A stretch of DNA of 64,000 nt from Amycolatopsis tolypomycina (lineage in GTDB: Bacteria; Actinomycetota; Actinomycetes; Mycobacteriales; Pseudonocardiaceae), in contig NZ_FNSO01000004.1 in NCBI RefSeq assembly GCF_900105945.1, positions 4,340,001 through 4,404,000 on the forward strand, read 5' to 3'. The notes beneath the pieces are model-generated. The model had not been told where the DNA came from and made no database searches. It saw nothing but the letters and a program-made list of their open reading frames with translations. Shown here in pieces: positions 1-64,000 of this stretch (the stretch's first letter is position 1; each line of letters starts with the position of its first letter). Made by a program: the position numbers and the translations under genes.

Positions 1-624
1 AAGGCGTACTTCGAGGCGTTCTTCACCTCGATGCGGATGGACCTGACCGTCACCGGCTACGCCACCCGCGCGGAGCTCGACACCTACGTGCACGGCTCGG
101 CCGAGGTGATCGGGCTGCAGGTGCTGCCCGTGCTCGGCACGGTCGCGCCCCGCGCGGAAGCCGAGCCGCGGGCCGCCGCGCTCGGGAAAGCCTTCCAGCT
201 CACCAACTTCCTGCGCGACGTCGCCGAGGACCTCGGCCGCGGCCGCGTCTACCTGCCCGCCGACGAGCTGGCCGCGGACGGCGTCGACCGCGAACGGCTG
301 GCCTGGTGCGCCCGCGAAGGCCGGGCCGATCGGCAGGTGCGGTCCGCGATCCGCGCCCAGATCGCCGTCACCCGCGAGATCTACGCCGAAGCCCGGCCGG
401 GCATCGCCATGCTGCACCCGGTTTCCCGCCCGTGCGTGGCGACCGCGGCCCGGTTGTACGGCGGCATCCTCGACCGCATCGAAGCCGCCGGCCACGACGT
501 CTTCGCCGGGCGCGCGGCGGTTTCCCGCGGGCAGCGGCTGGCCGTGGCGTGCGGGGCCGTGGCGCGGACGCAGTGGGCCCGGCGGCGCCACCCCGCCCCG
601 GCGCTCCCGGTGGCGGTGAACTGA
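1..624 (+). CDS. crtB: Phytoene synthase, 3' part (5' end outside window)
   Basis: Condenses two geranylgeranyl diphosphates to phytoene, the first committed carotenoid step. The reading frame is open from base 1, so the N-terminal part lies outside the window and about 207 residues are seen. The start of the fragment reads FEAFFTSMRMDL, typical of squalene/phytoene synthases. The second Asp-rich signature follows (LRDVAEDLGRGRVYLP), whose aspartates bind Mg-diphosphate. The downstream gene starts 1 nt after the stop, so this is the upstream member of a tight crt operon. crtE and crtI homologues would be expected upstream, outside the window. Family assignment is firm; the exact role rests on the crt neighbours. 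Confidence 0.93.
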   Translation, partial: KAYFEAFFTSMRMDLTVTGYATRAELDTYVHGSAEVIGLQVLPVLGTVAPRAEAEPRAAALGKAFQLTNFLRDVAEDLGRGRVYLPADELAADGVDRERLAWCAREGRADRQVRSAIRAQIAVTREIYAEARPGIAMLHPVSRPCVATAARLYGGILDRIEAAGHDVFAGRAAVSRGQRLAVACGAVARTQWARRRHPAPALPVAVN

Positions 625-625
625 C

Positions 626-967
626 GTGGGCAAGGCCGAATACCTCGTCGTGCTGGCCGCGTGCGTGCTCGTCACCCTGCCGCTGGAGCTCGCGGGAGCG
701 CGCGTCTACCGGCAGCCCCGGCGGCTGGCGCGCGCGGTGCTGCCGGTCGCGCTCGTGTTCCTGGTCTGGGACGTGCTGGCGATCGCCGGCGGCGTCTGGG
801 ACTACGCGCCCGAGCACGTCACCGGCCTCCGCGCCCCGTTCGCCGTGCCGCTGGAGGAGATCCTGTTCTTCGTGGTCATCCCGATCTGCGGGCTGCTGAC
901 CTACGAGGGCGTCCAGCTCACCATCGCGGTGGTCAGGCGGCTCGCCCGGAAGGAGGCCCGCCGGTGA
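626..967 (+). CDS. crtYc: Lycopene cyclase domain protein, first small subunit
   Basis: A 113-residue membrane protein with three predicted hydrophobic segments. It has the PLEEILFF motif characteristic of the small lycopene cyclase subunits (CarR/CrtYc-YcYd family). Such proteins act as heterodimers with a second small subunit, encoded by the next gene, to close the beta rings of lycopene. The GTG start lies 1 nt after the crtB stop. The stop overlaps the GTG of the next gene (GTGA), indicating translational coupling. Both subunits carry the same core, here WDVLAIAGGVWDYAPEHVTG, which suggests an ancient duplication. The c versus d designation is by gene order and is less certain than the family. 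Confidence 0.88.
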   Translation: MGKAEYLVVLAACVLVTLPLELAGARVYRQPRRLARAVLPVALVFLVWDVLAIAGGVWDYAPEHVTGLRAPFAVPLEEILFFVVIPICGLLTYEGVQLTIAVVRRLARKEARR

Positions 968-1284
968 TCCCCTGGGGCTACACCGTGCCCGCGGTCGCCG
1001 CGGTGGCCGTCGTCGTGCTGCTCGAACTCCGCCTGCTGCGCACGGGCCTGTTCCGGCGGCCCGCGTACTGGATCTCGATGGCGATCGTGACCGCGTTCCA
1101 GATCCCGGTGGACGGCTGGCTGACCAAGCTGTCCGACCCGATCGTCCGCTACTCCCCCGAACACATCACCGGCTGGCGCTTCCCGTGGGACATCCCCGTC
1201 GAGGACTTCCTCTTCGGCTTCGCGCTGGTGACCGCCGTGCTGCTGGTGTGGGAACGAACCTGCCCCCGACGGGAGCGCGCGTGA
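964..1284 (+). CDS. crtYd: Lycopene cyclase domain protein, second small subunit
   Basis: A 106-residue membrane protein starting at a GTG that overlaps the preceding stop. It carries the paired motifs YSPEHITGWRFPWDIPVEDF, homologous to the EHVTG and PLEEILFF motifs of the preceding subunit. In actinobacteria, two such proteins together form the lycopene beta-cyclase; a single one is normally inactive. Three hydrophobic stretches are seen and there is no signal peptide. Its stop overlaps the GTG of the methyltransferase gene, continuing the chain of 4-nt overlaps. An epsilon-cyclase or C50 cyclase role is possible in this family, but the downstream CrtU-type enzyme favours beta-carotene. Confidence 0.87.
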   Translation: MIPWGYTVPAVAAVAVVVLLELRLLRTGLFRRPAYWISMAIVTAFQIPVDGWLTKLSDPIVRYSPEHITGWRFPWDIPVEDFLFGFALVTAVLLVWERTCPRRERA

Positions 1285-2012
1285 ACGCCATGGCGAAGGA
1301 CGGCCTGCCCCGCGGGGCGGTGCCGTCGGCCTTCGACACCGAAGCGCGGTGGTACGACCGGCTGGTCGGTGCCAACCCGGGCTACCACGAACACCTCCGG
1401 CTCTCGGCGCGGCGGCTGGCGCTGCCGCCGGACGGGACGGGCCTGCGGCTGCTCGACGCCGGCTGCGGCACGGGCGCGTCGACGGCGGCGCTGCTGTCCG
1501 TCGCGCCCGGGGCGGAGATCACCGCGTTCGACGCGTCCGGGGAGATGCTCGCGCAGGCCCGCGCCAAGGACTGGCCGGCGAACGTCACCTTCGTCCACAC
1601 GCCGGTCGAGGACCTCGACGGCGTTTCCGGCCCGTTCGACGCGATCCTGGCGGCGTACCTGTTGCGCAACCTGACCGAGCCGACAGTCCAGCTGCGGCGG
1701 CTGCGCGGGCTGCTGCGGCCCGGCGGCCGCATTGCCGTCCACGAGTACTCCGTCCGGGATTCGCGGCGCGCCCGCTGGGTGTGGAACGCGGTCTGCGCGG
1801 GCGTGATCATCCCCCTCGGGAAGGTCACCACCGGCGACGCGACCCTCTACCGCCACCTGCGGCGCAGCGTCACCGGGTTCGACGGGATCGCCGCGCTCGC
1901 CGGCCGGCTCGCCGAGGCCGGTTTCACCGACGTCCGCACCGGAACGATGCCCGGCTGGCAGCACGGCGTCGTCCACACCGTCCTCGGCACCAACCCGCTG
2001 GAGCAGCCGTGA
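1281..2012 (+). CDS. Class I SAM-dependent methyltransferase of carotenoid operon (CrtT-like)
   Basis: A 243-residue methyltransferase. The SAM-binding motif LLDAGCGTG is at about residues 57-65, followed by an acidic loop (ITAFDASGEML) and the post-motif DAILAAYLLRN. Overall it resembles UbiE/COQ5-type enzymes. In streptomycete crt loci a methyltransferase called CrtT sits beside crtY and crtU, and this gene has the same position between the cyclase and crtU. Its substrate in that setting is not established. The GTG at 1281 overlaps the preceding stop; an in-frame ATG at 1290 is an alternative start. The stop overlaps the GTG of crtU. Confidence 0.85.
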   Translation: MNAMAKDGLPRGAVPSAFDTEARWYDRLVGANPGYHEHLRLSARRLALPPDGTGLRLLDAGCGTGASTAALLSVAPGAEITAFDASGEMLAQARAKDWPANVTFVHTPVEDLDGVSGPFDAILAAYLLRNLTEPTVQLRRLRGLLRPGGRIAVHEYSVRDSRRARWVWNAVCAGVIIPLGKVTTGDATLYRHLRRSVTGFDGIAALAGRLAEAGFTDVRTGTMPGWQHGVVHTVLGTNPLEQP

Positions 2013-3550
2013 CCCGTCCCGTCGGCACCGATCGCCGGATCGAGACGCGGCCCGCTCCGCCCGGCCTGGCCGACGCCGGGCTGCTCGGCCGCCGCCCGGC
2101 CGCGGCGGTCGTCGGCGGCGGCATCGCGGGCCTCACCGCGGCCACCGGGCTGGCCGAGCGGGGTGTCACGGTGACGCTCTTCGAGCGTGACGGCCACCTG
2201 GGCGGCCGCGTCGGCGGCTGGGCCGACCGGCTGCCGGACGGCACCGGCGTCACCATGAGCCGGGGCTTCCACGCGTTCTTCCGCCAGTACTACAACCTGC
2301 GGGCGCTGCTCATGCGCACCGATCCCGGGCTCGACCGGCTGACCCCGCTGGCCGACTACCCATTGCTGGACGCCGAGGGCCGCACGGACACGTTCGCCGG
2401 ACTCCCCCGGACGCCGCCGTGGAACGCGCTGGCGTTCGCCTGGCGCAGCCCGACGTTCACCCCGCGGGACCTGGTGCGCCTCGACGGCCGCGCGGCCCTG
2501 CCGCTGGCGACGGTCAGCGTCCCGGAGACCTACCACCGGCTCGACGGCACCGACGCGGCGAGCTTCCTCGACGCGATCAACTTCCCCGAAGCGGCCAAGC
2601 ACCTGGCGTTCGAGGTGTTCTCGCGCAGCTTCTTCGCCGATCCGCGCGAGCTGTCCGCGGCGGAGCTGGCGACCATGTTCCACCTGTACTTCCTGGGCTC
2701 CAGCGAAGGCCTGGTGTTCGACGTGCCGACGGAGCCGTTCCCGCAGGCGCTGTGGGATCCCCTCGCCGGGTACCTGGCCGACCGCCGGGTGAGCATCCGG
2801 ACCGGCACCCCGGTGGCGTCGCTCGAGCGCACCCCGGACGGCTTCGCGGTCACGACGGCTCAGGAGGTCGCGGAGTTCGACGCCGTCGTGCTCGCCTGTG
2901 ACGTGCGGGGGCTGCGGGAGATCGTCGCCGCGTCGCACGGGCTGGGCACGCCCGAGTGGCGCGCCGCGGTGGGCGGGTTGCGCACCGCGCCGCCGTTCCT
3001 GGTCCGCCGGCTCTGGCTGGACCGGCCGGTCGACGCGACCCGGCCGTCGTTCCTGGGCACCGGGAGCGTGCCGCCGCTGGACAACATCAGCGTGCTGGAC
3101 CGCTACGAGGGCGAAGCACGGCGCTGGGCGGCCCGCACCGGCGGCTCGGTCGTGGAGCTGCACGCCTACGCGGCCACGACCGACGACCGCGAGACGCTGG
3201 TGAAGGCCGTGGACGACCGGCTGCACGCGATCTACCCGGAGACCGCCGGCGCGGGGGTGACGGCGTCGATTTCGTTGTGGCGCGAGGATTGCCCGCTCTT
3301 CGGGCTGGGTGACTTCGCCCGCCGCCCGACGGTCGGGACACCGGACCCGGCGCTGGCACTGGCCGGCGACGGCATCCGGATCGACCTGCCGGTCGCCCTG
3401 ATGGAACGCGCGGCGACGACCGGCTGGGCCGCGGCGAACACGCTCCTGGCCGGCTGGGGGCTCGCCGGGCACCCGCTGCGGTCGGTGCCCAACCGCGGCC
3501 GGATCGGCCTGCTCAACCGGCTCGCGGCGACCCGGTCGTTCGGCGGGTGA
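2009..3550 (+). CDS. crtU: Carotenoid desaturase/methyltransferase, isorenieratene synthase type
   Basis: A 513-residue FAD-dependent enzyme. The dinucleotide-binding motif VVGGGIAG is at residues 34-41, followed by LFERDGHLGGRVGG. The segment SRGFHAFFRQYYNLR is characteristic of CrtU, which converts beta-ionone rings of beta-carotene to aromatic phi rings by desaturation and methyl migration, giving isorenieratene. The C-terminal FAD segment (ALAGDGIRIDLPVALMERA) is present. The GTG start overlaps the preceding stop. Together with the two small cyclase subunits it predicts an aromatic carotenoid. Length and motif order fit the family and no lesion is seen. Confidence 0.88.
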   Translation: MTRPVGTDRRIETRPAPPGLADAGLLGRRPAAAVVGGGIAGLTAATGLAERGVTVTLFERDGHLGGRVGGWADRLPDGTGVTMSRGFHAFFRQYYNLRALLMRTDPGLDRLTPLADYPLLDAEGRTDTFAGLPRTPPWNALAFAWRSPTFTPRDLVRLDGRAALPLATVSVPETYHRLDGTDAASFLDAINFPEAAKHLAFEVFSRSFFADPRELSAAELATMFHLYFLGSSEGLVFDVPTEPFPQALWDPLAGYLADRRVSIRTGTPVASLERTPDGFAVTTAQEVAEFDAVVLACDVRGLREIVAASHGLGTPEWRAAVGGLRTAPPFLVRRLWLDRPVDATRPSFLGTGSVPPLDNISVLDRYEGEARRWAARTGGSVVELHAYAATTDDRETLVKAVDDRLHAIYPETAGAGVTASISLWREDCPLFGLGDFARRPTVGTPDPALALAGDGIRIDLPVALMERAATTGWAAANTLLAGWGLAGHPLRSVPNRGRIGLLNRLAATRSFGG

Positions 3551-3614
3551 GCGCGATGCCTTTCGACCGCGCACGCCCGGCGCCCTCCACCCCCCACTCC
3601 GGCAGGTGAGCGAA

Positions 3615-4838
3615 ATGGCCGAAGTCGTCATCGTCGGAGCCGGGCTCGCCGGCTTGGCCGCGGCCGTCACGCTGCACCGGGCCGGGGTGCCGTGCGCGGT
3701 GCTCGAGGCCTCCGACGACGTGGGCGGCCGGGTGCGCACCGACGTCGTCGACGGCTTCCGGCTCGACCGCGGGTTCCAGATCCTCAACCCGGCCTATCCG
3801 GCGATCCGGCGCCTGGTCGACGTCGACGCCCTGGAACTCGGCCGCTTCTGGCGCGCGGTCCGGGTGGCCGACGACGACCGCGTCTCGCTGCTCGGCCACC
3901 CGCTCGACACGCCCAAGGCCCTGCGCGACATCGCGGCCCGCCGCTACCTGTCGGCGAAGGACCTGGCGGCGCTCGGGACGCTGTCCGCGCGTGTCGCCGC
4001 GGGACCGGCCCAGGCCGTCGTCGACCGCGCCGACCGCACGACGCTCGACGAGCTGCGCCACGCCGGGCTGTCGGCGCGGGCCGTGGAAACCGTGCTGCGG
4101 CCGTTCCTCTCCGGGGTGTTCCTGGAACCCGAGCTGACCACCTCGGCCCGGTTCTTCCAGCTGGTGTGGCGGAGTTTCCTGCGGTCGGCCCCGTCGCTGC
4201 CGTCGCTCGGCATGGGCGAGCTGCCGCGGCAGCTCGCCCGGACCCTGCCGACGTCGGCGATCCACCTGGACACCCCGGTCGAGGAGGTCCGCCCGGGCGA
4301 GGTCCGCACGGCGGGCGGCGAGGTGTGGCCGGCCCGCGCGGTCGTCGTCGCCACCGACGGCTCGACCGCCGCCCGGCTGGCCGGCGTCGCGGAACCGCGC
4401 TGGAACAGCGGGACGACGTGGTACTTCGCCCCACCGCGGTCGCCGTTGCGCGAGCCGGTGATCGTGCTCGACGCGCGCGGTGGGCCGGTGGTCACCACGA
4501 GCGTGGTCAGCGAGGTGTGCCCGGCCTACGCCCCGCCCGGCGCCGCGCTCGTGAGCGCGTCGGCGCTGACGGCCCTGCCGGAGAGCGAGGTGCGCCGGGC
4601 ACTGGGCCGGATGTACCGCACGGACGCGACACGCTGGCCGCTGGTCGCCCGCTACGAGATCGCGCACGCGCTCCCGGCGATGCCGCCACCCCACGAGCTG
4701 CGCCGCCCGGTGCGGCTGGGCGAGGGCCGGTACGTGTGCGGCGACCACCGCGACACGAGTTCGCTCCAGGGCGCCATCGCCTCCGGTGCCCGGGCGGCCC
4801 GCGCGGTGCTCGCCGATCTCGGCGAACAGGGCCGCTGA
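3615..4838 (+). CDS. FAD-dependent amine-oxidase-type oxidoreductase
   Basis: A 407-residue flavoprotein with an N-terminal Rossmann motif (VVIVGAGLAGLAAAVTLHRAG). This is followed by the phytoene-desaturase/amine-oxidase style segment LEASDDVGGRVRTD and a C-terminal FAD contact (YVCGDHRDTSSLQGAIASG). It lies 64 nt after crtU on the same strand, so an additional carotenoid oxidation or a ketolase-like role is plausible but unproven. I chose ATG 3615 because AGGTGAG lies just before it; the GTG at 3606 is within that ribosome-binding site and is a less attractive alternative. No missing cofactor residues are seen. Confidence 0.8.
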   Translation: MAEVVIVGAGLAGLAAAVTLHRAGVPCAVLEASDDVGGRVRTDVVDGFRLDRGFQILNPAYPAIRRLVDVDALELGRFWRAVRVADDDRVSLLGHPLDTPKALRDIAARRYLSAKDLAALGTLSARVAAGPAQAVVDRADRTTLDELRHAGLSARAVETVLRPFLSGVFLEPELTTSARFFQLVWRSFLRSAPSLPSLGMGELPRQLARTLPTSAIHLDTPVEEVRPGEVRTAGGEVWPARAVVVATDGSTAARLAGVAEPRWNSGTTWYFAPPRSPLREPVIVLDARGGPVVTTSVVSEVCPAYAPPGAALVSASALTALPESEVRRALGRMYRTDATRWPLVARYEIAHALPAMPPPHELRRPVRLGEGRYVCGDHRDTSSLQGAIASGARAARAVLADLGEQGR

Positions 4839-5147
4839 CCACCGCGGGCATTACGACATCCGGGCGGAAATTCGCTCCCCGCACTGCGAAAACCGCCGCG
4901 ATCCCGTGCGTCACCCGGCACCGATCGTGCCGAGTCATCACTGAACAGAGTGAAACCCACCCCCGGGTCTTCGCTGTTCCGGCCCGGCAAAACCATGGTT
5001 TCGGTAGCCCGAATCCGCCGCCGTGCCCCGTTGAGCGCCTTGACACAGGGCGCTCCGAGTGACGTTCTGCCCGCTCGCTAACGAATTCCCGGCTTTTCCG
5101 TCTTCCCGAGGCAACCCGCAGTAATCCGGCCTTCGGAAGGGAAGTCC
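4839..5147. other. Intergenic region after the carotenoid operon
   Basis: About 309 bases without a gene. It contains a small hairpin (CGGCAC/GTGCCG at 4916-4932), which may end the crt transcript. A TTGACA hexamer at 5040-5045 could be a -35 element for the secreted VWA gene, but no convincing -10 follows at standard spacing. The ribosome-binding site GGAAGGGAAG lies just before ATG 5148. Confidence 0.35.
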
Positions 5148-7022
5148 ATGTCGCGGAGATCCTTGTTCGTCGCGCTGACCACGGTCAGTGCCTTGCTCAC
5201 CCCGGCCGCGGTGGCGGCCGCGGCGCCGCCCGGGGTGGATCCGGCCACCGTCGACCTCACGCTCTCCGCCGGGCAGAGCACCACCGTCACCAAGCACGTC
5301 ACCACCTCCGCCGTGCCGCCGAACCCCGACCTCGTGCTGCTCGCCGACACCACTGGCAGCATGGGCGGCGCGATCGCCAACGTCCGCACGAACGCCGGCG
5401 CCATCACCAGTGACGTGCTCGCCGCGCAGCCGACCGCGCAGTTCGGCGTGGCCGAGTACAAGGACTTCACCGACTCCGTGCCCTTCAAGGTCAACCAGGG
5501 CATCACCGGCGACACCGCCGCGGTGCAGGCCGGGATCGACCAGTGGTCGGCGAGCGGCGGCGGCGACTTCCCGGAGGCCGACCTCAACGCCCTCTACGAG
5601 CTGGCCAGTGGGGCGGTCACCTTCCGCCCGGACGGCACCCGCATCATCGCCTGGTTCGGCGACGCGCCGTCGCACGATCCCAGCGGCGGGCACACCTTGG
5701 CCCAGACCATCGACGCGCTCAAGGCGGCGAAGATCCGCGTGGTCGCGGTCAACGTCGGCAACCTGGACGCCGAGGGCCAGGCCAGCGCGATCGCCACGGC
5801 CACCGGCGGCGTGCTGCTGAACAACGTGCCGTCGGACCAGGTGTCGAAGGCCATCCTCGACGGCATCAAGGCCATCGAGGTCACGGTGACGCCGAAGGTC
5901 ACCAGCTGCGACCCGCAGCTGACGGTCACCAACGCCCCGGCGAGCGTCAAGGTACCCAGCGGCGACGTCGCGACGTTCACCGAGACCATCACGGCCAAGG
6001 CCGACGCCGCGCCCGGCACCTACCACTGCACGGTCGACTACCAGGTCGACGGCGTGTCCCGCGGGTACGTCGAGACGACGACCGTGCGCGTGCTCGGCCT
6101 GAGCATCAACGACGTCACGGTGACCGAAGGCTCCGGCGGCGCGCCGGTGCCGGCCACCTTCACCGTGTCGCTGGTCGGTGGCGCGAGCCCGAACCCCGTG
6201 TCGGTGCACTACGCCACGTCCAACGGCACGGCGACCGCGCCGGCGGACTACCAGGCGGCGAGCGGTGACGTGACCTTCGCGCCCGGCGAGACGACCAAGC
6301 CGGTGACCGTCCTGGTCAACCCGGACACCGTCGACGAGCCGAACGAGACGTTCACCGTCACCCTCTCGGCCCCGGTCGGTGCCGGGCTGGTCGACCCGGC
6401 CGGCGTCGGCACGATCGTCGACGACGACCGCGACGGCGTGTTCTCCTGCACCGGCACCGCCGCGAACGTCATCGGCATCACCGCGGCCGTGGCGAACCCG
6501 GCGAACGTGCCCTGCGCCGACGACAGCAAGACCGTCCTCGACGCGACGCTCAACGCCGGCCTGATCAAGGTCCAGACGCACGCGCTGACCTCGTCGACCG
6601 ACCTGACGCCGGACAACCAGTCGGCGGCCCCGGCGGCCGGTGACCAGGCGAAGGCGACGGCCAAGATCGACAAGACGGTGATCAGCACGCTCGGGCTGAC
6701 CATCGAGCTGGGCGTGATCCAGTCCCAGGCGGCGGCGACCTGCCAGCCGTCCCCGGGCGGGCTCGCCCCGGTCCTGACCGGCAGCTCGAACGTCGCTTCG
6801 CTGAAGATCAACGGCGTCTCGGTCACGGTGGGCTCGGCGCCGCTGACCATCGCCCTGGTCATCGGCTCGCTGAAGCTGAACGGCCAGACGATCGCCAACG
6901 GCGTCGTGAAGCAGCAGGCCGTGGCGCTGGAGACCCCGCTGGCGAAGATCGTGCTCGCGGAGTCCCAGGCCGACGTGCACGGCACCGCCGCGCACCCGGC
7001 GGGCAACCCCTGCAAGCGGTGA
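5148..7022 (+). CDS. Secreted von Willebrand factor A / Calx-beta domain protein
   Basis: A 624-residue exported protein. A signal peptide spans about residues 1-25 (SRRS, hydrophobic core, AVAAAA). A VWA domain follows with the metal-ion adhesion motif DTTGSMG at residues 67-73. A Calx-beta domain lies around residues 318-425 (VTEGSG at the start, DEPNETFTVTLS and a terminal VDDDRDG). The C-terminal 180 residues resemble the choice-of-anchor P type beta-rich module with a Cys pair (FSC...VPC). VWA domains bind metal and ligands, and Calx-beta domains bind calcium, so an adhesive or matrix role outside the cell is likely. It is monocistronic, ending at a strong hairpin shared with the convergent KAS III-like gene. 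Confidence 0.82.
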   Translation: MSRRSLFVALTTVSALLTPAAVAAAAPPGVDPATVDLTLSAGQSTTVTKHVTTSAVPPNPDLVLLADTTGSMGGAIANVRTNAGAITSDVLAAQPTAQFGVAEYKDFTDSVPFKVNQGITGDTAAVQAGIDQWSASGGGDFPEADLNALYELASGAVTFRPDGTRIIAWFGDAPSHDPSGGHTLAQTIDALKAAKIRVVAVNVGNLDAEGQASAIATATGGVLLNNVPSDQVSKAILDGIKAIEVTVTPKVTSCDPQLTVTNAPASVKVPSGDVATFTETITAKADAAPGTYHCTVDYQVDGVSRGYVETTTVRVLGLSINDVTVTEGSGGAPVPATFTVSLVGGASPNPVSVHYATSNGTATAPADYQAASGDVTFAPGETTKPVTVLVNPDTVDEPNETFTVTLSAPVGAGLVDPAGVGTIVDDDRDGVFSCTGTAANVIGITAAVANPANVPCADDSKTVLDATLNAGLIKVQTHALTSSTDLTPDNQSAAPAAGDQAKATAKIDKTVISTLGLTIELGVIQSQAAATCQPSPGGLAPVLTGSSNVASLKINGVSVTVGSAPLTIALVIGSLKLNGQTIANGVVKQQAVALETPLAKIVLAESQADVHGTAAHPAGNPCKR

Positions 7023-7034
7023 TCCGCTGAACCA

Positions 7035-7065
7035 CCCGGGGCGGGCGGCCACCGCCCGCCCCGGG
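7035..7065. terminator. Bidirectional hairpin terminator
   Basis: A perfect 14-bp stem (CCCGGGGCGGGCGG at 7035-7048, complement at 7052-7065) with a 3-nt loop. It fills the 44-nt gap between two converging genes and so can end transcripts from both the VWA gene and the NRPS-PKS operon. Confidence 0.8.
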
Positions 7066-7066
7066 C

Positions 7067-8044
7067 TCACAGCTCGTGGGCCGTGGTTTCTTCGGTGGTC
7101 ACCAGCAACGCGCTCCAGGCGGCGGCCGGGCTGATGTTGAGCAGCACCGCACGGCCGTCGAACTCCCCCGTCTCTCTCGCGGTCGAGAGGTTGAAGAACA
7201 CGTCGTTGGGCCCGAGGTGGCCGTAGCGGGCCAGGTTGTCGAAGCACACTTTCGCGATCGGGACGCCGATCGCCTCCGACCAGTTCCGGAACGCGGCCGT
7301 GGACAGGTTCTGGGCGAGCCAGCAGGGGACGTCGGCCGGGCTCAGGCCGTTGCGGGCGAGCAGGCTGGTGACCAGCACCCGCAGCCGGTTGCGGGTCTCC
7401 ACGGCCAGCCGGAACGCATACACCGCCGGATCGGTGCACTCCTCCCGCCAGCGCGCGAACTCCTCGTCGCGGTACTCGACGCGGAACAGGTCCGCGTAGG
7501 CCCCGTTCGTCTCCAGCAGGATGTCCCGGATCCGCAGATTTCCCCGACGGCGCAGAAGAAGCGCGCCACCGCTGTCGCCGTTGACCGTGACGGGGTGACG
7601 GTAGCGCCCGGGCGTGGCGGGCTTGCTCCCGTGCAGCACGAGCACGTTCGCCAGGCCCGGGTCGGCACGCAGCAGCCCGCTCGCGGCGAGCAACGCCGGG
7701 GTGAGCGACGCGCAGCCGAGGCCGCCGACCGAAAACGCCATCGCCCGCCGCGCGCCCAGCATCGCCTGCAGCCGGGTGGCCTCCGAGCTGACCAGCGTCT
7801 GCGGCGCCCGCGGCTCCACGGTCAGGACGACGTCGACGTCGGTCGCGTCGAGGCCCGCGGTGGCCAGCGCCCGCTCCCCCGCACGGGCGGCCAGGTCGGC
7901 CGCGGTCAGCGTGTCGTCGGCGGGCACCCGGTCGATGCCGAGCGCGGTGCAGGTCGCGCGTTCGGCATCGGACAGGGACGGCAGCTCGGCGACCGTCAGG
8001 AACGTCTCCGGCAGGTACCACGCCGACGCGGCGAGGGCGATCAC
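7067..8044 (-). CDS. 3-oxoacyl-ACP synthase III (KAS III)-like protein of the NRPS-PKS operon
   Basis: A 325-residue thiolase-fold protein of the FabH family. The nucleophilic cysteine is at residue 111 in SVGGLGCASL. The usual HQAN histidine is not obvious: the matching stretch reads CWLAQNLS. The usual GN asparagine segment reads YGHLGPND, which supplies a histidine instead. This altered set resembles KAS III relatives that transfer acyl groups or form C-O bonds rather than perform normal decarboxylative condensation; this is inference. The GTG start overlaps the stop of the large PKS/NRPS gene by 4 nt, so it is the last gene of that operon. With no thioesterase visible, it is a candidate for chain release or offloading. 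Confidence 0.78.
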   Translation of the reverse strand: MIALAASAWYLPETFLTVAELPSLSDAERATCTALGIDRVPADDTLTAADLAARAGERALATAGLDATDVDVVLTVEPRAPQTLVSSEATRLQAMLGARRAMAFSVGGLGCASLTPALLAASGLLRADPGLANVLVLHGSKPATPGRYRHPVTVNGDSGGALLLRRRGNLRIRDILLETNGAYADLFRVEYRDEEFARWREECTDPAVYAFRLAVETRNRLRVLVTSLLARNGLSPADVPCWLAQNLSTAAFRNWSEAIGVPIAKVCFDNLARYGHLGPNDVFFNLSTARETGEFDGRAVLLNISPAAAWSALLVTTEETTAHEL

Positions 8045-11000
8045 GTGAGCTCGGTGAACGCGCCCAGGATCTCGTCGGCGAGCGCGTCCAGGCGTTCCTG
8101 GCCGACGCCGCCCGCCACGGCCAGCCGCAGCGCTCCGTCGCGCACCGCGCTCGTGACGACCAGCGGGAACCAGGAGGCGACCGCGCGCTTGAGGTTCACC
8201 GACAGGTCCCAGCGGGTGCGCAGCAGGCGGACGCCGGAGTCGAACGCCGAGGTGTCGCTCGGCCCGTGCAGCACCAGGACCTCGGGTTCGGGCAGGGCCC
8301 GCAGCTGCGCGGTGCCCGGCGTGTCCGGCGAGAGGTGGCGCAGCATCCCGTAGCCGACGCCGTCGTTCGGCACCGACCGCGCGCGGTCGGTGATCTCCGG
8401 CAGGCAGTCACGGGCTGTCGTGCCGGGCGCGACCGGCAGCACCAGCGGGTGCAGGGTGGTGAACCAGCCCACCGACGGGCCGCGCCCGGCCAGCCGGTAC
8501 GGGTTGGGGGTGGCCTCCCCCTCGGTCATCACGAAGGCGCTCGGCGCGCCCTGCCACCGGGCCAGGCCGCAGGACACCGCGCACAGCGCCGCCTCCCGGC
8601 CGGCCGCGCCGCCGGCGGACAGCAGCGTGGCGACGGCCGGGTCGTCGAGGGTGCGGGCGGTGATGCCGTCGCCGGGCGAGCCGCCGATGGTTCCCCCGGC
8701 TGCACCGGCCCGGAGGGTCGCCGTCCAGTAGGTCAGTTCGCCGGACAGCTCGTCCGAGGCCGCCATCGCCCGCAGGTGCTCGGCCCATTCGCGCCACCGC
8801 GGCGGGCGGGGCGCCGGGGCCGCCGCGGTGTGGTCGGCGAGCAGCACGTCGAGGTCGTCGAGAACGACCACAGTGGACATGTTGTCGAAGACGAAGTGGT
8901 TGACCAGCAACACGAGCAGTCCGCCGCGAATGCGGCCGCGGTCGTAGTGGCGGACGCGGAACAGCGGCCCGCGCGCGGGGTCCATTTCGGCCTTCATCGC
9001 CAGGCAGTCGTCGGCGACGATCCCGAGCTCCTCGTCGTCGCTCAGCGGCGGGAGCACCTTCGTGTCGAACACGTCCGCCGCGGTGACGTCCGCGACCTCG
9101 AGGCGGGCGCCGAGTGCGTTGCGCCGCAGCCGGTAGCGCAGGGGTTCGTGCAGGGCCAGCAGGTGCCCGATCGCCGTCCGGATCGCGGCCGCGCCGATCC
9201 CGGGCGTGGTTTCCACGGTGTGCACGTCGACGAAGTCGCCGACGTCGTCCGGCATCCGGCGCAGGAAGCTGAGCATGATCGGCGTCGGCGGGATCGCGCG
9301 AGGCAGCCCGGGCGCCGCGGACGGCGCGGACACCGGTGCCGGGCCGTCGACGACCGCGGCCCGCGCCAGCTCGCCGAGCGTGCGGCACTGCAGCAGCTGC
9401 TGCGGGGTGAAGTGGACGCCGTCCTTCGCCGCCCGCGCGGCCACCCGGACGCCGAGCACCGAATCGCCGCCGAGGTCGAAGAAGTTGTCTCCTCGCGAAA
9501 CCGGGCCGTCGGTCAGCAGGTCCGCGCAGATCGCGGTGAGGACGCGCTCGGCGTGGGCGACGGTGTCGCTGTCCACAATGGAGGATACAGCCATGGCGGG
9601 CTCCCGGTGGGTGGTGGCGGGGACCGGCTCGCCGTCGACGGCCGGGAGTGCGTCGAGCGGGCGGCCGGGTTCGCGCAGCACGGCGTCGAGCAGGCCGGGC
9701 AGCAGCCGGGCGAGCGCTTCCGCCGTCTCGCGGTCGAACAGGGCCGTCGCGTACTCGAAGTAGCCGTCCATCGGCCCGTCCTGCTGGTCGATGACGCCGA
9801 CGGTGAGGTCGAACTTCGCGGTGCCCGGCGCGATCCCGGCCATCGTGCCGCCGCTCTCGGCGAAGCGCGCGCACTCCAGGCCGCCGAGCTCGGCGGTGTC
9901 CTGCGGGACGTTCTGGTAGGTGTAGGCGACGTCGAACAGCGGCTGCCGGCCGGGTTCGCGCGGTCCGCACACCGCGGAGACGATCTTCTCCAGGGGGATC
10001 TCTTCGTGGTCGAGGACCTGGGCGACGGTGTCCGCGCAGCGCCGGACGAGGTCGGTGAACGACAGCGAGCCCTCGACCCGGGTGCGGAACGGCGGCAGGT
10101 TGTTGAAGTACCCCATGAGGTCGTGCGTCGCCGGGTGCGTCCGGCCGGAGGTGGCGACGCCGACGACGACGTCGGTGAACCCGGCCCAGCGGTGCAGCAG
10201 GGCGTCGACCAGCGCGAGCATGGTGACGAACGTCGTCACGCCGTGCTCGCGGCTGAACGCACGGGCCGCCTCGGCCGCCGGTTCGGCGACGGAGAACTCC
10301 ACGAGGCCGCCGTCGAAGGTCTGGGCCGCCGGGCGCGGCCGGTCCAGCGGCAGCTGCGCGGTGGGCAGGCCGGCCAGGGCCGTGCGCCAGAACCGCAGGC
10401 CGCGGTCGAGGGTCTCCCCCGTCAGGCGGGTGCGCTGCCAGGCCGCGAAGTCGGCGAACTGGAAGGGCAGGTCCGGCAGGTCGGGAGCCCGCCCGGCCAG
10501 CCGGGCCTGGTAGAGCTCGGTGAAGTCGCGGAAGAAGATCGTCGGCGACCAGCCGTCGAAGACGATGTGGTGGTAGGTCCACAGCAGGACGTGGTCGTCG
10601 GCGGCCAGGCGCAGCAGGGTGATCCGCACCAGCGGGCCGGTGGCCAGGTCGAACGGGCGGACGGCTTCGGCCTCGGCCAGCCGATGCGCGCGCCGCTCCG
10701 CGTCGGGCGACCCGCTCAGGTCGTGCACCACGAGCCGGGGTCCGGGTTCGGCGAGCCGGGTGAACGGCACGCCGTCGTCGTCCGGGACGCAGGTGCGCAG
10801 GACCTCGTGCCGGTCGAGCAGGTCCTGCACGGCATCGGCGAGCGCGGCTTCGTCCAAGGGACCGGACAGGCGCAGGTCGTGCGGGATGTTGTAGAGCGCG
10901 GTGCCGGGGTTCAGCCGGTCGACGTACCACAGCTGTTCCTGGCCCGCCGACAGCGGCAGCGGTCCGCCGCGTGGGAGGACCGTGATGGCCGGGATGTCTT

Positions 11001-13398
11001 CGGACGGTCCGCGTTCGGCCCGCACGGCCTCGACGCGGGCGGCGAACGCCCGCACGGTCGGGTGGCCGTACAGGTCGGCGAAGGTCAGCTCGACACCGAA
11101 GTCGCGTTCCATGGTGCGCAGCGCGGTGATCGCCGCGATGGACGTCCCGCCGAGGGCGAAGTAGTCGGAACCGGCGGTGAGTTCCTCCTCACCCAGCGCG
11201 CGGGCCCAGACCTCGGCGACCCGGCGCTCGGTGTCCACATCGGACACCACGACGGCCGGGGGTTCCCCGGCACGGGTTTCGGCGGCAGGCGCGCCCGGTG
11301 GACGGCACCAGCACCGGACACTCTCCAGGGGGTAGGCCGGGGCTTCGATCCGCGGCACGGGCGTCCCGGCGTAGTGGCGGTCCCAGTCGAGCCGGACGCC
11401 GAGCCGGTAGAGCGACGCCACCTGCCGCAGCACCGCCCGCCGTCCGGGACCGGCGATCAGCTCGACGCAGCCGAGCTCGGGCGCCAGCCGCCGCATCGTC
11501 CGCGACAGCACGCCGCCGGTGCCCAGTTCGACCAGCACCGCGCCGTCGCGGACGAACCCGCGCACCGCCTCGGCCAGCCGACCGGAGTCGAGCGTGGCCC
11601 CGACGGCCCGGCCCGCCGCGGCCGCCAAGCCGTCCACAAGGGACAGCTCGCCGCGCGCGATCCGCACCGACAGGTTGCCCGCGCCGGACCCGACGAGGTG
11701 GGTGTCGGGCAGGCCCAGCGACCGGGCCAGCCGGTGCAGGGCGTGGTGGACGGCGACGAGCCGGGGCCCCGGCTCGTCGGGCAGCGGGTCGTCGCCGAGG
11801 ACCGGCCACGCCGCACACAGGTCCGCCCAGAGCTCGGGTTCGACCCCGCCGTCGCCGGAGAACAGCAGCACCACCGGCGGGTCGTCCGCCGCGGGCGCGT
11901 CGGGGACGGCGGCCGACCGCAGAGCTGCGGCGAGCGCGGCGGGTTCGCCGGCGACGACGGCGATCCGGAAGGGGTGGTCGTCGCGGCCGCGGTTCATCGC
12001 GTGGCCGATGGTGCGCACGTCGTGCCCGCTGGTTTCGGCGAATCCCGCGAGTTCGTCGCGGTAGCGGGCGAGCGCGGATGCCGTCTTCGCCGAGACGGTC
12101 ACCAGGTGCTCGGTTCCGTCCGGTTCCGTGGGCTCGGGAGCCGGCGGGGGCTGCTCCACGACGGCGTGCACGTTGGTCCCGCTGAGCCCGAACGAGCTCA
12201 GGCCCGCGCGTCGCGGCGCGTCGCCGTCCCACGGGCCGAACGCCGGGTTGACCCGCACCGGGCCGCCGAAGTCGATCAGCGGGTTCGGCGTCTCGAAGTG
12301 CGCGGTCGGGTACCGGACGCCGCGCCGCACGCTGAGCAGCACCTTGACCAGCCCGGCGACCCCGGCGGCGTTGTCGAGGTGCCCGATGTTGCCCTTGATC
12401 GAGCCGATCGCGCAGGACGGGGTCGTCACCCCGGCGTCGAGGAACGCCTGCCGCAGCGCCTCGACCTCGACGACGTCGCCGAGCGGGGTGGCCGAGCCGT
12501 GGCACTCGACGTACCCGACGGTGGCCGGGTCGACATCGGCGTCGCGCCAGGCGGCGGTGATCACCTCGGTCTGGGCCGCCCGGCTGGGCGCGCTCATGCT
12601 GGCCATCCGGTAGCCGTTGTGGTTGACCGCGATGCCCTTGAGCACGGCGTGCACGTGGTCGCCGTCGGCGAGCGCGGCGGGCAGCGGCTTGAGCACGACG
12701 ATCCCGCCGCCCTCGCCGCCGACCGCGCCGGTGGCCTTCTCGTCGAACGGACGGCACCGGCCCTCGGGCGACTCGACCCCGCGGACCGGGACGTGCCCGG
12801 CCTCCCGGATCGGCACCGGCCGGACGCTGATCCCGCCCGCCAGCGCCAGGTCGGCGGCCCCGCCGCGCAGCAGGGCGACGGCGTGGGCGATCGCGACCAG
12901 GCTGCCGCTGCAGGCGGTGTCGAGGACGAGCGCCGGCCCGGTGAAGTCGTGGCGGTAGCTGATCCGCGCCGCGAGCGAGGCCGTCAGGATGCCCAGGATC
13001 TGCTGCGGGTCCTCCTCTTCGAAGAGGTCGTCGTAGTCCGACCGCGAGCTCCCGAGGACGACGGCCGTCCGCGAGCCGCGCAGGGACCGGGGCGCGTAGC
13101 AGGCGTTTTCGAGGGCTTCATGGGCCAGTTGCAGGATGAGCCGCTGGTGCGGGTCCATCCACGCGGCTTCGGCCGGCGGCACGCCGAAGAACCGGTGGTC
13201 GAACCGGTCGATCCGGTCGAGGTAGCCCATCGGCAGGTAGCCGGGCCCGTCCGGGAAGCCGGTTTCCCACAGCCGTTCCTTCGCGGGCTGGCCGGTGACG
13301 TCGCGGCCTTCGGCGAGCAGGTCGTGCACGGCGTCCAGCCCGTGGGCGCCCGGCAGCAGGGCGGACACCCCGATGATGGCCACGTCGTCGTTGCGCAC
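8041..13398 (-). CDS. Hybrid PKS-NRPS: KS, AT remnant, ACP, C, PCP, degenerate C/E
   Basis: A 1785-residue assembly-line protein. The ketosynthase occupies about residues 1-425 with Cys161 (DTACSGS), His near 299 (ECHGSAT) and His near 340 (NIGHLDNAAG), so it looks active. Residues ~490-690 are an internally deleted acyltransferase: the GHSxG motif reads VGSGAGN near residue 568, so the catalytic serine is absent. An ACP follows (GGTS, Ser ~751), then a condensation domain with HHIVFDGW near 943, and a PCP (GGDS, Ser ~1310). The terminal 420 residues are an epimerase/condensation-like domain (VGWFTTLHP) in which HHxxxDG is replaced by NHFVFDN near 1499. There is no adenylation domain and no thioesterase. 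The start ATG lies 13 nt after the upstream NRPS gene. Confidence 0.88.
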   Translation of the reverse strand: MRNDDVAIIGVSALLPGAHGLDAVHDLLAEGRDVTGQPAKERLWETGFPDGPGYLPMGYLDRIDRFDHRFFGVPPAEAAWMDPHQRLILQLAHEALENACYAPRSLRGSRTAVVLGSSRSDYDDLFEEEDPQQILGILTASLAARISYRHDFTGPALVLDTACSGSLVAIAHAVALLRGGAADLALAGGISVRPVPIREAGHVPVRGVESPEGRCRPFDEKATGAVGGEGGGIVVLKPLPAALADGDHVHAVLKGIAVNHNGYRMASMSAPSRAAQTEVITAAWRDADVDPATVGYVECHGSATPLGDVVEVEALRQAFLDAGVTTPSCAIGSIKGNIGHLDNAAGVAGLVKVLLSVRRGVRYPTAHFETPNPLIDFGGPVRVNPAFGPWDGDAPRRAGLSSFGLSGTNVHAVVEQPPPAPEPTEPDGTEHLVTVSAKTASALARYRDELAGFAETSGHDVRTIGHAMNRGRDDHPFRIAVVAGEPAALAAALRSAAVPDAPAADDPPVVLLFSGDGGVEPELWADLCAAWPVLGDDPLPDEPGPRLVAVHHALHRLARSLGLPDTHLVGSGAGNLSVRIARGELSLVDGLAAAAGRAVGATLDSGRLAEAVRGFVRDGAVLVELGTGGVLSRTMRRLAPELGCVELIAGPGRRAVLRQVASLYRLGVRLDWDRHYAGTPVPRIEAPAYPLESVRCWCRPPGAPAAETRAGEPPAVVVSDVDTERRVAEVWARALGEEELTAGSDYFALGGTSIAAITALRTMERDFGVELTFADLYGHPTVRAFAARVEAVRAERGPSEDIPAITVLPRGGPLPLSAGQEQLWYVDRLNPGTALYNIPHDLRLSGPLDEAALADAVQDLLDRHEVLRTCVPDDDGVPFTRLAEPGPRLVVHDLSGSPDAERRAHRLAEAEAVRPFDLATGPLVRITLLRLAADDHVLLWTYHHIVFDGWSPTIFFRDFTELYQARLAGRAPDLPDLPFQFADFAAWQRTRLTGETLDRGLRFWRTALAGLPTAQLPLDRPRPAAQTFDGGLVEFSVAEPAAEAARAFSREHGVTTFVTMLALVDALLHRWAGFTDVVVGVATSGRTHPATHDLMGYFNNLPPFRTRVEGSLSFTDLVRRCADTVAQVLDHEEIPLEKIVSAVCGPREPGRQPLFDVAYTYQNVPQDTAELGGLECARFAESGGTMAGIAPGTAKFDLTVGVIDQQDGPMDGYFEYATALFDRETAEALARLLPGLLDAVLREPGRPLDALPAVDGEPVPATTHREPAMAVSSIVDSDTVAHAERVLTAICADLLTDGPVSRGDNFFDLGGDSVLGVRVAARAAKDGVHFTPQQLLQCRTLGELARAAVVDGPAPVSAPSAAPGLPRAIPPTPIMLSFLRRMPDDVGDFVDVHTVETTPGIGAAAIRTAIGHLLALHEPLRYRLRRNALGARLEVADVTAADVFDTKVLPPLSDDEELGIVADDCLAMKAEMDPARGPLFRVRHYDRGRIRGGLLVLLVNHFVFDNMSTVVVLDDLDVLLADHTAAAPAPRPPRWREWAEHLRAMAASDELSGELTYWTATLRAGAAGGTIGGSPGDGITARTLDDPAVATLLSAGGAAGREAALCAVSCGLARWQGAPSAFVMTEGEATPNPYRLAGRGPSVGWFTTLHPLVLPVAPGTTARDCLPEITDRARSVPNDGVGYGMLRHLSPDTPGTAQLRALPEPEVLVLHGPSDTSAFDSGVRLLRTRWDLSVNLKRAVASWFPLVVTSAVRDGALRLAVAGGVGQERLDALADEILGAFTELT

Positions 13399-13411
13399 CG
13401 GCGCCGACCTC

Positions 13412-21229
<7,818 letters not shown>

Positions 21230-21488
21230 CCCCAGAATTCCCCGTGCACGATGCCGGAAATCCCGGCGGTGACGAACTCCGGATACTTCCAGCGGCTTCG
21301 CGCCGACGGCAAGCCGCCGATCGAGGGATCGGCGATCACTGTCCATAATTGCCGCCGAACACAAGGGAAATTGATCGTCCATTGGGGACATTCGAATTCC
21401 GGGCAAGCGATTACGCCGTTCGGCGCCGTCGGTGCGCGGAAGTCCGTGTTAGCTTCGAACGGGGGTGACCTTCGTCGAGGGAGGACGC
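21230..21488. promoter_or_regulatory. Divergent promoter region of the NRPS and extender-unit operons
   Basis: A relatively AT-rich 259-nt segment between the NRPS start and the ACP start, reading out in both directions. It contains GTCCATAAT (21340s) facing ATTGGGGAC (21380s), an imperfect inverted repeat that could bind a regulator, and TTAGCTT near 21449 as a possible -10 for the ACP side. No cluster-specific regulator gene is adjacent. Confidence 0.4.
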
Positions 21489-21773
21489 GTGACGGGCGGA
21501 CAGCCGGGGGGCGCGGACAGCACCGCCGAGGAGATCTTGGCCGAACTGACCGGGTTCTTCGCCACCGCCACGGCCGGGAACACCCCCGGACCCGACGAAG
21601 ACTACTTCGCGCTGGGCCTGGTGAATTCACTGCTGGCCCTGGAGCTCGTGGCGCACATCGAGCGCCGGTTCGGTATCGAAGTCGCGGTGGAAGACCTCGA
21701 CCTCGACAATTTCCGGACGATGAACCGCGTGACCGCCTTCGTGCTCGGCAAACGATCGGCCGGAAGTCGGTGA
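21489..21773 (+). CDS. Stand-alone acyl carrier protein of the hydroxymalonyl-type extender pathway (FkbJ-like)
   Basis: A 94-residue carrier protein. The phosphopantetheine serine is in ALGLVNSLLAL, matching the LGLVNS motif of FkbJ-type ACPs that carry glyceryl, hydroxymalonyl and methoxymalonyl groups. The GTG at 21489 follows GAGGGAGGA by 3 nt and is preferred over the GTG at 21465. Its stop overlaps the GTG of the acyl-CoA dehydrogenase gene. In the known pathway a 3-carbon glycolytic acid phosphate is loaded on this ACP by an FkbH enzyme and oxidised twice while bound. It heads the four-gene plus-strand operon. Confidence 0.87.
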   Translation: MTGGQPGGADSTAEEILAELTGFFATATAGNTPGPDEDYFALGLVNSLLALELVAHIERRFGIEVAVEDLDLDNFRTMNRVTAFVLGKRSAGSR

Positions 21774-22909
21774 CCACAATGGACTCACGGGGCTCCGCCC
21801 CGGGCCGGGGGCTCTGCCACCCGGAACCCCCGAAAACCGGCTATGACTCCGCCGCGTTCGCGGCGTCGCTGCGGCCGGACGCGGCGGAGTGGGACGCCCG
21901 CGGCGGTCTTCCGCCGGACGTCGTCAAAGCCGTGGCGCACGAGGGTTTCCTGGCCACCGACCGTGCGCCGGGCGCGCTCGGTGCGCTGTGCGCCGACTTC
22001 GGCAGCGTGTGCAGCTCGCTGCGAGCCCTGGTCACGGTGCAGGGCATGGTCGCCGCGGCCGTCCGGCGCTGGGGCACCGCCGCCCAGCGTGAGCGCTGGC
22101 TCCCGGCACTGGCGCGCGGTGCCGTCCTCGCCGGGTTCGCGGCCACCGAACCCGGCGCCGGGAGCGACCTGTCCGCCGTGACGACGTCCGCCGAGCGCGA
22201 GGGCGGGCAGGTGCGCCTGCGGGGCCGCAAGCTGTGGGTCACCTTCGGGCAGCTGGCCGACGTCTTCCTCGTGCTCGCCACGGCCGCGGGCCGTCCCGTC
22301 ACGGTGCTCGTCGAAGCCGACCGGCCGGGCGTCGACGTCGAACCCGTGCGGGGCCAGCTGGGAATGCGTGCGGCGCAGCTCGCCCACGTCCGGTTCGACG
22401 GGGTGCTCGTGCCCGCGGAAAACCTGCTCGCCCCACCGGGTTTCGGTCTCTCGCACGTCGTGGCGACGGCACTGGACCACGGGCGGTTCACCGTCGCCTG
22501 GGGCTGTGTCGGGATGGCGGAGGCGTGCCTGCGCGCGGCCGCGGACCACGCCGCGGACCGGGTGCAGGGCGGGGTGCGGCTGGCCGGGCACCAGACCGTG
22601 CGCGCCCTGCTCGGCCGGAGCCTGGCCGACACGACGGCCGCGCGCGAGCTGTGCGCCCGCGCCGCGACCCTGCGGGAGCACGGCGACCCGGGAGCCGTGG
22701 CCGGGACCGTGCTGGCCAAGTACGTCGCCGCGCGGGCCGCCGCCGCGGTCGCCGACCGGGCCGGCCAGGTCCTCGGGGCCGCGGGCTGCGCGGAAGAAAG
22801 CCCGGTGGGCCGGTTCTTCCGCGACGCCAAGGTCATGCGGATCATCGAAGGCGCCGACGAGGTCGCCGAGCAGCAGCTCGGCGAGTACGCGCTGCGGTGG
22901 CGGCCGTGA
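21770..22909 (+). CDS. Acyl-CoA dehydrogenase-like enzyme of extender pathway (FkbI-like)
   Basis: A 379-residue flavoprotein of the acyl-CoA dehydrogenase family: substrate/FAD segment FAATEPGAGSDLS, middle segment KLWVTFGQLADVF, and C-terminal RIIEGADEVAEQQL. In methoxymalonyl-ACP pathways this family oxidises the ACP-bound aldehyde or hydroxyacyl group. GTG 21770 overlaps the ACP stop (GTGA); ATG 21779 is an alternative. The first ~20 codons after ATG lie in a GC-rich repeat-like sequence (GGGGCTCCGCCCC and a second hairpin), giving an unusual N-terminus rich in Gly, Arg and Pro with no counterpart in the family. Recognisable homology begins near AAFAASLRPDAAEWDARG. Confidence 0.85.
   Translation: MTTMDSRGSAPGRGLCHPEPPKTGYDSAAFAASLRPDAAEWDARGGLPPDVVKAVAHEGFLATDRAPGALGALCADFGSVCSSLRALVTVQGMVAAAVRRWGTAAQRERWLPALARGAVLAGFAATEPGAGSDLSAVTTSAEREGGQVRLRGRKLWVTFGQLADVFLVLATAAGRPVTVLVEADRPGVDVEPVRGQLGMRAAQLAHVRFDGVLVPAENLLAPPGFGLSHVVATALDHGRFTVAWGCVGMAEACLRAAADHAADRVQGGVRLAGHQTVRALLGRSLADTTAARELCARAATLREHGDPGAVAGTVLAKYVAARAAAAVADRAGQVLGAAGCAEESPVGRFFRDAKVMRIIEGADEVAEQQLGEYALRWRP
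21789..21834. repeat. REP-like GC-rich hairpin repeat inside the start of a gene
   Basis: GGGGCTCCGCCCC followed by CCGGGGGCTC and ACCCGGAACCCCC forms two adjacent short hairpins. Sequences of this style are common intergenic repeats in high-GC actinomycetes. Here it lies within the first codons of the acyl-CoA dehydrogenase gene. That it is a member of a dispersed family is inference; no second copy is evident in this window. Confidence 0.45.
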
Positions 22910-23928
22910 AGACCGTCAAGTGCCTGGTCTGGGACCTCGACGACACGCTCTGGGACGGCGTCGTGCTGGAAGGCGACCGGCCGCGGCCGTTCCCCGCCGC
23001 GATCGACACCCTGCACACGCTGGACCGGCGGGGGATCCTGCACGCCGTGGCGGGCCGCGGCGAGCCCGCGCGCGCCGCCGGGCACCTCGCCGAACACGGC
23101 CTGGCGGAACTGTTCTGCGCGGTCGAAGTCGGCTGGGGCGAGAAGTCCGCGGCGATCCGCCGCATCGCCGCGGAGCTGAACATCGGCCTGGACACCATCG
23201 CCTTCGCCGACAACGACCCGGCCGAGCGCGCCGAGGTCGCCGCCGCTCTGCCGATGGTCCGCTGCTACCCCGCCGAGCGGGTCGGCGAGCTCGCCGGCCT
23301 CGCCGAGTTCCGGCCGGCGCTGGTGACCGGCGAGTCGCGCCGGCGGCGGCACCGGTACCTCGCCGAACGCGACCGGGTCGCGGCGGAACGCGCGTTCCCC
23401 GGATCGCCGCCGGAGTTCCTCACCTCGCTCGGGCTGACGATGACCGTGCGGGCCGCGACCGAGGACGACTTCGCCCGCGCGCACGAGCTCACCCTGCGGA
23501 CGCACCAGCTCAACACCACCGGCCGCACCCTCGACGCCGCCCAGCTGCGCGAGCTGTGCGCGTCGCGCGAACACGAGGTGCTCGTCGCCGACGTGACCGA
23601 CCGGTTCGGGGCGCACGGCACCGTCGGGCTCGCGGTGCTGCACCACGACGGCACCGACGTCGTCCTCGAGCTGCTCCTGACGTCGTGCCGGGTGCTCAAC
23701 CGCGGGATCGGCACGGCCCTGCTCGGGCACCTGGTGCGGGACATCCTCGCGCGCGGACGGCGTCCGGTCGCCCGCTTCGTCCCGACGGCAGCCAACCGGA
23801 TCATGCTGGTGACGCTGCGGTTCGCCGGGTTCGAACCGGCCGGCGAGGAGACGCTGGCGTTCGACCCGCGGCGGCCGCCGCCCGCGGCACCCGGGCACGT
23901 CCGGATCGTCGACGGGAGGGCGCGGTGA
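22906..23928 (+). CDS. FkbH-like HAD-IIIC protein, glyceryl-ACP synthase
   Basis: A 340-residue protein. The N-terminal HAD domain has motif I CLVWDLDDTLWDG at the extreme N-terminus and a later acidic motif FADNDPAE. A GNAT-like C-terminal domain contains LNRGIGTALLGHLVRD. FkbH-type enzymes dephosphorylate 1,3-bisphosphoglycerate and load D-glycerate onto a discrete ACP. The GTG start overlaps the preceding stop and the stop overlaps the GTG of the next gene. The set ACP, FkbI-like, FkbH-like and FkbK-like is the methoxymalonyl-ACP set without the O-methyltransferase. This favours a hydroxymalonyl product, although some FkbH proteins serve glyceryl-ACP use directly, as in tetronates. Confidence 0.88.
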   Translation: MKTVKCLVWDLDDTLWDGVVLEGDRPRPFPAAIDTLHTLDRRGILHAVAGRGEPARAAGHLAEHGLAELFCAVEVGWGEKSAAIRRIAAELNIGLDTIAFADNDPAERAEVAAALPMVRCYPAERVGELAGLAEFRPALVTGESRRRRHRYLAERDRVAAERAFPGSPPEFLTSLGLTMTVRAATEDDFARAHELTLRTHQLNTTGRTLDAAQLRELCASREHEVLVADVTDRFGAHGTVGLAVLHHDGTDVVLELLLTSCRVLNRGIGTALLGHLVRDILARGRRPVARFVPTAANRIMLVTLRFAGFEPAGEETLAFDPRRPPPAAPGHVRIVDGRAR

Positions 23929-24761
23929 AGGTGGGAGTGGTGGGTGCCGGGGTGATGGGCACCGGGGTCGCGCAGTGCTTCGCCGCGGCCGGGCACGACG
24001 TCGTCGTCGCCGACGCCGACCCCCGAGCGCTGGCCCGGGGCCCGGAAGGGATCCGGACCGGCCTGCGGATGGCGGCGCTGCTCGGCTCCCGCCCGCCGGC
24101 CGGGACCGGGGACCGGATCCGCTGGACCGGACGGCTCGAAGACCTGGGCGGCAGCGAGTTCGTCGTCGAGTGCGCGGCGGAACGGCTGGCGCTGAAGGAA
24201 AAGCTGTTCGCCGAACTCGACGGGCTCTGTCCGGTCGCGACGGTCCTCGCCTCCTGCACCTCCGCGGTGCCGATCGGCAGGCTCGCCGCCGCCACCGGCC
24301 GCGCGGACCGGGTCATCGGCACCCACTTCATGAACCCGGCCCCGCTGAAGGACACCGTCGAGGTGGTCCGCGCGGCCACGACGGGCGAGGAAACCCTGCG
24401 CACCACCACGGACGTGCTGGCCGGGCTGGGCAAGCGGGCGATCGTGGTCGCCGACGGCCCGGGCTTCGTCGCCAACCGCGTGCTGATGGCCACGATCAAC
24501 GAGGCGATCGCGACGGTCGGCGACGGCATCGCCGACGCCGGCACGGTCGACCGCGTCTTCGAAACCTGCTTCGGGCACGCGATGGGCCCGCTGCGCACCG
24601 CCGACCTCATCGGGCTCGACGTCATCCTGGACACCTTGGTGGTGCTGCTCGAGTGCACCGGACAACCGATGTACCGCCCGTGCCCGCTGCTGACCGAGCT
24701 GGTGGGCACCGGCAGGCTGGGCCGGAAAACCGGCCGGGGCCTGCATTCCTACCCGGCCTAG
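23925..24761 (+). CDS. 3-hydroxyacyl-CoA dehydrogenase-like enzyme (FkbK-like)
   Basis: A 278-residue NAD(P)-dependent dehydrogenase of the 3-hydroxybutyryl-CoA dehydrogenase family. It has a Rossmann motif VGVVGAGVMGTGVAQ at the N-terminus, the catalytic-region segment RVIGTHFMNPAP with its histidine, and GPGFVANRVLM in the C-terminal domain. In the extender pathway it oxidises glyceryl-ACP. GTG 23925 overlaps the preceding stop and follows GGGAGGG. It is the last gene of the operon. Its stop shares the palindrome CTAG with the stop of the convergent PaaX gene. Confidence 0.87.
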   Translation: MKVGVVGAGVMGTGVAQCFAAAGHDVVVADADPRALARGPEGIRTGLRMAALLGSRPPAGTGDRIRWTGRLEDLGGSEFVVECAAERLALKEKLFAELDGLCPVATVLASCTSAVPIGRLAAATGRADRVIGTHFMNPAPLKDTVEVVRAATTGEETLRTTTDVLAGLGKRAIVVADGPGFVANRVLMATINEAIATVGDGIADAGTVDRVFETCFGHAMGPLRTADLIGLDVILDTLVVLLECTGQPMYRPCPLLTELVGTGRLGRKTGRGLHSYPA

Positions 24762-25582
24762 CCGGACGTCGGCAGCAGTTCGAGCGTCTCGGCGGCCAGC
24801 CGGTCCGCGCCGTCGCGGAAGTCCGCGTCCAGCTTGCGGAACAACGTCTCGGCCTCGATCGCCGGCCAGTCCGCCGGCAGGTGACCGGCCGGGAGGTGGG
24901 GGTCGCGGCGGACGACGTGCAGCCAGTCCGAGTGCAGCATCAGCCGGCGCGTCAGGTCGTCCGGGAACGACGGCTTCCCGGCGTCCCACTTCTCCATGAA
25001 GTCGTGGTAGCGCGAAGCGATCGTCGCCGTGTCGAAGGCCTTGCGGACGAGCTCGGCCGCTTCCGTCGGCTTCGCCGGGTGCGCCGTGAAGACCGTGACG
25101 TGCCCGTCGAGCCCGAGCTGCTCGACGATCGCCGAGACGTCGCGGACGCCCGGGGCGACCCACAACCCGTTCTGCAGCAGGCCGAACCCGGCCCAGGTCA
25201 GCTGGCGGCGCAGGTCGTGCCGGTCGCCGCGGCGGGTGTCGGGCAGGGAGAAGCCGACCAGCGTCCAGCCGCCGTCTTCCGACCGGTTGACCGCGCCGGT
25301 TTCCCAGATCCGCCGCCTGCCGTCCTCGAGGACCGCGGCGAGGCGCTCGCTGAGCCCGAAGTAGACCCTCCGCCCGTGCCGGTGGCGGGTCAGCAACCCG
25401 GTGCCCGCCATGCGGGTCAGCGTCGAGCGGACCGCTTCCTCCGAGACGCCGACCCGGCCGAACACGTCGATCACGCTGCCCGAATAGATCGCGCTCGCCC
25501 GGCCGAGCAGGTGGATGCCCAGGAAGGTGAGCATGACGGACTTCGGGCGGGGCCCGGAGCCGGTCTCGTCGAAGTGCGGCAC
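24758..25582 (-). CDS. PaaX family transcriptional regulator
   Basis: About 274 residues. An N-terminal winged helix (PKSVMLTFLGIHLLGR, then VRSTLTRMAGTGLLTRHRHG) is followed by the PaaX-type core (GGWTLVGFSLPDTRRGDRHDL) and C-terminal region. PaaX repressors respond to aryl-CoA esters, classically phenylacetyl-CoA, though many actinobacterial members regulate other loci. It is divergent from an MHS transporter and hydrolase operon and convergent with the last extender-unit gene, so the transporter operon is its likelier target. The start is uncertain: GTG 25582 fits family length; GTG 25612 and a farther ATG are alternatives without clear ribosome-binding sites. Confidence 0.8.
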   Translation of the reverse strand: MPHFDETGSGPRPKSVMLTFLGIHLLGRASAIYSGSVIDVFGRVGVSEEAVRSTLTRMAGTGLLTRHRHGRRVYFGLSERLAAVLEDGRRRIWETGAVNRSEDGGWTLVGFSLPDTRRGDRHDLRRQLTWAGFGLLQNGLWVAPGVRDVSAIVEQLGLDGHVTVFTAHPAKPTEAAELVRKAFDTATIASRYHDFMEKWDAGKPSFPDDLTRRLMLHSDWLHVVRRDPHLPAGHLPADWPAIEAETLFRKLDADFRDGADRLAAETLELLPTSG

Positions 25583-25631
25583 GAGCGTCAGCGTAACCCG
25601 GCCCGCGATCACTTGATGTTGTGCAGAATAT

Positions 25632-25643
25632 TGACGGCCGTCA
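25632..25643. promoter_or_regulatory. Palindrome TGACGGCCGTCA between PaaX and transporter genes
   Basis: A perfect 12-bp palindrome in the roughly 150-nt divergent region. It overlaps TTGACG, a possible -35 element. It is a candidate operator for the adjacent PaaX regulator, but no experimental consensus was used. Confidence 0.35.
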
Positions 25644-25736
25644 TGCCCCTGACTAACGTTGGGGCCCGCTCCCCCGTCGTCCGCCCCGGACGAACCTGCG
25701 CCGGAAGACCTGCCCCCAAAGACGAGGGTGAACCTC

Positions 25737-27050
25737 ATGAGCACTCAGCTCCGCAGAGCGGTTGCGTCCAGCTACCTCGGCAGTCTCATCGAGTACTACG
25801 ACTTCCTCCTCTACGCCACCGCGAGCGCGGTGGTCTTCGGCAAGGTCTTCTTCGCCGACCTCGATCCGGCTCTGGCCACAGTCGCCAGCTTCGGCACGTT
25901 CGCCACCGGCTACCTCGCCCGCCCGCTCGGCGGCCTGATCTTCGGTCACTTCGGCGACCGCCTGGGCCGCAAGCGGATGCTCGTGCTCACCATGACCCTG
26001 ATGGGCCTCGCGAGCTTCCTCATCGGCCTGCTCCCCGGCTACGCCCAGATCGGCGCGGTCGCCCCGATCGGCCTGGTGCTGCTCCGCATCGTGCAGGGCA
26101 TCGCGGTCGGCGGCGAGTGGGGCGGCGCCGTGCTGATGTCGGCCGAGCACGCGCGGTCCCGCCGCGGGCTGTGGGCGGGCTTCACCAACGCCGGCGCCCC
26201 GAGCGGCATGGTCGTGTCCACGCTGGCCATGTCCGCCACCGCGGCGCTGACGTCCGAAGCGGACTTCCTCGCCTGGGGCTGGCGGATCCCGTTCCTGCTC
26301 AGCATCGTCCTGCTCGCGATCGGCCTGTTCGTGCGCTCCCGCGTCGACGAGACGCCCGCGTTCCTGGCCGCCCGCAAGGAAGAACGGCGCCGGCTCCCGG
26401 TCGTCGCCGTGCTGCGGGACCACCCGCGCGTGCTGCTGCTCGGCATCGGCGTCGGGCTCGCCGCGTTCGTCGTCCAGGCCACGCTGACCACGTTCGTGCT
26501 CGCCTACGGCGTCCAGCACGGGCACCCGCGGCCGGAGATGCTCAACGCGCTCACGCTGTCCTCGGCCTGCGCGGTCGCGGGCATCCTGCTGTGGTCGGCG
26601 CTGTCGGACCGGATCGGCCGCCGCCCGGTCGTCCTGGCCGGCGTGGCCGCGATGGCGGTGTTCGGGTTCCTGCTGTTCCCGATGGTCCGCAGCGACAGCG
26701 GGTTCCTGCTCGTCCTGGCTCTGGTGATCGGCCAGGGCATCATCCACCCGATGATGTACGGCCCGCTGGCCGCCCTCTACTCCGAGCTGTTCGACACCGA
26801 AAGCCGCTACACCGGCGCGTCGCTGGGCTACCAGCTCGCCGGGCTCGGCGCCGGGTTCGCCCCGCTGATCTTCGCCGAGCTCCAGCGCGCCAACGGCGGC
26901 GGCTCGACCACCCCCGTGTCGTGGACCATCGCCGCGTTCTGCCTCCTGTCGGCGGTCTGCGTGCTGGCCCTGCGGGAGACCCACCGCCGCGACCTCACCC
27001 CCGAGCCGGGTGTCCCCGCGGCCGCCCAGCGGGAAGGACACCGAGGATGA
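25737..27050 (+). CDS. MHS family MFS transporter (metabolite:H+ symporter)
   Basis: A 437-residue membrane protein with 12 predicted helices. It has the MHS-type N-terminus ASSYLGSLIEYYDFLLYATA, and the MFS loop 2-3 motif appears as GHFGDRLGRKRML. GIAVGGEWGGAVLM in helix 4 is typical of dicarboxylate, shikimate, proline or other organic-acid symporters. The substrate cannot be deduced. ATG 25737 is preceded by GAGGGTG at suitable spacing. The stop overlaps the ATG of the secreted hydrolase gene (ATGA), so both are cotranscribed. The divergent PaaX gene may regulate them. Confidence 0.88.
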   Translation: MSTQLRRAVASSYLGSLIEYYDFLLYATASAVVFGKVFFADLDPALATVASFGTFATGYLARPLGGLIFGHFGDRLGRKRMLVLTMTLMGLASFLIGLLPGYAQIGAVAPIGLVLLRIVQGIAVGGEWGGAVLMSAEHARSRRGLWAGFTNAGAPSGMVVSTLAMSATAALTSEADFLAWGWRIPFLLSIVLLAIGLFVRSRVDETPAFLAARKEERRRLPVVAVLRDHPRVLLLGIGVGLAAFVVQATLTTFVLAYGVQHGHPRPEMLNALTLSSACAVAGILLWSALSDRIGRRPVVLAGVAAMAVFGFLLFPMVRSDSGFLLVLALVIGQGIIHPMMYGPLAALYSELFDTESRYTGASLGYQLAGLGAGFAPLIFAELQRANGGGSTTPVSWTIAAFCLLSAVCVLALRETHRRDLTPEPGVPAAAQREGHRG

Positions 27051-28393
27051 GCAGGTGGCTCCGCCGCGTCGGCGCCCTTGTCGTCACGACACTGACCGCG
27101 ATCGGCCTGACCACCGGCAGCACGGCACAGGCCGCCACCCCCACGCACTACACCGGGCAGCTGCCCGACGGCGCGACCTGGGTGGCGGACGTGCCGGCCG
27201 CGTGGAACGGGACGGTCATCCTCTACAGCCACGGCTTCGGGCCACTGGAGGCGCGCAACGCGCCGGACGAGCCGACCGGGCAGGCCCTGCTCGACGCCGG
27301 CTACGCGCTGATCGGCTCGTCCTACAGCGGCCCGTCGTGGTGGGCGCTCGCCTCCGCCCCGCGTGACCAGTTCGCCTCCCTCGACGAGCTCGTGCGGAAG
27401 ATCGGCGAGCCTCGCCGCACCATCGCGTGGGGCACGTCGATGGGCGGGCTGGTGAGCGCCCTCGAAGCGGAGTCCGGCCACCGGCGGCTCGACGGCGCGC
27501 TGACGACGTGCGGCCTGGTCGCCGGCGCGCTGAACCTGAACAACTACCAGCTCGACGGCGAATACGCGTTGTCGCGCCTGCTCTCCCCGGCCCAGCCGGT
27601 GAAGCTGGTCCGCTTCGCGAACGCCGACGAGGCGAACGCGTCGGGGGCGGCGCTGACGAAGCTCGTCACCGACGCCCAGGCCACCGCGGCCGGCCGGGCC
27701 CGGATCGCCCTCGGCGCGGCGCTGATGAACACGCCGACGTGGCTGGCCGGCGACGCCCCGCCCGGCCCGGCCGACTACCTGGGCCAGGAACAGCAACAAC
27801 AGCAGGCGCTGGCCCAGTTCGTGCTCGGGTTCGTCGTCTCCGGCCGCTACCAGGTCGAGCTCGCGGCGGGCGGCAACAGCGCGTTCACCCGCGGTGTGGA
27901 CTACCGAGCGCTGTTGTCGGGCAGCCCGCTGGCCCGCCAGGTCCGGGCGCTGTACCGGGCGGCGGGCCTCGATCTGGACGCCGAGCTGGGCGAGCTGACC
28001 CGCCACGCGGACATCACGCCCGACCCGCAGGCGATCGCCACGCTGGCCCGCACGTCGCAGGCGACCGGGCGGCTTCGCGTGCCCTCGCTGGCCATCCACA
28101 CCACGGCGGACCACCTGGTGCCGGTCGAGCAGGAGAACTGGTACGCCGGCCGGGTCCGGGCGGCGGGCCGGGAACCGTTGCTGCGCCAGGCGTACGTGGG
28201 CGCGGCGGGGCACTGCGCGTTCCAGCCGTCGGAGACCATCGCGGCGCTGCACGCCCTGGAGTCCCGGATCGAGACGGGCCGGTGGCCCGACCTGCGGCCC
28301 GAGCGCCTCAACGCGGCCGCCGCCGCACTCGGCGCACCGGGGCGGTATCTCGGGTACAGCCCGGCACCGCTCACCGGCGCGGGTCACCGCTGA
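27047..28393 (+). CDS. Secreted alpha/beta hydrolase
   Basis: A 448-residue protein with a signal peptide (SRWLRRVGALVVTTLTAIGL, cleavage near AQAA). The alpha/beta-hydrolase oxyanion strand is LYSHGFG, the nucleophile elbow is GTSMGG, an acid follows in HTTADH, and the histidine is in GAAGHCAF. The Ser-Asp-His set is complete. It is coupled to the MHS transporter by a 4-nt overlap, suggesting external hydrolysis of an ester or amide followed by uptake of the released acid. The substrate is unknown. A glutamine run (QEQQQQQ) sits mid-protein. Confidence 0.82.
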   Translation: MSRWLRRVGALVVTTLTAIGLTTGSTAQAATPTHYTGQLPDGATWVADVPAAWNGTVILYSHGFGPLEARNAPDEPTGQALLDAGYALIGSSYSGPSWWALASAPRDQFASLDELVRKIGEPRRTIAWGTSMGGLVSALEAESGHRRLDGALTTCGLVAGALNLNNYQLDGEYALSRLLSPAQPVKLVRFANADEANASGAALTKLVTDAQATAAGRARIALGAALMNTPTWLAGDAPPGPADYLGQEQQQQQALAQFVLGFVVSGRYQVELAAGGNSAFTRGVDYRALLSGSPLARQVRALYRAAGLDLDAELGELTRHADITPDPQAIATLARTSQATGRLRVPSLAIHTTADHLVPVEQENWYAGRVRAAGREPLLRQAYVGAAGHCAFQPSETIAALHALESRIETGRWPDLRPERLNAAAAALGAPGRYLGYSPAPLTGAGHR

Positions 28394-28473
28394 GCCTTCC
28401 TTGCGTCACGGTAAATCATTACTTGCCGAACTTGCATTTGATGTCAACGGCCGGGGTCCCTAGCGTGGTCGGC

Positions 28474-29076
28474 ATGAACCTCACCGTCCTCGCGGCGTCC
28501 GGCCGCACCGGACTCGCGCTCACCCGGGAAGCCTTGCGGCGCGGGCACACCGTCACCGCGATCGCCCGCGATCCCGGCCGGATCACCGTTCCCCCGTCGG
28601 CGCGGCTGCACACCGTGGCGGGCGACGCCGAGGACGCGGCGACCCTGGCGATCACCGCGGGCACGACCGTCCTTTCCGGACTCGGCACGGACCGGGCGGG
28701 CGTGCTGGCGGCGGGCGCGAAGGCCGTGGTCGCCGCCCGGCCACGGCGGATCATCTGGCTCGGCGCGTACGGCACGGGCGAGTCGGCGGAGGTGGCCGGC
28801 GAGGCGGCCGCGGCACTGTCGAAGCTGCTGGGCGACCGGCTGGCCGACAAGATCGAAGCCGACACCACGATCCTCACGGCCGGCGGCACGGTGTTCCACG
28901 CGGGCCTGCTCACCGACGGCCCGGAAAGCCCCCGGCGCCGGACGGTCGCACTGGCGGCCGGCCCCCCGCTGGACTTCGAGGCGGTGATCAGCCGCGCAAC
29001 GGTCGCCGCGGCGATGCTCGACGAGGCCGAGACACCCCGCTTCCCGGGCACGATCGCCCTCCCACTCCCCACCTGA
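28474..29076 (+). CDS. NAD(P)-binding oxidoreductase, atypical SDR / NmrA-like
   Basis: A 200-residue protein with an N-terminal nucleotide-binding motif of the form AASGRTGLALTREALRRGH. This is typical of atypical SDRs such as NmrA-like and biliverdin-reductase-B-like proteins. It lacks the classical YxxxK pair in the usual place. ATG 28474 has a weak upstream ribosome-binding site (GCGTGG). It stands alone after an 80-nt gap. The catalytic role is unknown, possibly redox sensing or a minor reductase. Confidence 0.7.
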   Translation: MNLTVLAASGRTGLALTREALRRGHTVTAIARDPGRITVPPSARLHTVAGDAEDAATLAITAGTTVLSGLGTDRAGVLAAGAKAVVAARPRRIIWLGAYGTGESAEVAGEAAAALSKLLGDRLADKIEADTTILTAGGTVFHAGLLTDGPESPRRRTVALAAGPPLDFEAVISRATVAAAMLDEAETPRFPGTIALPLPT

Positions 29077-29084
29077 CCGCCCCG

Positions 29085-29193
29085 CTCCGCCCACTCGCCC
29101 CGCCCGCTCCGCCCGCCGCGCCCGCTCCACCCACCCGCCCGCTCGCCCCGCCCGGCCCGCCCGCCGCGCCCGGCCCGCCCGCCGCGCCTCAAG
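29085..29193. repeat. Low-complexity C-rich tract
   Basis: About 110 nt of short CCGC, CCCG and CTCC words with almost no A. It follows the stop of the NAD(P)-binding protein gene and precedes the 30-bp repeat array. No coding potential or stable dyad is evident. Confidence 0.6.
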
Positions 29194-29319
29194 CGCCCCA
29201 ATGTGGCGTTGGGTGCGTCCAACGCACCGAACGCCACATTGGGTGCGCCCAACGCACCCAACGCCACATTCGGTGCACCCAACGCACCCAACGCCACATT
29301 CGGTGCACCCAACGCACCC
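29194..29319. repeat. 30-bp-period repeat array, left part (interrupted by IS element)
   Basis: One inverted unit (CGCCCCAATGTGGCGTT at 29194-29210) is followed by direct copies of AACGCCACATT at 29230, 29260 and 29290, exactly 30 bp apart, with GGTGCRCCCAACGCACC between them. The IS3 element begins at 29320. Its right flank resumes in the same register at 32764, so the array was intact before insertion. The array lies between the ends of two convergent genes, as does the copy at 45230. Confidence 0.85.
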
Positions 29320-29345
29320 CGAGCTTCCCCCGGTTGTCCGGACAC
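29320..29345 (+). repeat. IS3 left terminal inverted repeat
   Basis: Begins CGAGCTTCCCCC and ends TCCGGACAC. It matches the right repeat at 22 of 26 positions when inverted and directly abuts the CCC target duplication. Confidence 0.85.
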
Positions 29346-29386
29346 CTGACCTGAGATGACCGATGGTCACCAGGGAGGATGTTCCG

Positions 29387-29677
29387 ATGCCTGCACCACA
29401 CCCGCCTGAGTTCCGTCAGCGCGCCGTCGAGCTGGCCCGCCTCGGCGACAAACCGGTCGCCGCGCTGGCCAAGGACCTGGGGATCAGCGAGTCCTGCCTG
29501 CGCAACTGGATGGCCCAGGCCGACGCCGACGAGAACGGCTCAACCACAAAGCTGACCAGTGCGGAGAAGAAGGAGCTTGCCGAGCTGCGCCGGAAGAACC
29601 GGCAGCTTGAGATGGAGAATGAGATCCTGAAACGCGCGGCGGCGTACTTCGCGCGGGAGAACATCCTCCCAAAGTAA
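29387..29677 (+). CDS. IS3-family transposase OrfA (helix-turn-helix subunit)
   Basis: A 96-residue protein with the transposase_8 helix-turn-helix (EFRQRAVELARLGDKPVAALAKDLGISESCLRNWM). A leucine-rich coiled coil follows (LAELRRKNRQLEMENEILKRA) and it ends in AAYFARENILPK. ATG 29387 follows GGGAGGA; an upstream ATG at 29363 is in frame but has no ribosome-binding site. OrfA binds the terminal repeats and is fused to OrfB by frameshifting at 29668-29674. Confidence 0.9.
   Translation: MPAPHPPEFRQRAVELARLGDKPVAALAKDLGISESCLRNWMAQADADENGSTTKLTSAEKKELAELRRKNRQLEMENEILKRAAAYFARENILPK
29668..29674 (+). promoter_or_regulatory. Programmed -1 frameshift heptamer CCCAAAG
   Basis: The zero frame reads CTC CCA AAG TAA, giving a canonical X XXY YYZ heptamer one codon before the OrfA stop. 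The OrfB frame is exactly -1 relative to OrfA and is open through this point (frame continues VTFPLVHELAADGIDVAV), so a fused OrfAB transposase is expected. Confidence 0.75.
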
Positions 29678-30081
29678 CCTTCCCGCTGGTCCATGAGCTC
29701 GCCGCCGACGGTATCGACGTCGCGGTGGCCTGCCGGGTATTGAACGTGTCCCGCTCCGGATACTACGAATGGCGCGACCGGCCGCCCTCGACCCGAGAGG
29801 CGGAGAACACGGTACTGCTGAAACACATCGAACAGATCCACGCCGATTCCCGCGGCACCTACGGCTCACCGCGCGTGCACGCCGAACTCATGCTCGGTCT
29901 GGGGATGCCGGTCAACCTCAAACGGGTCGAGCGGCTCATGCGCGAGGCCGGGATCCAGGGCCTCTACCGGCGCCGCCGGCACCACACCACAGTCCGTGAC
30001 CCGGCCGGGCAACCCAGCGCCGACCTGGTCAACCGCCAGTTCACCGTCGACGCCCCGGACCGGTTGTGGATCACCGACATC
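29674..30081 (+). CDS. IS3-family transposase OrfB, 5' exon (split by intron)
   Basis: The first 136 codons of OrfB in the -1 frame: CRVLNVSRSGYYEWRDRP, then the HTH_21 region (HIEQIHADSRGTYGSPRVHAEL) and the beginning of the rve integrase core (FTVDAPDRLWITDI). The aspartate in WITDI is the first residue of the DDE triad. The frame is cut one codon later by the group II intron at 30082 and then runs to a stop inside the intron at 30156. Splicing to 32245 restores TDI-TEHPTEEG in frame. A GTG at 29725 could start OrfB independently. Confidence 0.85.
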
Positions 30082-30685
30082 GAGCGCCACGAGGCGCTGT
30101 TGAACCGTGAGGAGGTGCAAGACCTTCTCCGCTCTGCTGTCGCAGCGGTGGGGTGAAGCAGGGGGCAGCCTGAGCCGGGAGGTGCCGGTGAGGGCGGGAA
30201 GCAGCCCTGTCAACGACGAGGCGGATCAGGACTGCCAGATGGTCCGTGCTCGGCAAGCGAGACGGAAAGGCGTACGTGAGGAACCAGCGGCTGAACGCCT
30301 CTCAAGGGAGCCACCAGCTCGAACCTGGCGGATCTGGGCTGGGTTGCAGCGCGCACCCGAATCACGTTGTGGTGCGGGGAACTTCTGGGCCGGGTGATGT
30401 CGCCGGTCGGGAGGCCACGGTGAAAGTCTGCGGCGTAGCCGTGGCGATGCTGCAGGGGCATAGCTGGGCGCCGACCCCGTCGAACGGTTCGACAGTGAAC
30501 GTGGGAACCATCCTGGTGGCCCCCGGCCCGGGTCGCGGCCAGCGATCCGGTGGGAAGGCCCGCCGTCGGCTGATGCCACTGGGGTGGGGCGGAGGACCCG
30601 TAGTAGTCCGGGATCGGGAAAGCCGGTCACATGGCGAAGGGGTCCAGCGTGTTCGCGGCATCCGCGCTGATCCGGGAGGTCGCTG

Positions 30686-32137
30686 GTGAATATCGGCGCT
30701 CCGTGGCCCGGCCTCGATGAGGCCGAGATGCGGGTACGGGTGATGCAGAGGAAGCTGCACCGATGGGCGATGGCCGATCCTGGCCGTCGGTTTGATGATC
30801 TCCGGAACCTCGTCTACGACCCGGCTTTTCTGGTTGTGGCTTGGAACCGGGTGCGGGGCAACAAAGGTGCACGAACGGCTGGAGTCGACGGCATTGCACC
30901 ACGCGATGTTGGCTTCGCCGCGTGGGAACTGCTCGAGGAGCTGCGAGCTGAGCTCAAAGCGAATCGGTTTGTTCCTCGGCGGGTGCGGGAGAAGGCAATC
31001 CCGAAAGCGTCGGGCAAGCTCCGGCGCTTGGGGATCCCAACGACCGCGGACCGCGTCGTGCAGGCTGCGTTGAAGCTGGTGCTCGAGCCGATCTTCGAGG
31101 CGGATTTCAAGCCGTGTTCCTACGGTTTCCGCCCGAGACGCCGGGCTCAGGACGCGATCGCCGAAATTCACTACCTCGCCTCACCCACGCGCAACTACGA
31201 GTGGGTGTTCGAGGCGGACATCGAAGCGTGCTTCGATGAGATCTCACACCCAGCCTTGATGGACCGGGTGCGGGATCGGATCGCGGACAAACGAGTCCTG
31301 GCCTGGATCACGGCGTTCCTGCGGGCAGGCGTCCTCACCGAGGACGGCCGCAACCGCGAGACGATCACCGGTACACCCCAGGGCGGGATCCTGTCACCGC
31401 TGCTGGCCAACATCGCCCTGTCCGTCCTGGACGAGCACTTCACCCGCAAGTGGCAAGCGCTCGGCCCGGATTGGACGCGCAGCAAGCACCGACGTGCCGG
31501 CGGCGCGGTCATGAAGCTCGTCCGTTTCGCGGACGACTTCGTGGTCATGCTGGCCGGGCAACGCGCCGATGCCGAAGCGCTCTGGGACGAGGTCACCGCA
31601 GTGCTCGCGCCGATGGGCCTGAGCCTGTCGGTCGAGAAGACCAGGGTCTGCCACATCGATGAGGGGTTCGATTTCCTTGGCTGGCGCATCCAGCGCCGCG
31701 CTTGGCGGAACCGAACCGGCAAACGAGCTGTCTATACCTATCCGTCGAAGAAGGCACTTGCCTCGATCGTGGACAAGATACGGGCGCTCACCCGCCGTCG
31801 GAATCATCGGACACTTGCCGACCTGCTGCACCGTCTCAACCCGGTGCTGCGGGGATGGTGCAACTACTTCCGTCACGGGGTGTCGTCCCGGACGTTCGGC
31901 TATATCGACCATTTCGCCGTCTGGCGAATCATCGGCTGGCTCCGGAAACGACACCTCGGACTGAACATGCACACTGTTATCCGGCGCTTCCTGCCAGGCT
32001 GGCAGATCCGAGCCGGAAGTATTGAGATGTTCCGACCGGAAACCGTAACAATTACGCGTTACCGGTATCGGGGCGCTCGCATCCCCACACCATGGTCGCA
32101 AACAGACACATCAGGCTCACCCGCACCAGCGGCATGA
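30686..32137 (+). CDS. ltrA: Group II intron reverse transcriptase/maturase
   Basis: A 483-residue intron-encoded protein. The RT domain contains RGNKGARTAGVDGI, PCSYGFRPRRRAQDAI, FEADIEACFDEI, GTPQGGILSPLLANI and the active site RFADDFVVM. This is a YxDD box with Phe in first position. Domain X (maturase) is recognisable in NPVLRGWCNYFRHG. The C-terminus is short and basic (TRYRYRGARIP) and I see no HNH endonuclease motif, so this is an endonuclease-minus type. Such types usually insert at replication forks or specific structures. The GTG at 30686 follows GGGAGG. The stop lies 9 nt before domain V. Confidence 0.93.
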   Translation: MNIGAPWPGLDEAEMRVRVMQRKLHRWAMADPGRRFDDLRNLVYDPAFLVVAWNRVRGNKGARTAGVDGIAPRDVGFAAWELLEELRAELKANRFVPRRVREKAIPKASGKLRRLGIPTTADRVVQAALKLVLEPIFEADFKPCSYGFRPRRRAQDAIAEIHYLASPTRNYEWVFEADIEACFDEISHPALMDRVRDRIADKRVLAWITAFLRAGVLTEDGRNRETITGTPQGGILSPLLANIALSVLDEHFTRKWQALGPDWTRSKHRRAGGAVMKLVRFADDFVVMLAGQRADAEALWDEVTAVLAPMGLSLSVEKTRVCHIDEGFDFLGWRIQRRAWRNRTGKRAVYTYPSKKALASIVDKIRALTRRRNHRTLADLLHRLNPVLRGWCNYFRHGVSSRTFGYIDHFAVWRIIGWLRKRHLGLNMHTVIRRFLPGWQIRAGSIEMFRPETVTITRYRYRGARIPTPWSQTDTSGSPAPAA

Positions 32138-32146
32138 ACACGTGGA

Positions 32147-32181
32147 GAGCCGGATGCGGCGACGAGTCGCACGTCCGGTTC
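32147..32181 (+). ncRNA. Group II intron domain V
   Basis: A 35-nt catalytic hairpin: GAGCCGGA pairs with TCCGGTTC, the AGC catalytic triad is in the 5' strand, a two-base bulge is present, and GCGAC/GTCGC closes the tip. It is the diagnostic element of a group II intron. Domain VI follows before the 3' end at 32244. Confidence 0.9.
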
Positions 32182-32244
32182 GGAGGGCGGGCACGGGAAA
32201 CGGACCAGCAGAAACGCTGGAACCGCGCCCGTGTCCGACCCTAC

Positions 32245-32721
32245 ACCGAACACCCCACCGAGGAGGGCCGGGTCTACTGCGCCGCGGTCATGGACGCCTA
32301 TTCCCGGCTCATCATCGGCTGGTCCATCGCCGGCCATATGCGCACCGAACTGGTCACCGACGCCCTCGGTATGGCCATCCTGCGCCGCCAGCCGGAAAAC
32401 GACACCACCATTCTACATTCCGACCACGGCTCGCAATATACCTCGTGGGCATTCGGGCAACGTCTCCGCAATGCCGGACTGCTCGCGTCCATGGGCACAG
32501 TCGGCGACTGTTACGACAATGCCATGATGGAATCGTTCTGGGGCACTCTTCAGCTTGAACTTCTCGACTCGAGAACGTGGAAAAACCGAGACGAACTTGC
32601 CAATGCGATATTCGAATGGATAGAGTGCTGGTACAACCCGAAGCGGAGACATTCCAAGATCGGGATGCACAGCCCCGCCACGTTTGAGGCCCTCAACCAG
32701 CCACCACACGCGGCACCCTGA
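32245..32721 (+). CDS. IS3-family transposase OrfB, 3' exon
   Basis: The second part of OrfB, 158 residues, in the frame resumed after the intron: TEHPTEEGRVYCAAVMDAYSRLIIGWS, LHSDHGSQYTSWAFG with the second DDE aspartate, and CYDNAMMESFWGTL with the catalytic glutamate. It ends NPKRRHSKIGMHSPATFEA, the standard IS3 C-terminus. Joined to the 5' exon it gives a 294-residue OrfB of normal length with an intact DDE set. Transposition therefore depends on intron splicing. Confidence 0.88.
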   Translation, partial: TEHPTEEGRVYCAAVMDAYSRLIIGWSIAGHMRTELVTDALGMAILRRQPENDTTILHSDHGSQYTSWAFGQRLRNAGLLASMGTVGDCYDNAMMESFWGTLQLELLDSRTWKNRDELANAIFEWIECWYNPKRRHSKIGMHSPATFEALNQPPHAAP

Positions 32722-32734
32722 CCCCACACCCGCC

Positions 32735-32760
32735 GTGTCCGGCGAACGGGGGGAAGCTCA
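32735..32760 (-). repeat. IS3 right terminal inverted repeat
   Basis: Read on the minus strand it begins TGAGCTTCCCCCC and ends CCGGACAC. It is followed on the plus strand by the CCC target duplication. Confidence 0.85.
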
Positions 32761-32763
32761 CCC

Positions 32764-32810
32764 AACGCCACATTCGGTGCACCCAACGCACCCAACGCCA
32801 CATTGGGGCG
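32764..32810. repeat. 30-bp-period repeat array, right part
   Basis: Two further AACGCCACATT copies at 32764 and 32794. The last continues GGGGCG, the inverted complement of the array's left boundary at 29194-29210. It ends 15 nt before the stop of the convergent LysR gene. Confidence 0.85.
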
Positions 32811-32824
32811 CTGGAGACCGGGCC

Positions 32825-33727
32825 TCAGCGGCCGGCCGTGATCTCCTCGAGGGCCGCCCTGACCTGGTCGCGGAGCCATGCGTGCGCCGGGTCGGAGTCG
32901 TAGCGCTGGTGCCACGTGCAGCAGATCTCCGCCGCCGGGGACTCGGCCGGCAGGGGGTGGGTGATCAGCCCGAAGGCGTCGATCAACGGCCGGCCGAGCA
33001 CCGCCGTGCAGCTGACCAGCGCGTCGCTGCGTACCGCCAGCTGCAGGGCCGTCGCGAGGGTCGCCACCGAGGCGATCACCCGGCGGCGCAGGCCTTCCTC
33101 GGCCAGCACGTCGTCGATCGGGGCGGTGAGCCGGCCGCGGCGGGAGACCAGGACGTGCGGGTGCGCCGCGAACTCCCGCAGGTCGAGTCCCTCGGCCGCG
33201 GGGTGACCCCGGCGCATCGCCACCACCAGGGGGTCGTGCCCGAGCACCGCCGAGCGGAACTCGGGCAGCTGCGGCCGGGCACCACCGAGTTCGACGTCGA
33301 CGCGGCCGTGGCGCAGGTCGTCGGTGTCGGCGGAGTGCTCGGCGAGCACCCGCAGCCGCACGCCCGGCGCCCGTTCCTGGAGCCGGCCGGCCAGGACCGG
33401 GACCACCGAGGCCGCGAGCGCGTCGTGGCACTGGATCGTGAACGTGCGGTCCAGCTCGCCGAGGTTCAGCTCGCGGGCCGGCTGCAGGACCGCCCGCGCC
33501 TGCCTGACCAGCCGGTGCACGTCTTCGCGGACGGCCACCGCGTACGGCGTGGGCGCCATCGTGTGGCCGGTGCGGACCAGGATGTCGTCGCCGGTCACCG
33601 CGCGGAGCCTGCCGAGGGTGCGGCTGACCGCCGGCGACGACAGGTGCAGCCGCTCGGCCGCGCCCATCACGCTGCCCTCCTCGAGCAGCGCGTCGAGCAC
33701 CGTGAGCAAGTTCAAGTCGAGTTGCAC
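32825..33727 (-). CDS. LysR family transcriptional regulator
   Basis: A 300-residue LysR-type protein. The N-terminal winged helix (LLTVLDALLEEGSVMGAAERLHLSSPAVSRTLGRLR) occupies residues 5-45. A periplasmic-binding-protein-like effector domain follows (ELDRTFTIQCHDALAASVVPVL). GTG 33727 gives the family N-terminus VQLDLNLL. It diverges from an inositol-monophosphatase-like gene starting 28 nt away, its likely target together with itself. The inducer is unknown. Confidence 0.87.
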   Translation of the reverse strand: MQLDLNLLTVLDALLEEGSVMGAAERLHLSSPAVSRTLGRLRAVTGDDILVRTGHTMAPTPYAVAVREDVHRLVRQARAVLQPARELNLGELDRTFTIQCHDALAASVVPVLAGRLQERAPGVRLRVLAEHSADTDDLRHGRVDVELGGARPQLPEFRSAVLGHDPLVVAMRRGHPAAEGLDLREFAAHPHVLVSRRGRLTAPIDDVLAEEGLRRRVIASVATLATALQLAVRSDALVSCTAVLGRPLIDAFGLITHPLPAESPAAEICCTWHQRYDSDPAHAWLRDQVRAALEEITAGR

Positions 33728-33754
33728 GCCAGCAAGACAACCACAGGAGAACCC

Positions 33755-34535
33755 ATGAGCCAGGACCTGCTCGCCGCCACCACCACTGCCGTCCGGGACG
33801 CCGGGGCGCGGATGCTGGCCCGCTACTCCCCCGCGGCCCGCCAGCCCGGCCTCGCCGAGCTGCTCGAAAGCCTGCACGACAACGATTCCGCCGTCACCGA
33901 CGTGCTGCGCCCGGCCTTGACCGCGCTCCGGCCGGAGGCGCGCTGGCTCGACGACGAACACGGGTCCGGGCCGCTGCCCGCGGGGCGAGTGGTGGCTCAT
34001 CGATCCCATGGGCGGCAACGTCAACGCCGTGCACGGCATGCCCGGCTGGAACATCGGCGTGAGCCTCGTCCGCGACGGGCGCCCGGTGCTGGCCGTGCTG
34101 TACTTCCCGGTGGCGGACGAGCTGTTCACCGCCACCGAAGGCGGCGGAGCCCACCTCAACGGCGAACGGCTGCGGGTCTCCGCCAAGACGGCACTGGACG
34201 GCGCGCTGGCGGGCACCGGCCAGGCCCAGCCGGGCCACGACGCCGCCCTCTTCGCGCGGATGGGCGACTCGTTCGCCGCGATGTCGGCCGCGGCCTTGTA
34301 CGTGCGGATCTCGGTGCCGGTCACCCACCAGCTCGCCCAGGTCGCCGCGGGCCGGATGGACCTGCACTGGCAGTTCGACAACGTGCGGTCGCACGCCGCC
34401 GGCGTCCTGCTGGTCCAGGAAGCCGGCGGCGTCGTCACGGACCTCGACGGCGGCCCGTGGGACATCGCGGGGACGAGCTACCTCGCCGCCGCGCCCGGGG
34501 TGCACGCCGCCGCGCTGCGGGTCCTCACCGCGTGA
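33755..34535 (+). pseudogene. Inositol-monophosphatase-like gene with a frameshift
   Basis: The ATG at 33755 follows AGGAGAACCC and encodes MSQDLLAATTTAVRDAGARM and about 75 residues of an inositol monophosphatase family N-terminus. A G4 run at 33982-33985 shifts the frame. Deleting one G restores LPAGEWWLIDPMGGNVNAVHG and the rest of the protein to 34535 (WNIGVSLVRDGRPVLAVL, LVQEAGGVVTDLDG). The metal-binding DPxDG motif reads DPMGG, so the aspartate is lost as well. This is either a decayed gene, or a homopolymer sequencing error plus a noncatalytic paralogue. It lies divergent to the LysR regulator. Confidence 0.75.
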
Positions 34536-34542
34536 GCGCCGG

Positions 34543-35463
34543 TCAGGACAGGCCGAAGAAGGCGATGGCGGCGGCCGCCATCCCGGCCGACGGCAGGCTG
34601 TGCCCGGCACCCTGGATGCTGTAGGCCTCGACCTTGTCGGCGTACCGGCGGCGGTTCCAGTTCGCCTGCGGGGTGTCGGTGGACGTCGGCGCCTGGCTCA
34701 GGCCGAACACGTTCGTCCACTGCTCGATTTCCTCCTGCAGCAGCGAATACGGCACGAGCGTGTCGGCGGTGCCGTGCCACAGCTGGACGCGCGGGCGCGC
34801 GCCGGTGTACCCGGGGTAGGCCGCGCGGACGGCGTCACCCCACTGCTGGGGCGTGCGGTTCGCGCCGCCGCTGCCGGTGCACTTGCTGCTCCACGGCGGG
34901 AAGTCCGCCGCGTTCGCGAAGCACGCGAAGGGCACGCCCATGAACGCCGCGCCCGCCTTGAACACGTCGGGGTACAGGGCGAGCATTTCGTTGGTCATCA
35001 TGCCGCCCGACGACGACCCGGTGGCGAAGACGCGGTTCGGGTCGCCGCCGTAGCGCTGCTGCGCGTACGTCACCATCGAGACGATCGACACCGGGTCGCT
35101 GCCGCCGCCCCGCCGCTTCGCCGCGTCCGACCACGTGTCGAAGCACTTGCCGAAGCCGGCCTGCTGCTGGGCGCTGGGGTAGATGACGAGGAACCCGTAG
35201 CGGTCGGCGAGCGAGGCGAACTCGCTGCCGGAGTAGAAGCCGGGTCCCGAGCCGCCGCAGCCGTGCATGGCGACGACGATCGCGGGGTTGGCGGGCCGCC
35301 TGTCCGGCACGTAGACGTGCATGCGCATCCCGCCCGGGTTGTTCCCGAAGCCGGTCACTTCCACCAGCGCGGCGGCCGACGCCGTCGACGGCACCACCAC
35401 CGAGGTGACGGCCATCAGCAGGGCACTGGCGATGGTCACGAACGCCGTTCTGAATCCACTCAT
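34543..35463 (-). CDS. Secreted PHB depolymerase / CE1-type esterase
   Basis: A 306-residue exported esterase. A signal peptide spans residues 1-31 (FVTIASALLMAV, cleavage near ASAAA). The oxyanion region AMHGCGGSG, the lipase-box nucleophile Ser151 in GSSSGG, the acid in HGTADTLVP and the histidine in GAGHSLP are all visible. This matches the poly(3-hydroxybutyrate) depolymerase and feruloyl/acetylxylan esterase group; the polymer cannot be told from sequence. ATG 35463 follows GGAGGTCACCG. No separate binding domain is attached. It converges with the inositol-phosphatase-like gene, with 7 nt between the two stops. Confidence 0.88.
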   Translation of the reverse strand: MSGFRTAFVTIASALLMAVTSVVVPSTASAAALVEVTGFGNNPGGMRMHVYVPDRRPANPAIVVAMHGCGGSGPGFYSGSEFASLADRYGFLVIYPSAQQQAGFGKCFDTWSDAAKRRGGGSDPVSIVSMVTYAQQRYGGDPNRVFATGSSSGGMMTNEMLALYPDVFKAGAAFMGVPFACFANAADFPPWSSKCTGSGGANRTPQQWGDAVRAAYPGYTGARPRVQLWHGTADTLVPYSLLQEEIEQWTNVFGLSQAPTSTDTPQANWNRRRYADKVEAYSIQGAGHSLPSAGMAAAAIAFFGLS

Positions 35464-35652
35464 CGGTGACCTCCGGTCGGCGATCCCCCTCGCCCCACCG
35501 AGGTTAGGCAGATTCGGAACGACCGTCAACAATTCATCGAGTATTCCGCGATGCCGAAACTTTCGAACTCAGTGATATCCTCGAAATGCCGAACAAACGA
35601 TTGATGATCGTCGCGAAAACAGCGAAGAATCCGGCGCGCGGGAGGTGGGCGC

Positions 35653-36489
35653 ATGCTCGAAGCGGCCGGCTGGGCGGAGGAGGAGGGCGCACCGGGCGTG
35701 CGGCCCGAGGCCCTGTTGCTCACCCTGTTCGGCGACCACGTGCTGGACCGCGGGATCGCCGTGTCGACGGGCGGGGTCATCGCCGTCCTCGACCGGCTCG
35801 GCGTCGGCGAGCACGCCACCCGGGCGACGCTCAGCAGGATGAGCCGCCGCGACCTGCTCCGCACCGTCCGCCGGGGCCGCCAGGCGTTCCTGGCCCTGAC
35901 CGCGCACGGCACGGCGGTGCTGCGCGACGGGCAGCGCAAGCTCGACGGCGACGTCGTCGACCGGCACTGGGACGGCCGGTGGACGCTGCTGACGTTCTCG
36001 GTCCCGGAATCCCGCCGCGCGGACCGGTACGCGCTGCGCACCCGCCTGGGCTGGTTCGGGTTCGGCCCGCTGCGCAGCGGCCTGTGGGTCTCGGCGTCGG
36101 CGGCGGACATCTCGGCGGCGCTGGCCGAGCTCGACCTGCTCGACCACGCCGAGGTGTTCCGCGCCGAGCCGTTCATGTGGACCGACCCCGCCCGCATCGC
36201 CCGCGAAGCCTGGGACCTCCCCCGGATCGCGGCGGGCTACGAGCAATTCCTCCGCCGCTGGGGCTCACGCGCCCCCGAAGACCTCGGCGACGCCCTGTCG
36301 TGCCGCATCCGCCTGGGCGCGGAGTGGCTCCTGCTGATCCGCCGCGACCCGGTCCTGCCGCCGGCCCTGCTGCCACCGGACTGGCCGGGCACCAGGGCGG
36401 CGGCTTTGTTCCGCACCCTGCGGAGGCAGTGGACGCAGCCGGCCGAAGGGTTGGCGGGCGAGCTGCTGGAGTTCCTCGTGGAGGACTGA
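35653..36489 (+). CDS. PaaX family transcriptional regulator (second copy)
   Basis: A 278-residue PaaX-type protein with N-terminal winged helix (VIAVLDRLGVGEHATRATLSRMSRRDLLRTVRRG), core segment RWTLLTFSVPESRRADRYALRTRLGWFGFG and C-terminal helical part. It is distinct in sequence from the PaaX at 24758-25582. ATG 35653 follows GGGAGGTGGGCGC. It is divergent from the secreted esterase across a 190-nt AT-richer region that contains TTTCGA and TCGAAA in inverted orientation (near 35561 and 35582). The esterase is therefore a possible target. Confidence 0.88.
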   Translation: MLEAAGWAEEEGAPGVRPEALLLTLFGDHVLDRGIAVSTGGVIAVLDRLGVGEHATRATLSRMSRRDLLRTVRRGRQAFLALTAHGTAVLRDGQRKLDGDVVDRHWDGRWTLLTFSVPESRRADRYALRTRLGWFGFGPLRSGLWVSASAADISAALAELDLLDHAEVFRAEPFMWTDPARIAREAWDLPRIAAGYEQFLRRWGSRAPEDLGDALSCRIRLGAEWLLLIRRDPVLPPALLPPDWPGTRAAALFRTLRRQWTQPAEGLAGELLEFLVED

Positions 36490-36530
36490 GTCGCGGCGGC
36501 GCTCGCCCCGCAATGACGCCCGACGGCGGT

Positions 36531-36554
36531 TGCCACGTTGCATGCCACGTTGCA
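36531..36554. repeat. Tandem 12-bp repeat TGCCACGTTGCA, probable operator
   Basis: Two perfect adjacent copies, 38 nt before the GTG of the glycosidase-like gene. TTGCA and TGCCACGT words recur at the junction. Placement before a secreted sugar-active protein suggests a regulator binding site. Confidence 0.5.
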
Positions 36555-36591
36555 AGCTGGTGTCCCCGCCGTCCCCCTCGGAGGTCAACCT

Positions 36592-38034
36592 GTGACCGGC
36601 TTCGAACGACGTGACGTGCTCCGTGCCCTCGCCACGCTGGGTGTCACCGGCGTGAGCGCGAGCCTGTTCGGCGGTACCGCCGAGGCGGCCGGCGAGAGCC
36701 CGCTGGACCTGGAGTTCGCGGTCACCGAGCAGTTCCGGCCGTTCGACCTGATCGCCCCGAAGTTCGTCCAGCTCGACTCCCCCGCTCGGCCCGGTGCGCT
36801 CGTCAAGACCGGCATCCGGCCGAAGGCGCCCTACGGGACCGTGACCGTGCAGGTCCTCGACGACCGCGCGCCGGTCGTGGCCGGGCTGGCCGGGAATGGG
36901 GTCTCCGTGCTCGGCACCTACGACGCCGCCGCGGGGCGGGCCGGGATCGAGGTCACCACCGCGGCCGGGACCGCCGTGGTCAAGACCGTGGCGGCCGATC
37001 TGCGGGCGCCGTTCGGCTTTGCCGTGGTGGTCAACGAAAACGCCGTCACGGTGCTGGCCGACCGCGGCAGCGGCTGGCGGCCGCTGCTGACCGAGCGTGA
37101 CCAGGTCCGGGCGCGGATCGACCTGCGCGACCCGGCCGTGCTGGGCCGGCTGGGTTACGCCTACGGCAGCCGCGGGGCGGCGCGGCTCGGGCGGGTCCGG
37201 GCCGGGTACTTCGGGCAGGCCGGCGTCCGCGATCCGCACGTCGTGCAGCACGCCGACGGCCGCCCCTACATCCGGGACGGCAAGCTCTACCTGACCATGA
37301 CGAACGCCGGTCTCGGGTTCTTCCAGCAGGCGCACTGGGCCGTGTGGACGCTCGACCTGGCCGATCCGGCCAAGCTGGAGCAGGTGGCCACGCTGTTCTT
37401 CGCGCGCGACGGCGTCGTCCTCGGCGACCACGCGGGCCAGATCGTCCGCGACGGCGACCGCTTCGTCCTGCTGATGAGCTCGTGGGGCGACTTCTCGTTC
37501 GACGGTGTCCACGTGCGCCACACCGTCACCCGCGCCGACGTGCTTTCGGGCGTGCACGTCCTGCCCACCGAGCGGCTGCCGCTGCCGACGACGGTCAGTT
37601 CGTGGGACCCGGCCCTGACGAAGATCGGCGGCCGCTGGCACCTCGCGTTCGTCGAAAGCCCCGCCCAGCAACCGGCGTTCGTGTTCCACCCGGCGCTGGC
37701 GGCCGCCCCGCGCGGCGCGGACTACGACGAAGGGCTGACGCTGCTGGGCGCCGACCTCTCGGTGCAGCAGACCGAGGGGACGATCCTGCAGCGGGTGGGC
37801 GGCCGCTGGTACGTGTTCGCCAGCGACGGCGACGCCCGGGAGTACCCGGTGTACGACCTGCGGATGCGCAAGCTGGGCACGCTGAACGCCCCGTACGGCA
37901 CGAACATCCCGCACCCGATGCTGGTCCGCGTCGGCGGGAGCTGGTGGCTGCCGACCTTCGACGGCACCCAGTACGCGGAGGACGTCCTCGGCTACGGCGG
38001 CCACGGCGACTTCATCCTGATGCGGTCGCGCTAG
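36592..38034 (+). CDS. Tat-exported glycosyl-hydrolase-like beta-propeller protein
   Basis: A 480-residue protein with a twin-arginine signal (FERRDVLRALATLGVTGVSA, cleavage near AEA). The body has repeated beta-propeller-like segments: VRDPHVVQHADGRPYIRDGKLYLTMT, GDHAGQIVRDGDRFVLLMSS, DPALTKIGGRWHLAFVESP and EGTILQRVGGRWYVFASDG. These resemble five-bladed GH43/GH117-type folds, but the catalytic acids cannot be assigned by eye, so the activity is unproven. GTG 36592 follows GGAGGTCAACCT; an ATG at 36538 lacks a ribosome-binding site. The stop shares the palindrome CTAG with the convergent LLM gene. Confidence 0.75.
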   Translation: MTGFERRDVLRALATLGVTGVSASLFGGTAEAAGESPLDLEFAVTEQFRPFDLIAPKFVQLDSPARPGALVKTGIRPKAPYGTVTVQVLDDRAPVVAGLAGNGVSVLGTYDAAAGRAGIEVTTAAGTAVVKTVAADLRAPFGFAVVVNENAVTVLADRGSGWRPLLTERDQVRARIDLRDPAVLGRLGYAYGSRGAARLGRVRAGYFGQAGVRDPHVVQHADGRPYIRDGKLYLTMTNAGLGFFQQAHWAVWTLDLADPAKLEQVATLFFARDGVVLGDHAGQIVRDGDRFVLLMSSWGDFSFDGVHVRHTVTRADVLSGVHVLPTERLPLPTTVSSWDPALTKIGGRWHLAFVESPAQQPAFVFHPALAAAPRGADYDEGLTLLGADLSVQQTEGTILQRVGGRWYVFASDGDAREYPVYDLRMRKLGTLNAPYGTNIPHPMLVRVGGSWWLPTFDGTQYAEDVLGYGGHGDFILMRSR

Positions 38035-38951
38035 CCCCCCATCGCCTCGGCCCGGCGCACCACCTCGCGGCACAGCCGCCCGACGTCGTCCGGGTCGTCG
38101 GTGAACTGGGACGGCTTCAGGCAGAACGTCGTGAAGCCCTGCTCGATCTGCTCGGGCAAGGCGGCCATCGCCTGCCCGAGGTCGGCGCACGATTCCGCGT
38201 CCGGGAACACCGCCCGCGTGCCGCCGACCAGTTCCAGCTCGCGGCCGGGCACCGCGGCCCGCAGCCGGGACAAGTCCGCTGTGGACGGAACGCCGAGCGG
38301 GTGGAAGCCGTGCCCGTAGCGGACGATCCGGTCCAGCAGCCGGTCGTGCAGGCGCTGGCCGCCGAACCACATCCGCGGGCCGTCCGGGCGGTAGGCCTTG
38401 GGTTCGAAGGAGATGTCCTCGAAGGCGAAGAACTCGCCGGAGTACGAGGCCGGCGACGACCGCCACAGCAGGTCCAGGATTTCGAGCTGCTCGTCGAGGA
38501 TCCGGCCGCGCCGCGCGAACGGCACGCCGAGGGCGTCGTATTCGTCGCGGCTCCAGCTGACCGTCGGCTGCACGACCAGGCGGCCCTCGCTCAGCAGGTC
38601 CAGGGTGCCCAGCTCCCGCGCGAGCAGCAGCGGGTGCCGCAGCGGCGCCAGGATCGCCCCGGCGACCAGCCGGATCCGGGAAGTCACCGCGGCGATCGAC
38701 GACAGCAGGGAGAGCGAATGCGGCCACGGCGTCAGCGGATCCTGGTTCCCCGGCAACGCGTACTCGCGCGGGTTGGCCATGAGGCCCCGGTCCGAGGCGT
38801 CCGGGCCGAGCACGACGTGTTCACTGATCATCACGGCGTCGAACCCGGCGTCCTCGGCCTCGCGGGCCCACCGCACCAGCGTCGGCAGGTCCCGGCCCGA
38901 GGTCAGCGTCCAGTTCTCGCTGAGGATCAGCAGCATCCGGGGCGCGGTCAT
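38031..38951 (-). CDS. LLM class F420-dependent oxidoreductase
   Basis: A 306-residue luciferase-like protein with the TIM-barrel start (LLILSENWTLTSGRDLPTLVRWAREAEDAGFDAVMISEHV) and the family segment LVAGAILAPLRHPLLLARELGTLDLLSEGRL. Actinobacterial members generally use coenzyme F420. It overlaps the permease gene by 4 nt and is the second gene of that operon, which has regulon operator site 1 upstream. It could oxidise an imported substrate or the C-N bond of a gamma-glutamylated amine; the reaction is unknown. Confidence 0.85.
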   Translation of the reverse strand: MTAPRMLLILSENWTLTSGRDLPTLVRWAREAEDAGFDAVMISEHVVLGPDASDRGLMANPREYALPGNQDPLTPWPHSLSLLSSIAAVTSRIRLVAGAILAPLRHPLLLARELGTLDLLSEGRLVVQPTVSWSRDEYDALGVPFARRGRILDEQLEILDLLWRSSPASYSGEFFAFEDISFEPKAYRPDGPRMWFGGQRLHDRLLDRIVRYGHGFHPLGVPSTADLSRLRAAVPGRELELVGGTRAVFPDAESCADLGQAMAALPEQIEQGFTTFCLKPSQFTDDPDDVGRLCREVVRRAEAMGG

Positions 38952-40378
38952 GCGCGCGCCGCGTGCCGGAAGGCGAGCACCAGCCCGAGGGCGAAGACCA
39001 CGACCGCCGCGTACGGCGCGTAGATGATCGGCGCGCTCACCTTGTAGACGGCGCCGAAGATCGCGGCGCCGGTGACGACGATGCCGACCGTGCCCGCCAG
39101 GTACACCGCCCAGCGGCGCCGGTGGTCGCGCAGGCCGCGCAGCGCACCCGCCGACATCAGCAGGTAGATCACGGCGAGGGAGAACCCGCCGAAGGTCGAG
39201 CCCCAGCTGAACATCGCCACGTAGTGCGGCATCTCCGGCTGCGCGAGCAGGCCGGTCCAGGTGGCGGTGAGGACGATGACCACCGCGTGGAACGCCACGA
39301 CGACCGCGGCCGCGGCCAGCGGGGTGCCGCGGCCGCTCACCTTGCCCAGCGCCGCGGGCAGCCGCCGGTCGCGGGCGAGGGCGAACATGCCCCGCGACGC
39401 CGACACCGCGCACCCGATCAGCACCGCGAGCATGTCGAGCACCACGACCAGCTCCAGCAGCCGCCGGACGGCGACGGAGCCGAACCCGCCGTCGGAGACC
39501 GGGCCGGCGAGCCCGAACAGCGGGGCGCCCGCGTTCTTGCCGAGCGCGTCGAGGTCGAAGTGGTAGCCCGCGACCTGGCTGTAGGAGCCGATGACGTAGA
39601 AGACGGCCACGGTGAGCACCGAGATCAGCACCGCGCGCGGGATGTCCCGCTTCGGGTGCGCGGTCTCTTCGCCCAGGTTGGCCGCGGTTTCGAAGCCGGT
39701 GAAGAGCAGCACGCCGTACAGCACACCGAACAGGACGCCGCCGAAGCCCTGCGGGGACGAGGCCGGCGTGAACGCCTTGCCGACGTCGTCGGCCGCGCCG
39801 GCCTTCACGATCACCACGACGAAGAACGCGAGCACGACGGCGAAGGACACGAGCGCGAGGACCAGCTGGGCCCGCGTCGACAGGGCGACCCCGAGGTACA
39901 GCACGACCGCGAGCCCGAGCAGCAGGAGCAGGTCCCAGCCGGCCTCGGGCAGCGGCGTGACGCCGAACTCGGCCTGCAGGGTGTCGTGGATCGTGCCGCC
40001 GATCATCACCAGGATCCCGGCGCCGAGCGCGAGAATGCCCGCGTAGTACAGGAATCCGGCGGCGGCGCCGATGCGCTTGCCGAGACCGTCGGTGACGTAG
40101 TCGTAGAGGGAGCCGGCGGAGTGGATGCGCTTGGTGTACTCGGAAACGATCCAGCCGAGGCCCAGCACGCCGACCGCGGCGATCACCACCGAGAGGGGTG
40201 CGGCCGCGCCCGCGCCGCTGCCGGAGGCGTTGAGCCCGACCAGGAGCGGGACCAGGAAGGCGATCGAGAAGACCGGCCCGATCACGCCGACGGACTGCGC
40301 GATCGCGTCCACCAGCTTGAGGGAACCACCGAGCCGGTGGCCGGTGGTCACGTTTTCCGAAACGGCATGGTCGACCAT
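38948..40378 (-). CDS. APC family amino acid/amine permease
   Basis: A 476-residue membrane transporter with 12 predicted helices. It has the APC-type start (LKLVDAIAQSVGVIGPVFSIAFLVP) and GVLLFTGFETAANLGEETAHPKRDIPRAV, a signature region of the superfamily. ATG 40378 follows GAGGAGG at good spacing. It is first in a two-gene operon with the LLM oxidoreductase. Operator site 1 lies at 40411-40429 just upstream. The position next to a gamma-glutamyl ligase system is like PuuP, so an amine substrate is plausible. Confidence 0.87.
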   Translation of the reverse strand: MVDHAVSENVTTGHRLGGSLKLVDAIAQSVGVIGPVFSIAFLVPLLVGLNASGSGAGAAAPLSVVIAAVGVLGLGWIVSEYTKRIHSAGSLYDYVTDGLGKRIGAAAGFLYYAGILALGAGILVMIGGTIHDTLQAEFGVTPLPEAGWDLLLLLGLAVVLYLGVALSTRAQLVLALVSFAVVLAFFVVVIVKAGAADDVGKAFTPASSPQGFGGVLFGVLYGVLLFTGFETAANLGEETAHPKRDIPRAVLISVLTVAVFYVIGSYSQVAGYHFDLDALGKNAGAPLFGLAGPVSDGGFGSVAVRRLLELVVVLDMLAVLIGCAVSASRGMFALARDRRLPAALGKVSGRGTPLAAAAVVVAFHAVVIVLTATWTGLLAQPEMPHYVAMFSWGSTFGGFSLAVIYLLMSAGALRGLRDHRRRWAVYLAGTVGIVVTGAAIFGAVYKVSAPIIYAPYAAVVVFALGLVLAFRHAARA

Positions 40379-40410
40379 GCGTGCCTCCTCGGCTCCGCCC
40401 CCGGCGCGGG

Positions 40411-40429
40411 AATCGTACGGGTTCAAACG
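40411..40429 (-). promoter_or_regulatory. Regulon operator site 1 (permease operon)
   Basis: On the minus strand it reads CGTTTGAACCCGTACGATT, matching the five-site consensus CGTTTGRNNCCGNACGAT. It ends 33 nt before the permease start. A partly overlapping divergent start of a second copy, CGTTTGGATC, runs on the plus strand from 40428. Confidence 0.75.
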
Positions 40430-40444
40430 TTTGGATCGCAATAG

Positions 40445-41152
40445 TCAGCAGGCGAAGATTTCGTTCAGGTAGGCCGAAACCAGCGTCTCGGTGCGCCGCC
40501 GGGCGTCCGCGGCGAGCCGGTCGGCGTCCGCGACGAGGTCCGCCGGGCGCAGCCCGAGCCCGCGCGCCTGGGCCGCGCCGCCGCCTGCGACCCAGCGCCG
40601 GATGCCGGCCGGCGTCACCTCGGGGTGGAACTGCACGCCGAGGCTGCGGCCGATCCGGTAGGCCTGCGGGGCCGCGGCGTTGCGGGCCAGCTCGACCGCC
40701 CCGGGCGGCACGGTGAACCGGTCGAAGTGCCACTGGAACCACGGTCCCGACGGCACCAGGTCCGGCCGGTCGGACTCGACGCCGACCCAGCCGATCTCCG
40801 GCGACGGCGACCGCGTGACCGTGCCGCCGAGCGCGCGGGCCAGCGCCTGCGCGCCGAAACAGATGCCGAACACCGCGCCGCCGCCGGCCACCGCGTCGGC
40901 GAGCCACCGCAGTTCCGGCGCCAGCCACCGGCCGATCCGGGCGTCGTCGACGCCGGCACTCCACGGCGCGCCCAGCGGCACCAGCAGGTCATAGGCGGCA
41001 CTGTCCGGAAAGGACGGTTCGACGTCCGGCGCGTGGTGGCGGTCCTCGGGCACGACGACGAGTTCGTCGACCTGCCAGCCGAGGTCGCGCAGCGCGGCGC
41101 CGACGTACCCGGGGTCCGACAGCGCGTCGTGGCAGACGCACAGCGCGCGCAT
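40445..41152 (-). CDS. Type 1 glutamine amidotransferase
   Basis: A 235-residue class I amidotransferase domain protein. The nucleophile is in FGICFGAQALARALGG and the histidine-glutamate pair in GVQFHPEVTP. It is the third gene of the GS-like/P450 operon, with a 1-nt overlap to the P450. GATase-like and GS-like proteins are paired in aniline-type and amine gamma-glutamylation pathways. There the GATase hydrolyses or recycles the gamma-glutamyl amide. Direct use of glutamine for another enzyme is an alternative. Confidence 0.83.
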   Translation of the reverse strand: MRALCVCHDALSDPGYVGAALRDLGWQVDELVVVPEDRHHAPDVEPSFPDSAAYDLLVPLGAPWSAGVDDARIGRWLAPELRWLADAVAGGGAVFGICFGAQALARALGGTVTRSPSPEIGWVGVESDRPDLVPSGPWFQWHFDRFTVPPGAVELARNAAAPQAYRIGRSLGVQFHPEVTPAGIRRWVAGGGAAQARGLGLRPADLVADADRLAADARRRTETLVSAYLNEIFAC

Positions 41153-42417
41153 CAGGTGGTCTCGACCCGCACGGGGAACTGCTTGATGCCGTTGACGAAG
41201 TTGCTGCGCACCCGCCGGACGTCCCCGGCGCGGTCGATGCGGCGCAGGCGCGGCAGCAGCGTCTCGAACATCAGCCGGATCTCCATCCGGGCCAGGTTGT
41301 TGCCCAGGCAGAAGTGCGGGCTGCCCTTGCCGAACGTGACGTGGTCGTTGGGCTTCCGCGTGACGTCGAAGGTGTAGGGGTCGTCGAAGACGTCTTCGTC
41401 GCGGTTGCCGGAGGCGAACCACATCACGACCTTCTCCCCCGCCTTGATGTGCCGGCCGCGCAGTTCGGCATCGCGGGTGGCCGTGCGCCGGAAGTGGTAG
41501 ACCGGGCTCGCCCAGCGCAGCATCTCCTCCACGGCCACCGGGATCCGCTCCGGCTCCGCCTGCAGCAGCGCCAGCTGGTCGGGGTTGTCCAGCAGCGCCA
41601 GCATGGAATGGCTGATCGCGTGCCGGGTGGTTTCGTTGCCCGCGACCACCAGCAGCAGGAAGTAGTTGTCGAACTCCGTCGCGGTCAGCGGCTCCCCGTC
41701 GACCGGGACGCGGTTGACCAGCCTGCTGACGAGGTCTTCGCCGTCGCCGCCGCGGCGCTGCCGGGCCAGTTCGCGCCCGTACTCGAAGACCTCGAGCGAC
41801 GCGGGCGAGCGGAACGGCAGGTGCTTGTAGCGGTCGCTTTCGGCGTCCCCGAGCAGGACGTCGGCGTAGTCCGGGTCCGTGTTGCCGATGATCCGGTTGC
41901 CCCAGGCGATCAGCCGGCCGGTGTCGCGGGCGGGCACGTCGAGCATCCGGGCCAGCACCTGGATCGGGAAGTCCGCGCTGATCTCCTTGACGAAGTCGAA
42001 TTCGCCCCGGCGGAGCGCGGCGTCGACCGTGGCCTCGGTGAGGCCGCGCAGGAACTCCTCGTACTTCTTCAGCGTCTGGCCGCCGAAGTCGCGTTGCAGC
42101 AGCTTGCGCAACGCCCGGTGACGGACGCCGTCGGATTCCAGCATGGACCGCCGCAGCTCGGCCAGGTCGTCGTCGTGGACCTCTTCGAGGTTGACGTACC
42201 CGGTCGAGGTGAACGTTTCGGCGTCCCGGTCGACGGCGACGATGTCCTCGTGCCGGGTCAGCGACCAGAAACCGGAGTTCGGCGCCGGTTCCGGGTTCCA
42301 GTGGACCGGTGCTTCCCGGCGGAGCACGTCGAACCGGGACCAGGCCTCGTTGCGCTCGAAGACGCCGAGGTCGGTGAGGTCGACCTGGGCGGCGGTCAGG
42401 GGGTGCGCGGTGGTCAT
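41152..42417 (-). CDS. Cytochrome P450
   Basis: A 421-residue bacterial class I P450. The I-helix oxygen-activation motif is AGNETTRH, the ExxR motif is EEMLRW and the heme loop is FGKGSPHFCLGNNLAR with the axial cysteine. The ferredoxin and ferredoxin reductase it requires are probably those at 50831-52217, encoded in the same regulon rather than next to the P450. It sits between the gamma-glutamyl ligase and the amidotransferase. It may hydroxylate the aromatic ring, or the carbon next to nitrogen; both are inference. Confidence 0.92.
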   Translation of the reverse strand: MTTAHPLTAAQVDLTDLGVFERNEAWSRFDVLRREAPVHWNPEPAPNSGFWSLTRHEDIVAVDRDAETFTSTGYVNLEEVHDDDLAELRRSMLESDGVRHRALRKLLQRDFGGQTLKKYEEFLRGLTEATVDAALRRGEFDFVKEISADFPIQVLARMLDVPARDTGRLIAWGNRIIGNTDPDYADVLLGDAESDRYKHLPFRSPASLEVFEYGRELARQRRGGDGEDLVSRLVNRVPVDGEPLTATEFDNYFLLLVVAGNETTRHAISHSMLALLDNPDQLALLQAEPERIPVAVEEMLRWASPVYHFRRTATRDAELRGRHIKAGEKVVMWFASGNRDEDVFDDPYTFDVTRKPNDHVTFGKGSPHFCLGNNLARMEIRLMFETLLPRLRRIDRAGDVRRVRSNFVNGIKQFPVRVETT

Positions 42418-42426
42418 GGCCCTCCT

Positions 42427-43776
42427 CTACAGGTGGTAGGCGTACTCGCGGAACTCCCAGTCGGTGACGTACCGGGAGAACCGCTCCAGCTCGTTGCGCT
42501 TGTAGGCGAGGAACGCCGTGACGAACCGGGGGCCGAGCAGCTCGGCGAACGCCGTGTCGGCTTCGAGGGCGTCGAGCGACGCGCCCAGGTCCGCGGGCAG
42601 CTTCGGGGCCTTCGCCGGGTCGTAGCCGTAGCCCTCCAGGGGTGCCGGTGCGGCCAGGCCGTCCTGGATGCCCAGGTACGCGGCGGCGAGCAGGCCGGCC
42701 GTCACCAGGTACGGGTTGGCGGTGGCGTCGCCCTGGCGCAGCTCCAGCCGGGAAGCCCGGCCGCGTTCCGGCGGGATGCGGATCATCGCGCTGCGGTTGT
42801 CGAGACCCCAGTCGATCAGCCACGGGGCCAGGGTGTCCGGGCCGAACCGCTTGGCGGAGTTGACCGTCGGGTTGGCCAGCGCCGACAGCGCGGGGGCGTG
42901 CGCGAGGATTCCGGCGATGGCGGCGTGGGCGACCTTCGAGAGGCCGTATTCGCCCGCCGGGTCGTCGAACAGCGGCCGCCCGTCGTCGTCCACTGTGGAG
43001 AAGTGCAGGTGGAAGCCCGAGCCGCCTTCGTCGTTGAACGGCTTGGCCATGAACGTGGCCAGCTTGCCCTCGCGGCGGGCCAGCTCCTTGACGGCGGTCT
43101 TGAACCGGAAGGCCCGGTCAGCGGCGTCGAGGGCCGCGGAGTGCCAGAGGTTGATCTCGAACTGGCCGCTGCAGAACTCGTGGTTGGCCGTCACCACGTC
43201 CAGCCCGTAGTCCGCCAGCGAGCGCAGGGACCGCAGCAGCAGGTTCTCGGGGTCGCCCTTGCTGCCGGAGACGTAGACGTTGCCGGGTGCCTCGCCGTAG
43301 CGGCGCCAGCCGCCTGCCGCGTCCGGTTCGAGCACGTAGAACTCCAGCTCGGGGCCGACCACCGGGCGCATGCCGAGCTCGGCGAACCGGGCCAGCACCT
43401 GCCTGAGGACCTGGCGCGGGCTCTCCGGCGCCGGCGTCCCGTCCGGGTCGAAGACGTCGGCGAGGCAGTGCGCGACGCCGGGCTCCCACGGCACGTCGGT
43501 GAGGGTGGCCAGGTCGGGGAACGCGACGACGTCGGGCAGGCCGTCGGCGAGGCCGCCCGCTCCCAGCTCGACGACGTCGCCCATCGGGCTGGTGCCGTAG
43601 ACCGTGCGGCAGAACGCGACGCCGTCGCCGAGTGTCCTGGCGAAGTTCGCGACCAGCACGTCGCGGCCGCGCTCGGTGCCGATGAAGTCGGGGTAGCCCA
43701 GCCGGACGACGTCGATACCGCGGCCGCTCAGCTCGGCCGCGGCGGCCGCGAGGGCGTCCTCGTCGAAGTGACCCAC
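42427..43776 (-). CDS. Glutamine synthetase family protein, probable gamma-glutamyl-amine ligase
   Basis: A 449-residue GS-fold protein. It has the beta-Grasp N-terminus, then GPELEFYVLEPD, NHEFCSGQFEINL, FNDEGGSGFHLHFS (GSGxHxH type) and PTVNSAKRFGPDTLAPW. It is more like PuuA, GlnA3/GlnA4 and aniline gamma-glutamyl ligases than housekeeping GlnA, judging by context and the lack of an adenylylation-type C-terminus. GTG 43776 follows GGAGGTGTC. It heads the operon with the P450 and amidotransferase. Operator site 2 begins 16 nt upstream. It should attach glutamate to an amine with ATP. Confidence 0.85.
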   Translation of the reverse strand: MGHFDEDALAAAAAELSGRGIDVVRLGYPDFIGTERGRDVLVANFARTLGDGVAFCRTVYGTSPMGDVVELGAGGLADGLPDVVAFPDLATLTDVPWEPGVAHCLADVFDPDGTPAPESPRQVLRQVLARFAELGMRPVVGPELEFYVLEPDAAGGWRRYGEAPGNVYVSGSKGDPENLLLRSLRSLADYGLDVVTANHEFCSGQFEINLWHSAALDAADRAFRFKTAVKELARREGKLATFMAKPFNDEGGSGFHLHFSTVDDDGRPLFDDPAGEYGLSKVAHAAIAGILAHAPALSALANPTVNSAKRFGPDTLAPWLIDWGLDNRSAMIRIPPERGRASRLELRQGDATANPYLVTAGLLAAAYLGIQDGLAAPAPLEGYGYDPAKAPKLPADLGASLDALEADTAFAELLGPRFVTAFLAYKRNELERFSRYVTDWEFREYAYHL

Positions 43777-43791
43777 GACACCTCCTGGGTT

Positions 43792-43810
43792 CGTTTGAGT
43801 CCGAACGATA
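43792..43810 (+). promoter_or_regulatory. Regulon operator site 2 (gamma-glutamyl ligase operon)
   Basis: CGTTTGAGTCCGAACGATA. It lies just upstream of the ligase GTG in the divergent region shared with the acetoacetate-decarboxylase-like gene. The copy at 43860 is in opposite orientation, so each promoter has its own site. Confidence 0.8.
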
Positions 43811-43859
43811 GCCCTGGCCGCGGACGCTGACAAGCCTTTCCCCCGGTCAGTCGGCGCGG

Positions 43860-43878
43860 TATCGTGCGGACCCAAACG
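43860..43878 (-). promoter_or_regulatory. Regulon operator site 3 (acetoacetate-decarboxylase-like gene)
   Basis: On the minus strand it reads CGTTTGGGTCCGCACGATA. It ends 16 nt before GTG 43895, overlapping the likely promoter or 5' leader, and mirrors site 2. Confidence 0.8.
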
Positions 43879-43894
43879 ACTTTCGGGAGGACTG

Positions 43895-44686
43895 GTGGCC
43901 GGCTTCTTCTACCCCCGCACGGCGAGCGGGCAGGCGTCGCTCATCCCGTCGCCACCCTGGTTCTACTCGGGCGACCTGCTCACCGTGGAGTACCGGACCG
44001 ACCCCGCCCGCGTCGCCGAGCTGCTGCCCGAGCCGCTGACGCTCGCCGACGAGGACCCGGGCGCGGTGGCGCTGATCTGGGCCGACTGGCAGTCGTGCTC
44101 GACCTCGCGGGAAGAGCTCCTCGATCCGGTGCGCTCGCAGTACAAGGAGGCGTTCGTCGTGGTCCGGTGCGCGTTCGAGGGCCGGACCTACTCCCGGTGC
44201 GTCTACATCTGGGTCGACAAGGACTTCGCGATCGCCCGCGGCATCCACCAGGGCTACCCGAAGAAGCTCGGCTCGATCTGGCAGACCCGGCCGCACCCCT
44301 TCGGCCCGGCCCCGCAGCTCCGCCCGGGCGCGAGGTTCGGCGCGACCCTGGCCGCCGGCGACCGGCGGCTCGCCGAAGCCGTCCTGACGCTGACGGCGGA
44401 GTCGCCGACGAACGGGTTCGTCAACGGGCACCCGATGGCGCACCACCGCGTCCTGCCCGGCATCGGCCGGGGCGAGGGCGACGCGCACGCGGAGCTGATC
44501 GAGTCCGGCGCGAGCGCGTTCGAGGGCGGCCAGGCCTGGCGCGGCGACGTCGAGCTGCGGCTGTTCGAAGCGCCCACCGAGGAGCTGGCCCGGCTCGAGG
44601 TCCACGAGATCATCGGCGGCTACTACCGCCAGGTCGGCGTCACCTGGGACGGCGGGCGGCGGCTGGCCGAGCTGCCGTCCGTTTGA
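43895..44686 (+). CDS. Acetoacetate decarboxylase family protein
   Basis: A 263-residue protein of the acetoacetate decarboxylase fold, with typical segments PWFYSGDLLTVEYRTDPARVAELLPEPL and GIHQGYPKKLG. One lysine of the last segment may correspond to a Schiff-base lysine, but hand alignment is not decisive. Many members are not decarboxylases but act as hydrolases, dehydratases or aldolases. GTG 43895 follows GGGAGGA. It shares its regulon operators with the catabolic genes. Its role in the pathway is unknown. Its stop lies inside operator site 4. Confidence 0.78.
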   Translation: MAGFFYPRTASGQASLIPSPPWFYSGDLLTVEYRTDPARVAELLPEPLTLADEDPGAVALIWADWQSCSTSREELLDPVRSQYKEAFVVVRCAFEGRTYSRCVYIWVDKDFAIARGIHQGYPKKLGSIWQTRPHPFGPAPQLRPGARFGATLAAGDRRLAEAVLTLTAESPTNGFVNGHPMAHHRVLPGIGRGEGDAHAELIESGASAFEGGQAWRGDVELRLFEAPTEELARLEVHEIIGGYYRQVGVTWDGGRRLAELPSV

Positions 44687-44698
44687 GGCCGTACGATC
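44680..44698 (+). promoter_or_regulatory. Regulon operator site 4 (before the MarR gene)
   Basis: CGTTTGAGGCCGTACGATC. It overlaps the end of the decarboxylase-like gene and ends 5 nt before the ATG of the MarR regulator, a position suited to autorepression. Confidence 0.75.
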
Positions 44699-44703
44699 GG
44701 GGC

Positions 44704-45225
44704 ATGCCGGACGGATACGGTCTCGCCGAAACCGAAAAGGCGATGTCCGCGCACATCGCCAAGCTCGCGCTCGACCTGCCCGCCGCGGCGGCGCTGTCCA
44801 GCCTGTACCGCGCGGCCAACGCCGTCCGCAACCACCTCACCAACGCCGTGCTGCGCGAGCACGACCTGAGCTGGACGGGCTTCGTCGTCCTGTGGTGCGT
44901 GTGGATCTTCGACGGCTTGGAGACGCGGCACGCGGCGACAGTCGCGGCGATCTCCAAGGGCACGCTGACCGGGGTGGCCAAGACCCTGGAGGGCCGCGGC
45001 CTGCTGCGCCGCGAGGTCGACGCCGCCGACCGGCGGCTGGTGCACCTGGTCCTCACCGACGAAGGCCTGGCCCTGATGGAGGACCTCTACCCGCGGTTCA
45101 ACGCGGCCGAGGCCGAGGTGGTGGCCCGCATCAGCGGCGGCAAGCTGACCACGATCACCAACGGCCTGCGGACCATGGTCCAGACGGTCGAGGACAAGTC
45201 CTGGGAAACCCCCCAGGCCGACTGA
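44704..45225 (+). CDS. MarR family transcriptional regulator
   Basis: A 173-residue winged-helix protein with the MarR core (LSWTGFVVLWCVWIFDGLETRHAATVAAISKGTLTGVAKTLEGRGLLRREVDAADRR). The recognition helix and the D-x-R wing are intact. It lies in the centre of five operons that share a palindromic operator, and a copy of that operator sits 5 nt before its own start. It is therefore the best candidate for their regulator. HpaR, the known repressor of homoprotocatechuate genes, is also a MarR protein. The ligand may be an aromatic acid or amine; this is inference. Confidence 0.87.
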   Translation: MPDGYGLAETEKAMSAHIAKLALDLPAAAALSSLYRAANAVRNHLTNAVLREHDLSWTGFVVLWCVWIFDGLETRHAATVAAISKGTLTGVAKTLEGRGLLRREVDAADRRLVHLVLTDEGLALMEDLYPRFNAAEAEVVARISGGKLTTITNGLRTMVQTVEDKSWETPQAD

Positions 45226-45229
45226 CCCG

Positions 45230-45342
45230 CGCCCCAATGTGGCGTTGGTTGCGTCCAACGCACCGAACGCCACATTGGGTGCGCTCAACGCACCGAACGC
45301 CACATTGGGTGCATCAGACGCACCGAACGCCACATTGGGGCG
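45230..45342. repeat. 30-bp-period repeat array between convergent genes
   Basis: Starts CGCCCCAATGTGGCGTT at 45230-45246. It has AACGCCACATT copies at 45266, 45296 and 45326 and ends with the inverted boundary AACGCCACATTGGGGCG. The same family is at 29194-32810 with the same boundaries. The boundary arms can form a large hairpin (17 bp). It lies between the MarR stop and the PuuD-like stop, so it may terminate both transcripts. The final 11 codons of the PuuD-like gene are within it. Confidence 0.85.
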
Positions 45343-46030
45343 TTTGAGACCGGGCCGCGGCCACGAACGCGGCGAACAGGGCCGCCTGAGCGGGGTCGGT
45401 CGCGGCCGTGTCCTCCGGGTGCCACTGCAGCCCGAGGAACCAGCCGCGGGCGGACGGCAGCTCGACCGCCTCGGGCACGCCGTCCGCGGCCTCGGCGACC
45501 ACCTCGAGCCCGGCGCCGAGCCGGCCGAGGCCCTGGTGGTGGAAGCACGACACCTCCAGCGCGTCGCCGGTGAGCGAGGCCAGGAGCGTTCCCGGCGCGG
45601 TCTTGGCGAGATGCACCCGGTGCCGGTGCCCGGGCAGGTCCTGCACGACGTCGCCGCCGAGGGCCACGTTCACGACCTGCGCGCCGCGGCAGACCGCCAG
45701 CAGCGGCCGGCCCGCTTTCAGTGCCCAGGACGCCACCGCGAGATCGAAGGCGTCCTGGTCCACGTCGACGTCGTACTCGGCCGGGTGCGATCCCTGGCCC
45801 GCCCAGCTCGGGTGCAGGTCGCCGCCGCCGGGCAGCAGTACACCGTCCGCAATGGACAGTCGCGACGGGACCTCGCCGGGGTCGGCCGGGTGCATCAGCA
45901 GCGGTTCGCCACCGGCCGCGTAAACCGCTTCAAGCAGGGCCCGTGCCCCGACTTCGGCCCGGTAGCGCAGGGCGGACGCGCTCGCCGAGAACCGCGCCGG
46001 GACGACGATCAGCGGCCGCCGGTCAGCCAT
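45314..46030 (-). CDS. Gamma-glutamyl-gamma-aminobutyrate hydrolase-like (PuuD-like, peptidase C26)
   Basis: A 238-residue class I GATase-fold hydrolase with nucleophile LAVCRGAQVVNVALGGD, FHHQGL and the His-Glu motif LQWHPED. In the Puu pathway this enzyme removes glutamate from gamma-glutamyl carboxylic acids. It overlaps the aldehyde dehydrogenase gene by 8 nt, matching the PuuC-PuuD step order. Its last residues (SQTPQCGVRCV) are encoded by the 30-bp repeat array. The native end was probably near VAAAR and the repeat now supplies the stop. Confidence 0.86.
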   Translation of the reverse strand: MADRRPLIVVPARFSASASALRYRAEVGARALLEAVYAAGGEPLLMHPADPGEVPSRLSIADGVLLPGGGDLHPSWAGQGSHPAEYDVDVDQDAFDLAVASWALKAGRPLLAVCRGAQVVNVALGGDVVQDLPGHRHRVHLAKTAPGTLLASLTGDALEVSCFHHQGLGRLGAGLEVVAEAADGVPEAVELPSARGWFLGLQWHPEDTAATDPAQAALFAAFVAAARSQTPQCGVRCV

Positions 46031-47501
46031 GGTGGATCCAGGTGGTCTTGAGGTCGCGGTACTCGTCGAGGGCGTGCCGGGACTTGTCGCGGCCGAAGCC
46101 GGACAGCTTCACCCCGCCGAACGGGACCGACAGGTCGCCTTCCTCGTAGCAGTTCACCCACACCGTCCCGGCCCGCAGCCGCCGCGAGATCCGGTGCGCG
46201 GCGCCGAGGTCCGCCGTCCACAGCGCGGCGGCGAGGCCGTACGGCGTGTCCCCCGCGACGCGGATCGCCTCCTCCTCGTCGCCGACCACCTGCACGGCCA
46301 GCACCGGACCGAAGATCTCCTCGCGCAGCACGGGGTTGCCGGGTGCGCAGCCGGTCAGGACGGTCGGTTCGAGGTAGCTCCCGCCGGTCCCGGCCAGCAC
46401 CTGCCCGCCGCCGGTGACGAGCCGGGCGCCCTGGCCGACGCCGCGGCGGACGGCGTCACGCACGCGGTCGAGGTGGGCCGCGTCGACCAGCGGCCCCATC
46501 TTCGTGTCCGGCAGCAGCGGGTCGGCGGGGAACCAGCCCGAACTGGTGGCGACGACCCGGTCCAGCACCCGGTCGGCGACGTCGCGGTGCACGACCAGCC
46601 GCGATCCGGCGGTGCACATCTGGCCGGAGTTGAAGAAGATCGCCCAGGCCGCGGTGTCGGCGGCGGCGTCGAGGTCGGGCGCGTCGGGCAGGACGATGTT
46701 CGGCGACTTCCCGCCGAGCTCGAGGTAGACGCGCTTGAGGTTGCTGTCGGCGGCGTACCGCAGGAAGTGCCGCCCGACCTCGGTGGACCCGGTGAAGGTG
46801 AGGACGTCCACGCCCGCGTGCTCGCCGAGCCGCCGTCCGACGACGGCGCCGTCCCCGGACAGGACGTTGAGCACGCCCGGGGGCAGGCCCGCCTCGGCCC
46901 CGAGCGCGGCGACGCGCTGCATCGACAGCGGGCTGCGTTCCGACGTCTTGAGCACGACCGTGCAGCCCGCGGCGAGGGCGGGCGCGAACTTCCAGCCGGC
47001 CAGGGTGAGCGGGAAGTTCCACGGCACGACGGCGGCGACCACCCCGGCGGGCTCGCGGGTGACCAGGGCCAGCTCGCCCTCGGCCGTCGGGGCGACCTCG
47101 CCGTGGTCCTTGTCGGCGAGCTCACCGTAGAACCGGAGGGTCCGGACGAGCGCGCGCAGCTCGATGTCGTGCGCCTGCCGGATCGGCTTGCCCATTTCGA
47201 GGCTGACCAGCAGGGCGAGTTCGGCCCGGTGCGCGTCGACCAGCACGGCGAAGCGCTGCAGGATCTCGCCGCGTTCGCGCGGGTGCAGCCGCGGCCACGG
47301 TCCGTGGTCGAACGCCTGCCGCGCGGCCGCGACGGCCCGGTCGGTGTCGTGCTCGCCGGCCCAGGCCAGCTCGGTCAGCAGCGCGCCGTCCCGCGCGGAC
47401 CGCACCGGGCGGGTTCGCGCGGCCTCGCGGGGCTCCCCGGCCACGAACACCCCCTCCGGTGCTTTCACCGTGGCGGCGCGCGCCAGCCAGTCCGTTGCCA
47501 C
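46023..47501 (-). CDS. Aldehyde dehydrogenase (PuuC-like)
   Basis: A 492-residue NAD(P)+-dependent aldehyde dehydrogenase. The fold signatures are PWNFPLTLAGWKFAPALAAG, FTGSTEVG and LELGGKSPN with the catalytic Glu, and GQMCTAGSR with the catalytic Cys. GTG 47501 follows GGAGGA at a good distance; GTGs at 47522 and 47525 are alternatives. It is coupled to the PuuD-like gene. In the context it should oxidise a gamma-glutamyl-amino aldehyde or an arylacetaldehyde. Operator site 5 lies upstream, in the divergent region with the hpa operon. Confidence 0.88.
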   Translation of the reverse strand: MATDWLARAATVKAPEGVFVAGEPREAARTRPVRSARDGALLTELAWAGEHDTDRAVAAARQAFDHGPWPRLHPRERGEILQRFAVLVDAHRAELALLVSLEMGKPIRQAHDIELRALVRTLRFYGELADKDHGEVAPTAEGELALVTREPAGVVAAVVPWNFPLTLAGWKFAPALAAGCTVVLKTSERSPLSMQRVAALGAEAGLPPGVLNVLSGDGAVVGRRLGEHAGVDVLTFTGSTEVGRHFLRYAADSNLKRVYLELGGKSPNIVLPDAPDLDAAADTAAWAIFFNSGQMCTAGSRLVVHRDVADRVLDRVVATSSGWFPADPLLPDTKMGPLVDAAHLDRVRDAVRRGVGQGARLVTGGGQVLAGTGGSYLEPTVLTGCAPGNPVLREEIFGPVLAVQVVGDEEEAIRVAGDTPYGLAAALWTADLGAAHRISRRLRAGTVWVNCYEEGDLSVPFGGVKLSGFGRDKSRHALDEYRDLKTTWIHHG

Positions 47502-47554
47502 GACCGGATCCTCCACCTGCACCACTCCCTTGACCCAGACCAGGACGGCGGATA

Positions 47555-47573
47555 CGTTTGGATCCGAACGATA
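47555..47573 (+). promoter_or_regulatory. Regulon operator site 5 (ALDH and hpa operons)
   Basis: CGTTTGGATCCGAACGATA, the most symmetric copy: CGTTTGGATCC faces CGTTCGGATCC on the other strand. It lies 17 nt before the hpaE ATG and within the divergent promoter region of the other aldehyde dehydrogenase operon. Confidence 0.8.
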
Positions 47574-47589
47574 CATCCTGGAGGGCGTC

Positions 47590-49053
47590 ATGAACACCGC
47601 GCTCGTCGCCGGAACCGCCGTCGACACCCGCCACTGGATCGGCGGCCGCCGGGTCGCTTCCGCGGACACGTTCGAGGACCTGTCCCCGATCGACGGCCGC
47701 CCGATCGCCCGGATCGCCCGGGGCGGACCCGAGGAAGCCGACGCCGCGGTCGCCGCCGCGAAGGCCGCCTTCCCCGCCTGGGCCGCCACACCCCCGGCCG
47801 ACCGCGCCCGGCTGCTGCGCGCCATCGCCGACGGTGTCGAGAAACGCCTCGAAGAACTCGCGATCGTCGAGACGACCGACAACGGCGCCCTGATCCGCTC
47901 GCACCGCCGGGGCGTCATGCCGCGGGTGGCCCACAACTTCCGGTTCTTCGCCGACTACCTCGAGCACGAGCTCGGCCACCCGGACTTCGAGACCCGCGGC
48001 CACCGCAACCACGTCACCTGGGACCCGGCGGGCGTCTGCGCGCTCATCTCGCCGTGGAACGCCCCGCTCATGCTGGCCACCTGGAAGGTCGCCCCGGCAC
48101 TGGCCGCGGGGAACACCGTGGTGCTCAAGCCGTCCGAGTGGTCGCCGCTGTCCGCGTCGCTGCTCGCCGACATCGCCGCCGACGCCGGGCTGCCCGACGG
48201 CGTCCTCAACGTCGTCCAGGGCATCGGTGAAGAAGCGGGCGCCGCGCTGGTCGCCCACCCGGACGTCCGGCGCATTTCCTTCACCGGCTCGGTGCCCACG
48301 GCCAAGGTGATCGCCCGCGCGGCGGCGGCCAACCTCACGCCGCTTTCCCTGGAGCTGGGCGGGAAGTCGCCGTTCGTCGTGTTCGCCGACGCCGACCTGG
48401 ACCTCGCCGTCGCCAACGCCGTCGAGCAGTACGACAACGCCGGGCAGGTCTGCCTGTCCGGGACCCGGCTCTACGTCGAGGAGTCCATCCGCGACGAGTT
48501 CGTCCGGCGGTTCCTGGAGCGTGCCGGGCAGCTGAAGCAGGGCGACCCGCGGGACGAAGCCACCGACATCGGCCCCTCCATCCACCCCGACCACGTGTCC
48601 CGGGTGGACGGTTTCGTCCAGCGCGCCAAGCAGGCCGGGGCGAAGGTGCTGCTGGGCGGCGGACCGAACACCGACCTCGGCGGGCTCTACTACCGGCCCA
48701 CGCTCTTCACCGACGTCGACCCGCACAGCGAAATCGCCACCGAAGAGGTCTTCGGGCCGGTCCTCGTGCTGCACACCTTCCGCGACGAGGACGAGGTCGT
48801 GGCCGCCGCCAACGACTCGGCGTTCGGGCTGGCCGCGATGCTCTTCACCGGCGACCCCGAACGCGCCGGGCGCGTCGCCGCCCGGCTCGTCGCCGGGACC
48901 GTGTGGACGAACTGCTTCTTCGTCCGCGACCTGCGTGCCCCCTTCGGCGGCGCGCGGCAGTCCGGGATCGGCCGGGAGGGCGGTACCTGGTCGTTCGACT
49001 TCTACTGCGAGGTCAAGAACACCGTGTTCGCACCGGCTGGCTGGAGGTCCTGA
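47590..49053 (+). CDS. hpaE: 5-carboxymethyl-2-hydroxymuconate semialdehyde dehydrogenase
   Basis: A 487-residue aldehyde dehydrogenase with SPWNAPLMLATWKVAPALAAG, FTGSVPTAK, LELGGKSPF and GQVCLSGTR. It is assigned to HpaE by its direct coupling to an extradiol dioxygenase and a fumarylacetoacetate hydrolase family gene, the order of homoprotocatechuate meta-cleavage operons. It oxidises the ring-cleavage semialdehyde to the dicarboxylate. The ATG is preceded by GGAGGG. Its stop overlaps the next ATG (TGATG). Operator site 5 precedes it. Confidence 0.87.
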   Translation: MNTALVAGTAVDTRHWIGGRRVASADTFEDLSPIDGRPIARIARGGPEEADAAVAAAKAAFPAWAATPPADRARLLRAIADGVEKRLEELAIVETTDNGALIRSHRRGVMPRVAHNFRFFADYLEHELGHPDFETRGHRNHVTWDPAGVCALISPWNAPLMLATWKVAPALAAGNTVVLKPSEWSPLSASLLADIAADAGLPDGVLNVVQGIGEEAGAALVAHPDVRRISFTGSVPTAKVIARAAAANLTPLSLELGGKSPFVVFADADLDLAVANAVEQYDNAGQVCLSGTRLYVEESIRDEFVRRFLERAGQLKQGDPRDEATDIGPSIHPDHVSRVDGFVQRAKQAGAKVLLGGGPNTDLGGLYYRPTLFTDVDPHSEIATEEVFGPVLVLHTFRDEDEVVAAANDSAFGLAAMLFTGDPERAGRVAARLVAGTVWTNCFFVRDLRAPFGGARQSGIGREGGTWSFDFYCEVKNTVFAPAGWRS

Positions 49054-49970
49054 TGGGTGAAATCGTCGGCGCCGGGCTGCTCGCGCACGTCCCCACCATC
49101 GCCCTGCCCGAAGCCGAACGGCGGGCCCTCAACCACGGCGAGGACACCACCCTCGTCGCCGGGCTGCGGCAGCTGCGCACCGAGGTCTTCGAGACCCTCG
49201 ACTACGACACCGTCGTCGTGCTCGACTCGCACTGGGCGACGACCGTCGAGTTCGTGGTGACCGCGCAGGACCGGCGCTCGGGCCTGTTCACGTCGGAGGA
49301 GCTGCCGCGGGGCATGTGCCGTCGTCCGTACGACTTCCCCGGCGACCCGGAGCTGGCCCACGCCGTCGCCGCCCGGGCCGACGCGCACGGGACGTGGATC
49401 ACCGCGATCGACGACCACCACCTGCCGATCTTCTACGCCACGACCAACCTCTGGGAGTACCTGGGCCAGGGCTTGCCGGACAAGCGCTGGGTGTCGATCG
49501 GCGTGTGCCAGACCGCCGACACCGAGGACAGCCTGCGGCTCGGCCGGGCCCTCGGCGACGCGATCTCGCGACTCGACCGCAAGGCGCTGCTGATCGCCTC
49601 CGGGGCGATGAGCCACACGTTCTGGCCGCTGCGGCAGCTGCGCGCGCACGAGGCCGCCGGGGTCGAGCACATCTTCAGCCCGGAGGCCGCGGCCGCCGAC
49701 GCCGAACGGCTCGCCTGGTTCGCCGGCGGCGACCACGAGCGCGTGCTCGCGACGATGCCGGAGTTCCTGCGGTTCAAGCCGGAGGCCCGGTTCGGGCACT
49801 ACCTGATGATGATCGGCGCGCTCGGCGAAGGCGACTGCACCGCGAAGTCCCGCCAGTACGGCGAATACGAGAACTCCGTCGGCACCGGCCAGGTGCACCT
49901 GTGGTTCGACCGGCCCGCCGACGGCTTCCCCCGCCCCCGCCGAACCCACCGCACCGAGGTGTCACTGTGA
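49053..49970 (+). CDS. hpaD: 3,4-dihydroxyphenylacetate 2,3-dioxygenase (class III extradiol, LigB type)
   Basis: A 305-residue non-heme iron dioxygenase of the LigB superfamily. AHVPTIALPE at the N-terminus gives one likely metal histidine, VVVLDSHWATTVEF a second segment, and IDDHHLPIFYATTNLW a third. GAMSHTFWPLR is also conserved. The enzyme opens the homoprotocatechuate ring next to a hydroxyl. Context (HpaE upstream and HpaG downstream with overlapping codons) supports this substrate over gallate or protocatechuate. The GTG of the next gene overlaps its stop. Confidence 0.87.
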   Translation: MGEIVGAGLLAHVPTIALPEAERRALNHGEDTTLVAGLRQLRTEVFETLDYDTVVVLDSHWATTVEFVVTAQDRRSGLFTSEELPRGMCRRPYDFPGDPELAHAVAARADAHGTWITAIDDHHLPIFYATTNLWEYLGQGLPDKRWVSIGVCQTADTEDSLRLGRALGDAISRLDRKALLIASGAMSHTFWPLRQLRAHEAAGVEHIFSPEAAAADAERLAWFAGGDHERVLATMPEFLRFKPEARFGHYLMMIGALGEGDCTAKSRQYGEYENSVGTGQVHLWFDRPADGFPRPRRTHRTEVSL

Positions 49971-50815
49971 CCGAACACCGCCGCATCCTGCTCGACGGCG
50001 CCGTCGTCGACGTCGTCCGCGACGGCGACCGCCTGCGCGCCGCCGACGGCCGGGAAGTCCTGGCCGACGACGCGGTTCACCTGCCGCCGGTCGTGCCGTC
50101 GAAGATCATCGCCGTGCACCTCAACCACCGCAGCCGGGTGACCGAGTTCGGCACGAAACTCCCGGCGGCGCCGACGTACTTCCACAAGCCGACGTCGTCG
50201 CTCAACGCGCACCACGGCGCGGTGGTCCGGCCCGAAGGCTGCAAGTGGCTCAACTACGAGGGCGAGATCGCCATCGTGATCGGCCGCGTCACCCGCAACG
50301 TCTCGCCGAAGGAAGCCGCGGACCACATCGCGGGCTACACCATCGCGAACGACTTCGGGCTGCACGACTTCCGCGACACCGACGCCGGCTCGATGCTGCG
50401 CGTCAAGGGGTCCGACACGCTGTGCCCGCTCGGCCCCGGCCTGGTCGAGGACTGGGACTTCCGCGGCAAGGCGATCCGCACCCTCGTCAACGGCGAAGTC
50501 CGGCAGGAGGGCAGCACCGACGAGATGGAGTGGGACATGCACTACCTCGTCGCGGACATCGCCCGCACCATCACCCTCTTCCCCGGCGACGTCCTGCTGT
50601 CCGGCACCCCGGCGGGCTCGCGCCCGGTGCGGCCCGGCGACGTGGTTTCCGTGGAGGTCGACGGGCTCGGGACCCTGACCAACGACATCGTCGCCGGCCC
50701 GGTGCCGATCCGCACGGACGTCGGCGCGCAGCCGACGGAGAGCGAAGAAGTGCTCTCGACCGCGCTGGGCGGCGACTGGGAGTTCCGCGGCGTCCGGCCG
50801 CCGCGCCGATCCTGA
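49967..50815 (+). CDS. hpaG: Fumarylacetoacetate hydrolase family protein, HpaG-type isomerase/decarboxylase
   Basis: A 282-residue FAH-fold protein. KIIAVHLNHRSRVTEF, PTYFHKPTSSL and LNYEGEIAIVIGR hold metal-ligand acids, followed by GYTIANDFGLHDFRD and LFPGDVLLSGTPAG. HpaG isomerises and decarboxylates the muconate product of the HpaD/HpaE steps. It is single-length, with one FAH domain, unlike the two-domain enterobacterial HpaG. The GTG start overlaps the dioxygenase stop. The later genes of the route (HpaH hydratase, HpaI aldolase) are not in the window. Confidence 0.85.
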   Translation: MTEHRRILLDGAVVDVVRDGDRLRAADGREVLADDAVHLPPVVPSKIIAVHLNHRSRVTEFGTKLPAAPTYFHKPTSSLNAHHGAVVRPEGCKWLNYEGEIAIVIGRVTRNVSPKEAADHIAGYTIANDFGLHDFRDTDAGSMLRVKGSDTLCPLGPGLVEDWDFRGKAIRTLVNGEVRQEGSTDEMEWDMHYLVADIARTITLFPGDVLLSGTPAGSRPVRPGDVVSVEVDGLGTLTNDIVAGPVPIRTDVGAQPTESEEVLSTALGGDWEFRGVRPPRRS

Positions 50816-50830
50816 TTCGTGGGAGTGGAC

Positions 50831-51046
50831 ATGCACATCGTCGTCGATCTGAACAAGTGCCAGGACCACGGGCAGTGCGTCTTCTCGGCGCCGTCGGTGT
50901 TCTCTTTGGACGGACAAGGGAAACTGTCCTTCCGCGCGACGGCTTCGGGAACCTACGTGTCGCCGCCGCTGGGCGAGGACCACCGCGACGACGTCGAAGA
51001 AGCCGCCGACGTCTGCCCGCTGCAGGCGATCACGGTCGAGGACTGA
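50831..51046 (+). CDS. Small [3Fe-4S]/[4Fe-4S]-type ferredoxin with a His in the cluster motif
   Basis: A 71-residue ferredoxin with Cys10, His13, Cys16 and Cys62 (KCQDHGQC, then DVCPLQAI). A histidine occupies the place of the second cysteine, as in some P450-associated actinobacterial ferredoxins. ATG 50831 follows GGGAGTGG; the GTG at 50819 is less likely. It lies 1 nt before the ferredoxin reductase gene and in the hpa operon. It is the probable electron donor to the regulon P450 at 41152-42417. Confidence 0.87.
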   Translation: MHIVVDLNKCQDHGQCVFSAPSVFSLDGQGKLSFRATASGTYVSPPLGEDHRDDVEEAADVCPLQAITVED

Positions 51047-51047
51047 C

Positions 51048-52217
51048 GTGGCCGCGGACCGGGTGGTCGTCGTCGGCGCGTCGATGGCCGGGTTGCGCGC
51101 GGCCGAGGCCGTGCGGAAAGCCGGGTACGCGGGCGAAGTCGTCGTCATCGGCGACGAGCCGCACATGCCGTACAACCGGCCGCCCCTGTCGAAGACCGCG
51201 CTCGGCGCCGAGCCCGAGGACCTGGCGTTCCGGGTCCCCCGGCACGCCCGCGACGTCACCTGGCGGCTCGGCGAGCCGGTGACGGCGGCGGACCTCGCCG
51301 CACGCACGGTGACCTTGGCCGGCGGCGAGGTGCTGGGCTGGTCGGGCCTGGTGATCGCGACCGGCCTGCGTCCGCGGCGGCTCCCGTTGCCCGGGCCGGA
51401 CCGCTGCGTCATCCGGACCCTCGAGGACGCGGCGCGGGTGCGTGCCGCGCTCCGCCCCGGCGCCCGGCTGGTCGTGGTCGGGGCCGGGTTCATCGGGTGC
51501 GAGGTCGCCGCGGCCGCCCGGGCGCTCGGGGCTTCGGTCGACGTCGTCGCGCCGGAGCGCGTTCCGGTCGAGCGCCCGCTGGGCCGTCTGCTGGGGGCGG
51601 CGCTGCGGCGACGGCACGAGGCCCACGGCGTCCGGTTCCACCTCGGCACCGTGCCGGTGGCGTACCGGGCGACGTCGGTGCTGCTGGCCGACGGCACCGA
51701 ACTGCCGGCGGACCTGGTGGTCGAGGCAGTCGGCTGCGTGCCGGCCACGGACTGGCTGGCGGGCACCGGCCTCGACCTCACCGACGGGGTGTTGTGCGAC
51801 CACGCTTTGCGCGCGGGCGGCCGCCCGGACGTGGTGGCGTGCGGCGACCTCGCCCGCTTCCCCAACCCGCTGTTCGACGCGGTCCCCCGCCGCGTCGAGC
51901 ACTGGACGATGGCGACCGACACGGGCAAGCGCGCGGGAACCACGCTCGGCCGTCACCTCACCGGCGCCGGCGCGGACGAGACGCCGTTCACGCCGGTGCC
52001 GTCGTTCTGGAGCGACCAGTACGACTTCCGCCTCCAGTCCTACGGCGCGGTCGGCCTGGGCGGCGAGATCCGCGTCCTGGAAGGCGACGTGGACGACGAG
52101 GCGGCCGTCGGCTACCACCGGGACGGGCGGCTGACGGGGGTTGTGCTTCTGGGCCTCGGCGGCCGGTATCCGCACTACCGTTCGCTGGTCGTTTCCGGTG
52201 GCCTCGCCGTGCGGTAG
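51048..52217 (+). CDS. NAD(P)/FAD-dependent ferredoxin reductase
   Basis: A 389-residue rubredoxin/putidaredoxin-reductase-type flavoprotein. The FAD motif is VVVVGASMAGLRAAEAVR, then YNRPPLSK (FAD contact), the NAD motif LVVVGAGFIGCEVAAAAR, and the C-terminal FAD segment VVACGDLARF. It completes a class I electron chain, NAD(P)H to reductase to ferredoxin to P450. GTG 51048 follows the ferredoxin stop by 1 nt. It is the last gene of the operon and is followed by a strong hairpin at 52239-52267. Confidence 0.9.
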   Translation: MAADRVVVVGASMAGLRAAEAVRKAGYAGEVVVIGDEPHMPYNRPPLSKTALGAEPEDLAFRVPRHARDVTWRLGEPVTAADLAARTVTLAGGEVLGWSGLVIATGLRPRRLPLPGPDRCVIRTLEDAARVRAALRPGARLVVVGAGFIGCEVAAAARALGASVDVVAPERVPVERPLGRLLGAALRRRHEAHGVRFHLGTVPVAYRATSVLLADGTELPADLVVEAVGCVPATDWLAGTGLDLTDGVLCDHALRAGGRPDVVACGDLARFPNPLFDAVPRRVEHWTMATDTGKRAGTTLGRHLTGAGADETPFTPVPSFWSDQYDFRLQSYGAVGLGGEIRVLEGDVDDEAAVGYHRDGRLTGVVLLGLGGRYPHYRSLVVSGGLAVR

Positions 52218-52238
52218 GGCTTTCTCCGGACCGCCGCG

Positions 52239-52267
52239 CCCGCGCTCGGCCGTTCACCGAGCGCGGG
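52239..52267. terminator. Bidirectional hairpin terminator
   Basis: A perfect 10-bp stem (CCCGCGCTCG and complement) with a 9-nt loop in the 58-nt gap between the convergent ferredoxin reductase and ATP synthase c genes. Confidence 0.75.
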
Positions 52268-52275
52268 CAACCGGT

Positions 52276-52521
52276 TCAGCGGTTGGAGGCGATGAAATAC
52301 ACGACGACCCCGATCAACGCGAGCACTTCGCTCAGCACGAAGGTCGAGTACCCCAACGTCTGAAGTTTTCCGCGCATTTCCGGTTGGCGTGCGGTACCAT
52401 TGATGACGGCCGCGAAGATGAGACCGACACCGATTCCCGGGCCGATCGCTCCCAGGCCGTAGCCGATGGCGGCGAGGCCGGGGTTGAGGTTGACCGTCTG
52501 GGCCAGAACTGTTTCACTCAT
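52276..52521 (-). CDS. atpE: ATP synthase F0 subunit c, orphan copy
   Basis: An 81-residue hairpin membrane protein with the classic c-subunit features. These are a glycine-rich first helix (GYGLGAIGPGIGVGL), the RQP loop (residues 45-47) and the second helix LSEVLALIGVVVYF, whose Glu65 is the proton-binding carboxylate. All essential residues are present. No other atp gene is in the window, so it is separated from any atpIBEFHAGDC operon; it could be a paralogue or a displaced sole copy. The upstream ribosome-binding site is AAGGGGA. The SDR operon terminator is about 230 nt upstream. Confidence 0.93.
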   Translation of the reverse strand: MSETVLAQTVNLNPGLAAIGYGLGAIGPGIGVGLIFAAVINGTARQPEMRGKLQTLGYSTFVLSEVLALIGVVVYFIASNR

Positions 52522-52806
52522 GGAGATTCCCCTTCACATCGGTCCACGCGCACGCTCGCGTGGAACAGCGGGCTCGTGCGTCATACCGGATATGGATCAG
52601 GGCGGGGCGAACGCGGCGGAAACCGGAGACTGTCGTCGAATCAGGCAGATCTCGCCGGCCGGGCGGGATATCTCGGTAATCGAGTGGTCCGATCGCTGCC
52701 AGGATATCACGGAAAACAGGGTGCCGCCGCGGGAAAAGAAGGCCGTGCGTGTTCGCCCTCGGCGTGACGGATCACGCCGAGGGCGAACTTCCGGCCCCGA
52801 AACCGA
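52522..52806. other. Intergenic region upstream of atpE
   Basis: About 285 nt containing the atpE promoter area on the minus strand and, at its far end, the hairpin at 52752-52787. No gene is seen. Confidence 0.5.
52752..52787. terminator. Hairpin terminator after the SDR gene
   Basis: A perfect 15-bp stem (TTCGCCCTCGGCGTG and its complement) with loop ACGGAT, 20 nt beyond the SDR stop on the minus strand. It ends the SDR/hydrolase operon and insulates atpE. Confidence 0.85.
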
Positions 52807-53601
52807 TCAGTGGATCTCCGTGGCGTAACCGCCGTCGATGGCCAGGGTCGCGCCGGTGATGTTGCCCGCCACCCGGTCGCTCGCCAGGAACGCCACCAGG
52901 TTCGCCACCTCCGCGGGCCGGGTGAAGCGGCCGGTGACCGCGTGCCCGGCCGCCTCCTCGGCGACCGACTCCGGATTCGCGCCCGTCGTGGCGGCCACCG
53001 TTTCGGCCACGCCGCCGGCGCCGAGCCACAGGTCCGTCGCGACCGGGCCCGGGTTGATCGCGTTGGCGCGGATGCCGCGGGGCCCGAACTCCTTCGACAG
53101 CGACTTCGTGAAGTTGACCAGTGCCGCCTTCGCCGCGCTGTAGTCGATCACGCCGGGGTCGGGCAGGACGGCGTTGACCGAGGCGACCGTGACGACGCTC
53201 CCCCGGCCCGCGGTCACCATCGTCGGCAGCACCGCGCGGGTGGCGCGGACCGCGCTCAGCAGGTTCAGCGTCACCGACCGCGTCCAGTCGTCGTCGGTGA
53301 CCAGCAGGAAGCCGTTGGGCCGCGGCGTCACCGCGCCGACGTTGTTGACCAGCACGTCGATGCGGCCGAACTCGGCCACCGCCAGCTCGGCCAGCCGGCC
53401 CGGGCCGTCCGCCGTGCCGAGGTCGACCGCGAGGGCGTGCGCCTTCCCCGCCCGGACGAGCGCGTCCAGGCCCGGGCCCGGGACGCGCGCGCCGGCCACG
53501 ACGTGGGCGCCTTCGGCGACGAGGGTTTCGGCGACGGCCAGGCCGATGCCGCGGCTGGCGCCGGTGACGACGGCGACCGCGCCGTCCAGTCCGAGGTCCA
53601 T
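52807..53601 (-). CDS. Short-chain dehydrogenase/reductase
   Basis: A 264-residue classical SDR. The cofactor motif TGASRGIG is at residues 14-21, followed by NNVGAV (NNAG variant), catalytic Ser in VASVN, and YSAAK with Tyr and Lys. It ends with INPGPVATDL and GNITGATLAIDGGY. The active site is complete. The ATG overlaps the stop of the alpha/beta hydrolase gene, so both form an operon opposite a LysR regulator. The substrate is unknown. Confidence 0.88.
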   Translation of the reverse strand: MDLGLDGAVAVVTGASRGIGLAVAETLVAEGAHVVAGARVPGPGLDALVRAGKAHALAVDLGTADGPGRLAELAVAEFGRIDVLVNNVGAVTPRPNGFLLVTDDDWTRSVTLNLLSAVRATRAVLPTMVTAGRGSVVTVASVNAVLPDPGVIDYSAAKAALVNFTKSLSKEFGPRGIRANAINPGPVATDLWLGAGGVAETVAATTGANPESVAEEAAGHAVTGRFTRPAEVANLVAFLASDRVAGNITGATLAIDGGYATEIH

Positions 53602-54395
53602 CAGATCCCCTGCTCGCGCAGCCAGGCGAGCACGGCGTCGGCGACCTCGCGCCAGCCGCCGTCGATGGTGAGCGAGTGGCCGCGGCCCTCGAACTGCTTC
53701 AGCTCGGTGACCGCCGTGGAATCCCGGTACTGCTTGAAGGTCGAGCGGGTGACGACGTCCGGGACGGTGTGGTCGGCCGTCCCGGAGATCAGCAGCAGCG
53801 GCCCGCGGTCCGCGCGGCGCGTGTCGACGGCGGCCTCGGAGTGCATGACGAAGTTGGCGGCCGCCGCCTGGAACAGCGGCCGGGCCGGCGACGGGATCGT
53901 CCAGCGCCGGTACAGCTCCGCCGATTCTTCGTCGGTCAGGGTGTTGCCGAAGCCGAACCGGAACTCCTTCTCGGTCAACGACACCGCCCGGTGGCGGTTC
54001 GCGGGGTTCCCGAGCGCCGGCAGTCCGGCGCGCAGCTGCGCCAGCGGCAGCGGCAGGACGCCCTTGATCTGCGCGGGATCGATGGCGACACCGGCCAGGC
54101 CGATCCCCTGGCCCAGCAGCTTCTCGGTGATCAGGCCGCCGAAGGAGTGGCCGATGATCACCGGCGGCCGCTCGAGGCCCGCGATGATCGACGCGTAGTG
54201 CCCGGTGGCGTCGTCGATGCCGATACCGGCGACGACGTCGGGATTCGCCCGTGCCAGCTCGACGGTCTCGGGCTCGTGCGGCCAGCCCGGCGCGACGGGC
54301 GCGTACCCGGCCGCCCGGAAGTGGTCCGTCCACGGGGTCCACGAGGCGGCGTGCAGCCACAGGCCGTGGATGAACACGACGGGGGTGCCGGTCAT
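53601..54395 (-). CDS. Alpha/beta hydrolase
   Basis: A 264-residue cytosolic hydrolase with oxyanion strand VVFIHGLWLHAASW, nucleophile GHSFGG, acid in SGTADHTVP and histidine in GRGHSLTI. The Ser-Asp-His triad is intact. It is the first gene of a two-gene operon with the SDR. The 107-nt divergent space to the LysR gene probably holds the shared control sites. The substrate is unknown. Confidence 0.87.
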   Translation of the reverse strand: MTGTPVVFIHGLWLHAASWTPWTDHFRAAGYAPVAPGWPHEPETVELARANPDVVAGIGIDDATGHYASIIAGLERPPVIIGHSFGGLITEKLLGQGIGLAGVAIDPAQIKGVLPLPLAQLRAGLPALGNPANRHRAVSLTEKEFRFGFGNTLTDEESAELYRRWTIPSPARPLFQAAAANFVMHSEAAVDTRRADRGPLLLISGTADHTVPDVVTRSTFKQYRDSTAVTELKQFEGRGHSLTIDGGWREVADAVLAWLREQGI

Positions 54396-54502
54396 CGGAT
54401 CCTCCAGTTAGTCCGGTCGTCTCCGAAAAGCCAACCCGACCGGCGGTGCCGTCGTCCAAGACCTGTTGCGCCCGGATCGATAGCCGTGGTGGCATCGTCG
54501 GC

Positions 54503-55462
54503 GTGGACCTCGACCTCAGGCTGGTGCGGTACTTCGTCACCGTCGCCGACGAACTGCACTTCGGCCGCGCGGCGGCCAAGCTCTTCATCAGCCAGCCGGC
54601 GCTGTCGAAGCAGATCCGCAAGCTGGAAACCGACGTCGGCGGCGCCCTGCTGGTCCGCGACAGCCGCCACGTGGCCCTGACCCCGCGCGGCGACCGGTTC
54701 CTGCAGCTGGCCCGGCAGCTGCTGGCGACCGCGGACCTGATGCTGCGCGAACCCACCCCGCACCACGTGCGGATCGCCCACATCTTCGAGCTGGACACCG
54801 GCCGGGTGGTCGCGGACGCGTTCCACGCCGCCCACCCCGGCATCCGGCTCGTCCAGAGCCAGATGGACAGCGCCCGCCAGCTGACGGCGCTGCTGGAGGA
54901 CCACCTGGACGTCGCGATCATCCGCGTCACGAGCGCGCTGAAGGCGGCGAACCCGGCGGGCTGGCAGCACGAGCTGCTGCGGCTGGAGCCGTTCCACCTG
55001 GTCGGCCGCCCCGGCGATCCCCGCCGCCCGTCGGTGTCGGTGCACGAACGCCCGATCGAGGTCTTCGCGGACGCGCCGGGCACGGCGCTGTACAACGTGC
55101 ACGGCCGTTACCTGAGTTCGCTGGAACAGCACACGGGGCTGGCGTTGCGGTGGCTGGGCAACCCCGGCACGTTCGACACGTGCCACGCCGCGCTCGTCCG
55201 GGCTGCGGACACCGCTCACCTGCTCGAGTTCGACAGCTACGCCCGGCGGTACGCCGACCTCGGGATCCCGGTGCACCGGCCGCGGGAGCTGCAGCCGGTG
55301 TACCCGTGGTCGCTGGCCTGGCGCGAGGGCGAGCAGCCGGAGAGCGTCCTGGCGTTCCTGGCGGTGGCGCGGGAGGTCGCCGCGCGGCAGCACTGGCTGC
55401 ACCCCGACCGGGCGGACGGGGTGCCGCTGTGGGCGCCGCCGGAGGACCTCGCCGTCGCGTGA
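54503..55462 (+). CDS. LysR family transcriptional regulator
   Basis: A 319-residue LysR protein with N-terminal helix-turn-helix (LRLVRYFVTVADELHFGRAAAKLFISQPALSKQIRKLE) and effector domain. GTG 54503 gives the family start VDLDLRLVRYF. It diverges from the alpha/beta hydrolase-SDR operon, its likely target. The effector is unknown. Confidence 0.88.
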   Translation: MDLDLRLVRYFVTVADELHFGRAAAKLFISQPALSKQIRKLETDVGGALLVRDSRHVALTPRGDRFLQLARQLLATADLMLREPTPHHVRIAHIFELDTGRVVADAFHAAHPGIRLVQSQMDSARQLTALLEDHLDVAIIRVTSALKAANPAGWQHELLRLEPFHLVGRPGDPRRPSVSVHERPIEVFADAPGTALYNVHGRYLSSLEQHTGLALRWLGNPGTFDTCHAALVRAADTAHLLEFDSYARRYADLGIPVHRPRELQPVYPWSLAWREGEQPESVLAFLAVAREVAARQHWLHPDRADGVPLWAPPEDLAVA

Positions 55463-55466
55463 GGGG

Positions 55467-56000
55467 TCACTCCGCCAAGCGGTGCAACACCACCATCCCG
55501 CCGTACGCCGGTTCGGCCGGGCGCTCCGCGTCCGTCGACACGTACCGGTCGACCAGCTCCAGGATGCCGCGCTCCAGCTCCGCCGCGTCCTCGGCCGACA
55601 GGTGCACGGCGAACCGCAGGAAGACGCGGACCGAGCCGGGGCCTGCCGCGCGCAGCTCGTCCTGGACCGCTTCGATGGGTGCCAGCGCCGCGTCGGCTTC
55701 GGAGTTCGGCGGGTCGTCCAGCCACCACGACCGGGCCTTCGCGCGGTAGGGCTTCTCCAGCGCGCCGCTTTCGCCGGTGCGGACCGGCGCCGGCTCGAGG
55801 AGGCCCGCGTCGAGCAGCTGGCGGACGTGGTACAGCACCGTCCCCGGGTCGCGGCCCAGCCGGTCGGCGAGCTGCTTGTTCGTGAGCTCGCCCTGCCAGC
55901 AGAGCCGCAGGATCCGCAGCCGCAGTGGATGCGCCAGCGCCTTGGCCTCGCTGACCGTGGCCTCGCGTCGCGCCACGGGCGACGAAGCGTGATCATCCAT
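55467..56000 (-). CDS. ArsR-like winged-helix transcriptional regulator
   Basis: A 177-residue protein with an ArsR/HTH_20-type domain (VSEAKALAHPLRLRILRLCWQGELTNKQLADRLGRDPGTVLYHVRQLLDAGLLEPA). A C-terminal helical region may bind a ligand or form the dimer. No metal-binding cysteine motif of classic ArsR is seen. It is divergent from an MFS exporter gene 60 nt away, across an inverted repeat (TGATGGA/TCCATCA). It very likely represses that exporter. Confidence 0.85.
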   Translation of the reverse strand: MDDHASSPVARREATVSEAKALAHPLRLRILRLCWQGELTNKQLADRLGRDPGTVLYHVRQLLDAGLLEPAPVRTGESGALEKPYRAKARSWWLDDPPNSEADAALAPIEAVQDELRAAGPGSVRVFLRFAVHLSAEDAAELERGILELVDRYVSTDAERPAEPAYGGMVVLHRLAE

Positions 56001-56022
56001 GGCCGAAGGCTAGTACACGCAC

Positions 56023-56060
56023 TGATGGACTTTTCTCCATCGATGTGAAACTCTCCATCA
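56023..56060. promoter_or_regulatory. Inverted repeat between ArsR-like regulator and MFS exporter
   Basis: TGATGGA at 56023-56029 faces TCCATCA at 56054-56060, with a further TCCATCG at 56036-56042. It occupies nearly all of the 60-nt divergent space and directly abuts the MFS ATG, as expected for a repressor site. Confidence 0.6.
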
Positions 56061-57302
56061 ATGGGGTCATCGCTCGGTGGTGGGTACTGGCGGCTGTGGA
56101 CGTCGGCCGCCCTGTCGAACCTCGCCGACGGGATTCTCAAGTTCGCGCTGCCGCTCCTGGCGATCGGCTACACGCGAGCACCGGCGCTGGTCGCCGGGCT
56201 GACGCTGGCGTTCACCCTGCCGTGGCTGCTCTTCGCCCTGCCGGCCGGCGCGATCGCCGACCGCGCGGACCGGCGCTCGGTGATGCTGCTCGCGAACGTC
56301 GCCCGCGCCACCCTGCTCACCGGGCTGCTCGTGGCCGTCCTGCTCGACGCCGGCTCCATCTGGCTGCTGTACGTCGCCGCGCTCGGCACCGGCATCGCCG
56401 AAACCTGCTACGACACGGCGTCGCAGGCGATCGTGCCGCAGCTGGTCGGGCGCGACCAGCTGCCGAGGGCGAACGGCCGGCTGTACGCGGCCGAAACGAC
56501 AGCCCTCGAACTCGCCGGTCCCCCGGCGGCCGGCCTGCTCGTCGCCGCGGGGGCGGCGCTGCCGTTGGGCACGCCGATCGCCCTCTGGGCGGCCGCGGTC
56601 GGCGTCCTCCTGCTCGTCCGCGGCCCGTTCAAGGTGCGGGCCACCGGACGGCGTCCCGTGCTGCGCGCCGAGATCGCCGAGGGCCTGCGGTTCGTGTGGC
56701 GCACCGGCATCCTGCGCACGTTCACCGTGATGACCGGCGTCTTCAACTTCGCCAGCAGCGCGATCCTGGCCGTGCTCGTGCTCTACGCCGTGGGCCCGGA
56801 CTCGGCGATGGGGCTTTCCGGAGCGGCCTACGGCTGGCTGCTCAGCCTGATCGCCGCCGGCTGCCTCGCCGGGTCCTTCTTCGCCGAGCCGGCCGAGCGC
56901 GCGCTGGGCGCGGCCCGCGCGATCGGCATCGCGTTCTTCCTCGGCGCGGCGTCGCTGGGAGTACCGGCGCTGACGGCCGACCCGGTGATCATCGGCGCCG
57001 CCTTCTTCGTCGGCGGTGTCGGCCTCATCGTCTCCAACGTCACGACGGTCTCCCTGCGCCAGCGGATCACCCCGGACCGGTTGCTGGGGCGCACCAACAG
57101 CTCGCACCGCCTCGTGGCGTACGGAACGAGACCACTCGGAGCTCTCGTGGGCGGCGTCCTCACCGAGAGTTTCGGCCTGCGGCCGGTGTTCGCCGCAATG
57201 AGCCTGCTCGCCATGGCCACCGTCTTCGGCGCGACGAAGGTGACGGCGGCCGCCGTGGCCGATGCCGAACGCGCCGCCGTGCCCGCTATTCCTCGGCCGT
57301 GA
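56061..57302 (+). CDS. MFS transporter, EntS-like exporter
   Basis: A 413-residue membrane protein with about 12 helices. The start YWRLWTSAALSNLADGILKFALPLLA and the loop GAIADRADRRSVMLLANVAR are characteristic of the MFS_3/EntS exporter group, and GIAETCYDTASQAIVPQLV is a group-typical segment. It probably exports a drug or siderophore-like molecule. It is divergent from the ArsR-like repressor. The 3' end overlaps the convergent SARP gene by 17 nt. Confidence 0.87.
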   Translation: MGSSLGGGYWRLWTSAALSNLADGILKFALPLLAIGYTRAPALVAGLTLAFTLPWLLFALPAGAIADRADRRSVMLLANVARATLLTGLLVAVLLDAGSIWLLYVAALGTGIAETCYDTASQAIVPQLVGRDQLPRANGRLYAAETTALELAGPPAAGLLVAAGAALPLGTPIALWAAAVGVLLLVRGPFKVRATGRRPVLRAEIAEGLRFVWRTGILRTFTVMTGVFNFASSAILAVLVLYAVGPDSAMGLSGAAYGWLLSLIAAGCLAGSFFAEPAERALGAARAIGIAFFLGAASLGVPALTADPVIIGAAFFVGGVGLIVSNVTTVSLRQRITPDRLLGRTNSSHRLVAYGTRPLGALVGGVLTESFGLRPVFAAMSLLAMATVFGATKVTAAAVADAERAAVPAIPRP

Positions 57303-60000
57303 CGGTGGCCAGGCGTTCCTGCACCCGGGCGTGGCGGAACTGATAAACGCCCCCGGCCTGCCGCAGGACGCCGCGGCGGTGGGCGTCGTCGAGGAAGTGC
57401 ATCAGGCGCCACGGCAGGCGGCCCGTGGCCGCGAGCCACAGGTGGTGGACGAAGTAGTTGCCCCAGGCCCGCGTCACCAGGACCGCCAGGCCGATGCCCG
57501 CGCCGAAACACACGCCCGCCACGATCGGCGGCACCGCGCTCGTCGCCGCCGGGAACACCTGGCCGCCGGCGAGCGCGCCCGCGATGCCGTAGCACGCCGC
57601 CGCGACGCCGCGGGCCATGAAGAACCCGAACGCCGCGCCCGCGATGCCGCCCGCGACGGCCAGCGCCAGGTCGTAGTGGCCGCCCAGCACCGGGAGGAAC
57701 CGCGTCTGCGCGGTGAACGCGAACGCCATCCCGTCGAACAGCCCCAGCGACACCATGAAGGACACCGCCAGCGCGATCGCGCCGGTCCGCTCGTTGCGCA
57801 GGATCGTCCGGGGGCTCGACACCCGGCTGGCGTCGACCGGCTTCGCCAGCCACACGTGCACCGCGAACACCAGCCCGAACACCAGCGCCAGGAAGCCGAC
57901 CAGGCCCGCCGTCAGCGACCAGCCCAGGCCGAGCAGGACACCCACCGCCGCGCCGATCGCGAAGCGGCCGGCGAACTTCCGGGCCGCGCCGGCGAACCGC
58001 AGCTCGGTGCGCAGCGGCTCCGGCGGCCGCCCGAAGCGGTGGGTCAGGTAGCCGGCGCCCCCGAACGACAGGCCGTAGACCGCCGCCAGCGCCGGTCCGT
58101 CGTCGACCCAGCCGGTGACGACGAAGAACACCGCGATCAGCACGCCGATCAAGGCCGCGCGGGTTCCGGCGGGCACCGCGCGGTACAGCTGCCACCAGGC
58201 GAGGTCCCGGCTGCGCGCCCGTTCGAGGTGCCGGGCCAGGAACCCGAGCCAGCGCGTCGCCTGTTCCGCGGTGTACCGCCCGGTCGGGCTGGTCTTCGGG
58301 TTCCGCCCCGGCGGCTGCGGCACCTGCGCGTAGGCGTTGGGGACGAAGGAATCGAGCAACCGCCCTTCGAGGACGTCGGCGTCCGCGACGGCCAGCAGCT
58401 CCGCGGGATCGGCGTGCGGGCGCCCGTAGCCGATCCGCACGAGGTCGACCATCAACGGCGTCCGCAGCACCCGGGCCAGTGCCGCGTCCGGTTCCCGGCG
58501 CAGCCGCTCGGCGACGGGCAGCCAGCGGTCTTCGCCCTGCCGCGCCGACAAATACGTGAGCGCCTCCTCGCGGGCGACGGGTTCGAGCCGGACCACGGTG
58601 GCGGCGCTCAGCACCGCGCCGGCTTCGCGCGTCACCTGCTCGTACTCGGCGGAGCGGCAGGTCAGCACGAGCGAGCGCCCCACCGCCATCGTCTGGTCCA
58701 GTGCGTCGAGCGCCGCGGCGCGCAGGTCGGCGGGCATCTCGTCGAGGCCGTCGAGGACCGGGACGACGTGACCGCCGAGGACCAGCCGGGTCGGCGCGCC
58801 TGCCCCGTACTCGCGCGCGTTGAGCAGGGCCGGGTGGTTCTCGGCGAGCCGGCCCGCCAGCCAGCTGTCGAGGTGTTCGCGCTGCGGGTCCCACGAAGCC
58901 AGCGACAACAGCACCGGCACCGGGTCGTCCGGCGCGCGGGTGCGCAGCAGCTCCAGCGTCAGCATCAGGGCCAGCACCGACTTGCCGGAGCCGGGATCGC
59001 CGAGCACGACCAGCTGCCGCACGGGCAACGCGGCGAACGTCCCGGCGATGTCGTCGAGATCGCCGCGCAGCACGCGCTTTCCCGCCCGCGCGACCGCCGA
59101 CCAGCGCAGCATGATCGGCTGCGGCCGGTGCAGCGACCGCAGCTCGGCCTCGGCACGCCACTGCCACGTGACGGCTTCGGCGAGCTCGGTCACCGCGCGG
59201 TCGAACCGGTGGGGCGGCTCGGCGTCCGCGGGTTCGGCCTCGGGTTCGGGCTCGGGTTCGGGCTCGGGCGCGGCCTCGGTGAGGATCCGGTCGTGCAGCC
59301 GCCTCAGCTCCGGGTTCGGGTCGACGCCGAGTTCGCCGGCCAGCCGGCGGCGCAGGCCGTGGAACACCGTCGACGCCTCGGCGTAGCGGCCTTCCGCCGC
59401 GAGGGCGCGCATCAGGAGCAGGTGCGACGACTCGCGCGTCGGGTGCTCGCCGCAGAACTCCGTCAGTTCCCTCACGACGTCGCCCGTTTCGCCCAGCCGC
59501 AGCCGCCATTCGGCACCGAGCTCCACGGCGTCGGCGCGCTGGTCGTCGAGCAGCGCGGCCCGGCCGGCCAGCGTCGTCGTCCGCAGCCCGTCGAGCGCGG
59601 GGCCCCGCCACAGGGCGAGCGCGGCGCGGATCTCTTCGACGGCGTCGGCGAGCTTGGCCTGCGCGGCGAGTCCCCGCGCGGCCGCGACGTGCCGGCGGAA
59701 GCGGAGGGCGTCGAGCTCGTCGGCGTCGGTCTGCAAGCGGTATCCGGGGCCGTCGGTGACGATCGCCGCGCCGGCCTCGCCGAGCCGGCTGCGCAGGGCG
59801 GAGACGCAGTTGCGGACCTGCTTCACGGCCGTCGCCGGCGGCTCGTCGTCCCACAGGGCGTCGATCATGCGCTCCACCGGGACGACCGCGCCCGCGTTGA
59901 GGAGGAGAACCGCGAGCGCGCGCTGCTGACGCGGGCTCGCCAAGCCGACCCGGACCCCGTCCGCCCGCACTTCCAGCGTCCCGAGAATCCGGAACCTCAT
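57286..60000 (-). CDS. SARP/BTAD-NACHT transcriptional regulator with membrane segments
   Basis: A 904-residue multidomain regulator. An OmpR-like DNA-binding domain (residues 1-95: SPRQQRALAVLLLNAGAVVPVERMIDALWDD) and BTAD (98-245) form a SARP unit. A Pro-Glu repeat (EPEPEPEPEAEP) near 245-258 links to a NACHT NTPase with Walker A GDPGSGKS (334-341) and Walker B VVPVLDGLDE (412-421). The C-terminal third has at least five hydrophobic segments (for example AALIGVLIAVFFVV and IVAGVCFGAGIGLAVLV), suggesting membrane anchoring. SARPs activate secondary metabolite genes, but no cluster is adjacent. ATG 60000 gives MRFRILGTLEV, typical of the family. Confidence 0.87.
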   Translation of the reverse strand: MRFRILGTLEVRADGVRVGLASPRQQRALAVLLLNAGAVVPVERMIDALWDDEPPATAVKQVRNCVSALRSRLGEAGAAIVTDGPGYRLQTDADELDALRFRRHVAAARGLAAQAKLADAVEEIRAALALWRGPALDGLRTTTLAGRAALLDDQRADAVELGAEWRLRLGETGDVVRELTEFCGEHPTRESSHLLLMRALAAEGRYAEASTVFHGLRRRLAGELGVDPNPELRRLHDRILTEAAPEPEPEPEPEAEPADAEPPHRFDRAVTELAEAVTWQWRAEAELRSLHRPQPIMLRWSAVARAGKRVLRGDLDDIAGTFAALPVRQLVVLGDPGSGKSVLALMLTLELLRTRAPDDPVPVLLSLASWDPQREHLDSWLAGRLAENHPALLNAREYGAGAPTRLVLGGHVVPVLDGLDEMPADLRAAALDALDQTMAVGRSLVLTCRSAEYEQVTREAGAVLSAATVVRLEPVAREEALTYLSARQGEDRWLPVAERLRREPDAALARVLRTPLMVDLVRIGYGRPHADPAELLAVADADVLEGRLLDSFVPNAYAQVPQPPGRNPKTSPTGRYTAEQATRWLGFLARHLERARSRDLAWWQLYRAVPAGTRAALIGVLIAVFFVVTGWVDDGPALAAVYGLSFGGAGYLTHRFGRPPEPLRTELRFAGAARKFAGRFAIGAAVGVLLGLGWSLTAGLVGFLALVFGLVFAVHVWLAKPVDASRVSSPRTILRNERTGAIALAVSFMVSLGLFDGMAFAFTAQTRFLPVLGGHYDLALAVAGGIAGAAFGFFMARGVAAACYGIAGALAGGQVFPAATSAVPPIVAGVCFGAGIGLAVLVTRAWGNYFVHHLWLAATGRLPWRLMHFLDDAHRRGVLRQAGGVYQFRHARVQERLATVTAEE

Positions 60001-60147
60001 CGCGTCCCCCCGCCTCGTCACGGCCCAGCCCCGCGCCCGACCTTTCGAAACGCGCAGGTGAAGCGGCGGATGCCGGCGCGAGGACGAAACGAGGACGGCG
60101 TCGGAAACCCTAGGGGCACGGCGAAAGAGGGGGACTGCCGGGGCGAC

Positions 60148-60188
60148 CCGGTGGCGGGCGCGTCGTTGGGGGTCGCGCCCACCACCGG
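60148..60188. repeat. Inverted repeat, first of a pair
   Basis: Arms CCGGTGGCGGGCGCG (60148-60162) and its complement at 60174-60188, with one mismatch. The same left arm recurs at 60214. Confidence 0.65.
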
Positions 60189-60213
60189 GTCCCGCCCGGC
60201 GGGCCTGGCCCCG

Positions 60214-60254
60214 CCGGTGGCGGGCGCGTCGTCGGGGGACGCGTCCGCCACCGG
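60214..60254. repeat. Inverted repeat, second of a pair
   Basis: Arms CCGGTGGCGGGCGCGTC (60214-60230) and its complement at 60238-60254, with one mismatch and a 7-nt loop. It ends 3 nt before the TTCTTAG repeat. Confidence 0.65.
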
Positions 60255-60256
60255 AG

Positions 60257-60274
60257 TTCTTAGGCGTTTCTTAG
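60257..60274 (+). promoter_or_regulatory. Direct repeat TTCTTAG, 11 bp apart, before the response regulator gene
   Basis: TTCTTAG at 60257-60263 and 60268-60274, one helical turn apart, the usual layout for OmpR/PhoB-type response regulators. Related TTCTTAA boxes precede the DUF998 gene. Confidence 0.6.
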
Positions 60275-60320
60275 CACCTCGCCTGGCCGCCACTGTCCGC
60301 CGCCTCGGACAATCGGCAGG

Positions 60321-61010
60321 GTGCTGATCCTGATCGCCGACGACGAAGACGCCGTGTGCGACTCCCTGTCGCGCACGCTGCGGTTCGAGGGCTACACCGT
60401 CGAGACGGCCAAGGACGGCCAGGCGGCCCTCGACGTCATCCGGGACCGCGAGCCCGACGGCGTCATCCTCGACGTCACCATGCCGGTGCTCGACGGGCTG
60501 GAGACCTGCCGGCGGCTGCGGGCGGCCGGGAACCTCGTGCCGGTGCTGATGCTCACCGCGCGCGGCGACGTCACCGCGCGGGTCGCCGGGCTGGACGCCG
60601 GAGCCGACGACTACCTCGCCAAGCCCTTCTCCCTCCAGGAACTGCTCGCGCGGGTGCGCGCCCTGCTGCGGCGAGCGCGGTACGAAGCCGTCGCCGAATC
60701 GCCGGCCGATCTCCGCTTCGCCGACCTCGTGCTCAACCCGGCCACCCGGGAAGTCCTGCGCGCCGGCCGTCCGGTGCGGCTGACGCGGACCGAGTTCGCC
60801 ATCCTCGAGCTGTTCCTGCGCCACCCGCGGCAGGTGCTCACCCGGTCGGTCCTGTTCGAACACGTCTGGGGCTTCGACTTCGGCAGCAGCTCCAACAGCC
60901 TCGACGTCTACCTCGGCTACCTGCGGAAGAAACTGGAAGCCGACGGCGGCGGGCGGCTGCTGCACACCGTCCGCGGCGTCGGCTACGTCCTGCGCGAGGA
61001 CCCCCTGTGA
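60321..61010 (+). CDS. OmpR/PhoB-type response regulator
   Basis: A 229-residue regulator. The receiver domain has acidic pocket ADDED, phospho-acceptor aspartate in VILDVTMP (about residue 51), Thr in LTARG and Lys in AKPF. The C-terminal winged helix has [31 protein letters not shown] and [10 protein letters not shown]. It resembles the PrrA/TcrA-type actinobacterial group. GTG 60321 follows GGCAGGG. Its stop overlaps the GTG of the sensor kinase gene. TTCTTAG direct repeats upstream suggest autoregulation. Confidence 0.92.
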
Positions 61011-62473
61011 AGCTGCTGCGCGGCCTCGGACGGCGCAAGCTCACCCTGCGCGCGCGGGTCGCGGCCTTCTCCGCGCTCGGCGTCGCGCTCGCCGTCGTCG
61101 TCGTGTCCCTCGCGGGCTGGTGGCTGATGCACGAGCGGATGTACGAGAACCTCGACCGCCAGCTGCGCGCCGACACGGCCGAGGCGGCGCGGGCGGCGAC
61201 GCCCGCGGAGGCGCTGCGCACCCTGCGCGGCGCCGACCAGCTGCCGGGCACCTGGTCCGACGACGACCTGCCCGTGGAGATCCGGCGGCTGCTGCGGCTG
61301 GCCGGGTTGCCGCCGCCCGTCGTCGTCCGGTTCCTCGACAGCGGCGGGCACGTGGTGTCCACCAGCGCGGGAGACGCGTGGCTGGGGCCGGTGACCTCGC
61401 CCGCCGCCCGCGTCGCGGCGGACGGGACCGGCCAGGACGTCGACGACGTCGAGCTGGGCGACGAGACCGTCTACCGCGTCAGCACCGCACCCCGGCCCGG
61501 CGGCGCGGTGCAGGTGGCGAGCCGCGTCATCGGCATCGAAGGGACCCTCGACGACCTCCGGGTCCTGCTCACCTGGGTCGGGCTCGCCGGCGCCGCCCTC
61601 GCCGGCCTGGTCGGCTCGGGCGTCGCGCGGGCGAGCCTGCGGCCGGTCCACCAGCTCACCGGGGCCGTCGAGACGGTGGCCGAGACGCAGGACCTGGACA
61701 GCTCGATCCCGGTGTCCGGCCACGACGAGATCGCCCGGCTCGCCACCGCGGTCAACCACCTGCTGACCGCGCTCGCCGCGTCGAAGGCCGCGCAGCAGCA
61801 GCTCGTCGAGGACGCCGGGCACGAACTGCGGACGCCGCTGACCAGCCTGCGCACCAACGTCGAGCTGCTCACCTACGCCGAGCAGCAGCGCGCGTCCGGC
61901 CGGTCACTGGCCGCGGACGACCGCGCGCGGCTGCTGCGGGACCTCGGCATCCAGGCCGAGGAGCTGACGACTCTCACCACCGAGCTGGTCGAGCTGGCCG
62001 CGGAGAACACCGACCCCGAGCCGTTCGGCCCGCTCGACCTCGCCGACCTCGTGCACGGTGCGGTCATCCGCGCCCGGGCCCGCTGGCCGCAGGTGGTCTT
62101 CGCCGTCACGGCCGCGCCCGCGCCGCTGACCGGCCAGCCGGGCGGGCTGTCCCGGGTCGTGCTGAACCTGCTGGACAACGCGGCGAAGTGGAGCCCACCG
62201 GGCGGCACGGTCCGGGTTGCACTGTCCACAAGGGACGGCAACGCCGACCTGACGGTCGCCGACGAGGGACCGGGCATCGACGAACAGGACCGGCCCAAGG
62301 TCTTCGAACGCTTCTACCGCGCAACGGCGGCCCGGTCCATGCCGGGCTCGGGCCTCGGGCTGGCGATCGTGGCCCAGATCGTCGGCACGCACGCGGGCCG
62401 GGTGGTCGCGGGAGCGGCGGAGGGCGGCGGCGCGGAGCTACGGGTGCGGCTGCCGCTGGACCGCTTTTCTTAA
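61007..62473 (+). CDS. Sensor histidine kinase
   Basis: A 488-residue membrane kinase. TM1 lies near residues 20-42, with an extracytoplasmic region to about 180 and TM2 ([20 protein letters not shown]). A HAMP-like segment follows, then the HisKA H-box [17 protein letters not shown]-box [11 protein letters not shown]-box DEGPGI and G-box GSGLGLAIV. It pairs with the response regulator through a 4-nt overlap. The stimulus is not inferable. The last codons include a TTCTTAA box used for the next gene. Confidence 0.92.
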
Positions 62474-62495
62474 TCCCCTCGGCGGCGGTTCTTAA
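62467..62495 (+). promoter_or_regulatory. Direct repeat TTCTTAA, 22 bp apart, before the DUF998 gene
   Basis: TTCTTAA at 62467-62473 (including the kinase stop codon) and 62489-62495, two helical turns apart, 33 nt before GTG 62529. It matches the boxes before the response regulator and suggests that the two-component system controls the next two genes. Confidence 0.55.
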
Positions 62496-62528
62496 GGTCC
62501 TTTCATCCGCGGGCCCGAAGTTCGAATC

Positions 62529-63218
62529 GTGTCCACCCTCGAAACGATCCGCCCCGCCCCCGCGGTGCTCCGGCACGGCACCGCGGGCGCCTGGGCCGCC
62601 GCCGCCATCGCGTGCTTCGGCCTGTCCGTCGGTGCCGCCCTCGTCCTGCACCTCACCCAGGCCGCCCGTGTCGATCCCGTCCGGCAGGTCATCAGCGACT
62701 ACGCCCTGTCCCCCGCCGCCGGGCTGTTCGCCGGCTGTGTGCTGGCGCTCGCCGCCGGGACCGGCTGCCTGCTGGCCGGTCTGGGCCGGGCCGGGCCGGC
62801 CGTGTCCCGGTCCGTCGTCGCGCTGGCCTGCTGCTGGGGTGCCGGGCTGACGCTGTGCGCCTTCTTCCCCACCGCCCCCACCGGCGCGCCGATGACCTTC
62901 TCCGCCGAGGTCCACCGCTACGCGGGCCTTGTCCTGTTCGTCAGCCTGCCTGCCGCGGCCGGGCTCCTCGCCCGCGGCGCCGCGCACCACCCGGCGCACC
63001 GCGGGCTGGCCGGCCGGCTGCGGCGGCACACGCGCTGGGCGTGGGGCGCCCTCGCGGTCTTCCTGCTGAGCCAGCTGCCGGTGCTCCTCAGCCCCTCGGG
63101 CGGCTTCGACGGCCCGCTGTTCCAGGGGCTCACCGAGCGGCTCGTGTTCGTCGTCTACCTCGTCCTGCTCGGCGAGGCCGCCCTCGCCGTCCTGCGTTCC
63201 GGGAGGAAACCATGCTGA
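62529..63218 (+). CDS. DUF998 membrane protein
   Basis: A 229-residue integral membrane protein with about six hydrophobic helices and the DUF998 features DPVRQVISDYALSPAAGL and FPTAPTG, SAEVHRYAG. The function of the family is unknown. GTG 62529 lacks a strong ribosome-binding site. The 3' end overlaps the following transporter gene by 7 nt. Preceding TTCTTAA boxes make it a likely target of the adjacent two-component system. Confidence 0.82.
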   Translation: MSTLETIRPAPAVLRHGTAGAWAAAAIACFGLSVGAALVLHLTQAARVDPVRQVISDYALSPAAGLFAGCVLALAAGTGCLLAGLGRAGPAVSRSVVALACCWGAGLTLCAFFPTAPTGAPMTFSAEVHRYAGLVLFVSLPAAAGLLARGAAHHPAHRGLAGRLRRHTRWAWGALAVFLLSQLPVLLSPSGGFDGPLFQGLTERLVFVVYLVLLGEAALAVLRSGRKPC

Positions 63219-64000
63219 CACTGGCCATCGGCCTCGCCGCCGCGGGCGCGTGCTGCTTCGCCGGCACCGTCCACCTCCAGCACCGCGCCGTCCACCGGGC
63301 GCCGGCCGGTCCCGTGCTGCGGGCGGTCCTGCGCGTCCCCGGCTGGTACGCCGGGATCGGGCTCGCCGGGCTGGGCGCCGCGTTGCACGTCCTCGCGCTC
63401 ACCATGGCCCCGCTCGCCGTGGTGCAGCCGATCGGCGTGCTCACCCTCGTCCTCACCGTCCTGCTCGCGCGGACGTCGCTGACGCGGGCCGTGCTCGCCG
63501 CGCTGGCGATGAGCGTCGCCGGGCTGGCCGCCTTCGTCGCGCTGGCCGCCACGGCCACGGACGCCGCGCTGCCGTCGCCCAGCCTCGGGACCGCCCAGTG
63601 GGCGCTGCTCGCCGCGGCCGGGCTGGCCGCGGCTGCCCGGGCCACCCGCGGCCGGGCGCGGTCCCTGCTGGCCGCGTTGGCGACGGCGGTGCTCTTCGGG
63701 TTCACCTCGGCGCTGATCCGGGCGGCCGCGCTCGACGGCGGCCCGGCCGGCTTCGTGGTGGCCGAGGCCGTGGCGGCGACCCTCGCCGGGGCGTGGCTGC
63801 TGCACCAGGCCTACGCGAGCGGACCCGCCCCGGTCGTGGCCGGCGCGACCACGATCGTCGACCCGCTCAGCGCGGTCCTCATCGGCGTCTTCGCCTACGG
63901 CGAGCTGACGCCGGGGCAGCTCGGCGGCCTCGCCGTGCCCGGGGTGGTCGCGGTCGCCGGGCTCGTGCTGCTGACCCGTGCCCTGCCGGCACCCGCCGCG
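63212..64000 (+). CDS. DMT/EamA-type transporter, 3' end outside window
   Basis: A membrane protein open to the end of the window (263 codons, no stop). It has about nine hydrophobic segments, an internally repeated DMT arrangement, MAPLAVVQPIGVLTLVLTVLLA in the first half and the equivalent GATTIVDPLSAVLIGVFAYGEL in the second. The latter is typical of EamA-fold carriers related to the NIPA/DMT group. ATG 63212 follows GGGAGGAAACC. It overlaps DUF998 by 7 nt, so both are translated from one message. The substrate is unknown. Confidence 0.82.
   Translation, partial: MLTLAIGLAAAGACCFAGTVHLQHRAVHRAPAGPVLRAVLRVPGWYAGIGLAGLGAALHVLALTMAPLAVVQPIGVLTLVLTVLLARTSLTRAVLAALAMSVAGLAAFVALAATATDAALPSPSLGTAQWALLAAAGLAAAARATRGRARSLLAALATAVLFGFTSALIRAAALDGGPAGFVVAEAVAATLAGAWLLHQAYASGPAPVVAGATTIVDPLSAVLIGVFAYGELTPGQLGGLAVPGVVAVAGLVLLTRALPAPAA

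Follow-up and report, generated by a model that had tools for sequence, protein, structure and literature searches.

Five copies of a near-palindromic operator and a putative MarR-family repressor in a probable aromatic-amine gene set of Amycolatopsis tolypomycina

Several described systems resemble parts of the locus considered here. CouR of Rhodococcus jostii RHA1 is a MarR-family repressor of an aromatic catabolic regulon of several operons and, in the available sections of its report, the CouR box, cATTGA-N5-TCAATg, overlaps the -35 element (PMC4737184). HpaR, also of the MarR family, regulates homoprotocatechuate meta-cleavage genes and has sites of the form TTAA-N4-TTAA, according to the excerpts at hand (PMC7180172). 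For aniline, the available text describes the gamma-glutamyl amine ligases GoaS and NpaA1 together with an amidotransferase-like protein and an oxygenase (PMC11335346). The present locus lies in a window of 64,000 nucleotides of the A. tolypomycina genome, in which five sites (S1 to S5) and a MarR-family gene fall within a gene set from about 38.0 to 52.2 kb (Table 1). Parts of this set also recall the Puu putrescine pathway, in which a glutamine-synthetase-like (GS-like) ligase, an aldehyde dehydrogenase (ALDH) and the PuuD hydrolase act in turn.

As far as the excerpts on CouR go, the window resembles that system in having inverted repeats at promoters and one site for a divergent pair, but the window operator, of the CGTTTGGnnCCAAACG type, lies at -10 and the CouR box at -35, and the pathways differ. 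With the HpaR system, as excerpted, it shares a MarR-family regulator over homoprotocatechuate-type meta-cleavage genes; the operators differ, TTAA-N4-TTAA standing against CGTTTGRNNCCGNACGAT in the window. The window MarR scored 40.4 bits with the HpaR model (TIGR02337; cut-off 121.2), and the score below cut-off and the operator type ruled out HpaR as the identity of the regulator. A standard hpa pathway was ruled out by the cut-offs and by missing genes: in the genome HpaI had no match at E<=0.001, HpaB had one (268 vs a cut-off of 480.2) and HpaH had three, the best at 253.8 vs 351.5. In the available descriptions of gamma-glutamyl amine ligase systems (GoaS/NpaA1 and Streptomyces GlnA2-GlnA4), as in the window, a GS-like ligase is proposed to tag the amine, and the aniline system likewise has an amidotransferase-like protein and an oxygenase alongside it. 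The window differs from these systems in that its oxygenase is a P450, its ring-cleavage genes are hpa-like and its ligase activity is a prediction. It has a GS-like ligase, an ALDH and a PuuD-like hydrolase in common with Puu, but its puu-like proteins, like the hpa-like ones, all score below the NCBIfam equivalog cut-offs, and a P450 and ring-cleavage genes are present in addition. With the search terms used, the open-licence literature gave no paper on the gene set or the operator; the letters CCAAACGA do occur in two papers of that literature.

Table 1. Predicted genes and putative operator sites of the set, in window coordinates
Feature	Position	Strand	Remarks
F420/LLM-class oxidoreductase	38031..38951	-	TIGR03619 over cut-off; start read from frame
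APC-family permease	38948..40378	-	Profile matches
Operator S1	40412..40429	-	Exact match to pattern; permease ATG 33 nt downstream
Class-I glutamine amidotransferase-like protein	40445..41152	-	PF00117
Cytochrome P450	41152..42417	-	Best solved relatives of CYP125/CYP124 type
Glutamine-synthetase-like ligase	42427..43776	-	Leu where true GS has Glu of GYEAP
Operator S2	43792..43809	+	Exact match; GS-like gene 15 nt away
Operator S3	43861..43878	-	Exact match; ADC-like gene start 16 nt away
Acetoacetate-decarboxylase-family (ADC-like) protein, MppR-like	43895..44686	+	
Operator S4	44680..44697	+	Exact match; marR ATG (44704) 6 nt on; overlaps ADC-like stop codon
MarR-family regulator, proposed repressor	44704..45225	+	PF01047 37.7 bits, cut-off 24.6
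PuuD-like Peptidase_C26 protein	45314..46030	-	
Aldehyde dehydrogenase	46023..47519	-	PuuC scores best among NCBIfam models, under its cut-off; start codon uncertain
Operator S5	47555..47572	+	Exact match; HpaE-like gene 17 nt on; common to divergent ALDH-PuuD
HpaE-like semialdehyde dehydrogenase	47590..49053	+	553.5 bits, cut-off 638.35
LigB-type extradiol dioxygenase, HpaD-like	49053..49970	+	HpaD 130.5 bits vs cut-off 315.95
FAH-family protein, HpaG-like	49967..50815	+	
Small ferredoxin	50831..51046	+	
Ferredoxin reductase	51048..52217	+	

In the window scan S1 to S5 were all exact matches to one pattern, which was derived from these five sites themselves; the starts given for them in an earlier, sequence-only reading differ by at most 1. 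The core is near-palindromic, as that reading had it, although the window copies are imperfect, with 4, 5, 5, 4 and 7 of 8 dyad pairs matched in S1 to S5. Each site had been placed at the promoter of a different operon; S2 and S3 lie within one divergent region. S4 does precede marR, but with a spacing to the ATG of 6 nt rather than the 5 first reported. Since the degenerate pattern had been made from S1-S5, the single site S5 was also used as a seed, and at <=3 mismatches it recovered four of the five sites (S4 was missed; shuffle mean 0.04, largest 1). The degenerate pattern at <=3 mismatches gave 6 matches in the window vs a shuffle mean of 3.8, no better than chance; the signal in the window resides in exact matches, not in relaxed ones.

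Throughout the 10.36-Mb genome, S1-S5 are the only matches to the pattern within one mismatch. Allowing <=2 mismatches raised the number to 18, the additional 13 all having exactly 2; a reversed control pattern gave 9. The recurrence had been called far beyond chance, with a high genome-wide background named as the refuting result, and no such background was found in this consensus scan.

Most comparison loci were collected by MarR similarity, in a capped scan that kept 80 of 562 relatives, and the presence of MarR in them is therefore by construction. For the locus counts, tblastn matches of <60 bits were dropped, ferredoxin excepted, as were loci with <3 pathway genes; removing three loci in which a stretch of marR was repeated took the number from 65 to 62. 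A relaxed palindrome, GTTYGRNNYCRAAC, was set before the loci of that scan were collected and was counted at <=1 mismatch. It stood before 162 of the 245 operon heads of 52 related loci, and in 9 of the 301 upstream regions of other ORFs in those loci; at least two sites were found in 47 of the 52 and no site in 3. Over all 62 loci, 189 of 288 heads had the palindrome, vs a mean of 2.9 (largest 42) for 60 permuted palindromes and 1.05 (largest 3) for shuffled upstreams; these heads are not independent, because loci from one genus count several times. The window marR and permease are not operon heads under the counting rule, and S1 and S4 are absent from the head counts. A site does occur at the same junction as S1 in Actinospica (L083) and before the permease, as S1, in locus L072. 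Moreover, in L072 (genome G142) and L073 (G126) some parts of the set are located well away from marR and still have sites. Because related copies precede the same genes in dozens of actinobacterial loci, this appears to be a genuine regulon, and one of a familiar type. The proposal that the genes from about 38.0 to 52.2 kb form one regulon is thus supported by the related sites at corresponding promoters and by those on parts distant from marR.

Two points would favour a chance origin, or a dispersed repeat that has no regulatory role: the window palindromes are imperfect, and the degenerate pattern at <=3 mismatches is no commoner in the window than in shuffles. The sites are nevertheless unique in the genome, keep their position in many loci and are rare before other ORFs. 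We regard such an origin as extremely improbable and, as far as sequence can tell, ruled out by the genome scan, the related loci and the S5-seed scan. Two further cases were set aside. In Amycolatopsis bullii (L082) S4 is identical (18/18 bases), and the ADC-like remnant next to it, about 53 bp long, has 4 substitutions and one inserted base; by estimate, however, 18 unchanged bases are not significant alone at such divergence, and this was rejected as proof of operator selection. Novosphingobium plasmid pABRDHK22 has the same kind of gene set, but with a MarR that aligns over only 44 residues (34%), and both of its matches at <=1 mismatch fall inside its GS-like gene.

Two of the window sites overlap promoter-like sequences: S2 overlaps TTGTCA-17-TATCGT (43833-43805, minus strand) and S5 overlaps TTGACC-17-TACGTT (47530-47558), with candidate -10 elements at 43805-43810 and 47553-47558 respectively. 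A -35/-10 pair with its -10 overlapping or abutting the palindrome was found at 65 of 188 heads (shuffled control mean 3.8, largest 10), in a scan that left out S1 and S4 of the window; by gene, such pairs occurred at 31 of 32 HpaE heads and 22 of 39 GS-like heads. This placement of the -10 fits repression by occlusion. At some sites MarR could instead activate transcription or form a road-block; S4, for example, which lies inside the ADC-marR transcript, might just tune marR. That would accord with the lack of a recognised -35/-10 pair at all 23 marR heads, 32 of 34 ADC heads and 18 of 22 ALDH heads, as well as at the ADC-like (S3) and ALDH heads of the window, and with the activation of one promoter by HpaR, itself of the MarR family, in the excerpts of that report (PMC7180172). 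However, at the HpaE and GS-like promoters the palindrome overlaps or adjoins the -10, a position at which a dimer on the DNA would be expected to block, and we think activation or road-blocking rather unlikely.

The regulator carries a MarR winged-helix domain and fold, as judged from its PF01047 score and a structure model (mean pLDDT 89.7) whose best structural matches are MarR proteins. In line with the sequence-only reading, marR is the only regulator gene recognised among the 14 genes of the set. A PaaX-like ORF (35653-36489) and a LysR-like ORF (54446-55462), both named by eye, lie outside it. The site before marR itself suggests autoregulation. Alternatively, there may be one regulon to which another protein binds, either a flanking PaaX-like or LysR-like product or an unlinked one, with marR merely a target. 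Since S4 precedes it, marR is a target whichever protein binds; in addition, no site at <=1 mismatch was seen near marR in Lentzea-type loci, which do encode MarR and a GS-like protein, and one of the four operator-bearing genomes in the phylum is without a MarR homologue. Against another binder, a close MarR ortholog and the operator coincide in the same two of 80 Amycolatopsis-group genomes, and the four family genomes with the exact pattern all have a MarR homologue, vs 44 of 200 overall. Likewise, the motif lies within about 320 nt of 14 of 42 MarR homologues that have <3 pathway genes nearby (permuted controls mean 0.55, largest 8), and the four plasmid records whose ADC-like gene reaches >=60% identity all carry the window-type MarR as well. 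Another binder is, in our judgement, unlikely, and on these comparisons MarR is very likely the repressor of the regulon. Phylum-wide co-occurrence was also tried with a strict palindrome, found in 4 of 296 genomes (the window genome not being one of the 4), 3 of these 4 having a MarR homologue vs 25 of 296 overall; this pattern was too strict to help.

The gene set is likely catabolic and probably breaks down an aromatic amine. HpaD and HpaE are each the best among hpa models for their proteins, yet under cut-off. Among hpa-type models the ring-cleavage genes fit HpaE, HpaD and HpaG best, which points to a catechol whose side chain is an acetate. In true GS the motif GYEAP contains a Glu, the absence of which is taken as a mark of gamma-glutamyl amine ligases; this position is Leu in the window protein and Trp in glutamate-methylamine ligase 9qur. 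The GS-like protein scored 258.8 vs the 650-bit cut-off for gamma-glutamylputrescine synthetase (NF045547), and PA5508 (4hpp), the catecholamine-preferring ligase, is only a distant relative (118.6 bits, last among 35 matches listed); both points, like the hpa-type scores under cut-off, count against the proposed pathway. In 5 of the 62 loci a tyrosine-decarboxylase-like gene adjoins the GS-like or P450 gene in the same orientation. These neighbours and the replaced Glu were counted for an arylethylamine substrate. In sum, the pathway resembles gamma-glutamylation and P450 oxidation of a presumed arylethylamine, feeding homoprotocatechuate-like meta-cleavage. There is an appreciable possibility, though we would not call it probable, that the substrate is another amine, of aniline type, an alkylamine or a polyamine. 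The GS-like, amidotransferase-like and oxygenase genes recall the aniline system as excerpted (PMC11335346), 7 loci hold a VanA-like Rieske oxygenase, and among NCBIfam models PuuC fits the ALDH best; the fit of the ring-cleavage genes to an acetate-bearing catechol and the tyrosine-decarboxylase-like neighbours speak for the arylethylamine instead.

As a whole, the findings are best explained, with a confidence that we put high on sequence grounds, by MarR (44704-45225) binding S1-S5 and repressing the set of 38.0-52.2 kb until an inducer is present. The sequences themselves show the sites, that these are unique in the genome and conserved in placement, the overlap with promoter-like hexamers at two window promoters, and the co-occurrence with MarR; that MarR binds and represses, what induces it, what the substrate is and which reactions take place are what we infer. 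As a dimer, MarR would sit on the near-palindrome (roughly ATCGTTTGGnnCCAAACGAT in relatives), over the -10 region of each operon, keeping RNA polymerase off; it would be released by an inducer, which is probably the amine substrate itself or an aromatic compound formed early in the pathway, and the whole set would be turned on together. The GS-like ligase would couple an imported arylethylamine of the tyramine or dopamine type to glutamate, and the P450, served by the ferredoxin and its reductase, would oxidise it in this tagged form. The PuuD-like hydrolase and ALDH would then free the product and oxidise it to an acid, which the HpaD-, HpaE- and HpaG-like enzymes would cleave. More tentatively, the regulon may be an undescribed actinobacterial route in which glutamate-tagged P450 oxidation of arylethylamines leads to a homoprotocatechuate-type catechol, an MppR-like ADC-family enzyme replaces the lower-pathway work of HpaH/HpaI, one MarR acts at an operator overlapping the -10, and the whole has spread horizontally. 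Points noted on such spread are a single regulon-bearing genome among 80 of the genus, the Streptomyces plasmids, and Novosphingobium, with the same gene set, a different MarR and no operator.

The regulon is of a known type, and the pathway attached to it is possibly new. A probable regulator-operator pair is hereby assigned to a gene set common to many actinobacterial genera. The substrate should be revealed by whichever compound releases MarR, which makes an unknown pathway directly testable, and the promoter-operator unit could act as an aromatic amine sensor.

The degenerate pattern proposed in the sequence-only reading matched all five candidate operator sites, S1 to S5, exactly. Since the pattern was derived from these same sites, the search was redone with S5 alone as seed, and four of the five sites were recovered at up to three mismatches (shuffle mean 0.04, largest 1). 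The expectation that the pattern would be rare genome-wide was borne out: in 10.36 Mb there were 18 matches at up to two mismatches, of which five are the sites themselves, free of mismatches, and the other 13 have two each. A reversed control pattern gave nine under the same conditions. At up to three mismatches within the window, the degenerate pattern was not commoner than in shuffles (six matches; shuffle mean 3.8). Palindromy of the window sites is imperfect, with 4 to 7 of 8 dyad pairs. Within 38.0-52.2 kb of the window lie 14 genes, for an LLM oxidoreductase, APC permease, amidotransferase-like protein, P450, glutamine-synthetase-like (GS-like) ligase, acetoacetate-decarboxylase-family (ADC-like) protein, MarR, PuuD-like protein, ALDH, HpaE-like, HpaD-like and HpaG-like FAH proteins, ferredoxin and ferredoxin reductase. 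In the repeat arrays of the window, AACGCCACATTGGG occurs in 10 copies at up to one mismatch (chance 0), and an inverted copy opens two of the three arrays. One array lies directly behind marR, separating it from the converging puuD-like gene.

Sites and neighboring features in the window and in comparison loci
Feature	Record	Coordinates (strand)	Remarks
S1	window	40412-40429 (-)	33 nt to permease start codon
S2	window	43792-43809 (+)	15 nt to GS-like start codon
S3	window	43861-43878 (-)	16 nt to ADC-like start codon
S4	window	44680-44697 (+)	6 nt to marR start codon
S5	window	47555-47572 (+)	17 nt to HpaE-like start codon; also faces ALDH-PuuD operon
marR	window	44704-45225 (+)	candidate repressor
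PaaX-like regulator ORF	window	35653-36489 (+)	flanks regulon from outside; named by eye
LysR-like regulator ORF	window	54446-55462 (+)	flanks regulon from outside; named by eye
Small ORF	window	52276-52521 (-)	resembles ATP synthase subunit c, by eye
Repeat arrays	window	29197-29303, 32764-32807, 45233-45339	~30-bp units with AACGCCACATTGGG
M14 zinc carboxypeptidase gene	L166, Streptomyces lunaelactis pSLUN1	8276-9729	exact palindrome ~80 nt before start
Folate genes	L167, Streptomyces canus plasmid	32463-35323	folD-like, purU, aminomethyltransferase; adjoin pathway
marR and site	L082, Amycolatopsis bullii	9700-10600	frameshifted ADC-like remnant upstream
Related gene set	L168, Novosphingobium sp. 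EMRT-2 plasmid pABRDHK22	9201-19663	GS-like, P450, LigB dioxygenase, ADC-like, FAH, ALDH

Of 200 genomes of the family, 44 have a MarR homologue (E<=1e-20) and four have the exact pattern; a MarR homologue is present in all four. When window proteins were mapped onto 30 fetched loci, some of them had comparable gene sets whose promoters carry related palindromes, and the relaxed palindrome GTTYGRNNYCRAAC was fixed from this mapping. GTDB genomes were scanned with the MarR alignment (best 80 of 562 relatives). Loci with at least three pathway genes came from genera including Actinospica, Nocardioides, Pimelobacter, Mycolicibacterium, Nakamurella, Paractinoplanes, Gordonia, Actinomadura, Kutzneria, Streptomyces, Microtetraspora and Yinghuangia. 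In 62 such loci, GTTYGRNNYCRAAC was present at up to one mismatch before 189 of 288 operon heads (first genes of operons), compared with a mean of 2.9 for 60 permuted palindromes (largest 42) and 1.05 for shuffled upstreams (largest 3); the heads in this and the following count are not independent, as related species recur among the loci. For the 52 loci fetched after GTTYGRNNYCRAAC was fixed, the figure was 162 of 245 heads, with at least one site in 49 loci, at least two in 47 and none in three; only 9 of 301 upstreams of other ORFs there carried a site.

Parts of the gene set that are separated from marR have sites too: one precedes the P450-amidotransferase-permease-LLM part of G142 (L072), which is ~4.5 Mb distant from the marR homologue, and another the ALDH-PuuD part of G126 (L073), which is on a different contig. 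On pSLUN1, sites at up to one mismatch lie before the permease, ADC-like and M14 carboxypeptidase genes and in the GS-like/marR and ALDH/HpaE-like gaps; the carboxypeptidase gene is a possible extra target. The S. canus plasmid has sites in the GS-like/ferredoxin gap and before the permease gene, with marR ~18 kb off; its folate genes perhaps serve demethylation of methylated substrates.

When 188 sites were aligned along transcription, TTG appeared ~27 nt upstream and TAT(C) ran into the palindrome. Promoter-like pairs were defined as TTGnnn (at least 4 matches to TTGACA), a spacer of 16-19 and TAnnnn, with the TA starting between 7 nt before the 14-bp core and the core's first base. Of the 188 heads, 65 had such a pair, against a mean of 3.8 and a maximum of 10 in the shuffled control: HpaE 31/32, ferredoxin 4/4, GS-like 22/39, ALDH 4/22, P450 2/7 and ADC 2/34, with none for marR (0/23), PuuD (0/8), amidotransferase (0/10), LLM (0/8) or permease (0/1). 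The window pairs are TTGTCA-17-TATCGT for the GS-like gene and TTGACC-17-TACGTT for the HpaE-like gene; by this rule no pair was recognised at the ADC and ALDH heads, S1 and S4 lying outside the test. Thus, occlusion of the -10 element is well supported at two promoters.

The presence of MarR in most loci is no evidence that it acts at the sites, because most loci were obtained through MarR similarity. A comparison of 80 genomes of the genus is free of this bias: only the window genome and G539 (Amycolatopsis bullii) have a close MarR ortholog (E<=1e-60), and these are also the only two with the operator. The A. bullii marR is 97% identical to that of the window and adjoins the operator; within its 20.5-kb locus no further window genes were recognised, and the best genome-wide match to the ADC-like protein was 38%. 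An ADC-like remnant persists there, and therefore a cluster was probably lost; the unchanged operator, taken alone, is weak evidence. The motif lay within ~320 nt of 14 of the 42 MarR homologues that have fewer than three pathway genes close by; controls gave a mean of 0.55 and at most 8. In five loci of the same genus (L063, L064, L079, L080, L081), a related site adjoins a MarR homologue that is 48-50% identical, and no pathway gene was recognised. Four plasmid records have an ADC-like gene of at least 60% identity, and they are also the four actinobacterial records that have this MarR; a fifth plasmid MarR match, in a Niallia record, was at 37.5%. Counting against MarR are Lentzea-type loci that have MarR and a GS-like gene but lack the site. 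Further, of the four phylum genomes with a strict palindrome, one has no MarR homologue. In pABRDHK22 the MarR differs and a promoter site of the window kind is absent.

The AlphaFold2 model of the window MarR (mean pLDDT 89.7) has a MarR fold, with DNA-bound MftR and HpaR among the best Foldseek matches. The window system works like CouR (PMC4737184) and HpaR (PMC7180172), but its operator sets it apart from both, and its score also separates it from HpaR.

We infer the functions of the pathway proteins throughout. The GS-like protein carries Leu in place of the Glu found in the GYEAP motif of true glutamine synthetase; in the glutamate-methylamine ligase 9qur this residue is Trp. A distant relative, PA5508, is said to prefer catecholamines (PMC6478659), though another account (PMC11335346) names other amines. 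In 4 of 62 loci a tyrosine-decarboxylase-like gene, scoring below its NCBIfam cut-off, immediately follows the GS-like gene; in one it follows P450, and another is in the S. lunaelactis HpaE-like operon (family scan of L054 and L166 only). In or beside the cluster, 7 loci have a VanA-like Rieske oxygenase and 8 have a reductase-like gene, among L085-L089, L099, L100 (and L097), with the family scan restricted to L100 proteins. The ring-cleavage proteins are nearest to homoprotocatechuate models, with scores under cut-offs; in the genome HpaI had no match, and HpaB and HpaH only below-cut-off matches. The ADC-like protein resembles MppR, an aldolase-dehydratase, and because of this likeness it may substitute for lower-pathway enzymes. 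No description of the operator or gene set was found in the open-licence literature searched. The regulation is of a familiar type; the novelty lies more in the pathway.
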